Positions 1 to 45,140 are shown, counted from the stretch's first letter. The stretch is 45,140 nucleotides of DNA from an uncultured Ruminococcus sp. (GCA_902784805.1 CACZWD010000011.1:1-45140), one strand, 5' to 3'. Translations and numbers: made by a program. Notes: generated from the letters alone by a model not told the origin.

Positions 1-2
1 TA

Positions 3-164
3 GTAAAGACAACCTGTTTTTTAAAGGACATAAATGATTTTGCAAAATTCAACGAAATTTATGCAGAATATTTTACAGGAAAGCCTGCCCGCTCCTGTGT
101 TGAGGTTTCGGCGCTTCCCAAAGGAGCACTCCTCGAAATAGAAGTAATTGCAATAAAAAAATGA
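3..164 (+). CDS. RidA/YjgF-family protein, C-terminal part only
   Basis: The reading frame is open from the left edge and ends at a TGA at 162-164, giving the last 53 residues of a Rid-family protein. The segment [19 protein letters not shown] followed by [20 protein letters not shown] matches the conserved C-terminal half of the family, including the Arg of the PARS motif that binds the substrate carboxylate. Rid proteins hydrolyse reactive imines such as 2-aminoacrylate made by PLP enzymes of cysteine and serine metabolism. That role fits the sulfur genes downstream and is an inference from the family. The N-terminus lies outside the window. The LysR gene starts 49 bases downstream on the same strand, so the two may be co-transcribed. 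Confidence 0.85.
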
Positions 165-213
165 ATGAAAAAGCAAATACGCCGAAGTGCAGAGGAAAGG
201 AACAGTCATAAAT

Positions 214-1119
214 ATGAATATTAATCAGCTTAAATATGTACTTGAAATTGCCGCTTCTTCATCCATGCGGGAGGCATCAACGAAATTATACATATCTCAG
301 CCGGCACTTTCTGCCAGTATTCGCGAGTTGGAAGAGGAACTCGGAATACTGATTTTTGAGAGGACAAATAAAGGAATCTCGCTTACGGATGCAGGCAGAG
401 AATTTCTTTCTTATGCAAAGAAAACCGTTGGACAATATGAAATTCTTGAGGAAAGGTATCTGAATAAAGATAATAATAAAGAACACTTTTCTGTTTCCAC
501 ACAGCACTATAATTTTGCTATTAAAGCATTTACCGAAGTGATAAAAGAAATTGATCCGGACAAATTTGTTTTTTCAATTCACGAAACAAAAACAAAAGAA
601 GTGCTTGAAGATGTCAGAACTTTAAAAAGCGAAGTGGGAATTGTTTCATTCTCCGGCTCCAATGAAGCGGTAATTAAAAAAATTTTTAGAGATTATCAGT
701 TAGACTTCACCCCGCTTATGAGAAGAGATACATATGTTTATGTCTGGGAAAATCATCCGTTTGCAGGCAAAAATGAGATTTCCATTGACGAAATGCAAAA
801 ATACCCATGCATAGCTTTTGATCAAAGCGATGACAGTAATTTTTATCTTACGGAAGAAGCTATGGCGGATTATTCATTTGATAAAATGATTAAATCTGAT
901 GATAGAGCGACAACAATGGAAATCATTGCAAGTCTTGAAGGATATTCGATAGGATCTGGAATGCTTTCCGGATCGGATGCAATACTTAAAGGGCTTGTAG
1001 CCATAAAATTAAAAGAGGAGGATCCGCTTACCATAGGATATATAACCGGAAAAGGAAATGCTATGTCGGTTTATGGAAAAGCGTACATTGATAAACTTCT
1101 TAAATATAAAGAAATCTGA
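214..1119 (+). CDS. LysR-type transcriptional regulator, likely sulfur/cysteine regulator
   Basis: A 301-residue LysR-type regulator. Residues 1-60 form the winged helix-turn-helix (MNINQLKYVLEIAASSS, then LYISQPALSASIRELEEELG). The rest is the effector-binding domain. ATG 214 is preferred over the in-frame GTG at 187 because AGAGGAAAGG at 191-200 lies upstream of it and the family usually starts at this motif. Length is normal. Its neighbours are a RidA gene and a sulfur-assimilation regulon. Three nearby promoters carry the same LysR-like dyad centred near -66 (1171, 3970 and 8268), the usual recognition position for this family. I infer it activates these promoters in response to sulfur status. 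The effector cannot be read from the sequence. Confidence 0.9.
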   Translation: MNINQLKYVLEIAASSSMREASTKLYISQPALSASIRELEEELGILIFERTNKGISLTDAGREFLSYAKKTVGQYEILEERYLNKDNNKEHFSVSTQHYNFAIKAFTEVIKEIDPDKFVFSIHETKTKEVLEDVRTLKSEVGIVSFSGSNEAVIKKIFRDYQLDFTPLMRRDTYVYVWENHPFAGKNEISIDEMQKYPCIAFDQSDDSNFYLTEEAMADYSFDKMIKSDDRATTMEIIASLEGYSIGSGMLSGSDAILKGLVAIKLKEEDPLTIGYITGKGNAMSVYGKAYIDKLLKYKEI

Positions 1120-1170
1120 ATTTGAAAAACAATTTTTATACAGACGCAACTTTTGTGTGGTGCGGTTGCG

Positions 1171-1237
1171 ATAACCAATACTTATCACCGATAATAAAAA
1201 CGAACGAATTTACAAACGCCTCTGTTTGTGCTATAAT
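1171..1237 (+). promoter_or_regulatory. LysR-type operator and promoter of the cysK-leader transcript (site A)
   Basis: The dyad ATAACCAATACTTAT occupies 1171-1185, followed by CC at 1188-1189 and an ATAA half-site at 1194-1197. The promoter is TTTACA (1209-1214), a 17-base spacer, then TATAAT (1232-1237). The operator begins 61 bases before the -10 box, the same distance as at two other promoters in this window. Transcription should begin near 1244. Confidence 0.7.
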
Positions 1238-1268
1238 ACAAGCATAGAAAAAAGAGGAGGCGTAAGTA

Positions 1269-1388
1269 ATGGTTAGATTTGAAACCAACAAACAGAATCA
1301 CACGATGTGTTGTCGAATGCTTATCTCCCGGGCATATAATTTGGCTGGGGCGTTCGGCTGTTCGTGTACGCGCCTCATAAAAAAGTGA
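1269..1388 (+). CDS. Cys-containing 39-residue leader peptide upstream of the cysK remnant
   Basis: A short ORF with a strong ribosome site (AAGAGGAGG at 1252-1260, 8 bases from ATG 1269) directly behind a consensus promoter. The peptide has four Cys: codons 14-15 are adjacent TGT TGT, followed by R-M, and codons 31 and 33 are also Cys. It has no signal peptide or known domain. Just past its stop comes an intrinsic terminator whose 5' arm can pair instead with bases inside the ORF. This is the layout of a transcription-attenuation leader in which ribosome stalling at Cys codons senses charged tRNA-Cys. It shares the ten bases TGTCGAATGC (encoding C-R-M in the same frame) with the leader ORF at 8393. 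I do not recognise a named family. Confidence 0.7.
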   Translation: MVRFETNKQNHTMCCRMLISRAYNLAGAFGCSCTRLIKK

Positions 1389-1426
1389 CATGGATTTTTA
1401 TATCTGCACTGCCATTTGCCCGGGAG
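1325..1426 (+). promoter_or_regulatory. Candidate antiterminator pairing of the Cys attenuator
   Basis: CTCCCGGGCA at 1325-1334, inside the leader ORF and 12 bases past its tandem Cys codons, is perfectly complementary to TGCCCGGGAG at 1417-1426. That segment contains the 5' arm of the terminator at 1420-1452, so the two structures exclude each other. A ribosome stalled at codon 14 or 15 would leave 1325-1334 free to pair. The core CCCGGG is self-complementary, but the flanking CT/AG and CA/TG extend the match to ten pairs. Confidence 0.6.
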
Positions 1427-1452
1427 CTTACAGTTAAGCCCCCGGTTTTTTT
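1420..1452 (+). terminator. Intrinsic terminator of the cysteine leader (attenuator)
   Basis: CCGGG-A-GCTT (1420-1429) pairs with AAGC-C-CCCGG (1436-1445) around a six-base loop, with one A-C mismatch. Seven T follow at 1446-1452. It lies 31 bases past the leader stop codon. Confidence 0.8.
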
Positions 1453-1502
1453 ATAACATAGTAAATTGCGTGCGAAAGTGCGCAATTAGCTTGTTTCAAT
1501 TG

Positions 1503-1550
1503 CCCCCAAGAATGGGGGTTAGGGGGTTGATGCGTTGGAAACGCTTTTTT
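1503..1550 (+). other. Hairpin-rich junction ahead of the cysK remnant
   Basis: Two hairpins precede the point where CysK homology begins. CCCCCA (1503-1508) pairs with TGGGGG (1513-1518). GCGTT (1532-1536) pairs with AACGC (1540-1544), followed by six T (1545-1550), which resembles a second weak terminator. The stretch has no coding content and marks the deletion or recombination point that removed the cysK 5' end. Confidence 0.4.
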
Positions 1551-1552
1551 AT

Positions 1553-1879
1553 ATTGCATTGGAGCCTGAGGATTCCCCGGTGCTTTCAGAGGGCAAAGCG
1601 GGCGCACACAAAATTCAAGGTATTGGAGCAGGGTTTGTTCCCGACGTATTAAACACCAAAATATATGATGAGGTTTTCAAAGCATCAAATCAGGACGCAT
1701 TTGAAACTTCTAAGCTGCTTGCAAAGAAAGAAGGTATCTCGGTTGGTATTTCTTCCGGCGCTGCGCTTTTTGGAGCAATAGAGCTTGCAAAACGACCGGA
1801 GAACAAAGGTAAAGTGATCGTTGCATTACTGCCGGACAGCGGAGACCGCTACTATTCAACGGCTTTATTTACAGAATAA
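1553..1879 (+). pseudogene. cysK: Truncated cysteine synthase (O-acetylserine sulfhydrylase), C-terminal third
   Basis: The translation from [20 protein letters not shown] through [12 protein letters not shown] and [21 protein letters not shown] to the stop is unmistakably the C-terminal third of CysK, including the GIGAGF region near the PLP phosphate. CysK proteins are about 300 residues. About the first 200 codons, with the PLP-binding Lys and the substrate loop, are missing. The sequence just upstream is hairpin-rich and non-coding, so this is a deletion remnant. An AGGGGG at 1521-1526 sits 8 bases before an in-frame TTG at 1535, so a short product could still be made. The remnant has no Cys and no Met. 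Its promoter, leader and attenuator survive and probably now serve the two genes downstream. Confidence 0.85.
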
Positions 1880-1967
1880 ATGACAGGCGTACTAAAATGA
1901 GGAGCTTCATAAAAGCGGAAGAAAGCTGAAATCAAATCAGACTGATATTGTGAAAGTATGTGAAATT

Positions 1968-3191
1968 ATGAGTTTTATAAATGATATATATGATTACATA
2001 AAAAGCGGAGAAACTGAAACCGAAAAATTAGGGCTTGAGATTGAACATTTTGTTGTAGACAAAAATGGCATTCAAATTGAATTTGATGAGATCTCTTCCC
2101 TCATAGACATGGTCGGAAAAGAATTGGAAGCTGAAATAATATATATGGATGGGTATCCGGTCGGATATGCAAATGAAAAATATTCAGTCAGTCTTGAACC
2201 GTCCTGCCAATTTGAAATAAGTATAAACCCTTATTCGGAATTGTCCGAAATAGAAAATGTGTACAAAGAATTTATTTCTGTTTGGAAGCCAATATTCAAT
2301 GAGAGAGGATATCAGCTCATTACTAAAGGAAACCTTCCGCTTGTAGAACTCGGTTTGATTACACCTGACGAAATCCCGTTGTCTCCCAAAAAGAGATACC
2401 TGTATATGGACGCTTATTTCAGAAAAAGCGGGAAATATGGAAAATACATGATGCGGGCATCTGCGTCCACGCAGGTTTCCGTTGATTATAGTTCGGAAGA
2501 TGATCTGATCAGAAAGCTCCAAGTGCTGCAGAAGATCTCACCTATACTTATGATAATGATGGAAAACAAAACCGACAAGGCTTCAACTCTGCCAGAAGCA
2601 CCTGATAGACCGCATTTGTTCAGAATTCAGGAATGGGATGATCTTGATCCTGACAGAACCGGTTTCTTCCCCCACTCATTTAATTCGGATTTCGGATATA
2701 AAAAAATAGCGGATGTGATATACCATACGCCTCTTATTTTGCTTGCTGATAATGATTCTACGATCAATGTGGGGCAAAAGAATGCCGAAGATCTTTTTAT
2801 GGAAAAAATTTTGCGCGAAGAAGAACTTGACGTTACAAGAAGAAAGCAGCTTACAGAGCATTTTCTTTCTATGGGTTTTTTCCATTTCAGAATTAAGAAA
2901 TATATTGAAATACGGGTTGCGGACAGTGTACCAATAAAAAAGGCACTGGGCTATGTCGCTCTTTTGAAAGGCCTTGTCTACTCAAATCGTAATCTGGATA
3001 TTCTTGCAGAAGAACTTTCGGAAATTGATGAACTTGATAAAATACAGGATACTGTTCATAAAATCGAGATCGAAGGTTCTAACGCGGTTGTATATAGGGA
3101 CATGACCGCTGCACAGTGGGCTTTGCACCTCATTGAATTAGCTGAGGGTAATCTTTCCGAAAACGAGAAGGAGTATCTGAGCCATGTGTGA
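1968..3191 (+). CDS. Glutamate-cysteine ligase, GCS2 family
   Basis: A 407-residue protein of the GCS2 carboxylate-amine ligase family (GshA/EgtA type), which joins glutamate and cysteine through a gamma-amide using ATP. The N-terminal LGLEIEHFVVD and the later SLEPSCQFEISINP and MMRASASTQVSVDYSSE stretches carry the acidic ATP/Mg and substrate residues typical of the family. Length is normal. The start is uncertain: ATG 1968 is chosen because the family begins close to it, but GTG 1950 is in frame and neither has a strong ribosome site. It follows the cysK remnant and overlaps the next gene by 8 bases, so the pair is co-translated. No glutathione synthetase or ergothioneine EgtB/EgtD gene is present, so the final product is unknown. 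Confidence 0.85.
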   Translation: MSFINDIYDYIKSGETETEKLGLEIEHFVVDKNGIQIEFDEISSLIDMVGKELEAEIIYMDGYPVGYANEKYSVSLEPSCQFEISINPYSELSEIENVYKEFISVWKPIFNERGYQLITKGNLPLVELGLITPDEIPLSPKKRYLYMDAYFRKSGKYGKYMMRASASTQVSVDYSSEDDLIRKLQVLQKISPILMIMMENKTDKASTLPEAPDRPHLFRIQEWDDLDPDRTGFFPHSFNSDFGYKKIADVIYHTPLILLADNDSTINVGQKNAEDLFMEKILREEELDVTRRKQLTEHFLSMGFFHFRIKKYIEIRVADSVPIKKALGYVALLKGLVYSNRNLDILAEELSEIDELDKIQDTVHKIEIEGSNAVVYRDMTAAQWALHLIELAEGNLSENEKEYLSHV

Positions 3192-3957
3192 ACTTTTAGG
3201 TGTAACTGCTAATACAAAAATCAAGATGAACGAGTTGTTTAAGATCTTTTTCAGCCACAGTGAGGAACATCGAAACGGCTGGGGACTTGTATTGTTGGAT
3301 GACGATGTGTTTTCTATAGATAAGGAACCGAAAAAAGCTATTGACAGTCTATATCTCAAAAGTAAATTAAAAGATAATATAGAAACCGCAAGGTGCATAG
3401 CGCACATCAGAAAGGCAACAATAGGCGAAGTGAATGTCAATAATACGCATCCTTTTTTAAAAAATGACGATTCCGGAAGAAGGTGGGTTTTGGCACATAA
3501 CGGAACAATATTTGAATCCGAAGCACTTTCGCCTTACCAGTATATTCAGGAAGGTACAACAGACAGTGAAAGGATATTGCTCTATATCGTTGATGAAATA
3601 AACAAACTATATCAGAAGAAACACGATTTGTTGAACGAGAAGGAGCGAATCGGTATAGTTGAAGAAGCTATTAAAACGATTGTACCGGGAAATAAACTAA
3701 ATCTTTTGATTTTTGACGGAGACCTGCTTTATGTACACAAAAATGAAGCAGGCACCCTCTATAAAAAAGAATTAAAGGAGGGCATGATTTTTTCTACACA
3801 GCCACTTGATGAAAACGGATGGCTTGAATTGCCGCAAAATCAGCTCTTGGTTTATAAAAGCGGAAATTTGGTGCATATAGGACAAAAACATAATAGTAGC
3901 TATATTCATAGTGAAGAAAGAATGAAGCTCCTCTATCTTGCCTATTCGGAATTGTAA
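3184..3957 (+). CDS. Class II glutamine amidotransferase-like hydrolase (EgtC/YafJ-like)
   Basis: A 257-residue N-terminal-nucleophile protein. Removal of Met1 would expose Cys2 (MCELLGVTAN), the class II amidotransferase nucleophile. The motifs EEHRNGWG, CIAHIRKATIGEV and WVLAHNGTI are those of the YafJ/EgtC group. EgtC removes a gamma-glutamyl group in ergothioneine synthesis. Here the gene overlaps a glutamate-cysteine ligase (the EgtA reaction), so a gamma-glutamyl hydrolase working on a gamma-glutamyl-Cys-derived compound is a reasonable inference. AAGGAG at about 3168 provides the ribosome site. No synthetase domain is attached, so amide transfer to an acceptor is less likely. Confidence 0.8.
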   Translation: MCELLGVTANTKIKMNELFKIFFSHSEEHRNGWGLVLLDDDVFSIDKEPKKAIDSLYLKSKLKDNIETARCIAHIRKATIGEVNVNNTHPFLKNDDSGRRWVLAHNGTIFESEALSPYQYIQEGTTDSERILLYIVDEINKLYQKKHDLLNEKERIGIVEEAIKTIVPGNKLNLLIFDGDLLYVHKNEAGTLYKKELKEGMIFSTQPLDENGWLELPQNQLLVYKSGNLVHIGQKHNSSYIHSEERMKLLYLAYSEL

Positions 3958-3969
3958 ATATGAAACGTT

Positions 3970-4036
3970 ATAACCATATTTTATAGCCATCTATAAGAGA
4001 TAAGTATTAGCCAATGAAGCATAGCCGTGATATAAT
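3970..4036 (+). promoter_or_regulatory. LysR-type operator and promoter of the thiocarboxylate operon (site C)
   Basis: The dyad ATAACCATATTTTAT occupies 3970-3984, with CC at 3987-3988 and ATAA at 3993-3996 in the same positions as at the other two promoters. A further half-site, ATAAGTATT, lies at 4000-4008 over the -35 region. The -10 box TATAAT is at 4031-4036, 61 bases from the operator start. The -35 (TAGCCA) is poor, as expected for an activator-dependent promoter. Confidence 0.65.
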
Positions 4037-4070
4037 AATTAATAAAAGGATTATGAAAATTAAGAGTATT

Positions 4071-4096
4071 TATATCGGTGATCTTTAACCGATATA
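4071..4096 (+). other. 5' UTR hairpin before the thioredoxin-like gene
   Basis: TATATCGGT (4071-4079) pairs perfectly with ACCGATATA (4088-4096) across an eight-base loop. No T-run follows, so it is not an intrinsic terminator. It lies between the promoter and the ribosome site AAGAGAG (4111-4117). Confidence 0.5.
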
Positions 4097-4127
4097 ATAA
4101 TTCCCCAAAAAAGAGAGTGTGTTTACC

Positions 4128-4448
4128 ATGAAAAGTTTATATGATGATAATTTCCAAGAAACAATATCAAACGCAGCATTACCTATTATTGCAGATATTT
4201 ATTCGGACGGATGTGTAGGTTGTAAGTATATTTCTCCGATTTTAGCGGAAGCGGAAGATGCATACAGGGACAAAATCGGCTTTTTTAAGTTGAACGCCGC
4301 ATTCAATGAGAAAATTCCGGCTAAGTACAATGTGCTTTCCGTACCTACATTACTGTTCTTTAATGAGAATGGAGAGTTTTTGAAATCAGTAACCGGATTG
4401 AAGTCATACGAAGAACTGGAAGATAAGATAAAGGAGATTTTTAAATGA
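4128..4448 (+). CDS. Thioredoxin-like protein
   Basis: A 106-residue thioredoxin-fold protein. The active site is C29-V-G-C32 in SDGCVGCKYISP, and the cis-Pro motif is SVPTLLFF. The active-site dipeptide VG differs from the usual GP, so redox properties may differ. ATG 4128 is chosen because AAGAGAG lies 10 bases upstream. It is the first gene of a tightly packed operon and overlaps the next gene by four bases. In this setting it probably reduces a disulfide or persulfide in the sulfur-carrier pathway, or recycles the carrier's terminal Cys. That role is inferred from context. Confidence 0.85.
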   Translation: MKSLYDDNFQETISNAALPIIADIYSDGCVGCKYISPILAEAEDAYRDKIGFFKLNAAFNEKIPAKYNVLSVPTLLFFNENGEFLKSVTGLKSYEELEDKIKEIFK

Positions 4449-4867
4449 TAAAAATCAAGCAGACAGATTTTGAAGCAATCGTCCGATACGCCAAATCAAA
4501 TTTACCCGAAGAAGCGTGCGGACTCATAGGCGGAACTGTACATGGCGACGAAAAAACCGTTGAAAAAATATATTATCTTGAAAATACAGACCATTCCAAC
4601 GAGCATTTTTCGCTTGATGTAAAACAACAGCTTACAGCTATAAAGGATATGAGAGCAAACAATCTTTTGCCACTCGGGAATTTCCATTCGCATCCGGAAA
4701 CACCGGCAAGGCCGTCGGATGAGGATAAAAAATTTATTCTGGATAAAAATGCAAGCTATATGATTTTATCGTTAGAGTACGGGCCAACACTCAAAGCCTT
4801 TGTAATTTCCGATGAAGGAATAACAGAGGAGCAAGTTTTAATAATCGGAAAGGATGAAATACAATGA
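4445..4867 (+). CDS. JAMM/MPN+ metalloprotease of the sulfur-carrier system (HcyD/QbsD/Mec+ type)
   Basis: A 140-residue JAB/MPN zinc peptidase. The full catalytic set is visible: Glu22/23 in LPEEACGLIGG, and H81-S-H83-P followed by S91 and D94 (H-x-H-x7-S-x2-D). Bacterial enzymes of this type trim extra residues from the C-terminus of ubiquitin-like sulfur carriers (QbsD, HcyD) or release cysteine from a carrier adduct (Mec+). The next gene encodes such a carrier ending in GGGC, so its natural substrate is very likely that protein's C-terminus. It overlaps both neighbours by four bases. Confidence 0.88.
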   Translation: MIKIKQTDFEAIVRYAKSNLPEEACGLIGGTVHGDEKTVEKIYYLENTDHSNEHFSLDVKQQLTAIKDMRANNLLPLGNFHSHPETPARPSDEDKKFILDKNASYMILSLEYGPTLKAFVISDEGITEEQVLIIGKDEIQ

Positions 4868-5070
4868 ATTTAAATATCAGCGGAACGCAAAAAAAATACG
4901 AGGACGGAATAACTCTTGCTTATCTTATTGAAAAGGAAAAAATACAAACACCGCAATATGTTACGGCATCGGTCAATGACGAGCTTATCAGTGCGTCTGA
5001 ATTTGAAAATGTAACACTTAAAGACGGAGATAACATCGAATTTCTGTATTTTATGGGAGGTGGCTGCTGA
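4864..5070 (+). CDS. Ubiquitin-like sulfur carrier (ThiS/MoaD/HcyS type) ending in GGGC
   Basis: A 68-residue beta-grasp protein (VTASVNDELISASEF, then LKDGDNIEFLYFMGGGC). It has the ThiS/MoaD length and the di-glycine tail, but one extra Cys follows the glycines. QbsE and HcyS proteins likewise carry residues beyond GG that a JAMM protease must remove before the Gly carboxylate is adenylated and converted to a thiocarboxylate. The JAMM gene upstream and the MoeB/ThiF gene downstream overlap this gene. It presumably donates sulfur to O-acetylhomoserine through MetY. Thiamine or molybdopterin roles are less likely because no such genes are nearby. Confidence 0.88.
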   Translation: MNLNISGTQKKYEDGITLAYLIEKEKIQTPQYVTASVNDELISASEFENVTLKDGDNIEFLYFMGGGC

Positions 5071-5876
5071 TGGCACTTTCAGGAGAGCAGATAGAAAGAT
5101 ATTCAAGACATCTGATCCTTAAAGATGTCGGTGTCAAAGGTCAAAAAAAATTACTTGAAAGCAAGGTTTTGATTATTGGAGCAGGGGGACTCGGCGCACC
5201 TGCCGCACTGTATCTTGCCGCTGCCGGAGTCGGAACGATAGGTATTGCCGACGCGGATGAGGTCGACCTTTCAAATTTACAAAGACAGATCATACATTCT
5301 ACGCCCAATATAGGAAAATCCAAGGTACAGTCTGCCAAAGAGCGTATAAACGAGCTCAATCCCGATGTTACGGTAAATACATACAGGACTTTTATCAAAG
5401 CCGATAATATTTTGGATATTATATCCGATTATGATTTTATTATTGACGGAACAGATAATTTTCCTGCCAAGTTTTTGATAAATGATGCGTGTGTAATCGG
5501 TAAAAAACCTTTTTCTCATGCAGGGATAATTCGCTTTCAAGGTCAGCTTATGACATATGTTCCGGGTAAAGGACCTTGTTATCGCTGTATATTCAAAGAA
5601 CTGCCGCCAAAGGACGCAATCCCCACCTGCAAGCAGGCAGGAGTTATAGGTGCTATGGGCGGAGTTATAGGCAGTCTTCAGGCTATGGAGGCAATAAAGT
5701 ATATTATCGGAACAGGTGAGCTTCTTACAGGTTATTTGCTTACATACGACGCGCTAAAAATGGAATTCAGAAAAATAAAATTACCGTCAGCGGTAAAAGA
5801 TTGCCATGTTTGCGGCGAAAACCCGACGATACTTACACCGTTTGACTATGAACAAACACAATGCGAAGGAATATAA
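5070..5876 (+). CDS. MoeB/ThiF/HcyF-type adenylyltransferase for the sulfur carrier
   Basis: A 268-residue E1-like activating enzyme. It has the nucleotide loop IIGAGGLGAPAALYLA, the DADEVDLSNLQRQI segment, and two zinc CxxC pairs (CYRC and CHVC). It adenylates the C-terminal Gly of the carrier encoded just upstream; the genes overlap by one base. It has no rhodanese domain of its own, but a separate rhodanese-TusA-DsrE protein ends the operon and could supply persulfide. MoeB, ThiF and HcyF cannot be told apart from sequence alone. The neighbouring MetY favours the HcyF role. Confidence 0.9.
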   Translation: MALSGEQIERYSRHLILKDVGVKGQKKLLESKVLIIGAGGLGAPAALYLAAAGVGTIGIADADEVDLSNLQRQIIHSTPNIGKSKVQSAKERINELNPDVTVNTYRTFIKADNILDIISDYDFIIDGTDNFPAKFLINDACVIGKKPFSHAGIIRFQGQLMTYVPGKGPCYRCIFKELPPKDAIPTCKQAGVIGAMGGVIGSLQAMEAIKYIIGTGELLTGYLLTYDALKMEFRKIKLPSAVKDCHVCGENPTILTPFDYEQTQCEGI

Positions 5877-5929
5877 AGAACCAAACATTCCATTACGGAT
5901 GATTTGCGGTTATTGAGGGAATGAAAGAA

Positions 5930-7189
5930 ATGAATTTGAACACTCAGCTTCTACATGGAAATTTCAAATGTGAAGACAAAACAGGAGCAACGCTTGCTCC
6001 AATATATCAGTCAAGTGCATTCGGCAAATCAAGTGCGGAGGAAATTGAAAAGATATTTAATAATGAGTTGCCGGGGTTTGCATATTCAAGGATATCAAAT
6101 CCGACTACATTTGCATTTGAACAGCGTATCACTTATATTGAAAACGGAATCTCATCTACAGCCACATCATCCGGTATGTCGGCAATCAGTATGACATTCC
6201 TGAATATTGTCAGAAGCGGAGATGAGATTATTTCTACAACATCGATTTTTGGCGGTACTCTTGACTTATGGAGTAATTTAAAAAAATTAAGAATAACCGT
6301 AAAATTTGTTGATGAAATAACCGAAGAAAGTTTATCAAAGGCTGTATCTTCAAAAACAAAAGCGGTCTTTGCCGAAACAATAGGTAATCCCAAATTAAAT
6401 GTTACCGATATAAAAAAAGCGGCAGATGCGGCACATAAGCTTAATTTACCGTTTATCTTGGATAATACCGCCGCAACACCGTATCTTGTTACAGGGATTC
6501 CTTTGGGCGCCGATATTGTTATCAATTCAACATCAAAATATATTAACGGTCACAGCAGTTCAATAGGCGGCATAATAACAGACGGTGGAAAATTTGATTG
6601 GAATAACGGAAATTACCCGTCTCTTGATAAATATAAAAAATACGGTAAGTTAGCCTTTAGTGCAGCCTTAAAAAATGATACTTTGAGAAATTACGGTGCC
6701 TGTATAAGCCCTCAGAATTCTTTTTTAAACTCAATAGGCTTGGAAACACTCGGACTCAGAATGGAAAGACATTGTGAAAATGCACTTAGGCTCGCACAAT
6801 GCATGGAGAATAAACCGGGAATACATTCTGTTAATTATCCTCTGCTCGATACAAATCCTTGGCATGACATAGCCAAAAAACAATTCGGGGGCAAAGGCGG
6901 AGGTATTTTCACGATGAGATTATACACAAAGCACCGTGCATTCGAATTTATTGACAGGCTTAAATACGCAATTATTATAACAAATATCGGCGATACAAAA
7001 ACTCTTGTAGTTCATCCTTCGTCTACAATATATGCGCACAGCGATAACAGGACAAAAGAAAAAGCCGGAGTTTACGACGATATGATACGGATAAGCGTCG
7101 GTATTGAGGATATAGATGATTTAATTTCGGATTTTACGGATGCTCTTGAATATGTAAATACAAAATACGGAAATGAGGTATCAGAATGA
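5930..7189 (+). CDS. metY: O-acetylhomoserine sulfhydrylase, thiocarboxylate-operon copy
   Basis: A 419-residue Cys/Met-metabolism PLP enzyme. The PLP-lysine region is INSTSKYINGHSSSIGG, with the SRISNPTTFAFEQRI and VVHPSS motifs of the family. It converts O-acetylhomoserine plus a sulfur donor to homocysteine. ATG 5930 is preferred to ATG 5921 because GAGGG at 5915-5919 is 10 bases from the former and too close to the latter. It lies between the carrier-activating enzyme and the sulfur-relay fusion, the same partners as the Wolinella HcyS system, so the donor is probably the carrier thiocarboxylate. Unlike the MetY at 12470, it has an ordinary number of Cys and Met. Confidence 0.9.
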   Translation: MNLNTQLLHGNFKCEDKTGATLAPIYQSSAFGKSSAEEIEKIFNNELPGFAYSRISNPTTFAFEQRITYIENGISSTATSSGMSAISMTFLNIVRSGDEIISTTSIFGGTLDLWSNLKKLRITVKFVDEITEESLSKAVSSKTKAVFAETIGNPKLNVTDIKKAADAAHKLNLPFILDNTAATPYLVTGIPLGADIVINSTSKYINGHSSSIGGIITDGGKFDWNNGNYPSLDKYKKYGKLAFSAALKNDTLRNYGACISPQNSFLNSIGLETLGLRMERHCENALRLAQCMENKPGIHSVNYPLLDTNPWHDIAKKQFGGKGGGIFTMRLYTKHRAFEFIDRLKYAIIITNIGDTKTLVVHPSSTIYAHSDNRTKEKAGVYDDMIRISVGIEDIDDLISDFTDALEYVNTKYGNEVSE

Positions 7190-8265
7190 GCAAACTTAAA
7201 AAATATGCAGATAATCAAAGAAAGATAAAGCCTTCAGATATTGATAAATTGGATTTTGAAAATATCACATTGTTGGATCTGAGGGAGCAAGACGAATATA
7301 TTGTTTCAACATTGCCGGGTGCAGTCAATATTCCGATGAGTGACATAGGTGCAACGATAAACAATTTCCCAAAAGACAAGCAAATACTTGTATTCTGCCG
7401 TGAGGGAGACTGGAGCGAAGAGGTTTTGGAGCTACTTTTGGATGTGGGATACGATGCGTATGAATTGGAGGGTGGCTTTAACGCATACAGAAATAAACCA
7501 AAGACCTCTGACACCCGTGAAGAAAAGATAGAAGAAAACAATAATTATTTTCTTGATGTGAGAGGACTCAAATGTCCCGGACCTATTGTGAAAACAGGAG
7601 ATAAGATCCGAAGTGTTGAAAGCAATGCCGTTTTGACTATCGTAGCCGATGAGGCAGCATTTTATTCCGATATTCGCGTTTGGTGCGACAGAACCGGGAA
7701 TATACTTCAGGAGCTTTCAAAAAATGGTGAAGAAATAACAGCTGTAATAAAAAAGAGCAACACTCCTCCTGCCATGAATACATCGTCTGATTCCGGAAAT
7801 GACAAAACAATGGTTGTTTTCAGCGGTGATCTCGATAAAACGATAGCTGCATTTATTATTGCCAACGGAGCTTTGGCAATGGGAAGAAAAGTTACAATAT
7901 TCTTTACCTTTTGGGGACTTAATGTTTTGAGGAAAAGCAAAAAGGTCAAGACTCAAAAAAGCCTTATAGAGAAAATGTTTGGTTTTATGATGCCGAGAGG
8001 AACAAAAAAGCTTGGCTTATCAAGGATGAACATGGGTGGTGCAGGTGCAAAAATGATTCGTGCCGTAATGAAATCAAAAGGTGTAGATTCGCTTGAAGAA
8101 TTGATTGAACAGGCTATAAAGCACGGTGCCCGTATTGTCGCTTGCCAAATGTCAATGGATATTATGGGAATAAAAAAAGAAGAGCTAATTGACGGAGTAG
8201 AGCTTGGAGGTGCCGCAACCTTTTTAGGTTCCGGAGAAAATTCTGACATGAGCCTTTTTATATAG
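7186..8265 (+). CDS. Rhodanese-TusA-DsrE2 sulfur-relay fusion protein
   Basis: A 359-residue protein with three sulfur-transfer modules in one chain. Residues 1-107 are a rhodanese domain with catalytic Cys71 in FCREGDWSEE. Residues 120-190 are a TusA/SirA domain with Cys130 in LKCPGPIVK. Residues 207-359 are a DsrE2-like domain (TIFFTFWGLNVLRK and a late ACQMSMDIMGI with a conserved Cys). Such modules pass persulfide sulfur from Cys to Cys. As the last gene of the operon, overlapping MetY by four bases, it probably delivers sulfur to the adenylated carrier. The fusion would channel persulfide without release. Confidence 0.9.
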   Translation: MSKLKKYADNQRKIKPSDIDKLDFENITLLDLREQDEYIVSTLPGAVNIPMSDIGATINNFPKDKQILVFCREGDWSEEVLELLLDVGYDAYELEGGFNAYRNKPKTSDTREEKIEENNNYFLDVRGLKCPGPIVKTGDKIRSVESNAVLTIVADEAAFYSDIRVWCDRTGNILQELSKNGEEITAVIKKSNTPPAMNTSSDSGNDKTMVVFSGDLDKTIAAFIIANGALAMGRKVTIFFTFWGLNVLRKSKKVKTQKSLIEKMFGFMMPRGTKKLGLSRMNMGGAGAKMIRAVMKSKGVDSLEELIEQAIKHGARIVACQMSMDIMGIKKEELIDGVELGGAATFLGSGENSDMSLFI

Positions 8266-8267
8266 CT

Positions 8268-8334
8268 ATAACAAATACTTATAACCAAAGATAAATAACA
8301 TGTAATTTTCAGATATATTTTTATATGCTATAAT
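8268..8334 (+). promoter_or_regulatory. LysR-type operator and promoter ahead of the second leader ORF (site B)
   Basis: ATAACAAATACTTAT at 8268-8282, then CC at 8285-8286 and ATAA at 8291-8294. The promoter is TTTTCA (8306-8311), a 17-base spacer, and TATAAT (8329-8334). The operator starts three bases after the previous gene's stop and 61 bases before the -10 box, matching sites A and C. Confidence 0.7.
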
Positions 8335-8392
8335 ATGTATATAACCTATTAATTCTATAGGCAACGTATTTTTTGAAAGAGGGTGGCTCAGT

Positions 8393-8464
8393 ATGACACA
8401 GTTATATAAACGATGTCGAATGCGAATGTGTAAATTAACAGTAAATCGTAATAAAAAAATTTAA
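8393..8464 (+). CDS. Cys-containing 23-residue leader peptide before the secreted sulfur-free protein
   Basis: A short ORF with GAGGGTGG (8380-8387) ahead of ATG 8393. The peptide begins MTQLYKRCRMRMCKL, with Cys at codons 8 and 13 among Arg and Met, and stops 18 bases before the next gene. The C-R-M coding segment TGTCGAATGC is identical, in the same frame, to the leader ORF at 1269. A small hairpin (CCTAT 8345-8349 with ATAGG 8357-8361) lies upstream. No terminator is evident between the leader and the next start, so control, if real, could be translational. It is basic and lacks a RiPP context. Confidence 0.6.
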   Translation: MTQLYKRCRMRMCKLTVNRNKKI

Positions 8465-8482
8465 ATAAGAGAGGTAATCAAA

Positions 8483-9673
8483 ATGAAAAAATTTATCAAT
8501 ATATTATCTGTAATAACAATATTCGCATTATTATTAAACATTACACCCGTATTTGCCGCTTCCAACGCAAAAACATATACAGTAACGCTGCAAACGGACA
8601 GCAGAGTCAAATACAGCGGCGCAAAAGCTTCATTCACTATAAAAAGTACTGCCTATAAGAGTGTATATGCAAAATTAACAGCATCGGCAGAAAAGGATTA
8701 TTATATAGAGGGTATAAATGAATATCCCGAAAATTCAGCCGATATAAAGTATAATCAAAAGACCGGAGAAGTTTTTATAGAAAATGTGAAGAATGATTTT
8801 ACGATCATTCCGCAGGTAAAAATCAAATCCGTACCGTCAAGTCTTGATGTTTCATATGATTTTATTGAAGGCGGTATATACAGTGAATCAAACCCTGCCG
8901 CAACAATTGTGTTTACGGCAAATGTAAGTAATTCTGACGGCAATCCGGTACCGAATACCGAAGTATATTTCAAGCCGTATTCAAATGAAAGTTATACAAA
9001 AACTCTGAAAACCGACTTGTCCGGAACGGCAACAGCAAAGTATTCATATGCTCTTGAAAAAGGCAAAAATGCAGACTTTGAAGCAAAATTTGCTTTAGAC
9101 AAATCGTTTTCGCAAACAGTAAATAACATTTCATTCAATGTTATTCTTCAAAAGAAATCTGATCTGGAGCTTTATACAAATCAGGTGTTTGCATCGCCTG
9201 CAAATGAGAAAAAGGGTAAAGTTACAGGCATTAATCCCGACTATGAATATTTCACGGGTGTACTGCATCAAGGGGCGATAAATACAGCATCTGGCGAATG
9301 GTTAACGCCGAAAAAAGGAGAGATTGACGGCTTGGCTCCCGGACAGTATGCGTTAAGATTCAAAGAACGCCAGGAGGGTAATACAATATATTTACATTCG
9401 GATTATGATTATTTTACGATAGACAGAGCTATCTGGACAGTTACTTTAAACGCAAGTGGTGAAGTCGCTGCCGACAATGCCAAACTTTACGCCGGTCCGG
9501 GCGGAGATGTGTATTATTATATAAGCGTTGCCGACGGATATGCTGTTTCGGATTATTCGGTGAATAAACCTAATTATATTCGCAGTATTGAATATAATGC
9601 AGACGGCGGCTATATTCATATCAGCGGTATAACCGGCAGTATAATATTGAATATTACATCAGAGGAATTGTAA
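8483..9673 (+). CDS. Secreted protein of unknown function with an Ig-like segment, free of Cys and internal Met
   Basis: A 396-residue protein with a signal peptide (MKKFINILSVITIFALLLN, cleavage probably after PVFAA) and no later membrane segment. Residues about 120-225 resemble a bacterial Ig-like (Big_1) fold (VFTANVSNSDGNPVPNTEV). The rest is beta-rich and rich in Tyr, Asn and Ser. Apart from the start codon it has no Met and no Cys at all, including the signal peptide. By comparison the 404-residue GSI in this window has 13. The gene is driven by a sulfur-regulon promoter and a Cys leader ORF. I infer an extracellular or cell-surface protein made during sulfur starvation. Its ligand or activity is not recognisable. 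The ribosome site is GAGAGG at about 8467-8472. Confidence 0.8.
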   Translation: MKKFINILSVITIFALLLNITPVFAASNAKTYTVTLQTDSRVKYSGAKASFTIKSTAYKSVYAKLTASAEKDYYIEGINEYPENSADIKYNQKTGEVFIENVKNDFTIIPQVKIKSVPSSLDVSYDFIEGGIYSESNPAATIVFTANVSNSDGNPVPNTEVYFKPYSNESYTKTLKTDLSGTATAKYSYALEKGKNADFEAKFALDKSFSQTVNNISFNVILQKKSDLELYTNQVFASPANEKKGKVTGINPDYEYFTGVLHQGAINTASGEWLTPKKGEIDGLAPGQYALRFKERQEGNTIYLHSDYDYFTIDRAIWTVTLNASGEVAADNAKLYAGPGGDVYYYISVADGYAVSDYSVNKPNYIRSIEYNADGGYIHISGITGSIILNITSEEL

Positions 9674-9680
9674 AAATTTC

Positions 9681-9720
9681 AATATACCCAAAATGCCGAC
9701 AAGGTGTTTTGGGTATATTT
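9681..9720 (+). terminator. Terminator-like hairpin between the two secreted-protein genes
   Basis: AATATACCCAAAA (9681-9693) pairs perfectly with TTTTGGGTATATT (9707-9719). The T-tract is weak (TTTATAA), so partial read-through to the next gene is possible. Confidence 0.6.
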
Positions 9721-9751
9721 ATAAACTAAATAATGATTTGGAGGAAATAAC

Positions 9752-12145
9752 ATGAAAAAAAATAATATAATAGAAGCATTCCTGTTTGCTGTTTTTCTGA
9801 TAACCGTTTCGGGACTGACTGCCTTTGCGGCCACATATACAACAGATTTACCGGAAGATATAATATGGTACACATCATCTTCCGGCAGCAATACAACAGA
9901 CACTGTAGCCCTTTCTACAAGCTCAACAAAATCACTTTACCCGCAGGCTCCTGACGGAAAATATATAGACAGGGTATATTTTACATATAACGACGGTGAA
10001 ACACCGGATGCGGATGCAACAGTTACATATGACGGTGCAAGGAAAAGATATACCGTTAAATTTCCTAAAGTAAGCGGAGAAGTAAAAGAAATAACGGTTG
10101 TCTTACAGGATACTGAAAATGTCTATCTGCGATATACGGGTGTTCAAGATATAGGCACAAATGAAAGTTCATCATACAGAGGTTATAAAATCAATGTATA
10201 TGCCACACTTGAAACAATCGACGGTTCTCCGGTAACGGATGTTGCAGTAGGTGCAATAATAGCAGGCAGAACCCGTACAGCTTCGTCTGACGAATCAGGA
10301 AACATTACACTGACATCAAATTCCACAATTACCGAGAATTCAAGTGTTTCCGTTTATTCCGCTGCAAAGGAGTATAATATTGCAGACAACACTCTGAATA
10401 TTATTGCACCTTCAAAGCTTTCGGGCGAAATATTCGTTGTGACAGATTTTATTGAAGATAACACGTCAGATAGCAGCGAAAGCGATGCATACGGCAGCAT
10501 AACAATAAACGACACTTCAAAATCATATGTTTATTCGGTTAAAGACCCAAACCAAAGTCCGTATAATGCCGAGATAATAAATGTTGAAAATAATGTGATT
10601 ACAGATCTTACTGACGGTAGATACTATATACGCTCAAAGCCGTATTACGATAATGCCGCAACAACCTATTATCTTGCGTCAGAAGCAACCAGCGTAGATG
10701 TAAATAAAAGCACATATGAAACCGTAACCGTTAATTTTACCGCAGGAAAAAATGTTACATACAGCTTGGAAAAAGACGGTGAGAGCATATCATCACTTTC
10801 TTTTACCGCTGTAAAATCACAATCGTCTGCAATGGACGGGAGTGTTGATGTTTACTATGCTGTTGATGAAGGGTATATTCTTGATGGATTTAAGGTAAAC
10901 TCCGCTTCGGGTACAGCCAGCGTAGCGTTTAATGACGGAACACTTACAATTTCCGCACCGACAACAAAGTCATTTTATATTGCGGCAAATACAAGGCAGG
11001 CAGGTGCCACGACACAAATAGGAGCTTTAAATTTAAGCTCTCACGAGGACAGCAAAAGCGGAAACAGTACGCTGATCATTTCCGGCACATTATTATCATA
11101 CGGCAGTGGTATAAGTGGTAAAACGGTTACACTCTACAATGGTCCTTCAGCATTGCTTAATGCAGCTACCGATGAAAGCGGAGGCTTTAAATTTGAAATT
11201 TCAAACCCTGTTGCCGGCGATTATGCTTTTTCGGCAGGCTTTAAGGGCGATGATGATTATGATAAATCAACATCCGATACTCTTAATGTGACGGTAGTAA
11301 AGCCTGAAACTCCGCAAATTATAAATGTTATTGGTACATCAGGTAACGGTGCGGCAGACGGAAGCTTTGAAATTGTAAGCGGATTACCCGACAGTGCCGA
11401 ATTTGAGTATAATAAGACAAGGAATCCCGACGCCGAATACAATGGAACTTCCTTGCTTGATTTACAGAAAGTATCAGGAAAAAGCGCCGATAGTTTAAGC
11501 ACCGGTAAATATTATGTGAGAAATGCAGTGTTCATAAATGGTAATACATTTTACTTGCCCTCTTCTTCTACTGAAATTTCGATTGCACCCGCTCCTTATA
11601 CGGTAACACTGACCGGAAGCGGTGCTGAATGGAAGGATGAAAGCGGAAATCCAATTAACCAAGCAACTGTTCGTGTGGGAGAAACAAAAACCGTAAGACT
11701 TGCAACAAATTATGATACATACGACATTCTGCCTCTTGAATATGATAATGAAAATGCCGAAATAACATATGACGCAAGCACGGGAACAGTTACATTGTCA
11801 GACTTAAAAAAATCCATCTCTGTTAATGCTGTCGCTGTCAAAAAGACTTTAAATTATGTTACGGTAAAAACAAATGAAAACATAACCGTAAATGATAATA
11901 TTGTAAATGGTAATGTCTGGGCTTCAATTTACGGAAGAAATTCAGATCCCATCAATGCCGTAGCAATATTGGCGGCATATAGTAATATCAGATTGGAATT
12001 TTCAATAATTAATAATATAATCCTTCAAGGTTCAAAAACCGATGTTGTCTTTGACATTGCTAACGAAAGTGTAAACACATCCGATATTGAGTATAAAATA
12101 TTTGTTTGGGATAGCTTAAACACCATTCAACCGTTAACTGAATGA
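9752..12145 (+). CDS. Large secreted beta-repeat protein, no Cys and one internal Met
   Basis: A 797-residue protein with a signal peptide (IIEAFLFAVFLITVSGLTAFA) and no C-terminal anchor or sorting motif. It is built of repeated beta-domains. Carboxypeptidase-regulatory or Ig-like segments are visible around residues 130-210 and 430-510 (LLSYGSGISGKTVTLYNG, ATDESGGFKF). It is extremely rich in Ser, Thr, Asn and Asp. It contains no Cys and only one Met besides the start. It follows the 396-residue secreted protein and shares its sulfur-free composition, but a hairpin separates them and I see no promoter of its own. The ribosome site is GGAGG at about 9740. The function is unknown; a surface-associated or matrix protein is a guess from composition. 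Confidence 0.78.
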   Translation: MKKNNIIEAFLFAVFLITVSGLTAFAATYTTDLPEDIIWYTSSSGSNTTDTVALSTSSTKSLYPQAPDGKYIDRVYFTYNDGETPDADATVTYDGARKRYTVKFPKVSGEVKEITVVLQDTENVYLRYTGVQDIGTNESSSYRGYKINVYATLETIDGSPVTDVAVGAIIAGRTRTASSDESGNITLTSNSTITENSSVSVYSAAKEYNIADNTLNIIAPSKLSGEIFVVTDFIEDNTSDSSESDAYGSITINDTSKSYVYSVKDPNQSPYNAEIINVENNVITDLTDGRYYIRSKPYYDNAATTYYLASEATSVDVNKSTYETVTVNFTAGKNVTYSLEKDGESISSLSFTAVKSQSSAMDGSVDVYYAVDEGYILDGFKVNSASGTASVAFNDGTLTISAPTTKSFYIAANTRQAGATTQIGALNLSSHEDSKSGNSTLIISGTLLSYGSGISGKTVTLYNGPSALLNAATDESGGFKFEISNPVAGDYAFSAGFKGDDDYDKSTSDTLNVTVVKPETPQIINVIGTSGNGAADGSFEIVSGLPDSAEFEYNKTRNPDAEYNGTSLLDLQKVSGKSADSLSTGKYYVRNAVFINGNTFYLPSSSTEISIAPAPYTVTLTGSGAEWKDESGNPINQATVRVGETKTVRLATNYDTYDILPLEYDNENAEITYDASTGTVTLSDLKKSISVNAVAVKKTLNYVTVKTNENITVNDNIVNGNVWASIYGRNSDPINAVAILAAYSNIRLEFSIINNIILQGSKTDVVFDIANESVNTSDIEYKIFVWDSLNTIQPLTE

Positions 12146-12163
12146 ATTTATATTTGATATTAG

Positions 12164-12200
12164 GGAGCAGTTCGCCGGCAATGCGGACTGCTCCTTTTTT
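12164..12200 (+). terminator. Intrinsic terminator after the large secreted protein
   Basis: GGAGCAGTTCGC (12164-12175) pairs with GCGGACTGCTCC (12183-12194) with one G-U pair. Six T follow at 12195-12200. Confidence 0.9.
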
Positions 12201-12417
12201 CCGGCAGTAATAATATGAATTTGCGCTGTATAAATTGCAGAACGCAGTTCAATGAAAAAGTTGCCGATATGTTTTTCATACAATTCTGAAAAGAGCCGTA
12301 AATAAAATGGTATAGAAAATGTGTATAATGAGTTTTAACAGAACCAACAAATAGACGAAAAAGCTTCTGAATGAAGCATAGAGCGCAGGTGTTGTATTTT
12401 CTACATAATAAATAAGC
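12201..12417. other. Intergenic region with no recognised feature
   Basis: AT-rich DNA between two convergent units. A TATAAT-like hexamer occurs in TGTGTATAATGAG near 12320, without a downstream gene or ORF. I see nothing else I can support. Confidence 0.4.
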
Positions 12418-12458
12418 CGCAAGTAAGTTTTATACCCATACTTGCGACTTTATTTTTT
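12418..12458 (-). terminator. Terminator of the minus-strand metY, probably bidirectional
   Basis: CGCAAGTA (12418-12425) pairs with TACTTGCG (12439-12446). On the minus strand it is followed by GCTTATTTATT. On the plus strand it is followed by ACTTTATTTTTTTA. It lies just past the metY stop. Confidence 0.65.
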
Positions 12459-12469
12459 TATTTACTTAT

Positions 12470-13840
12470 TTATTTTACTGCTGCAAAAGCATCATCCAGT
12501 GCTTCTATCAAATCCTGAACATTTTCAGTACCAATAGAAAGTCTTATGGTGTTTGGCTTAATGCCCTGATCCAGAAGTTCATCAGGCTCAAGCTGTGAGT
12601 GTGTCGTTGATGCGGGGTGAATAACAAGCGATTTAACATCGGCAACATTTGCAAGAAGTGAGAATATAGCAAGGTTATCAATGAATTTCTTTGCTGTTTC
12701 TTCATCACCTTTAATTTCAAATGTGAATATCGAACCGCCGCCATTGGGAAAGTATTTTTTATAAACCTCATGACTCGGTTCACTTGCAAGGGACGGATGA
12801 TGAACAGCCTCAACCTGGGGATGCTTGTTTAAGTAGTCAACAATTTTCAATGCGTTTTCTACATGGCGCTCAACTCGTAGAGAAAGTGTTTCAAGTCCCT
12901 GCAGGAAGATGAACGAGTGGAACGGTGACTGCGTTGCACCTGTGTCACGAAGAAGTATTGCACGGATATATGTAGCAAATGCAGCCGGTCCTACCGCGTC
13001 AGAAAAACTGATGCCGTGATATGACGGGTTTGCTTCCGAAATCCACGGATACTTGCCCGAAGCCTTCCAATCAAAAGTGCCTCCGTCTATGATAACGCCG
13101 CCGATTGCAGTACCGTGACCGCCAATGAACTTTGTAGCACTGTGAACAACTATATCTGCGCCGTACTCAATAGGTCTTACGAGGTACGGCGTTGCGAATG
13201 TGGAATCGATTACAAGCGGAATATTGTGCTTATGTGCCACATTTGCTACCTTTTCAATGTCAATTACATTTGAATTCGGATTACCGAGTGTTTCAATAAA
13301 AATGGCCTTTGTTTTATCATTTATTGCGGCTTCAAACGAGCCTTCTTCATCCGGATCAACGAATGTTGTTGTTACATTGTTATTAAGCGGAAGCGTATGC
13401 GCTAAAAGGTTATATGTTCCGCCGTATATTGTCTTTGATGCGACAATGTTTTCGCCCGACTTTGCAAGTGCCTGTATTGTATAAGAAATAGATGCCGCGC
13501 CGGATGCAACGCCAAGAGCTGCAACACCGCCTTCCAAAGCTGCGATTCTTTGCTCAAATATATCCTGAGTAGGATTCGTGAGCCTTGAATAAATGTTTCC
13601 TGCATCTCTCAAACCAAAACGGTCTGCAGCGTGCTGTGAATTATGAAATACATAGGATGTACTCGCATAAATCGGAACGGCGCGTGCGTCAGTTGCCGGA
13701 TCGGCCTGTTCCTGTCCCACATGTAATTGTAATGTTTCAAATCTATATTTTTTGTTTGCCACTTTATTTTCCCCCAATTCTGATTTTTGATTTTTATTTT
13801 TTGGATTAATAATCTTATTTAATATATTTGATAAACTCAT
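12470..13840 (-). CDS. metY: O-acetylhomoserine sulfhydrylase, sulfur-free copy
   Basis: A 456-residue PLP enzyme of the MetY group. The PLP-lysine segment is VVHSATKFIGGHGTAIGG, with IYSRLTNPTQDIFEQRI and VIHPASTTHSQL. It is about 30 residues longer at the N-terminus (MSLSNILNKIINPKNKNQ) than usual. The start is supported by GAGGTG at 13848-13853, seven bases upstream. The whole protein contains no Cys and no Met except the start, including positions where relatives have Met (here SGAASISYTIQ, compared with SSGMSAISM in the copy at 5930). A 24-codon Cys leader ORF and a good promoter precede it. I infer an enzyme for making homocysteine from free sulfide when sulfur is scarce. Confidence 0.92.
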   Translation of the reverse strand: MSLSNILNKIINPKNKNQKSELGENKVANKKYRFETLQLHVGQEQADPATDARAVPIYASTSYVFHNSQHAADRFGLRDAGNIYSRLTNPTQDIFEQRIAALEGGVAALGVASGAASISYTIQALAKSGENIVASKTIYGGTYNLLAHTLPLNNNVTTTFVDPDEEGSFEAAINDKTKAIFIETLGNPNSNVIDIEKVANVAHKHNIPLVIDSTFATPYLVRPIEYGADIVVHSATKFIGGHGTAIGGVIIDGGTFDWKASGKYPWISEANPSYHGISFSDAVGPAAFATYIRAILLRDTGATQSPFHSFIFLQGLETLSLRVERHVENALKIVDYLNKHPQVEAVHHPSLASEPSHEVYKKYFPNGGGSIFTFEIKGDEETAKKFIDNLAIFSLLANVADVKSLVIHPASTTHSQLEPDELLDQGIKPNTIRLSIGTENVQDLIEALDDAFAAVK

Positions 13841-13871
13841 AATTTTTCACCTCAAAATTTTAACATCGTGC

Positions 13872-13946
13872 CTAAATACACATTCGGTAAGTGTTGCACA
13901 TGATACATCGAAGCAATTTAGTTATAATGAAGTTAACTTGCTTCAT
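13872..13946 (-). CDS. Cys-containing 24-residue leader peptide upstream of metY
   Basis: A minus-strand ORF with an exceptionally strong ribosome site (AAAAGGAGGT at 13957-13966, 10 bases from ATG 13946). It starts about 50 bases after a promoter -10 box and ends 31 bases before the metY start. The peptide begins MKQVNFIITKLLRC and has three Cys, in L-R-C-I-M-C-N and Y-R-M-C-I. The R/C/M-rich pattern resembles the leaders at 1269 and 8393. No clear terminator lies between it and metY. Short stems are possible (ACAC with GTGT inside the ORF). The expected role is Cys-dependent control of metY by ribosome stalling. Confidence 0.65.
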   Translation of the reverse strand: MKQVNFIITKLLRCIMCNTYRMCI

Positions 13947-14001
13947 TGTTTCAGATACCTCCTTTTAAAGCATATATTTCCGATATGCTCTCGATGTTTT
14001 T

Positions 14002-14068
14002 ATTATAGCACTTAATATTTCACATGTCTAATTCATAATTGCAATGAGTTTTAATAGTTTAAAGCTAT
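14002..14068 (-). promoter_or_regulatory. Promoter of the metY leader transcript, with a weaker LysR-type dyad
   Basis: On the minus strand: TAGACA (14030-14025), a 17-base spacer, and TATAAT (14007-14002). Exactly 61 bases upstream of the -10 start is ATAGCTTTAAACTAT (14068-14054), an ATAG/CTAT dyad at the same position as sites A-C but matching only 8 of 15 bases of site A. Confidence 0.6.
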
Positions 14069-14123
14069 AAGTTACAAACAAAGCCGTTCTTTTATGGTTT
14101 ATCAATAACAACTATTTCAGCGC

Positions 14124-14261
14124 AAAAAAACAAAGAGCCGAAGCTCCCAATGTCATCCTTAGCTTAATAACATTGTCTGTTTTACCGCATTTTTCATTAA
14201 ATCCTATAACACCACCCGCACCATGTCGGGGCAAGCATATAAACGCTTGCTCTGATTTTTT
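14124..14261. other. Structured intergenic segment with opposed terminator-like hairpins
   Basis: On the plus strand GCAAGC (14231-14236) pairs with GCTTGC (14245-14250), followed by a T-run at 14256-14261. On the minus strand GAGC-TTCG-GCTC (14146-14135) is followed by TTTG and seven T. Between them CAATGT and ACATTG can pair. No ORF with a ribosome site is present. This could be a small RNA on either strand; I cannot assign it to a known family. Confidence 0.35.
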
Positions 14262-14340
14262 ATAAAAATTCAAGCATATATCTATTTTTATACAAATTAA
14301 GCAATTTCGTTAAAAAATACGGCTTAATTTATAAATTTTA

Positions 14341-14369
14341 TTGACTTTGACAGTTGGCTGTGATAAAAT
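14341..14369 (+). promoter_or_regulatory. Promoter of the GS type I / ANTAR operon
   Basis: TTGACT (14341-14346), a 17-base spacer, and TAAAAT (14364-14369). The 5' UTR is short and shows no terminator. AAAAAGGAG at about 14397-14405 is the ribosome site for ATG 14414. Confidence 0.65.
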
Positions 14370-14413
14370 ATAGACGATGAGTGTTTATTTTTATGTAAAA
14401 AGGAGCATGTAAT

Positions 14414-15628
14414 ATGTATAGTAAAAATGATGTTTCAAACTATATTAAATCAGAGGACGTAAAGTTTATAAAGCTTGCTTTTTGCGACATATTCGGTGTG
14501 CAAAAAAATATATCTGTTATTGCAGACGAATTAGATAGAGCGTTTGAGCACGGCATTTCCTTTGACGCGTCGGCAATACGCGGCTTCGGTGATGAAGCAA
14601 AGTCGGATTTATTTCTTTTCCCCGACCCGTCAACCATTGAAGTTTTGCCATGGCGTCCGTCACAAGGAAAGGTTGTAAGAATGATATGCGATATTAAAAA
14701 ACCTGACGGAACACCGTTTGAAACGGATACCCGTTATATTTTAAAAAATGCCGTTAGTTGCGCAAAAGAAAACGGAATAGAATTAAATATAGGCGCGGAA
14801 TTTGAATTTTATCTCTTTAAAACAGATGATGAAGGCGAGCCGACAGATGTTCCTTTTGATAATGCGGGCTATTTTGATATTGCGCCTTTTGACCGCGGGG
14901 AAAACGTCCGCCGTGAAATTTGCCTTACCCTGGAGGATATGGAGATATACCCCGAAAGCTCACATCATGAAGAAGGTCCGGGACAAAACGAAATTGATTT
15001 TAAATATTCCGCTCCTCTTTCAAGCGCCGATAACGCGGTTACTTTTAAATCCGTCACCCAGGCAATAGCGGCAAAAAACGGGCTTTACGCAAGCTTTATG
15101 CCAAAGCCTGTTAAAAATTCAAGCGGAAACGGAATGCATATAAACATTTCACTTAACGACAAATCGAAAACCGACAGCTTCATAGCCGGTATTCTTGAAA
15201 ACATAAGCGGAATTACCGTTTTTTTAAATCCGCTGCCCGAATCATACGAGAGACTGGGAAGTAAAAAAGCGCCGCTATATATAACATGGGCGGAGGGTAA
15301 CCGTTCACAGCTTATACGTATTCCTGCCGAAACAAGCGAAAGAAGCCGCTTTGAAGTGCGTTCTCCCGACCCTATGGCAAATCCGTATCTTGCGTATGCG
15401 CTTCTGATATACGCAGGTGTTGACGGCGTTATAAACAATAAAAAGCTTTGCAAGCCGTGCAATATCAATTTATACAATGCCGGTAAAAGTGTTACCGAAA
15501 AGCTTTCCGTCTTGCCGAAAAATTTTGACGAGGCGATAAAGTGTGCGGAAAACAGCATAATTGTAAAAAAATATTTACCTGAAAACATAATTGATATATT
15601 AAAAAAATATAACAGTAAACCGGAGTGA
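14414..15628 (+). CDS. glnA: Glutamine synthetase type I
   Basis: A 404-residue GSI-type enzyme: ATP-dependent amidation of glutamate. Family motifs are present: ADE..FDASAIRGF near the N-terminus, GAEFEFYLF, SHHEEGPGQNEIDF (metal ligands), GNGMHINISL (ATP/metal), NRSQLIRIPA, and RFEVRSPDPMANPYLAYA. It is shorter than the common 440-470 residue GSI, mainly at the C-terminus (ending around ENIIDILKKYNSKPE). The adenylylation-site Tyr region of GSI-beta is not evident, so it resembles the GSI-alpha group. It is the first gene of its transcription unit, followed closely by an ANTAR protein, with a type III GS further on. Having two GS classes side by side suggests distinct regulation. Confidence 0.9.
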   Translation: MYSKNDVSNYIKSEDVKFIKLAFCDIFGVQKNISVIADELDRAFEHGISFDASAIRGFGDEAKSDLFLFPDPSTIEVLPWRPSQGKVVRMICDIKKPDGTPFETDTRYILKNAVSCAKENGIELNIGAEFEFYLFKTDDEGEPTDVPFDNAGYFDIAPFDRGENVRREICLTLEDMEIYPESSHHEEGPGQNEIDFKYSAPLSSADNAVTFKSVTQAIAAKNGLYASFMPKPVKNSSGNGMHINISLNDKSKTDSFIAGILENISGITVFLNPLPESYERLGSKKAPLYITWAEGNRSQLIRIPAETSERSRFEVRSPDPMANPYLAYALLIYAGVDGVINNKKLCKPCNINLYNAGKSVTEKLSVLPKNFDEAIKCAENSIIVKKYLPENIIDILKKYNSKPE

Positions 15629-15633
15629 AAAAC

Positions 15634-16224
15634 ATGCTTTTTGGCAAAGAAGAAATAAGCATACTTGTGGTTTCAAAATCCGGCAAGATATTTGACGCGC
15701 TCGGTGATTTATTAAACGGTCGGTTTTATACCGATATCAAGCAGGCTTTAAGTATCAGTGAAGCAAAACGTCTGACGCTTATGCAAAGCTTTGACATTGC
15801 GGTTATAAACGCGCCGTTAAAGGACGAAACAGGGATAGAATTTGCCATTAATTTATCTTCCGACAATTCCACAGGGGTATTGCTTTTAATAAATAACGAA
15901 TATTACGACCGTGTTTTGGACGAAGTAACGGAGTACGGTGTACTTACCGTACCGAAACCATTGTCAAAACAAACCTTGTACGAAACGGTTAATCTGATTG
16001 CGGCAACCAATTTCCGCCTGAAAAAGCTTGAACATACAAACGCGAAGCTTACCGCGAAAATGGAGGAAATACGCGTTGTCAATCACGCGAAGTGGGTTTT
16101 GATAGAAAATTTGGGCTTAACAGAAGAAGAAGCGCACAAAATTATAGAAAAACAGGCTATGGATACACGGCAAACAAAACGCGAGGTTGCAGAAGCCGTA
16201 TTAAAAACTTATAAAACGTCATAA
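15634..16224 (+). CDS. ANTAR-domain antiterminator with a degenerate receiver domain
   Basis: A 196-residue protein of the AmiR/NasT/EutV type. Residues 1-120 have the receiver fold, but the acidic pair is replaced by V-V-S-K-S near the N-terminus and the phospho-acceptor position reads VINAPLKDETG, so phosphorylation is unlikely. A coiled segment follows. Residues about 140-196 are the ANTAR RNA-binding helices (WVLIENLGLTEEEAHKIIEK, then TKREVAEAVLKTY). ATG 15634 is preferred over GTG 15625 because GGAG at 15622-15625 lies 8 bases upstream. The next gene, GSIII, has a leader terminator with an ANTAR-like hairpin, so this protein probably prevents that termination. Confidence 0.88.
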   Translation: MLFGKEEISILVVSKSGKIFDALGDLLNGRFYTDIKQALSISEAKRLTLMQSFDIAVINAPLKDETGIEFAINLSSDNSTGVLLLINNEYYDRVLDEVTEYGVLTVPKPLSKQTLYETVNLIAATNFRLKKLEHTNAKLTAKMEEIRVVNHAKWVLIENLGLTEEEAHKIIEKQAMDTRQTKREVAEAVLKTYKTS

Positions 16225-16306
16225 AAAAGTACGCAAATTTACGCTGTTTGTGTAAAATACATAAAAAATATATAATACTTTGACAAATTTTTTTGTCATT
16301 TAACTA

Positions 16307-16335
16307 TTGATTTTTATTTGTTAAAGTGGTATCAT
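16307..16335 (+). promoter_or_regulatory. Promoter of the GSIII operon
   Basis: TTGATT (16307-16312), a 17-base spacer, and TATCAT (16330-16335). Transcription would start near 16342, just ahead of the attenuator hairpins. Confidence 0.6.
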
Positions 16336-16344
16336 AAAAGTGTA

Positions 16345-16393
16345 AAAGGCAATGAGGCCTCGGATACACATCCGGACTCATTGTCTTTTTTTT
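16345..16393 (+). terminator. Leader attenuator of GSIII with an ANTAR-like alternative hairpin
   Basis: The terminator is AAAGGCAATGAG (16345-16356) paired with CTCATTGTCTTT (16377-16388), enclosing CGGAT/ATCCG, followed by eight T (16386-16393). An alternative hairpin AGGC-[AATGAG]-GCCT (16347-16360) puts the terminator's 5' arm into a hexaloop with A1 and G4, the ANTAR-target signature. The second hairpin (CGGA-TACACA-TCCG) does not show A1/G4, so the match to the known two-hairpin motif is partial. Confidence 0.7.
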
Positions 16394-16420
16394 ATTTTAC
16401 CGAATAAGGAGAGATGATTA

Positions 16421-18511
16421 ATGAACAAGGTAACAGAAATGTTTGGAAGCAAGGTGTTTAACAGCGCTACTATGAAGGAGCGTTTGCCGAAGGAAGCCTA
16501 TAAAGCGGTACAGAACGCCATTAAAAACGGCAAAAGGCTTGATTTGAATGTCGCAGATGTAGTCGCTAATTCAATGAAAGACTGGGCAATAGAAAACGGC
16601 GCGACACATTTTACTCACTGGTTTCAGCCTATGACGGGAGTTACTGCGGAAAAACACGACAGCTTTATTTCTCCTACCGACGATGGTCACATTATTATGG
16701 AATTTAAAGGCAAAGAGCTTGTACAGGGTGAGCCGGACGCGTCGAGCTTCCCTTCGGGAGGATTAAGAGCAACGTTTGAAGCGCGCGGATATACGGCGTG
16801 GGACCCGACCTCATTTGCTTTTATCAAGGGCAAAACCTTATGTATTCCGACAGCGTTCTGCTCATACGGCGGTGAAGCGCTTGATAAAAAAACGCCATTG
16901 CTTCGCTCAATGGAAGCAATCAACAAGCAGGCACTAAGGGTTTTAAAATTATTCGGAAACAATGCCACATCGGTTAAAACAACAGTGGGACCCGAACAGG
17001 AATATTTTTTGGTTGACAAAGATATGTTTGACAAACGCCCCGACCTTTTATATACGGGAAGAACATTGTTCGGCGCAAAACCACCGAAAGGACAGGAGCT
17101 TGACGACCATTATTTCGGAACAATAAAGTCAAGAGTAGCTGCGTTTATGAATGAGCTTAATGAAGAATTATGGAAGCTCGGAATACTTGCAAAAACGGAG
17201 CATAACGAGGTTGCTCCCGCACAGCATGAGCTTGCTCCGATATTCGCGACAACAAATATCGCGACCGACCACAACCAGCTGACAATGGAGCTTATGCAGA
17301 GAATCGCGAAAAAACACAATATGGTTTGTCTGCTTCATGAAAAACCGTTTGCCGGCGTAAACGGGAGCGGAAAACACAACAACTGGTCTATTTCGACAAG
17401 TGATGGCGTAAACCTGTTGGAGCCGGGCGAAACACCTCACGAAAACGCGCAGTTTTTACTTTTCCTTTGTGCCGTAATAAAAGCGGTTGACGATTATCAG
17501 GATTTGCTCAGAATTTCTGTTGCGTCGGCAGGCAACGACCACAGACTCGGCGCAAATGAGGCGCCTCCGGCTGTTGTTTCTATGTTTTTGGGCGATGAGC
17601 TTACGGAGATACTCGAATCTATAGTCAGTGATTCTTCCTACGACTCAAAAGAAAAGGTGCAGATGAAAATAGGCGTACACGTTCTGCCGAGATTTCCGAA
17701 AGACACAACCGACAGAAACAGGACAAGCCCGTTCGCGTTTACCGGCAATAAATTTGAATTCAGAATGTTAGGCTCATCGGCATCCGTTTCGGGAGCAAAT
17801 ATCGTTCTTAATACAATTGTCGCGGAAAGCTTAAAGCAGTTTGCGGACGAGCTTGAAAACAAAGAAAATTTCAACGATGCGCTCCATGAGCTTATAAAGA
17901 GAGTTATAAAAGAACATAAGAGAATTATTTTTAACGGTAACGGTTATGATGACGCATGGATTGCCGAAGCGGAGAGAAGAGGTCTTCTCAATCTTAAAAC
18001 AACTCCCGATTGTCTGCCGTTTTACAATTCGGAAAAGAACAAAAAATTATTTACGGAGCATAAGGTTTTATCGCCTTCCGAGCTTAACGCAAGGTATGAA
18101 ATAAAGCTTGAAACATATTCTAAAATATTAAACATCGAAGCTCTTACAATGGTGGATATGGTAAACAAGGATATTTTACCCGCAATTGCTGATTTCATAA
18201 AGGCTTTAAGCGAAGGTGTAAACAGTAAAAAAGCTGCTGTTCCGACAGCGGAATGTAAATACGAAGAAAAGATAATTTCAAAATTATCTACATTATCGGG
18301 TGTAATTTATGACAGATGTGAAGCGCTTGATAAATCGCTTATAGGCGCTATGGACTCCGAAGACGCGTTAAAGACGGCGGTTTATTATAAGGACACAGTC
18401 TTTAAGGCAATGAATGAATTACGTTTAAGCGTTGATGAAGCGGAGGTTATTACAGACAGAAAGTATTGGCCTTATCCCGGATACGGCGAGCTGCTTTTCA
18501 GTGTCAGATAG
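16421..18511 (+). CDS. glnN: Glutamine synthetase type III
   Basis: A 696-residue GSIII, the long form typical of Clostridia and Bacteroidetes. The N-terminal [93 protein letters not shown] and [21 protein letters not shown] stretches are all characteristic and complete. It makes glutamine from glutamate, ammonia and ATP in the cytosol. It has its own promoter and attenuator behind the ANTAR gene. The ribosome site is AAGGAGAG at about 16406. The Amt-PII gene follows after 20 bases, so ammonium uptake and assimilation are coupled. Confidence 0.97.
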
Positions 18512-18531
18512 TTTTTAAGGAGGAATTTTTT

Positions 18532-20283
18532 ATGGATAACACACAAATTGTAAGTTTAATTGATAAGGTAGTAAACGAGCAGGTTTTTGCCGTATGGTTT
18601 TTAATCGGCGCGGCGCTTGTATTCTTTATGCAGGCAGGCTTTGCAATGGTTGAAACAGGTTTCACAAGAGCAAAGAACGCAGGCAATATTATAATGAAAA
18701 ACCTGATGGATTTTTGCATAGGTACGGTAATGTTTGTATTTCTGGGCTTTTCGCTTATGATGGCGGAGGACTACGTGGCAGGCTTTATAGGTATTCCGAA
18801 TTTGAGCATTTTTACAAATTTCGGCGAATTTATAGAAGCAAACGCTTCAAGCTTTGTATTTAACCTGGTATTCTGCGCGACTGCGGCGACAATCGTATCG
18901 GGCGCTATGGCAGAGAGAACAAAATTTATTTCCTATTGTATATATTCGGGCGTTATTTCTCTTATTGTATATCCGATAGAAGCCGGCTGGGTATGGAACT
19001 CACAGGGCTGGCTTGTGCAGCTCGGTTTTCACGATTACGCAGGCTCGGCAGCTATTCATACTGTCGGCGGCGTGGCGGCGTTAATCGGCGCGATTATACT
19101 CGGTCCACGTATCGGCAAGTATAAAAAAGATAAAAACGGCAAGGTAATTAAAGTAAACGCTATTCCCGGTCACGCTATAACAATCGGCGCACTCGGCTGT
19201 TTCATTCTTTGGTTCGGCTGGTACGGATTTAACGGTGCGGCGGCGACAAGCGTTCCGGAGCTCGGTTCCATATTTCTTACAACGACAATTGCGCCTGCGG
19301 TAGCGACGGTAACATGTATGATATATACATGGGTAAAAAACGGTAAGCCCGATGTTTCAATGTGCCTTAACGCCTCTCTTGCGGGGCTTGTGGGAATTAC
19401 GGCAGGCTGTGACGCGCTCGACGCTTTCGGTGCGCTTGTTGTGGGCGTTGTTTCGGGAATACTGGTTGTATTGGTTGTTGAGTTTCTTGATATAAAGCTC
19501 CATATAGACGACCCTGTCGGAGCGGTCGGAGTACATATGGCAAACGGCATATGGGGAACGCTGGCGGTAGGACTGCTTGCAAACCCCGACGCTCCTGCGG
19601 GACTTGAAGGCTTGTTTTATACGGGAAACGGAAGACTTTTTTTAGTTCAGCTTATCGGCATCTGCTCAATTATTCTCTGGACAACGGTTACAATGATAAT
19701 TACGTTTAGAGTTATTAAAGCGACGGTCGGTTTAAGAGCAAGCGCCGAAGAAGAAATCGCAGGTCTTGACCTGACAGAACACGGACTTCCAAGCTCATAC
19801 GCGGATTTTGCCACCCTGCCTCACATGGAATATAATCCGGACGCTCCGATACAGGTTACAGGCGATGTGCCGGTATCAGATGCGATAGAGGTAAGGAAAG
19901 TACCTACATTTAATGAAGAAAAAACAAATAAATTCACTAAAATAGAGATTATCTGCAAAGAGCGAATGCTTGAAGCGCTTAAAAACAATCTTATTGATAT
20001 AGGCATTACGGGTATGACGGTATCGCACGTTATGGGCTGCGGAATACAAAAAGGCAAACCCGAATATTACCGCGGAGTTGAGCTTGAACCGAGCCTTATG
20101 CCTAAAATACAGGTGGATATAGTCGTGGCAAAGGTTCCTGTAAGACAGGTTATCGAAACGGCTAAAAAGGTGCTTTATACAGGGCATATAGGTGACGGCA
20201 AGATTTTTGTCTATGATGTTGAAAATGTTGTTAAAGTACGAACAGGCGAAGAAGGCTACGACGCTTTGCAAGACGTTGAGTAA
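18532..20283 (+). CDS. Ammonium transporter fused to a C-terminal PII signalling domain
   Basis: A 583-residue fusion. Residues 1-420 are an Amt/MEP/Rh channel: FMQAGFAMVETGFTRAKNA signature, about 11 membrane helices, and the twin-His pore residues in SAAIHTVGG and VGVHMANGIWG. Residues about 468-583 are a complete GlnB-type PII domain (FTKIEIICKERMLEALKNNL, T-loop KGKPEYYRGVELEP, C-terminal HIGDGKIFVYDVENVVKVRTG). Normally AmtB is gated by a separate PII (GlnK) whose T-loop plugs the pore. Here the regulator is tethered. ATG 18532 follows AAGGAGG at 18517-18523. Its position in the GSIII operon fits nitrogen sensing by 2-oxoglutarate and ATP/ADP. Confidence 0.95.
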   Translation: MDNTQIVSLIDKVVNEQVFAVWFLIGAALVFFMQAGFAMVETGFTRAKNAGNIIMKNLMDFCIGTVMFVFLGFSLMMAEDYVAGFIGIPNLSIFTNFGEFIEANASSFVFNLVFCATAATIVSGAMAERTKFISYCIYSGVISLIVYPIEAGWVWNSQGWLVQLGFHDYAGSAAIHTVGGVAALIGAIILGPRIGKYKKDKNGKVIKVNAIPGHAITIGALGCFILWFGWYGFNGAAATSVPELGSIFLTTTIAPAVATVTCMIYTWVKNGKPDVSMCLNASLAGLVGITAGCDALDAFGALVVGVVSGILVVLVVEFLDIKLHIDDPVGAVGVHMANGIWGTLAVGLLANPDAPAGLEGLFYTGNGRLFLVQLIGICSIILWTTVTMIITFRVIKATVGLRASAEEEIAGLDLTEHGLPSSYADFATLPHMEYNPDAPIQVTGDVPVSDAIEVRKVPTFNEEKTNKFTKIEIICKERMLEALKNNLIDIGITGMTVSHVMGCGIQKGKPEYYRGVELEPSLMPKIQVDIVVAKVPVRQVIETAKKVLYTGHIGDGKIFVYDVENVVKVRTGEEGYDALQDVE

Positions 20284-20293
20284 TTTACATTAT

Positions 20294-20318
20294 CCCAAGC
20301 CGCAAAATGCGGCTTGGG
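20294..20318 (+). other. Strong hairpin without T-run between amt-PII and asnB
   Basis: CCCAAGCCGC (20294-20303) pairs perfectly with GCGGCTTGGG (20309-20318) around AAAAT. The following bases (AAGTTGAAATTT) are not a T-tract, so termination should be weak. It may act as an mRNA processing or stability element that sets downstream expression. Confidence 0.6.
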
Positions 20319-20346
20319 AAGTTGAAATTTAAGGAGATTGCAGAAT

Positions 20347-21927
20347 ATGTGTTCAATTATGGGATACTGCGGACAAGGCGCAGATTTTGATATATTTAAG
20401 CAGGGGCTTTTAAAAACGCAGTCAAGAGGTCCTGACGATATGAGGATAATTGATACGGGCAGAGGACTTTTGGGTTTTCAGCGCCTTTCGATTATGGGGC
20501 TTCATCCTCAGGGCATGCAGCCTTTTGAGCTTGACGGAAATTATGTTGTATGCAACGGCGAAATATATGGCTATGAAAAAACAAAGGCGGAGCTTAAAAA
20601 TAAAGGATATGTGTTTAAAAGCGATTCTGACTGTGAAATTCTGCTTCCGTTATATAAGGAATACGGTGTGGAAATGTTTAAAGCGCTGGACGCCGAATTC
20701 GCGCTTATTATATATGACGGCGAAAACGACGAATATATAGCGGCAAGAGACCCTATCGGCATACGTCCGCTGTTTTACGGCTATGACGCAAACGGCGCGG
20801 TAATGTTTGCCAGCGAGGCAAAAAACTTAATAGGACTTACCGATAAGGTTATGCCGTTTCCTCCGGGACATTATTATAAAAACGGTGAGTTTATACGCTA
20901 CCGTGATGTTACCGACGTAAAAGAATATATTAATGATGATTTAAAGACAATATGTGAAAATATTCATAACAAGCTGGTTTCGGGAATTAAAAAAAGACTT
21001 GTTGCGGACGCCAAAGTCGGATTTTTATTAAGCGGAGGGCTTGACAGCTCACTTGTCTGCGCCGTTGCCGCAAAGCAGAGCGAAAAGCCCATACGAACTT
21101 TCGCGATCGGTATGAGCGAGGACGCGATAGATTTAAAATACGCAAAGCAGGTTGCCGATTATATAGGAAGCGAGCATAAAGAAATAATTATAAATAAAGA
21201 TATTGTGATTTCAAGTCTTGAAAAGGTTATCAGTATTCTCGGCACATATGATATTACTACAATAAGAGCAAGTATGGGAATGTATCTTATTTGTAAGGCG
21301 ATACACGAGCAGACGGATATACGCGTTCTTTTAACAGGTGAGATTTCGGACGAGTTGTTCGGATATAAATACACGGATTTCGCGCCGGACGCTGAGGAAT
21401 TTCAGAAAGAAGCCGTAAAACGAGTTAAGGAATTATACGCGTATGATGTTCTTCGGGCAGACAGGTGCATAAGCGTAAACTCTCTTGAAGCAAGAGTTCC
21501 TTTCGGTGACCTTGATTTTGCGGAATATGTAATGAGCATTAACCCCGAAAAGAAAATGAATATTTACGGCAAGGGAAAATATCTTTTGCGTAAAGCCTTT
21601 GAAGGCGATTATCTCCCCTATGAAATTTTGTGGCGCGAAAAAGCGGCGTTTTCCGACGCGGTGGGACATTCAATGGTTGATTATTTAAAAGAGTACGCAA
21701 ACGGTTTATACACCGATGATGAATTTAAAGAAAAATCGGAAAAATACACATTCGCGAAGCCTTTTACAAAAGAATCCCTTTTATACCGTGAACTGTTTGA
21801 AAAGTATTATCCCGGACAGGCGGAAATGATACCGGATTTCTGGATGCCCAACAAAAGCTGGAAAGGCTGTGATGTGGATGACCCGTCGGCGAGAGTTCTT
21901 TCAAACTACGGAGCGAGCGGAAAATAA
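20347..21927 (+). CDS. asnB: Asparagine synthase, glutamine-hydrolysing
   Basis: A 526-residue AsnB. ATG 20347 is chosen because it leaves Cys2 (MCSIMGYCG) as the class II amidotransferase nucleophile, and AAGGAG lies just upstream. The glutaminase domain (residues 1-200, with RGPDD, VVCNGEIYGY, FASEAKNL) is followed by the ATP-pyrophosphatase domain with GFLLSGGLDSSLV and LTGEISDELFGY. It transfers the glutamine amide to aspartate. Length is normal. It is embedded in the glutamine block and probably co-transcribed with GSIII and amt-PII. Confidence 0.93.
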   Translation: MCSIMGYCGQGADFDIFKQGLLKTQSRGPDDMRIIDTGRGLLGFQRLSIMGLHPQGMQPFELDGNYVVCNGEIYGYEKTKAELKNKGYVFKSDSDCEILLPLYKEYGVEMFKALDAEFALIIYDGENDEYIAARDPIGIRPLFYGYDANGAVMFASEAKNLIGLTDKVMPFPPGHYYKNGEFIRYRDVTDVKEYINDDLKTICENIHNKLVSGIKKRLVADAKVGFLLSGGLDSSLVCAVAAKQSEKPIRTFAIGMSEDAIDLKYAKQVADYIGSEHKEIIINKDIVISSLEKVISILGTYDITTIRASMGMYLICKAIHEQTDIRVLLTGEISDELFGYKYTDFAPDAEEFQKEAVKRVKELYAYDVLRADRCISVNSLEARVPFGDLDFAEYVMSINPEKKMNIYGKGKYLLRKAFEGDYLPYEILWREKAAFSDAVGHSMVDYLKEYANGLYTDDEFKEKSEKYTFAKPFTKESLLYRELFEKYYPGQAEMIPDFWMPNKSWKGCDVDDPSARVLSNYGASGK

Positions 21928-21977
21928 AACTACGTAAAATTAAAATCGTCTGTTTTGGCGGAATGGAAGTGAAATAA

Positions 21978-23393
21978 TTGGCTGTTCATGAAGAATGTGG
22001 TGTGTTCGGTGTTTTTTCTTCAGGAAGAACAGATGTGGCTGGGCTTACATACTACGGACTGTATGCGCTGCAGCACAGAGGTCAGGAATCCTGCGGAATT
22101 GTTGTAAATGATGACGGACTGTTTTATACTCATAAGGATATAGGGCTTGTCGGCGAGGTCTTTCATCACGCTCATATCAGCGGCTTTCCGGAGGGAAATA
22201 TTGCGGTCGGTCACGTGCGATACAGCACGAGCGGAGGCTCTGACCGAAAAAATTGCCAGCCGCTTGAAGTAAATCATCAAAAAGGCAGGATAGCAATCGC
22301 TCATAACGGAAATCTTTCCAACGCAAGCGCTCTGAAAAACAAACTTGAGCTTACAGGCGCGATATTTCATACAACGAGCGATACGGAAATAATTGCGTAT
22401 ATCATAACAAAGGAACGGCTATCCTCTGATTCTGTCGAAGAAGCGGTCAGCCGCGCCATGAATATTATTGAAGGCGCTTATTCGCTGGTTATTATGTCAC
22501 CGTCAAAGCTTATAGTTTGCCGTGACCCGCACGGTTTCAGACCGCTTTGCTACGGCAAGCGGGATGACGGGAGCATTGTTGTCGCTTCCGAAACCTGTGC
22601 CCTGAAAGCGGTGGGAGCGGAATTTGTCCGCGATGTTCTGCCGGGAGAGATACTTGTTTTTTCAAAGAACGGCATTGAATCAAGAAAAGAGCACTGCGGC
22701 AGAAATCCTAAGAGGATATGTATTTTTGAATATATATACTTTGCAAGACCCGATTCCGAAATAGACGGTGTATCTGTACATAAGGCGCGTAAAAAGGCGG
22801 GAATGATTCTGGCGGAATGTTATCCCGCAGATGCCGATGTTGTTATAGGTGTTCCCGATTCCGGGCTTGACGCCGCTCTCGGATTTTCGGCAGAGTCCGG
22901 TATTCCGTACGGGATAGGGCTTTTAAAAAACAAGTACATAGGCAGAACATTTATTGCTCCCACTCAGGAAACACGAATTGACAATGTAAAGATAAAACTA
23001 AGCGCTATCGGTGAAACGGTATCGGGAAAGCGTGTTGTTTTAGTGGATGATTCTATTGTGCGCGGGACCACAAGCGGAAGGATTGTTAAGCTTTTAAGGG
23101 ATGCGGGTGCCGAAAAAATACATATGAGAATATCCGCGCCGCCGTTTTTGCATCCATGCTACTACGGAACGGATATAGATTCGGAGCGGCACTTGATTGC
23201 GTGCAGGTATTCGGTCTCGGAAATCGCGGAAAAAATAGGCGCGGACAGCCTTGGGTATCTTCCGAAAGAAAGATTGGGAGAACTGATTGGAAGCTGTGAT
23301 TATTGCAGCGCCTGTTTTGACGGTGCATATCCGACAAGTATTGAAAGTAATCCGCGAAAAAACAAATTTGAAAAAAAAATATCTTCGGATTAA
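21978..23393 (+). CDS. purF: Amidophosphoribosyltransferase
   Basis: A 471-residue PurF, the first committed enzyme of purine synthesis. It begins at TTG 21978 (GGAAGTG upstream) with a short propeptide before the Cys7 nucleophile in EECGVFGVF, as in the Bacillus-type enzyme. Downstream are LQHRGQES, GHVRYSTSG, HNGN and the PRPP site VVLVDDSIVRGTT. Late cysteines (LIACRYS and CDYCSACFD) fit the [4Fe-4S] cluster of the oxygen-sensitive Fe-S type. It sits apart from any pur operon, among glutamine-using enzymes, which ties purine synthesis to nitrogen supply. Confidence 0.95.
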   Translation: MAVHEECGVFGVFSSGRTDVAGLTYYGLYALQHRGQESCGIVVNDDGLFYTHKDIGLVGEVFHHAHISGFPEGNIAVGHVRYSTSGGSDRKNCQPLEVNHQKGRIAIAHNGNLSNASALKNKLELTGAIFHTTSDTEIIAYIITKERLSSDSVEEAVSRAMNIIEGAYSLVIMSPSKLIVCRDPHGFRPLCYGKRDDGSIVVASETCALKAVGAEFVRDVLPGEILVFSKNGIESRKEHCGRNPKRICIFEYIYFARPDSEIDGVSVHKARKKAGMILAECYPADADVVIGVPDSGLDAALGFSAESGIPYGIGLLKNKYIGRTFIAPTQETRIDNVKIKLSAIGETVSGKRVVLVDDSIVRGTTSGRIVKLLRDAGAEKIHMRISAPPFLHPCYYGTDIDSERHLIACRYSVSEIAEKIGADSLGYLPKERLGELIGSCDYCSACFDGAYPTSIESNPRKNKFEKKISSD

Positions 23394-23461
23394 AATAATT
23401 TTTTGTATAAAATTAATGATTATACCAGGTGAAAAAACAAAAGAAGGTAGGTATTGTAAAG

Positions 23462-26400
23462 ATGAGAGGGTTATATGATGAAAAATTTGAGCACGATGCC
23501 TGCGGTATCGGTGCTGTTATAAACATTAAAGGCAAAAAAGAACATAAAGTTGTTGACGACGCGCTGAAAATTGTGGAAAAACTGGAGCACAGAGCCGGAA
23601 AAGACGCGGCGGGCGAGGTCGGTGACGGCGTAGGTATAATGGTGCAGGTTTCACATGATTTCTTTAAAAAGCACAGCGGTTTTGAGCTTGGTGATGAACG
23701 GGACTACGGTGTCGGTATGTTTTTCTTCCCGCAGGATACGTTAAAAAGAAAACAGGCAATGAAAATGTTTGAGGTGATAACGGAAAAAGAGGGCGTCGGC
23801 TTAACCGGCTGGCGTGATGTGCCCATAAATCCCGGTATTCTCGGCAAAAAGGCAAAAGACAGCATGCCTTATATTATGCAGTGCTTTTTAAAACGTCCCG
23901 CGGATACCGAAAAAGGTATAGATTTTGACAGGAAGCTCTACATCATACGCAGAGAATTTGAACAGAGTAATGACAACACCTATGTTGTTTCTCTTTCATC
24001 AAGAACGATTGTGTATAAAGGTATGTTTTTGGTGGGACAGCTCAGAAAATTTTATCATGATTTGCAAAGCGAGGACTATAAATCCGCTATTGCTATGGTG
24101 CACTCACGTTTTTCCACAAACACAAACCCCAGCTGGGAACGCGCGCATCCAAACAGATTTTTGCTCCATAACGGCGAGATAAACACTATAAGAGGCAATG
24201 TCGACAGAATGATTGCACGTGAAGAAACCATGTCGTCACCCATACTTTCCGATGATATGGAAAAAATTCTGCCTGTTGTAAACGCAAAAGGCTCGGACTC
24301 CGCTATGCTTGACAATACGGTTGAATTTATGGTAATGAACGGTATTGACCTGCCTCTCGCAATGATGATTACCATTCCCGAGCCGTGGGATAAAATAGCA
24401 ACTATGAGCAGGGCAAAAAAGGATATGTATAAATATTATTCCACTATGATGGAGCCGTGGGACGGTCCTGCCTCAATCCTTTTTTCCGACGGCGATACGG
24501 TGGGCGCAACTCTTGACAGAAACGGGCTTCGTCCTTCAAGATACTATATTACAAAGGATAATTATCTTGTACTCTCCTCGGAAGTGGGAGTGCTTGATTT
24601 TGCGCCTGAAAATATTGTCAAAAAATCACGCCTTCAGCCGGGTAAAATGCTTTTGGTAGATACGGTAAAAGGCGAAATTATCGATGACGCTCATTTAAAG
24701 GATTATTACGCGAGCCGACATCCGTACGGTGAATGGCTCGACAGATATCTGAAGAAGTTAAGTGAACTGCCCATACCCAATAAAAAGGTTGAAATGAACA
24801 GTCAAAGTACCCGTGACAGGCTTTACAAGGCATTCGGATATTCATACGAGGATATTGTAAATGTAATTTTGCCCATGGCAAAGGACGGTACAGAGGCAAC
24901 GGCGGCAATGGGGATTGATGTGCCGCTTGCGGTTTTGTCACCCAATCATCAGCCGCTTTTTAATTATTTTAAGCAGCTTTTTGCGCAGGTTACAAATCCG
25001 CCCATTGACGCAATTCGAGAAGAATCGGTTACAAGCACTGCCGTTTATGCCGGCGCAGACGGTAATTTACTTGAAGACAAAGCGGAAAACTGCCGTGTGT
25101 TACAAATAAACAATCCGATATTGTCGGGAGTTGATTTACTTAAAATAAAAGCGCTTAACGGTGACGGATTTAAAGTGGAAACCGTTTCGCTTTTATATTA
25201 CAAAAACACATCTTTGGAAAAGGCAGTGGAGCATCTTTTCGTAAAAATAGATAAAGCGTATAAAAACGGCGCAAATATTATAATTTTATCCGACCGCGGT
25301 GTAGATGAAAACCATGTCGCGATACCCTCACTTTTAGCGGTATCTTCGGTTGAACAATATCTTATAAGAACAAAGAAACGCACAAGCATTTCCATTATCC
25401 TGGAAAGCGCGGAGCCTCGTGACGTACACCATTTCGCGCTTCTTTTGGGTTATGGCGCAAGGGCGGTAAATCCGTATCTTGCGGAAGAAGCAATTTATGA
25501 ATTGATTGAAAAAGGTATGCTTGATAAAGATTTGCATGTTGCGATAGACGATTATAACAGCGCGATTTTACACGGAATAGTAAAAATCGCGTCCAAAATG
25601 GGTATTTCCGCTTTACGTTCATATCAGTCCGCGCAGATTTTTGAAGCAATCGGAATCAACCAAAAAACGATAGACAAATATTTTACCAACACGATAAGCC
25701 GAATAGAAGGAATAGGTATAAACGAAATCGGCGAGTCTGTTGAATGGTTTCACTCCCATGCCTTCGACCCTCTCGGGCTGGGAGTTGATACCATGCTTGA
25801 AAGCACCGGCGAGCATAAACTGCGCAGCGGTGAAGAAAAATACGACCATTTATATAATCCGAAGACAATTGTCGCGCTTCAAAAAGCGACAAGGCTGGGA
25901 GATTATAAATTGTTTAAGGAATATACGGCTTTGGTTGATGATGAAACAAAACCGCATACTTTAAGAGGTCTTTTGGAATTTGCGTTTGATAAAACAACAC
26001 CTGTCCCCATTGATGAAGTAGAATCTGCTCAAAGCATCGTGAAACGCTTTAAAACAGGCGCAATGTCGTACGGCTCAATATCGCAGGAGGCGCATGAATG
26101 TCTTGCAAAAGCCATGAATAAAATAGGCGGCAAGTCCAATTCGGGCGAAGGCGGTGAGCTGCCGGAAAGGCTCAAGTCCGACCTTTCAAGCAGCATTAAG
26201 CAGGTGGCTTCGGGACGTTTCGGCGTAACGAGCGAATATCTTATGAGCGCTAAGGAAATTCAGATAAAAATGGCGCAGGGCGCAAAGCCCGGAGAAGGCG
26301 GTCACTTGCCGGGCAAGAAAGTATATCCGTGGATTGCAAAAACAAGATATTCCACTCCCGGCGTATCACTTATTTCACCGCCGCCCCATCATGATATTTA

Positions 26401-27970
26401 TTCCATTGAGGATTTGGCGCAGCTGATATACGACCTGAAAAACGCGAACAGAGCCGCGCGCATTTCCGTAAAGCTTGTATCGGAGGCAGGAGTGGGTACG
26501 GTTGCCGCAGGCGTGGCAAAAGCAGGCGCGCAGGTTATTCTCATATCTGGATATGACGGCGGAACGGGCGCGGCGCCGAAAAGCTCCATTCATAACGCCG
26601 GACTCCCCTGGGAGCTTGGCCTTTCGGAAACACATCAGACGCTTATAGAAAACGGACTTCGCTCCAGGGTGGTAATAGAAACCGACGGAAAATTAATGAG
26701 CGGACGTGACGTTGCCATAGCTTGCCTTTTGGGCGCGGAGGAATTTGGTTTTGCAACAGCGCCTCTTGTAACAATGGGCTGCGTAATGATGCGTGTATGT
26801 AACCTTGACACTTGTCCCGTAGGTATCGCGACGCAAAATCCGGAGCTTAGAAGGCGCTTTAAGGGAAAACCGGAATATGTAACCAACTTTATGTATTTTA
26901 TTGCCGAGGAACTGCGTGAAATTATGGCAAAGCTCGGCATCAGAACCGTTGACGAAATGGTGGGCCGTTCCGAGCTTATACGTGTAAGAAAAAACAGTAC
27001 GGCGCCTATGGCGAAATTTATAGATATGAGCAAAATTCTTTATAAGAACACAGGCGACGCCAAAACACGCTTCGATAAAAACGACCTTTATGATTTTAAA
27101 CTGCGTGATACAATAGATGAGAAAATATTGCTGAAGGAATTTAAAAAACAACTGAAAACAGGTGAAAAAGCGGAAATAAAATTAAACGTTACAAGCACCG
27201 ACAGAAGTATGGGAACAATTTTAGGTTCGGAAATCACAAAAAATTTCAAAAACACCTTGCCCGAAGATACTTTTACCGTCAGATGCAGCGGCGGAGGCGG
27301 TCAGTCTTTCGGCGCCTTTATTCCGAAAGGTCTGACTCTTGAGCTTTGCGGCGATTCAAACGACTATTTCGGAAAAGGGCTTTCCGGAGGAAAGCTTATA
27401 GTTTATCCGCCGAAGGAAAGCGGTTTCAAAGCGGAGGAAAATATAATTATCGGCAATGTGGCGCTCTACGGCGCAACAAGCGGAAAAGCATTTATAAACG
27501 GTGTGGCGGGAGAGCGTTTTTGTGTACGTAATTCGGGCGCGACTGCCGTATGTGAAGGTGTGGGCGACCACGGACTTGAATATATGACAGGCGGTATTGC
27601 GGTAATTTTAGGCGCTGTCGGTAAAAACTTTGCCGCTGGAATGAGCGGCGGTATTGCATATGTGTATGACCCTTCGCACACACTTTACAAAAATGTGAAC
27701 AAAGCCCTTGTGACAACCAACGAAGTAAGCGAAAAAAGCGATAAAGAGCAGTTAAAATCATTGCTTAAAGAGCATTTTGCCGCAACATCATCACCAAAAG
27801 CAAAAGCAATTTTAGAAAATTTTGAAAATGAAGCAAGTAATTTTAAGATTATCGTTCCAAACGATTATAAAAAAATTCTTACTGAAATTTCAAAGGGAAC
27901 GGCAAAGGGCTTGTCGCGGGAGCAGGCTGAAATCGAAGCGTTTTATAAAGTGACGGGAGGAGGAATTTGA
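23462..27970 (+). CDS. gltB: Glutamate synthase large subunit
   Basis: A 1502-residue GltB. ATG 23462 is chosen because AAGGTAGG lies about 10 bases upstream and the propeptide before Cys14 (KFEHDACGIGAV) then has normal length. Domains in order: class II amidotransferase, central linker, FMN-binding synthase domain (SQEAHECLAKAMNKIGGKSN, HHDIYSIEDLAQLIYDLK, SGYDGGTGAAP), the [3Fe-4S] ligands C1107-x5-C1113-x4-C1118 in GCVMMRVCNLDTCPVG, and the C-terminal beta-helix. It moves the glutamine amide nitrogen to 2-oxoglutarate. Its partner gltD begins one base after its stop. Confidence 0.97.
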   Translation: MRGLYDEKFEHDACGIGAVINIKGKKEHKVVDDALKIVEKLEHRAGKDAAGEVGDGVGIMVQVSHDFFKKHSGFELGDERDYGVGMFFFPQDTLKRKQAMKMFEVITEKEGVGLTGWRDVPINPGILGKKAKDSMPYIMQCFLKRPADTEKGIDFDRKLYIIRREFEQSNDNTYVVSLSSRTIVYKGMFLVGQLRKFYHDLQSEDYKSAIAMVHSRFSTNTNPSWERAHPNRFLLHNGEINTIRGNVDRMIAREETMSSPILSDDMEKILPVVNAKGSDSAMLDNTVEFMVMNGIDLPLAMMITIPEPWDKIATMSRAKKDMYKYYSTMMEPWDGPASILFSDGDTVGATLDRNGLRPSRYYITKDNYLVLSSEVGVLDFAPENIVKKSRLQPGKMLLVDTVKGEIIDDAHLKDYYASRHPYGEWLDRYLKKLSELPIPNKKVEMNSQSTRDRLYKAFGYSYEDIVNVILPMAKDGTEATAAMGIDVPLAVLSPNHQPLFNYFKQLFAQVTNPPIDAIREESVTSTAVYAGADGNLLEDKAENCRVLQINNPILSGVDLLKIKALNGDGFKVETVSLLYYKNTSLEKAVEHLFVKIDKAYKNGANIIILSDRGVDENHVAIPSLLAVSSVEQYLIRTKKRTSISIILESAEPRDVHHFALLLGYGARAVNPYLAEEAIYELIEKGMLDKDLHVAIDDYNSAILHGIVKIASKMGISALRSYQSAQIFEAIGINQKTIDKYFTNTISRIEGIGINEIGESVEWFHSHAFDPLGLGVDTMLESTGEHKLRSGEEKYDHLYNPKTIVALQKATRLGDYKLFKEYTALVDDETKPHTLRGLLEFAFDKTTPVPIDEVESAQSIVKRFKTGAMSYGSISQEAHECLAKAMNKIGGKSNSGEGGELPERLKSDLSSSIKQVASGRFGVTSEYLMSAKEIQIKMAQGAKPGEGGHLPGKKVYPWIAKTRYSTPGVSLISPPPHHDIYSIEDLAQLIYDLKNANRAARISVKLVSEAGVGTVAAGVAKAGAQVILISGYDGGTGAAPKSSIHNAGLPWELGLSETHQTLIENGLRSRVVIETDGKLMSGRDVAIACLLGAEEFGFATAPLVTMGCVMMRVCNLDTCPVGIATQNPELRRRFKGKPEYVTNFMYFIAEELREIMAKLGIRTVDEMVGRSELIRVRKNSTAPMAKFIDMSKILYKNTGDAKTRFDKNDLYDFKLRDTIDEKILLKEFKKQLKTGEKAEIKLNVTSTDRSMGTILGSEITKNFKNTLPEDTFTVRCSGGGGQSFGAFIPKGLTLELCGDSNDYFGKGLSGGKLIVYPPKESGFKAEENIIIGNVALYGATSGKAFINGVAGERFCVRNSGATAVCEGVGDHGLEYMTGGIAVILGAVGKNFAAGMSGGIAYVYDPSHTLYKNVNKALVTTNEVSEKSDKEQLKSLLKEHFAATSSPKAKAILENFENEASNFKIIVPNDYKKILTEISKGTAKGLSREQAEIEAFYKVTGGGI

Positions 27971-27971
27971 C

Positions 27972-31056
<3,085 letters not shown>

Positions 31057-31072
31057 AATCACTCGCACCACG

Positions 31073-31104
31073 TTGGAACAAGTTGCGCTTGTTCCAATTT
31101 TTTT
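31073..31104 (+). terminator. Intrinsic terminator of the nitrogen/glutamine block
   Basis: TTGGAACAAG (31073-31082) pairs perfectly with CTTGTTCCAA (31088-31097), followed by seven T (31098-31104). Confidence 0.93.
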
Positions 31105-31398
31105 GTAAAAAATCAAAGTTTGCTTATATCGCTTGTTTATCATTTTTCAAAAAGGTCATAGCAAGGCGCTAGGCTTAAACGCAATTGCTGTCGCACAGCC
31201 CGACCATCAACCTTTTTTGGGATTAGTTAGAGGCATATTTGCTTATAGATGTTGAGTGTTATAAGATAATTTTCTTTTTTGCATAATACTTTTGTATGGA
31301 TTTTGTTTTGTATAGCTCTAAAATATTTTACTAAAAATTTGCATAAATACTGATATTAAAAATATTTTTAAGAAAAAAGAAATTTTTTAAAAAAACAC
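31105..31398. other. Intergenic region before the tRNA cluster
   Basis: No ORF with a ribosome site. AAAAAGGT (31149-31156) can pair with ACCTTTTT (31210-31217) around a 53-base interior containing smaller stems, possibly a decayed structured RNA or element end. The rest is AT-rich and unremarkable. Confidence 0.35.
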
Positions 31399-31427
31399 TT
31401 GACAAACATTAAAAAGTAGTGTATAAT
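31399..31427 (+). promoter_or_regulatory. Promoter of the tRNA cluster
   Basis: Consensus TTGACA (31399-31404), a 17-base spacer, and TATAAT (31422-31427), about 35 bases before the first tRNA. Confidence 0.85.
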
Positions 31428-31461
31428 ATATACTGTTGCACGGAAAGGACGGAAGCAATGT

Positions 31462-31560
31462 GGGCGCATAGCTCAGCTGGGAGAGCATCTGCCTTACAAG
31501 CAGAGGGTCATAGGTTCGACAAGCAGAGGGTCATAGGTTCGAGCCCTATTGTGCCCACCA
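31462..31560 (+). tRNA. tRNA-Val (anticodon TAC) carrying a 23-base internal tandem duplication
   Basis: The acceptor arms GGGCGCA and TGTGCCC, discriminator A and encoded CCA, the D-arm, and the loop CTTACAA (anticodon TAC at 31495-31497) identify tRNA-Val. The segment from the anticodon loop to the T-loop (31496-31518) is repeated exactly at 31519-31541, making the gene 99 instead of 76 bases. With one copy removed it folds as a normal tRNA. As written it would carry an extra anticodon 3' strand, variable region and half T-arm, and is probably non-functional. Confidence 0.8.
31496..31541 (+). repeat. Perfect 2 x 23-base tandem duplication inside tRNA-Val
   Basis: The copies at 31496-31518 and 31519-31541 are identical, beginning ACAAGCAGAG and ending TAGGTTCG. 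It could be a recent slippage duplication or an assembly error. Confidence 0.9.
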
Positions 31561-31594
31561 CACCCTTTCTATTAAGTAAGCACATGCATAAAAT

Positions 31595-31671
31595 GGCCTG
31601 GTAGTTCAGTTGGTTAGAACGCTAGCCTGTCACGCTAGAGGTCGTGGGTTCGACCCCCATCCAGGTCGCCA
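31595..31671 (+). tRNA. tRNA-Asp (GTC)
   Basis: A complete 77-base cloverleaf: acceptor GGCCTGG/CCAGGTC, discriminator G, anticodon loop CTGTCAC, T-loop TTCGACC, encoded CCA. Confidence 0.95.
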
Positions 31672-31681
31672 TTATTTTTAT

Positions 31682-31757
31682 GCCTCTGTAGCTCAGTCGG
31701 TAGAGCAGGGGACTGAAAATCCCCGTGTCGGTGGTTCGATTCCGCCCGGAGGCACCA
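31682..31757 (+). tRNA. tRNA-Phe (GAA)
   Basis: A complete 76-base cloverleaf: acceptor GCCTCTG/CGGAGGC, anticodon loop with GAA (CTGAAAA), encoded CCA. Confidence 0.95.
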
Positions 31758-31772
31758 AAAAATAATATCTAT

Positions 31773-31847
31773 GCGGGAGTGGCTCAGTGGTAGAGCGTCA
31801 CCTTGCCAAGGTGAACGTCGCGAGTTCGAATCTCGTCTTCCGCTCCA
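31773..31847 (+). tRNA. tRNA-Gly (GCC)
   Basis: A complete 75-base cloverleaf: acceptor GCGGGAG/CTTCCGC, anticodon loop TTGCCAA, encoded CCA. Confidence 0.95.
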
Positions 31848-31851
31848 CTTG

Positions 31852-31887
31852 ACAAAAGACGCATAGATTTGCGTCTTTTGTTTCTTT
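31852..31887 (+). terminator. Terminator/processing hairpin after tRNA-Gly
   Basis: ACAAAAGACGCA (31852-31863) pairs perfectly with TGCGTCTTTTGT (31870-31881), followed by TTCTTT. Confidence 0.75.
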
Positions 31888-31901
31888 AAAAAGTATCTTT
31901 T

Positions 31902-31975
31902 GGCGCCATGGCCAAGTGGTAAGGCAGAGCTCTGCAAAAGCTTCACCCCCAGTTCAAATCTGGGTGGCGCCTCCA
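31902..31975 (+). tRNA. tRNA-Cys (GCA)
   Basis: A complete 74-base cloverleaf: acceptor GGCGCCA/TGGCGCC, discriminator T, anticodon GCA in CTGCAAA, encoded CCA. It is the tRNA whose charging the leader peptides would sense. Confidence 0.95.
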
Positions 31976-31980
31976 AATTA

Positions 31981-32022
31981 AAAAAAGTGCTGTACGCAGC
32001 AATATATGTACAGCACTTTTTT
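31981..32022 (+). terminator. Bidirectional terminator after tRNA-Cys
   Basis: AAAAAAGTGCTGTAC (31981-31995) pairs perfectly with GTACAGCACTTTTTT (32008-32022), giving T-runs on both strands. Confidence 0.85.
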
Positions 32023-32044
32023 AAAAACAAACAAATAAATATAC

Positions 32045-32120
32045 AGGGGTATAGCTCAGTTGGTAGAGCAGCGGTCTCCAAAACCGCGTGCCGTGAGTTC
32101 AAGTCTTACTACCCCTGCCA
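32045..32120 (+). tRNA. tRNA-Trp (CCA)
   Basis: A complete 76-base cloverleaf: acceptor AGGGGTA/TACCCCT, discriminator G, anticodon CCA in CTCCAAA, encoded CCA. Its last 44 bases recur at 36910-36953. Confidence 0.95.
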
Positions 32121-32335
32121 GACAAATTCCCGTGGAAACGGGAATTTGTCAGCTAAATCCGTCCTTACGGACGGGTGAAATCCGCTTCGCGGGTGAAATC
32201 ACTTCGTGATGAAATCCGACTTCATCGGGTTAAAGAGGACGGATTTAATTTCACCAAAGGCGAAGCCTTTGATTTCATCCGAGGACAAAGTCCGAAGATT
32301 TCACCGTGAGCGCAAGCGAACGATTTCATTAAAAC
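32121..32335. repeat. Nested palindromic repeat (REP/MITE-like) between tRNA-Trp and tRNA-Ala
   Basis: It begins with a perfect 30-base hairpin (GACAAATTCCCG...CGGGAATTTGTC, 32121-32150). TAAATCCGTCC (32154-32164) pairs with GGACGGATTTA (32237-32247). Between them lie three GTGAAATC/ATGAAATC units each followed by a small TTCG- or similar-looped stem. To the right are four units in the opposite orientation (GATTTCAC/GATTTCAT). There is no transposase. A shorter, diverged copy follows the tRNA-Trp fragment at 36954-37015. Confidence 0.75.
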
Positions 32336-32343
32336 AATCATGT

Positions 32344-32419
32344 GGGGGTGTAGCTCAGCTGGGAGAGCGCGTGCTTCGCATGTACGAGGTCAGGGGTTCG
32401 ATCCCCCTCATCTCCACCA
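32344..32419 (+). tRNA. tRNA-Ala (CGC)
   Basis: A complete 76-base cloverleaf: acceptor GGGGGTG/CATCTCC with the G3-U70 pair that marks alanine, anticodon CGC in TTCGCAT, discriminator A, encoded CCA. Confidence 0.92.
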
Positions 32420-32421
32420 CG

Positions 32422-32456
32422 TCGCCGCAAGCTTTGTTTGCTTGCGGCGGCTTTTT
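32422..32456 (+). terminator. Terminator after tRNA-Ala
   Basis: GCCGCAAGC (32424-32432) pairs with GCTTGCGGC (32440-32448), extended by one C-G pair, then a T-run at 32452-32456. Confidence 0.85.
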
Positions 32457-32782
32457 ATGTTACACAAAAAAGCCACCGGTGCGCTTACTCCGCTGCGGCT
32501 CCTTTTCGCAAAAAGTCACGCTCGGTTTTCCTACTCGTTTGTAAACGCACTCCGGGCGGCAAACTGTCGCTACCAACTTTTTGCGATTTTGGGCACATCC
32601 AAACCGGTAGGGTTTTTCATCGTCGGAACAGGTTTTATCTTGTTCCGATTTTTTATATATAGCTGTTGTTTTAGTACATTTCCTTTTGTTTTTGCTTTGG
32701 AATATTTTCGGAATAGGATAGAATATCACAAAAAAGAAAGAATAAGACATTTTCTTTTTAGATTATGTTTCGTATAATTTAA
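32457..32782. other. Intergenic stretch between tRNA-Ala and the IS30 remnant
   Basis: No supportable gene. TCGGAACA (32623-32630) pairs with TGTTCCGA (32641-32648), followed by six T (32649-32654), a terminator-like hairpin on the plus strand. The GC-richer part 32470-32600 reads like a dispersed intergenic repeat but has no second copy in this window. Confidence 0.4.
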
Positions 32783-33145
32783 GCGTATATAAGATACGGT
32801 AAACTTGAACGAAAGCTTGGTGCTAAAAAGTTTCGGGAAACATTTAAAACGATAACCTGTGACAATGGTTGTGAAAATCTTGATTTTGATGGAATAGAGC
32901 GTTCTGCATTAACAAAACAAAGAAGAACTAAGGTTTACTATGCACACCCATATAGTGCTTGGGAAAGAGGGACAAATGAAAACACAAACAAACTCATCAG
33001 AAGATTTATTCCAAAGGGTGCTGACATCGGCGAATTCTCTCATGAGAGAATTAAGATGATAGAGCATTGGATCAATAACTACCCTCGTAAAATATTTAAT
33101 GGGAAGTCAGCTAATGAATTGTTAAAAATGCAAGAAGTCGCTTAA
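32783..33145 (+). pseudogene. IS30-family transposase, C-terminal fragment
   Basis: The open frame reads KLGAKKFRETFKTITCDNG, then YYAHPYSAWERGTNENTNK and LIRRFIPKGADIGEF and WINNYPRKIFNGKSANEL. This is the second half of an IS30 DDE transposase with the middle Asp (CDNG) and the Glu (ERGTNE). The N-terminal DNA-binding half and the first Asp are missing, and an in-frame stop lies just upstream (32780-32782). Downstream, TTTTGTGGACATTTTATATTG at about 33150 may be the IS right end. It cannot transpose by itself. Confidence 0.88.
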
Positions 33146-33205
33146 TAAATTTTGTGGACATTTTATATTGCAATTTATAACACTACCATTTTTTTTAATT
33201 AATAC

Positions 33206-33322
33206 TTGACTTTTTCTTTTTTTATGCTATAATCAAAAATGAAAATAGCATAAATATTTTTGTGCTTTTTTTTCGACTGAATAACCGCCGAACCGCCAAG
33301 CTTAAAGCGGTTATTCTTTTTA
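33206..33322 (+). ncRNA. Short promoter-terminator transcript 1
   Basis: TTGACT (33206-33211), a 16-base spacer and TATAAT (33228-33233) are followed after about 45 bases by a strong terminator: GAATAACCGC (33279-33288) with GCGGTTATTC (33307-33316), then T-rich sequence. The roughly 80-base transcript has no ORF with a ribosome site. It could be a stand-alone small RNA or the orphan leader of a lost gene. Confidence 0.5.
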
Positions 33323-33332
33323 ATTTTTGCTA

Positions 33333-33480
33333 TTGACTTTTTAAAAAATTCGTGGTATAATAAAAGCAAAGTAAGATGTTATTTCTTCAAAAGCTTAACA
33401 ACTGTTATTAAAAGTAATACAGATGTAAAAAAGTGAAGAAATGCGGAAATTAATTCAAAATTTTTCATCTTGCTTTTTTT
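33333..33480 (+). ncRNA. Promoter and antisense RNA opposite a hydrophobic peptide ORF
   Basis: The promoter is TTGACT (33333-33338), 17 bases, TATAAT (33356-33361). The RNA from about 33368 folds into a long rod: AGATG (33374-33378) with CATCT (33466-33470), ATTTCTTCA (33381-33389) with TGAAGAAAT (33434-33442), and CTGT-T-ATTA with TAAT-ACAG at the tip. It ends in seven T (33474-33480). It is fully complementary to the minus-strand peptide ORF at 33379-33468, as expected for a type I antitoxin RNA. Confidence 0.55.
33379..33468 (-). CDS. Small hydrophobic peptide, candidate type I toxin
   Basis: A 29-residue peptide beginning MKNFELISAFLHFF, with a central apolar stretch (SVLLLITVV) and a KLLKK tail. 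That is one membrane helix with a basic C-terminus, as in type I toxins of Gram-positive bacteria. The same frame is open further upstream, and an ATG at 33547-33549 would give a 56-residue form (MSRRKNKRPTNTKG start) overlapping the neighbouring peptide ORF. No good ribosome site precedes the short form. The plus strand carries a promoter and a terminated RNA over the whole ORF. Low similarity of such peptides prevents naming it. Confidence 0.5.
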   Translation of the reverse strand: MKNFELISAFLHFFTSVLLLITVVKLLKK

Positions 33481-33529
33481 GATTGAGCCACCGCAGGCGG
33501 TTAAACCGCCTTTGGTGTTCGTAGGGCGT

Positions 33530-33628
33530 TTATTTTTTCTTCTGCTCATCAAGAAAATGTATTGCAGCAACAATAAAATTCAAGATGATAGCAGTAAATG
33601 TAAACGCCTTTTCTATTCGCTCAATCAC
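33530..33628 (-). CDS. Second small membrane peptide in the same minus-strand transcript
   Basis: A 32-residue peptide starting at GTG 33628 (IERIEKAFTFTAIILNFIVA core, QKKK tail): one membrane helix between an amphipathic N-terminus and a Lys cluster. TGAGGTT (33640-33634) is a good ribosome site, and TATAAT (33665-33660) lies about 30 bases further upstream, so this gene has its own signals. It ends upstream of a GC-rich hairpin (GGCGGTTTAACCGCC) and the other peptide. It may be a toxin-like peptide, or a regulatory ORF coupled to the next one. Confidence 0.55.
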   Translation of the reverse strand: MIERIEKAFTFTAIILNFIVAAIHFLDEQKKK

Positions 33629-33945
33629 TTAATAACCTCATTTCTTATTTGTTACTATAATTATACCACATTTTCACAACAAAACCAAATTGTGAACAGA
33701 TGTTCGTAGCCCACAAATGGCTTTGTAGAGCCTTTTGTGGTTATTGAAACTATTTTATTTTTAAGCGATATGCACAAAAACACGCCTGAAAAAGTCAAAC
33801 CACTTGATATTTATTGTTATTATGCACAATAAATCAGGCGGTTATAAGAGAACATAAGTTCGGAAAATGACTGTATAAAACAATTTAAAAGAAAATAATA
33901 CAAGTTTCTTGTATCTTTAAAGCTTAAAAATTGTCATATAAAGTC
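33629..33945. other. Non-coding stretch with two strong palindromes
   Basis: CCACAAA...TTTGTGG (about 33711-33740) is an imperfect hairpin followed on the plus strand by T-rich DNA. A 58-base nested palindrome lies at 33783-33840: CGCCTGA (33783-33789) with TCAGGCG (33834-33840) and an inner TTTATTGT (33810-33817) with ACAATAAA (33826-33833). No ORF with a ribosome site was found. Confidence 0.5.
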
Positions 33946-34095
33946 TTGACTTTTTTATAAATATATGGTATAATTAAAAGTGAAAAGAAGCGACCGACCG
34001 AACGACATCGGCGGCGGCTCCGGTGAAAGAATAAAAAAATAAAAGCGGAAAAGATGAAAAGAGTACCAAAGAAATAACCGGTACTCTTATTTTAT
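33946..34095 (+). ncRNA. Short promoter-terminator transcript 3, leader of the Ldh_2 remnant
   Basis: TTGACT (33946-33951), 17 bases, TATAAT (33969-33974), then a GC-rich stretch (CGACCGACCGAACG, GGCGGCGGC) and a terminator AGAGTACC (34060-34067) with GGTACTCT (34080-34087) followed by TATTTTATATT. The Ldh_2 fragment starts 40 bases further on, so this may be its attenuated leader. Confidence 0.5.
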
Positions 34096-34134
34096 ATTAT
34101 TATATATCCTATTATAATAAATGGAGTGAAATAA

Positions 34135-34425
34135 ATGAAAGTATTAATACAAGATATAAAAAACAGATCAATAGCAGTATTTGAAAAAGTTGGAGTAGGC
34201 AAAGAAGATGCCGAAATTATTACAGAGGTTCTTTTGGAAACAGAACTCAGAGGTGTTTTTACGCACGGATTTTTGCGTCTTGAAAGATACATAAATTGTA
34301 TTAGAAGCGGTGGAATTAAAACTGACGGCAATTATGACGTTCTTTTTGACAGTCCGTCTTGGACTTCTATTGACGGTAATGATAACCTTGGTATAGTTAT
34401 TTCATATAAGGCTAGGCGTTATTAA
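34135..34425 (+). pseudogene. Malate/L-lactate dehydrogenase (Ldh_2 family), N-terminal fragment
   Basis: The first roughly 92 residues match the N-terminus of the Ldh_2 oxidoreductase family (about 330-350 residues): VFEKVGVGKEDAEIITEVLL, ELRGVFTHGFLRL, and SIDGNDNLGIVISYKA. The frame then ends in RRY-stop at a junction where minus-strand coding sequence begins. The NAD-binding and catalytic remainder is absent. GGAGTG at about 34121 is a proper ribosome site, so the gene was once intact. Confidence 0.8.
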
Positions 34426-34545
34426 TCATCGCCTTTACTACCAAACGGATATCTTATTGCTCCGTTTATCCGTTTTACTTCCTCAACGCAGTCGGCATGA
34501 AAGTCATCAACATCTTCAGGCTCAATATTAAAACCTTTAACTATT
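34423..34545 (-). pseudogene. Minus-strand C-terminal gene fragment, unidentified
   Basis: A roughly 40-codon frame (VKGFNIEPEDVDDFHADC, then VKRINGAIRYPFGSK) with no start codon, ending at a stop that shares its bases (34423-34425) with the stop of the Ldh_2 remnant. Its open frame begins at the stop of the ADP-ribosylglycohydrolase gene. Acidic-basic periodicity suggests real protein, but I do not recognise the family. Confidence 0.35.
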
Positions 34546-36122
34546 CAGAGATTTTATATGCTTCATTGTAATTTTTACTCTGTCTGATATTTTAACAGTC
34601 CCAATTCCAAATATTGAGGTATGCAAGGTGTCGTTAATCGGTTTTTTCCAGTATTCGGGTATGCTGTGGGCACCGTTTGCCATTCCCAGAATTGAGCCTA
34701 CCGTTGCTCCGTTACAGTCTGTGTCAAATCCCGTTTCAACTGCCATACAGACAGACTTGCCGTAATCACCTTTGCCATAAAGCAGTGATGCCGTAACAAT
34801 CATCGCATTAGGAATTGTATGACACCAGCCGTGTGATGTATATTCATCATATTTCTGATGAATTTTATCAAAAATAGCTTTTTGCGATACTCCGGTTTGA
34901 AAACTATCGACAACCGTCATAATATCTTCATAAAGTCTTGATGTATATGGAATTTCGGAAAGGCCAATTAATATTATGTTTTTAATATTATTTGTTACTG
35001 CTGCCGCAGCAAGCATAGCAGCTATAAACATTTCTCCGTAGATTCCGTTTTTAGTATGAGAAATTGATGCGTCTCTCCACGCCATTTCAGCAGCAAGTCC
35101 GGGATTTCCGGGATTGATATATCCGAAATAATCACCCCTTATCTGTGCGCCGATCCATTCTCTGTATGGGTTTTTATACATCGCAGATTGCGGCGGTCTG
35201 TATCCTTTTACAAAATTACACCAGGCGACTCTTTCGGCTGTGAAGTATGCATCTTTACACTGATATTCAAGCCAGGCTTGCGAAACATCGTCCGGGGTGA
35301 AATTCCCGCCATATTTATCTATAATCAGCTGCGCCAGAACAACATAGTTTGTATCGTCATCAACGGGCATACCGTCAATCTCATCTGCATACATTCTTCC
35401 GGCAAAAGGGAAATTGTATTGTTTACATATTTCATTATTAATATCTGTTTTATAAATATATCTGTGCATAGGATAATTACCGGAGCTTTTCAAAAAAGGT
35501 ATAAGCTCGTTCGTCTTTATACCTTCAATTGTTTTTCCAAGCATGCATCCGCAAATTCTGCCTATCCATGCACCGTATATTTTGTCTTCTGACAGTTTTT
35601 CGTTTTCCTTATTTACAGAATAGTGCTTTTTTCTCAAACATTTAATTTTTTCAAGTTCTGAAGGCTCCTGATACTTATAGTTATCTTTTTGTTTCGCGTT
35701 TATAACAACCTCAAACAAAACATCTCCGATTTTGTTTTTGATTTCATTTTTGGCAGTCTCTCAGCGGCATCAAACACATCCTTATATACCTCAATATCCA
35801 GTCCTTCCTCAACAGATTGCTTGTACTCAATGTTCAGCGTTGAAGGGTAAAACTCCCAATCATGGATGCTTGCATATTGAGGCTTTATTATCTTATCATA
35901 TGACAATTCTTCAACAAGACGCTTACCTCTGCCCAAAATTAATGTATCAAGCGAAATATCAAAATACTTTGAAATTTCAATAATTTTTGATATATCCGGA
36001 ACAGACAAGCCACTTTCCCATTTTTGTACAGATTGACGGGAAACATTAAATTTAGAAGCAAAATCTTCCTGTGACATTTTAGCGGTTATTCTTAATTTGT
36101 AAATAGTGTTTTTTATTTCCAT
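34537..36122 (-). pseudogene. XRE-type HTH / ADP-ribosylglycohydrolase protein split by a one-base frameshift
   Basis: The first frame (36122-35700) encodes an XRE helix-turn-helix at residues 5-60 (MSQEDFASKFNVSRQSVQKWE) and a linker (KPQYASIHDWEFYPSTLN). The second frame (to 34537) encodes an ADP-ribosylglycohydrolase with KIYGAWIGRICGCMLGK, the metal-binding DGMPVDDDTNYVV, and GFDTDCNGATVGSILGMANG. The frames join at a run of five A on the minus strand (35747-35751). A sixth A would give continuous LPKNEIKNKIGDVLFEVV. So this is one gene with a slip at a homopolymer: a real mutation, phase variation, or sequencing error. The catalytic acidic residues are intact. Such enzymes remove ADP-ribose from proteins or small molecules. 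Confidence 0.8.
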
Positions 36123-36157
36123 GTTAAATAAGCCTCCTTTTTTTACTATTTTTATTA

Positions 36158-36207
36158 ATTATATATTAAAAACACAAATTATGCAACAAATTGTTCGTTG
36201 CATAATT
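36158..36207 (-). promoter_or_regulatory. Autoregulatory promoter/operator of the XRE-ADP-ribosylglycohydrolase gene
   Basis: On the minus strand the -10 TATAAT is at 36163-36158 and the weak -35 TTGCAT at 36186-36181. A perfect 11-base inverted repeat, AATTATGCAAC (36177-36187) and GTTGCATAATT (36197-36207) with a nine-base spacer, covers the -35, as expected for repression by the encoded XRE domain. Confidence 0.65.
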
Positions 36208-36415
36208 TGCAACCGACAGTTGCCAATAAAAACTCATAAAAAGTGAAGTTATAGACGATACAGCATACTATGGAATTTGAATATTTCAAGCTGATGCTCT
36301 TAATTGCATATTGCTCTTTTGCTTTTTTTAACAAAAGCAATACCACAGAAATCTGAATAAGTCAAGCAGAAAAATAAAAAAGTACATAATTTTCATAAAA
36401 ACTGGCTTCAAGATG
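36208..36415. other. Intergenic DNA without recognised feature
   Basis: AT-rich. A small hairpin (TTGCTTTT with AAAAGCAA near 36328-36350) is the only structure seen. No ORF with a ribosome site. Confidence 0.35.
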
Positions 36416-36541
36416 TTGACAAATGTGAAAAACAGATGTATAATTTATTATAGAAAAAAGCAGTCGGTTGAACGGTTCGCCAATATAATGAACTGAATGT
36501 TAGTCGCTACATTGATGGTGTAGGCGACTAACATGTTTTTA
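36416..36541 (+). ncRNA. Short promoter-terminator transcript 4
   Basis: Consensus TTGACA (36416-36421), 17 bases, TATAAT (36439-36444). The roughly 90-base transcript contains CAGTCGGTTGAACGG and ends at ATGTTAGTCGC (36497-36507) paired with GCGACTAACAT (36524-36534), then a T-run. No ORF with a ribosome site. Layout as for transcripts 1 and 3. Confidence 0.5.
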
Positions 36542-36868
36542 TGTGAAAAATAATCAAAAATTAATATTCTTAATATGTATTTTTCATAAGCAACACCCCT
36601 TTTTTCATTATTTAATAGGGTTTAGGGGCGAGCCGTTCACGGAATGTTCATTTCAAGACTGCCTGTTGGATAAATCCGACTTTTATATTATACCAAATAC
36701 ACCAAAAAATATATATTTTCAATACTTTTTTGACAATTTTTGAGAAACAAAATAAAAACTAAAATTATTAAAATCAGATGTTATAGTATCTAAAAGATAT
36801 TACAATATCATCAACAAATCATCAAAAGGCGTGAAAATGTAATTTTGATGTGACATAAGTGGTCAAAC
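36542..36868. other. Intergenic DNA without recognised feature
   Basis: AT-rich sequence with one moderately GC-rich patch (36625-36680) and no supportable gene, repeat or promoter pair. Confidence 0.35.
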
Positions 36869-36910
36869 GAGGAGAAAAGAATGAAAGATTTTCTTATACT
36901 GACAGGATTT
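36869..36910 (+). pseudogene. Start of a gene interrupted by the tRNA-Trp-derived repeat
   Basis: GAGGAG (36869-36874) lies six bases before ATG 36881. The frame reads MKDFLILTGF and then runs directly into the tRNA-Trp fragment, where coding continues only by chance until a stop near 37005. It looks like the first ten codons of a real gene cut by an insertion or recombination event. Confidence 0.4.
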
Positions 36911-37015
36911 CCAAAACCGCGTGCCGTGAGTTTAAATCTTACTACCTCTGCCAGACAAATTCCCGTAAAAATGGGAATTTGTCATCTAAATCCGCTTCGA
37001 GGGTGAAATCACTTT
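36910..37015 (+). repeat. Duplicated tRNA-Trp 3' end with downstream repeat (possible attachment-site scar)
   Basis: 36910-36953 matches the last 44 bases of tRNA-Trp (32077-32120) at 41 positions. 36954-36983 matches the adjoining hairpin at 27 of 30. A shorter version of the palindromic repeat follows. All six differences in these 74 bases are transitions. There is no integrase gene in the 4.8 kb between the copies. Confidence 0.75.
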
Positions 37016-37124
37016 GCGGTGAAAACCGAACCAATTATCCTATATCATATTCAGAAGATACTGAACAAAAGAAGACTTTTATTAATTCAATATATCATGG
37101 GCTATGACACAAAGGAGGATTTTT

Positions 37125-38669
37125 ATGGAAGCGTATGCTTATTATGAATATTATAATTTTAACGGCGCGAACTTTTTCACTATAATTCTCAAACCGAACA
37201 GGATTGGAAAATTTCCCGTTGTGGTTACACGTTCGCCGTATGTGAGCGGAGCTGAGGAAAAATCCGAAGAAGAGTTGGTCGATCAATTTAAAAATGGGAA
37301 TATTCCATGGGTGGAAAATAACTATGTTCTCATATTTCAGCATTGCAGAGGGCGAGGAAAGAGTTCGGGAGAATTTGTTCCATATATTTACGAACGCGAG
37401 GACGGTCTTTCACTGAGGGATTGGATACGAAAACAAAACTTTTATAACGGACAGATATTTTTGCTTGGCGGAAGTTATACGGCCTCGCTTCATTACAGCA
37501 CGGCACCTTTTGAAGAAGATATAAAAGGTGCGGTTTTTCGTGTTCAGGATAGCGAGCGATATCGTTTATGGTATCGTAACGGAAATATGCGAAGAGGGCA
37601 TGCAAATTGGTATTTTAACCTTTACAAGGACAAATCGGATTTTAAAAAGGTTCATGACATGGAATCGTTTTCCGAATTACCCATAAAAAATTTGTCCGAA
37701 AGAGTTTTGGGAGAGCGGGCTGAAGATTTTGAACAAATGCTTTCAGCGCCTGGTTTTGACCATCCTTTCTGGAAGACGCGTTTTGGAGGAAATGAGGCGC
37801 GAAACGCCGTGTCAGCGGCAAATATTCCAATTTTGCTGACTACGGGATATAACGATTTTTATGTGGGAGGCATATTTAAAATGTGGAACGAAATGGAACA
37901 GGAAACAAAGGAAAAATGTGCTTTGATCGTTTCACCGTATAACCATGGAGATTCCTATGATGCTGAAAACGGTATTGGTTTTCCAAGCGGCTCCATCGCA
38001 GAGCAATTCGGAAAGAATTATCTTATAAAATGGTTTAATGCAATAATTAAAAATGAAAAGCCGTTTGTAAAAACAGGCAAGATCACATATTACCGAACTT
38101 TTGAAAATACATGGGAAACAGATTTTTATTCCGTAAAAACAGAGGAAATCGTTGTGCCCTTGATCGGTGGAGAGAAAACCTTGGTTTATAATCCTGAAGA
38201 TCCGCCTGAATTTCATCCTGAAGGTGTTTGGATGGATGCTCCGGGTAAACGAGAGGATGTCATAACTATATACACCAACCCCGCGGAAAAAGATGTTTTT
38301 GTAAAAGGGCAGATCAAGGCAAAACTTACTGTTCAATCCGATTGTGACGATACGTCATTTTATATTATGATAGGCATACATACCGAAAAGGGGGATTATG
38401 CTTTAAGACATGATATTACTTCGTTGTTGTACCAAAAAGGACGCTATGAAAAAAACGAAAAAGTTGTTTTGAATTTTGTGTTTGATGCGTATGCTTTTGC
38501 CATGAAAAAAGGACAATGTTTAAGAATAGATATTGCTCCCACCGATAAAAATACGTATATATGCCATAGGAATCAAAAAGGCGATTACAGCTTAATCGAA
38601 AGCTATAAAACAGCGACCAATAAAGTGTTTTTAGACGAATCTGTTTTGATTTTAACAATCGAAAAATAG
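37125..38669 (+). CDS. CocE/NonD-family (S15) serine hydrolase
   Basis: A 514-residue alpha/beta hydrolase of the X-Pro dipeptidyl-peptidase/CocE family. The N-terminal hydrolase domain has the nucleophile Ser117 in LLGGSYTASLHY, the Asp in TTGYNDFYVGG, and the His in VSPYNHGDSY. The C-terminal beta-sandwich (VFVKGQIKAKLTVQSDCDDTS to the end) is the usual S15 C-domain. ATG 37125 is chosen because AAAGGAGG (37111-37118) is seven bases upstream. There is no signal peptide, so it is cytosolic. Substrates of the family range from X-Pro peptides to esters. In a plant-polysaccharide setting an acyl esterase role is possible but unproven. Confidence 0.85.
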   Translation: MEAYAYYEYYNFNGANFFTIILKPNRIGKFPVVVTRSPYVSGAEEKSEEELVDQFKNGNIPWVENNYVLIFQHCRGRGKSSGEFVPYIYEREDGLSLRDWIRKQNFYNGQIFLLGGSYTASLHYSTAPFEEDIKGAVFRVQDSERYRLWYRNGNMRRGHANWYFNLYKDKSDFKKVHDMESFSELPIKNLSERVLGERAEDFEQMLSAPGFDHPFWKTRFGGNEARNAVSAANIPILLTTGYNDFYVGGIFKMWNEMEQETKEKCALIVSPYNHGDSYDAENGIGFPSGSIAEQFGKNYLIKWFNAIIKNEKPFVKTGKITYYRTFENTWETDFYSVKTEEIVVPLIGGEKTLVYNPEDPPEFHPEGVWMDAPGKREDVITIYTNPAEKDVFVKGQIKAKLTVQSDCDDTSFYIMIGIHTEKGDYALRHDITSLLYQKGRYEKNEKVVLNFVFDAYAFAMKKGQCLRIDIAPTDKNTYICHRNQKGDYSLIESYKTATNKVFLDESVLILTIEK

Positions 38670-38759
38670 TTTTTGATTGACATGATGGGTTTACGAGGCG
38701 TTTTTGGTTCAATGCCGTTTTTGCAATTGTTTTTAGTATCTAAAGCACTTGGTTTTTTC

Positions 38760-38804
38760 ACAAAAGCGGTCAATTTAGATTTAATCTAAATTGACCGCTT
38801 TTGT
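38760..38804. terminator. Long palindromic, probably bidirectional terminator
   Basis: ACAAAAGCGGTCAATTTAG... (38760-38781) is perfectly repeated in inverse at 38783-38804, giving a 22-base stem with T-rich sequence on both sides. It lies about 90 bases past the hydrolase gene. Confidence 0.7.
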
Positions 38805-39159
38805 TGTATGCCCCCTGAGTAAGGATTGGTTTTTTTGTATAGTATAATTATAGTTGATGATGAAACTGCTGCTTATGAATTATAAAGAAAAAGTAAAAAA
38901 CGTGTTCCGTACCGCTGCTTGTCGCATTTTCAAAACGCCGTGCCGTATAACGGATTAGAGACCAAAATGGCATAGAAAAATTGTCACCTAAAATGTACAA
39001 AATCATCGTATTGAAAACAGAACATGATAATGATAAAATACATATAGATAGAAATATACTTACGATGTTGAAAAAGTGTATTCTGTGTCTCTGTTTCATA
39101 CACGAAAAACGGACTGAGCATACTGTTTTTTAAAAAAATATTAAGGATAGTGACGGACT
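38805..39159. other. Intergenic region with a response-regulator start remnant
   Basis: Mostly non-coding. At 38835-38885 a frame reads YSIIIVDDETAAYEL-stop, resembling the first residues of a YesN-type response regulator including the acidic pair, but it stops at once. A TAAAAT-like box near 39036 could be part of the promoter of the GH78 gene. Confidence 0.35.
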
Positions 39160-40839
39160 ATGATAAAAGATATGAAATTCAGTAAGGGAAAAAATGAGAT
39201 TTCCGTTAAATATATATTGCCCGTAAGAATAATAGGCTGTGATAACGCTGAAAACGCGGAGGTGCTTTTAAAAGACCTTCCTTCACAGGCAATTCGCGGC
39301 GGTGAGCCGGAGTGCGCCGTTTTACATAGGGGCGGATATATGCTTTTTGATTTCGGCACGGAGCTTGCCGGCGGTATAACCGTTACGGTGCGTTATCTTA
39401 AAGAGGACGAAAAAGAGGAAAGGAAAAATCCGAACCCTTCACTCAGAGCGGTATTCGGGGAAAGCGTCTCGGAAGCAATGAGCGCGCGCGGTGAAAAGAA
39501 TTTTGTAAATGACCACAGTATGCGTGATATCACAAGAGAATACGGATTTATGTCAACATTTAGGATAGGACAGACGGGATTCAGGTTTGTCAGACTCGAA
39601 TCGTGTGACGCCGATATTGAAATACTTGCCGTAAAGGGCGCGTTTGAATATCGTGATATACCGTACATAGGTGAATTTTCCTGTAATGACAAAAGACTTG
39701 AAGAAATCTGGAATGTGGGCGCTTATACGGTTCATCTGAATATGCAGGATTATTTATGGGACGGCATTAAAAGGGACAGAATGGTTTGGATTGGTGACAC
39801 ACATCCCGAAATGCTTACAATATGCAGTGTTTTCGGCAGTAATGAATGTGTTACAAAAAGCATGGATCACACAAGAGATATAACGCCTTATACAGAGTGG
39901 ATGAACGGGCATTTAAGTTACAGTATGTGGTGGGTTGTACTTCAGCGTGACTGGTATTTTCAGAGTGGAGACAAGACATATCTTGAAGAAAACAAAGAAT
40001 ATCTCTTTAACTTGCTTGAAAGAACGATTTTATTAATAGATGAAAGCGGCAGCTTTACATATGACGGTCATATGTTTGTGGATTGGAGTTCAAACGACAC
40101 TTCTTATGCAAAATCAGGGGTAATAGCGACCGTTGCGCTTGCGCTTAAAAACGGCGCCGAGCTTGCGCGTATTTTGAGTAATGACTTGCTTGCGGAAAAG
40201 TGTATAAAGGTTTATAACAGAATAGACAGAAGCGAATTAAAATATGACGGAAACAAGCAGGTAGCGGCGCTTGTTGCTATTTCCGGTCTTGAACCGGCTG
40301 AAAAAATTAATAAAAATATTCTGTCAAAAGATCCGCTTGGAGGACTTTCAACATTTTTGGGCGGCTATGTTTTGCAGGCAAGAGCGGAAGCAGGAGATAT
40401 GGAAGGCGCGCTTGAAATAATACGTAAATATTGGGGTGCGATGCTTGATTTTGGCGCGACAACGTTCTGGGAGGATTTTGATTTGTCTTGGACGGAGAAC
40501 GCCGCGCCGATAGATGAACCTGTACCGGAAGGCAAAAAGGATATTCACGGCGATTGCGGAAAATTTTGTTATAAACAATTCCGTCACAGCCTTTGCCACG
40601 GCTGGGCAAGCGGTCCTACGTGGTTTTTGTCAAGATACGCGCTTGGTGTAAGGATATTAAAGCCGGGCTGCAAAAAGCTGCTTATAAAACCATATCTTGC
40701 AAATCTTAGCCACGTAAAGGGGAAATATCCCACACCGTACGGCATAGTTACAGTGGAGCACACAAGGGATGCCTTTGGGAACATAAAAACCTCAGTTGAC
40801 GCTCCGAAGGAAATAGAAATAGAAATTTTTAACAGTTGA
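39160..40839 (+). CDS. Alpha-L-rhamnosidase-like glycoside hydrolase (GH78)
   Basis: A 559-residue protein. Residues 1-170 are beta-sandwich (LFDFGTELAGGITVTVRYL). Residues 180-470 are the (alpha/alpha)6 barrel of GH78, with LWDGIKRDRMVWIGDTHPE standing where typical members have D-x-P-Q-R-E-R-x-G-W-x-G-D, and HSLCHGWASGPTWFLSRYALG near the end. The catalytic Glu position of that motif is Asp here. It is shorter than many GH78 enzymes and lacks a signal peptide, so it probably cleaves rhamnose from imported oligosaccharides. AAGGATAG precedes ATG 39160. Nearby GH4 and AraC genes fit pectin or rhamnogalacturonan use. Confidence 0.82.
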   Translation: MIKDMKFSKGKNEISVKYILPVRIIGCDNAENAEVLLKDLPSQAIRGGEPECAVLHRGGYMLFDFGTELAGGITVTVRYLKEDEKEERKNPNPSLRAVFGESVSEAMSARGEKNFVNDHSMRDITREYGFMSTFRIGQTGFRFVRLESCDADIEILAVKGAFEYRDIPYIGEFSCNDKRLEEIWNVGAYTVHLNMQDYLWDGIKRDRMVWIGDTHPEMLTICSVFGSNECVTKSMDHTRDITPYTEWMNGHLSYSMWWVVLQRDWYFQSGDKTYLEENKEYLFNLLERTILLIDESGSFTYDGHMFVDWSSNDTSYAKSGVIATVALALKNGAELARILSNDLLAEKCIKVYNRIDRSELKYDGNKQVAALVAISGLEPAEKINKNILSKDPLGGLSTFLGGYVLQARAEAGDMEGALEIIRKYWGAMLDFGATTFWEDFDLSWTENAAPIDEPVPEGKKDIHGDCGKFCYKQFRHSLCHGWASGPTWFLSRYALGVRILKPGCKKLLIKPYLANLSHVKGKYPTPYGIVTVEHTRDAFGNIKTSVDAPKEIEIEIFNS

Positions 40840-41137
40840 TTGCAATATTGTTTAAAATAGTCACCATATTAAATAAGGGCTTTCCATTTGATTTATGCTA
40901 AATGTACAAAAATATATTTTTTAAAAAGGTTAATTTTATCTACTAAACAGATAAAGATTGTAACCTTGTAATTTTGTTTTATTAATGTTATAATATTAAT
41001 ATAAGAAATTATTATGGCTTTTTATGCAAAATTCATAAAAAAGGATTATGATTTTAACGCAAGTTAAAATATAAAAAGGAGTGTAAGCTTTACATTTCCG
41101 AAAAAAATTTAAAAATTTTTATCAGGAGGGAATTAAT
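40840..41137. other. Intergenic region with promoter for the truncated binding-protein gene
   Basis: TTGTAA (40966-40971), a 17-base spacer and TATAAT (40989-40994) form a plausible plus-strand promoter. AGGAGGG (41124-41130) is the ribosome site of the small ORF at 41138. The remainder is AT-rich without other recognisable features. Confidence 0.55.
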
Positions 41138-41221
41138 ATGAAATCAAGGAAAATCATTAGTTTGGCAGTTATGACAGCTATGGCTATGACGCTTGCCTTC
41201 AGCGTAATGTGCCGGGAATGA
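41138..41221 (+). pseudogene. Signal-peptide remnant, probably of a solute-binding protein
   Basis: A 27-codon ORF with an excellent ribosome site encodes MKSRKIISLAVMTAMAMTLA and FSVM, a classical export signal, then stops. This leader is typical of ABC sugar-binding lipoproteins, which would fit the sugar-use genes around it. The rest of the gene is missing: at about 41206 the sequence switches to the out-of-frame Fe-S protein fragment. The strong promoter, UTR and ribosome site therefore no longer drive a full gene. Confidence 0.6.
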
Positions 41222-41811
41222 GAATTAAAGGCGACAAAACGACAAATCCTGAAGTTAAAAGCACATATGAGCTTAAATTCGCAAGTCCTGTTGCGGAAGG
41301 CAAGCCTGCCCCCGAAGTCATTATAGATTTCGGACAGGCGGCAAAAATTTGCGGGCTCGGTACAGCGGGACTTCATGGTAAAATAATTACACCGGATTTC
41401 GGTACATTTTTAAGATTTGTTTTTATTATTACAGACGCGCCTCTTGAATGTGATAAGCCTTTTGAGGGCGAAATGTGTGATGGCTGTGGTGAGTGTATAA
41501 AAGCTTGTCCGGGTAACGCGATAAGCAAAGATGGTACGGATTCGTGGCAATGTTCTGTATATTATCGTGGCGCGCATAAATCAAACCCATTTATGAAAGA
41601 TGATTTTTTGAAAGACAACCCCGAACATGAGGCAATATTAAACGGCGAGAAGCGCTTTGACAGCGAAAGCGCAAAAGAAATATACCCGTCGCTTCGTTTT
41701 CTTCCCGAAACGCATTTTGGATATGTGCCGTGCCTTTGCGGAAAAAAATGTGAGATTGTGTGTACAAAGCATATAATGCAGAAATACAGCCGTAAGGGGG
41801 AAAAACAATGA
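41209..41811 (+). pseudogene. Iron-sulfur protein lacking its N-terminal third (paralogue of the next gene)
   Basis: The frame encodes about 200 residues homologous to residues 98 onward of the protein at 41808: TTNPEV aligned with STNPEV, AAKICGLGTAGLHGKIITPDFGTFLR with AAVICGIGEKGFGGRILNKEYGPFLR, and the cluster motif CDGCGECIKACPGNAIS. A second Cys set follows (CLCGKKCEIVC). About 100 N-terminal residues are missing, replaced by the out-of-frame signal-peptide remnant, so this is a deletion product. A GTG at 41209 could start translation, but no ribosome site of its own is seen. Its stop overlaps the start of the intact paralogue by four bases. Confidence 0.75.
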
Positions 41812-42794
41812 AAAATCAAATTACCGAATGCGCCAAAAAATATGATGCCGATATTGTTACCTTTACATCATCAAAGGATTTTCCGGAAGATGACGCTATA
41901 TTTAAAATATTTCCCGAAGTAAAAACAGTTATCGGACTTGGTTTTCGTGTGCTTAGGGGAATGTACCGCGGCGTGGAGGAAGGAACGGTTTATTATCAAT
42001 ATACGACAATGGGTGTTGAAAATTTAGAGGAAACCGTTATGCCTTACGCAATGCTTCATGTCGCGAATCTTCTTGAACGGGAGGGCTTTACGGCGCTTCC
42101 TCAAAGAAGGCATCAGACAATTATGAAAGAGGAGGACAGCACAAATCCGGAAGTCGATTATACGGATATTTTCAGAGGAATAACGGCTGAGAATCAGATG
42201 AATTTTGAAAATGCCGCCGTAATTTGCGGTATAGGCGAAAAAGGTTTCGGAGGAAGAATATTAAATAAAGAATACGGTCCTTTTTTAAGATATTGTTTTG
42301 TGCTTACCGATGCCGAAATTGAGCCAACCGAAAAAATAACATACAACCTTTGCGATAATTGCGGAGAGTGTCAAAAAGCTTGTCCGGGTAAAGCAATAAG
42401 TGAAGATGGCGTCACGGACCCGTGGATATGTGCGGTGTATTATAACGGCGCTAACGGAAAGAAAAACCCGTTTATGCCGCCCGACGCTTTCGCGCATTTT
42501 GAGAATAAAATGGATATTATAAACGGCGACGCTGTTTTTGACAGCGAAGAAGCCAGGAAAATTCTTGACAATATCTATTTTTATCCTCCCGCAAAGCATT
42601 TTTACCGTACTTCAATATGCGGCAGAGCGTGCGACAGAGCTTGTTATATTCATCTTGAAGAAAAAGGGCTTCTTTCAAAAAAATTCAAAAAGAAATTCCG
42701 TAACGGAGATGATTGGGAGCTTAGCACAAAGCAGTATATAACGGGCAAGAGAGAAAAACCGTGGATATTTACGGAACAAGAAAAAAATAAGTAA
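41808..42794 (+). CDS. QueG/reductive-dehalogenase-like two-[4Fe-4S] protein
   Basis: A 328-residue protein with a ferredoxin-type cluster motif C-x2-C-x2-C-x3-CP (CDNCGECQKACPGKAIS) and a later Cys group (CGRACDRACYIHL) that could complete a second cluster. The fold and ordering resemble epoxyqueuosine reductase QueG and reductive-dehalogenase relatives. The N-terminal region (VKTVIGLGFRVLRGMY, YAMLHVANLLEREGFTALP) corresponds to their substrate/cobalamin domain. The sequence does not show which reaction it performs. It overlaps a truncated tandem paralogue by four bases and ends at a terminator. Confidence 0.7.
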   Translation: MKNQITECAKKYDADIVTFTSSKDFPEDDAIFKIFPEVKTVIGLGFRVLRGMYRGVEEGTVYYQYTTMGVENLEETVMPYAMLHVANLLEREGFTALPQRRHQTIMKEEDSTNPEVDYTDIFRGITAENQMNFENAAVICGIGEKGFGGRILNKEYGPFLRYCFVLTDAEIEPTEKITYNLCDNCGECQKACPGKAISEDGVTDPWICAVYYNGANGKKNPFMPPDAFAHFENKMDIINGDAVFDSEEARKILDNIYFYPPAKHFYRTSICGRACDRACYIHLEEKGLLSKKFKKKFRNGDDWELSTKQYITGKREKPWIFTEQEKNK

Positions 42795-42820
42795 TAATTG
42801 CGGTAATATTTGTTGGATTT

Positions 42821-42860
42821 TTAGGCTGTGGAAATAAAATCATTTTCATAGCCTATTTTT
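42821..42860 (+). terminator. Intrinsic terminator after the Fe-S protein gene
   Basis: TAGGCTGTGGAAAT (42821-42834) pairs with ATTTTCATAGCCTA (42841-42854), allowing G-U, followed by six T (42855-42860). Confidence 0.85.
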
Positions 42861-42909
42861 TAAAAAGTAAAAATATTTGCATTTTAATCAAAAATAATAA
42901 ATAAAGTTC

Positions 42910-42938
42910 TTGATTTTACAGTAAAAATAATGTATAAT
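42910..42938 (+). promoter_or_regulatory. Promoter of the AraC-GH4 operon
   Basis: TTGATT (42910-42915), a 17-base spacer, TATAAT (42933-42938), about 30 bases before ATG 42971. AGAAAGGCG is the ribosome site. Confidence 0.75.
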
Positions 42939-42970
42939 TTTTATATACAAACAGAAAGGCGCAAATAAAA

Positions 42971-43810
42971 ATGAATGCAAGCGGTTATATCAGGGAGAAT
43001 CATTCGTCTATGTATTGCGAGAGAGAAAAACGGAATTTCCGCCGTCAAATGACTCATTCGCATATTCATAACGTTTATGAGCTGTATTATCTTTTTGACG
43101 GCAGGGTTCAATATAATATTGACGGTGAAACCTACGACCTTAAAGCCGGCAGCTTTGTTTTTATTTCAAAGGAAACGCCTCATAAAACGACTGCTTTTAC
43201 TTCACATCACGAGAGATTTTTAATAATGTTTAATGATGAAAATCTTCCTGTTGAAGCGCTTTCCGAGTTTAAAAAAATTATTATAGGAAGACATCTTGTC
43301 TTGCCCACCGATAAAAAATATAAATTTGAATTGATTTTGGCGGATATTGAAAAAGAAAAAAAGATTAACGATAAATACAGCGAAAAAATGATTGAACGGT
43401 ATTTGTATCGGCTTATTGTTTTTATTATAAGAAACCATAGAAGCTTTTACGATGAGTCTGATAAAAAAATTCCTCCGTATATAGACGAAATATCAGAATA
43501 TATATCGAAAAATTACGCAAAGGATATTACGCTTGCTTCAATCGCAAAGACGGTTCATATGAATGAATCATATATGTCAAGGCGTTTCAGAGAGCTTACA
43601 GGAACTAACATAAGTGAGCATATAAACAGCGTCAGAATAAGAGAAGCAATAAAATTGCTTCTGGAAACGGATTATTCCATTACGGATGTTGCGACAAAAT
43701 GCGGCTTTAATAATGTAAATTATTTTGCGGCGGTTTTTAAAAAAATGCTTGGAACCACGCCGCTTAAATATAAAAACGAAAATAAGGATGTGGATTTTTA
43801 TGAAATTTGA
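42971..43810 (+). CDS. AraC-family transcriptional regulator with cupin sensor
   Basis: A 279-residue protein. The N-terminal cupin (HSHIHNVYELYYLFDGRV, GSFVFISKETPHKT) senses a small ligand, usually a sugar. The C-terminal AraC DNA-binding domain has two helix-turn-helix units (ITLASIAKTVHMNESYMSRR and SITDVATKCGFNNVNYFAAV followed by FKKMLGTTPLKYK). Length is normal. It overlaps the GH4 gene by 11 bases, so they are co-expressed, and it probably activates its own operon in response to a galacturonide- or galactoside-type sugar. Confidence 0.92.
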   Translation: MNASGYIRENHSSMYCEREKRNFRRQMTHSHIHNVYELYYLFDGRVQYNIDGETYDLKAGSFVFISKETPHKTTAFTSHHERFLIMFNDENLPVEALSEFKKIIIGRHLVLPTDKKYKFELILADIEKEKKINDKYSEKMIERYLYRLIVFIIRNHRSFYDESDKKIPPYIDEISEYISKNYAKDITLASIAKTVHMNESYMSRRFRELTGTNISEHINSVRIREAIKLLLETDYSITDVATKCGFNNVNYFAAVFKKMLGTTPLKYKNENKDVDFYEI

Positions 43811-45140
43811 AGGGGGAAAAGTTTCGGATATTAAGCTTGCTTACATAGGAGGCGGCAGCCGCGGCTGGGCATGGGGACTTATGAGTGACCTTGCCGCAAG
43901 TGATGATATATCGGGAAGCGTGAGCCTTTATGATATTGATATGGATGCCGCAAAGAGAAATGAGATAATAGGCAACAAATTTTCAGAGCTCAAAGACGCA
44001 AAATCGGTATGGCGTTATTCCGCAGTAAATACACTTAAAGAGGCGTTGGACGGAGCTGATTTTGTTATAATTTCTATTTTGCCGGGTACTTTTGACGAAA
44101 TGGAATCAGATGTTCATACGCCCGAAAAATACGGTATTTATCAGTCTGTCGGGGATACAACGGGACCCGGAGGAATTATAAGGGCAATGCGCACCGTTCC
44201 GATGTATGAGGGCTTTGCGGAAGCGATTAAAGAGTATTGTCCGAGCGCATGGGTAATAAACTATACTAACCCGATGACTCTTTGCGTTAAAACGCTTTAC
44301 AGAGTTTTCCCTGAAATAAAAGCGTTTGGCTGCTGCCATGAAGTTTTTGGAACCCAAAGCTTCCTCGCGAAAATTGTAGAAAAAAAGCTTGGGATAAAAG
44401 ATGTTAAAAGAGATGAAATAAAGGTAAATCCGGTAGGCGTAAATCATTTTACATGGCTTACAGAGGCTAAATACAATAATATTGATTTGTTTCCCTTATA
44501 CAAAGCTTTTTGTGAAGAAAACAAAGATGGATACAGCGATGGCGCTGTGGAAGATAATTGGATGAACAATTTTTTTGAAAGCGAACAGAAGGTAAAAATG
44601 GAGCTTTTCAGAAAATTCGGCTATATTGCGGCGGCGGGCGACAGACATCTTGCTGAATTTTGCGAGGGAAAATGGTATCTTGAAAACCCGGAAAGAGTAA
44701 AAGAAATGCATTTTGGCTTAACGCCTGTATTGTGGAGAAAAAATCAGCTTAAAGAAAGGCTTGAAAAAAGCGAAAGATTAGTTAGCGGTGAGGAAAATGT
44801 TGAGATAAAAGGCACTGGCGAGGAAGGTGTAAATCAGATAAGAGCCCTGCTCGGACTCCATGACCTTGTGACGAATGTCAATATTCCAAACGCAGGACAA
44901 ATTCCAAACCTTCCTTTGGGCGCGGTTGTCGAAACAAACGCCGTTTTTCGCTCCGGCAGCGTTACACCTGTTTTTGCGGGGAAAATACCAAAATCAATTT
45001 ATCCGCTTGTTTCAAGAGTATGCGGTGAGCAGGAGCTTGTTTCGGAAGGCATAGCCGAAAGAAATCCGGGCAAGATTTTATCCGCTTTTATAAATGACCC
45101 GCTTGTAACATGTTCCGTGAGTGACGCTGAAAAATTGTTT
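43800..45140 (+). CDS. Family 4 glycosidase (alpha-galacturonidase/alpha-galactosidase type), 3' end outside the window
   Basis: The frame is open for 447 codons to the right edge. The N-terminal Rossmann fold with KLAYIGGGSRGWAWG binds NAD. INYTNPMTLC, GCCHEVFG and PVGVNHFTWL hold the metal and substrate residues of GH4 enzymes, which cleave by oxidation-elimination using NAD and Mn. VSLYDIDMDAAKRNE is also typical. The start ATG 43800 overlaps the AraC stop, with AAGGATG inside that gene as ribosome site. The subgroup cannot be fixed from sequence; with the neighbouring GH78, galacturonide cleavage from pectin fragments is the best guess. The family is about 430-480 residues, so little is missing. 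Confidence 0.88.
   Translation, partial: MKFEGGKVSDIKLAYIGGGSRGWAWGLMSDLAASDDISGSVSLYDIDMDAAKRNEIIGNKFSELKDAKSVWRYSAVNTLKEALDGADFVIISILPGTFDEMESDVHTPEKYGIYQSVGDTTGPGGIIRAMRTVPMYEGFAEAIKEYCPSAWVINYTNPMTLCVKTLYRVFPEIKAFGCCHEVFGTQSFLAKIVEKKLGIKDVKRDEIKVNPVGVNHFTWLTEAKYNNIDLFPLYKAFCEENKDGYSDGAVEDNWMNNFFESEQKVKMELFRKFGYIAAAGDRHLAEFCEGKWYLENPERVKEMHFGLTPVLWRKNQLKERLEKSERLVSGEENVEIKGTGEEGVNQIRALLGLHDLVTNVNIPNAGQIPNLPLGAVVETNAVFRSGSVTPVFAGKIPKSIYPLVSRVCGEQELVSEGIAERNPGKILSAFINDPLVTCSVSDAEKLF

Follow-up and report, generated by a model that had tools for sequence, protein, structure and literature searches.

Two large secreted proteins encoded in DNA of an uncultured Ruminococcus sp., a gut bacterium, are virtually free of sulfur amino acids. 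We consider it probable that they are members of a sulfur regulon, purged of Cys and Met for bulk production and export while sulfur amino acids are scarce. Their genes lie on the plus strand of the window, the whole 45,140-nucleotide stretch that we analyzed, at the positions (8483-12145) given by an earlier sequence-only reading. The first (8483-9673) encodes 396 amino acids and the second (9752-12145) encodes 797; each product has a signal-peptide-like N-terminus and a sub-threshold match to an Ig-like domain. Counting in the translated ORFs, we found 0 Met and 0 Cys beyond the start in the 396-aa protein and 1 Met and 0 Cys in the 797-aa protein, just as that reading had reported. Its contrast with GSI (14414-15628), a 404-residue protein of the same window credited with 7 Cys and 6 Met, was also borne out: our recount gave 7 Cys and 5 Met past the start.

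How unusual is this for the genome? The host genome is a 1.67-Mb, 84%-complete MAG in 66 contigs, in which 1,476 genes were called with a simple codon model; its proteins average 2.31% Met and 1.46% Cys. Secreted-like proteins, picked by a crude predictor (n = 107), average 1.93% Met and 1.13% Cys and hence are not, for the most part, equally low. The 797-aa and 396-aa proteins are the bottom two of these 107 for Met+Cys. We controlled for composition by Poisson regression on the remaining amino acids; the data were not overdispersed, so no negative-binomial model was used. The two proteins hold 1 and 0 Met+Cys, against 15.4 and 11.7 expected (P = 3.4e-6 and 8e-6), and jointly 1 against 27.1 (P = 5e-11). 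Among 1,185 proteins of at least 150 aa, the three most depleted after this control were the 797-aa protein, the 396-aa protein and the enzyme MetY, all encoded inside 5.4 kb. We conclude that the Met+Cys depletion of the secreted pair is real and, by the standard of this genome, extreme.

A search through 84,980 species genomes returned one orthologous locus, on contig JAIKVQ010000165.1 of MAG RUI406 (L206). From a LysR-type gene through to the secreted pair, the two loci are collinear with 93-96% DNA identity; the RUI406 locus is without the cysK remnant and the GshA-like and EgtC-like genes of the window. The 396-aa orthologue (L206:8733-9923) is 93% identical and has 0 Met and 0 Cys, while the 797-aa orthologue (L206:10001-12394) is 87% identical and has 2 Met and 0 Cys. 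The depletion is kept, then, in this one orthologous pair. The signal peptides of both proteins in the window avoid Met, as had been pointed out, but the 797-aa orthologue has one Met there; hence, a Met-free signal peptide is not a fixed trait. Values of dN/dS against RUI406 were 0.18 and 0.30, which indicates that the secreted genes are maintained. Met or Cys was involved in 1 of the 128 replacements in the pair, where 7.3 were expected from mutation alone. However, control neighbor genes behaved alike, with 1 of 69 replacements against 3.6 expected (Fisher P = 1 against the pair). Since the codon-level test does not set the pair apart from control genes, we make no claim of direct selection against Met and Cys; with a single orthologue and controls alike, such selection is not separable from ordinary purifying selection. 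Of the earlier proposal that depletion had been selected under a sulfur-regulon promoter, what stands is that the depletion is extreme, survives the composition control and is kept in the orthologous pair. Homologues of the 396-aa protein were found in none of 98 other genomes searched, congeners included, and those of the 797-aa protein in none of 59 others, bar weak C-terminal matches. The case therefore rests on two MAGs.

The Ig-like matches fall below the Pfam gathering thresholds (Big_1 in the 396-aa protein, 26.1 against 34.9; Big_3_5 in the 797-aa protein, 32.3 against 35.5), and neither protein had a Pfam match up to E = 1 to an SLH or other wall-anchoring domain. PDB sequence searches with the pair gave nothing useful, and AlphaFold models built from two-row alignments were unusable (mean pLDDT, 37 and 32). 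A surface or matrix role seems likeliest.

The sequence-only reading had accounted for the depletion by export, on the grounds that exported protein is lost sulfur. MetY (O-acetylhomoserine sulfhydrylase; 12470-13840, minus strand; TIGR01326, 610 bits against a cut-off of 495) is a cytosolic protein of 456 aa with 0 Met after the start and 0 Cys. A second MetY gene, frame-broken, on contig C52 likewise encodes 0 Met and 0 Cys. So does a 114-aa remnant (1535-1879, plus strand; absent from RUI406) that, by inspection, appears to be the C-terminal part of CysK. Because these three are as free of sulfur as the secreted pair, sulfur loss by export cannot be the whole reason, and export alone as the driver is ruled out by the cytosolic MetY. 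MetY orthologues are similarly poor: 27 of 29 hold no more than 4 Met+Cys in about 430 aa, and 23 of 29 hold no more than 2. Ordinary Met and Cys contents are found in MoeB, MetY2 and the TusA fusion, enzymes of a sulfur operon (4128-8265, plus strand) that Pfam and NCBIfam matches resolve into thioredoxin, JAMM, ThiS, MoeB/ThiF, MetY2 and rhodanese-TusA-DsrE2 genes.

The LysR-type gene (214-1119, plus strand) has HTH_1 and LysR_substrate domains above the Pfam cut-offs. Its product reached no NCBIfam equivalog cut-off (CysB, CmbR and others; best, 96.7 bits against 415). Orthologues of the gene adjoin cysK, sulfur-free metY (L209, L212 and L217), metE, metF/metH, GshA/EgtC-like and metQ-like genes, a neighborhood that makes a sulfur/methionine regulator the probable product. 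Three plus-strand promoters in the window carry an LTTR-type box. In the first (1171-1237), the box ATAACCAATACTTAT starts 61 bp before the -10 of a TTTACA-17-TATAAT promoter that serves the cysK remnant and the downstream GshA/EgtC-like genes. The second (3970-4036) repeats the box and -10 at 61 bp and is the promoter of the sulfur-carrier operon, from thioredoxin through JAMM, ThiS, MoeB and MetY2 to TusA. The third (8268-8334), a box with TTTTCA-17-TATAAT, lies upstream of the secreted pair and serves it. Across the whole assembly, these three promoters are the only ones in which ATAA-N7-TTAT followed by CC (consensus TAAC...CC) starts exactly 61 bp upstream of TATAAT. Boxes 1 and 3 are conserved in RUI406 (L206:3977 and L206:8519), and the cysK-adjoining LysR-type orthologue (L208), 76% identical, also has a box 61 bp before a -10. 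From the common sites and spacing, we infer that the LysR-type protein binds the predicted boxes and that they respond to sulfur, which would make the secreted pair part of a sulfur regulon. The earlier call of a sulfur-regulon promoter thus gains from a box and an exact spacing common to two sulfur-gene promoters; the direct selection coupled to that call does not, given the replacement counts above.

We screened 573 upstream regions, blind to the genes behind them, for short Cys/Met-rich ORFs led by a Shine-Dalgarno (SD) sequence. There were four matches, and three of them precede the cysK remnant, MetY and the secreted pair. Leader ORF 1 (MVRFETNKQNHTMCCRMLISRAYNLAGAFGCSCTRLIKK; 1269-1388, plus strand) has an SD and ATG, 4 Cys and 2 further Met and is kept at L206:4073. 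Leader ORF 2 (MTQLYKRCRMRMCKLTVNRNKKI; 8393-8464, plus strand), also with SD and ATG, contains two in-frame CGA-ATG and stops 18 nt before the 396-aa ORF; in RUI406 it is conserved as MTHLYKRCQMRMCKLTVNRNKKI. Leader ORF 3 (MKQVNFIITKLLRCIMCNTYRMCI; 13872-13946, minus strand), upstream of MetY, has the SD GGAGG, 3 Cys, 2 further Met and an in-frame CGA-ATG-TGT. Common to all three is an in-frame CGA-ATG (Arg-Met). Leaders with this feature precede 4 of the 573 upstream regions' genes, and all four genes encode products with 0 Met and 0 Cys; the fourth, which was not used to define the feature, is the second MetY. As the CGA-ATG criterion was partly derived from three of its four matches, the weight of the association rests on that fourth case and on other genomes.

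Of 30 MetY loci in those genomes, about 20 carry such a leader, and its Arg codon is always CGA. The string CGAATGTG occurs in 16 of 30 MetY upstream regions, compared with 0.11 expected. Several of these leaders end in RM-UGA and have no Cys codons. A search of 391 genomes with the peptide pattern LRxN(F/W/Y)RxGRM found 35 matches, encoded by varying synonymous codons, and none with a reversed control; in genomes where MetY was mapped, nearly every match sits immediately in front of it. Two lipoproteins also follow leaders of this sort: a match at L261 stands before one that has no Met and whose sole Cys is that of the lipobox, and a related leader at L260 stands before one that has no Met and a single Cys; on inspection, these look like a MetQ-type and a sulfate-binding-type protein, respectively. 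A looser leader pattern, GGAGG..ATG..CGAATGTG, was dropped, as its matches were mostly out of frame or within long genes. No Rfam or NCBIfam model matched the leaders, and a text search for the motif strings found none in the literature examined. On this evidence, the trait that the sulfur-free genes share is a predicted upstream CGA-AUG leader ORF, mostly with Cys codons, and not export. It is possible, though we stop short of calling it probable, that an as yet undescribed family of CGA-AUG leaders followed by UGY or UGA (best form, LRxN(F/W/Y)RxGRM, perhaps an arrest peptide) marks Cys/Met-purged genes, both cytosolic (MetY) and exported (MetQ, the sulfate-binding protein and the secreted pair). 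If so, the leader and the makeup of the product would have coevolved across this bacterial class as one translation program for sulfur starvation.

How might the leaders act? Leader 1 overlaps a candidate transcription attenuator (1325-1452, plus strand; conserved in RUI406), with a terminator at 1419-1452 and a competing pairing of 1325-1334 with 1417-1426. Folding of 1405-1455 predicted a terminator hairpin (-16.3 kcal/mol) with a U7 run behind it, and folding of 1320-1432 predicted the alternative pairing at -41.0. Such a competing pair, which translation could disrupt, may resemble classical attenuation. The leaders at MetY loci end 17-73 nt before the gene. At some of them, such as L176, modeled stalling at Met-Cys frees the SD sequence (L176, from 0.05 to 0.96). 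For leader 2, we found no terminator, and folding predicted no switch: modeled stalling at its Cys/Met codons left the downstream SD no more open than before (0.34 stalled versus 0.35 free). Stalling models are thus persuasive for some MetY loci, such as L176, but not for leader 2 and several others.

Perhaps what is protected is translatability rather than sulfur? Products without Cys and Met codons would escape stalling at scarce Cys- and Met-tRNA, and stalling in the leader would switch them on. Such an explanation suits the observation that exported and cytosolic products alike are sulfur free and all lie behind leaders with Met or Cys codons, and the freeing of the MetY SD sequence by modeled stalling at RMC codons speaks for it at some loci. 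However, initiator Met-tRNA would still be required, and the RM-UGA leaders without Cys codons and the loci where modeling fails, leader 2 among them, fit it poorly. We regard this explanation as rather unlikely. Translatability and sulfur economy overlap as readings, and sequence does not distinguish them.

Composition by itself offers another account. Exported beta-sandwich or S-layer-like proteins rich in Ser, Thr, Asn and Gly might be naturally low in Met and lack Cys with no selection for sulfur, and low sulfur is a known trait of S-layer proteins. Both secreted proteins are indeed Ser/Thr/Asn-rich, and low counts also occur in further surface-type proteins that this genome encodes, for example C8:152 (3 Met and 1 Cys in 768 aa) and C15:8509 (8 Met and 0 Cys in 699 aa). 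However, the deficits reported above are already conditioned on composition, and in the pair the ratio Met/(Met+Ile+Leu+Val+Phe) lies far under the values seen in the remaining secreted proteins (P = 2e-5 and 9e-4). Nor does this account explain the sulfur-free cytosolic MetY or the leader ORF match, and we judge it improbable. Chance, or an artifact of gene calling or assembly, to which the incompleteness of the MAG, the truncated cysK and the frame-broken second MetY might point as signs of error or decay, is opposed by the joint P value for the pair and the full-length open frames, and in practice is refuted by the orthologues in an independent MAG, with their dN/dS values.

The sulfur-regulon reading, which we favor, would work as follows. 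Low cysteine or methionine status would activate the LysR-type regulator, which, judging from the common sites and spacing, would bind the ATAA-N7-TTAT boxes and turn on the three promoters. The CGA-AUG/Cys-codon leaders would then tune expression, either by gauging the Cys/Met supply or by stalling the ribosome, in the case of leader 1 through the predicted terminator/antiterminator pair. The ThiS/JAMM/MoeB/MetY2/TusA operon, as its gene content and homology suggest, would make cysteine and homocysteine. MetY, CysK and the secreted pair, the products placed under leader control and all nearly sulfur free in composition, could be produced without deepening the shortage and would stay translatable. 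Finally, we would guess from the weak Ig-like matches that the pair are multidomain beta-sandwich surface or matrix proteins that replace surface functions during sulfur starvation.

The sulfate-binding protein is exported, sulfur controlled and almost devoid of Cys and Met. Similar sulfur-free exported products stand behind related leaders at L260 and L261, whereas the secreted pair has no recognizable binding-protein domain or transporter partner. Sulfur sparing is established for Cys/Met-poor proteins of sulfur assimilation and starvation, for example a Cys-free MetY in Rhodococcus qingshengii (PMC8557817). The present products resemble them in belonging to sulfur-related genes, in being very poor in Cys and Met and, for MetY, in being the same enzyme; they differ in including two large exported proteins with weak Ig-like matches, tied to a specific leader ORF. 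Cys leader peptides and attenuators are also known, at cys operons and cbs of Actinobacteria (PMC1262725), as polycysteine sORFs of mycobacteria (cited in PMC9094748) and as uORFC-8-2 upstream of cysS (PMC8632094). Shared with these are short SD-led ORFs with Cys codons before sulfur genes and, in leader 1, a predicted terminator with a competing pairing. Distinct here are an Arg-Met pair (CGA-AUG) that recurs with UGU/UGC or UGA as the following codon, the LRxN(F/W/Y)RxG stretch conserved within the MetY group and the sulfur-free main genes. With CysB and the LysR-type sulfur regulators CmbR, MtaR and HomR of Streptococcaceae (PMC3616900), the regulator shares LTTR domains, a box of the T-N11-A type lying ahead of the -35 and neighbors in Cys/Met metabolism; unlike them, it reaches no equivalog cut-off, and its predicted targets include secreted proteins.

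Sulfur sparing, Cys-free MetY included, and Cys-codon leaders were thus already known. What looks new is the membership of two large secreted proteins and the gene-by-gene match of one leader type with sulfur-free products. With the pair, sulfur sparing reaches beyond enzymes and transporters and takes in large secreted proteins, and at this locus nature offers a clean case of element cost, the regulation of genes and the composition of their proteins agreeing gene by gene. The idea can be tested through the leader motif, which from DNA alone forecasts sulfur-free, starvation-induced genes. The match between leaders and sulfur-free products suggests a built-in sulfur-saving program.

Both the cysK gene of the window, which lacks its N-terminal part, and the GshA-like and EgtC-like genes beside it (1452-4005) are absent from the collinear locus of a second MAG, RUI406. 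There, the thioredoxin operon (4128-8265 in the window) is directly preceded by leader 1, the leader ORF found before the cysK remnant, and its terminator. The second promoter (3970-4008) carries, besides the ATAA-N7-TTAT box, an additional copy of AATACTTAT near -35 on the opposite strand. Farther along, the tRNA cluster (31462-32416) contains a Gut-1 sRNA (RF01706) at 32150-32220.

Another contig of the host genome, C52, bears a second MetY gene with a broken frame (5861-7150, minus strand); after the start, it encodes no Met and no Cys. Its leader is MIKMFFKLLRQNFRNGRM. In some genomes, methionine synthase also seems to be included in this sparing of Met and Cys. A MetE-like gene in another genome (L228:1-1346) adjoins an orthologue of the LysR-type regulator and encodes 448 aa with one Met and one Cys.

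In-frame CGA-ATG (Arg-Met) is found in the leader ORFs before the cysK remnant (1269-1388), the secreted pair (8393-8464) and MetY (13872-13946, minus strand), and also in the leader ORF at C52:7216-7245 (minus strand). Elsewhere, in other genomes, the leader reads LRxN(F/W/Y)RxGRM, and the next codon is either UGY for Cys or the stop codon UGA. Leaders with CGA-ATG or LRxN(F/W/Y)RxGRM possibly represent a new arrest or leader peptide family of sulfur genes.
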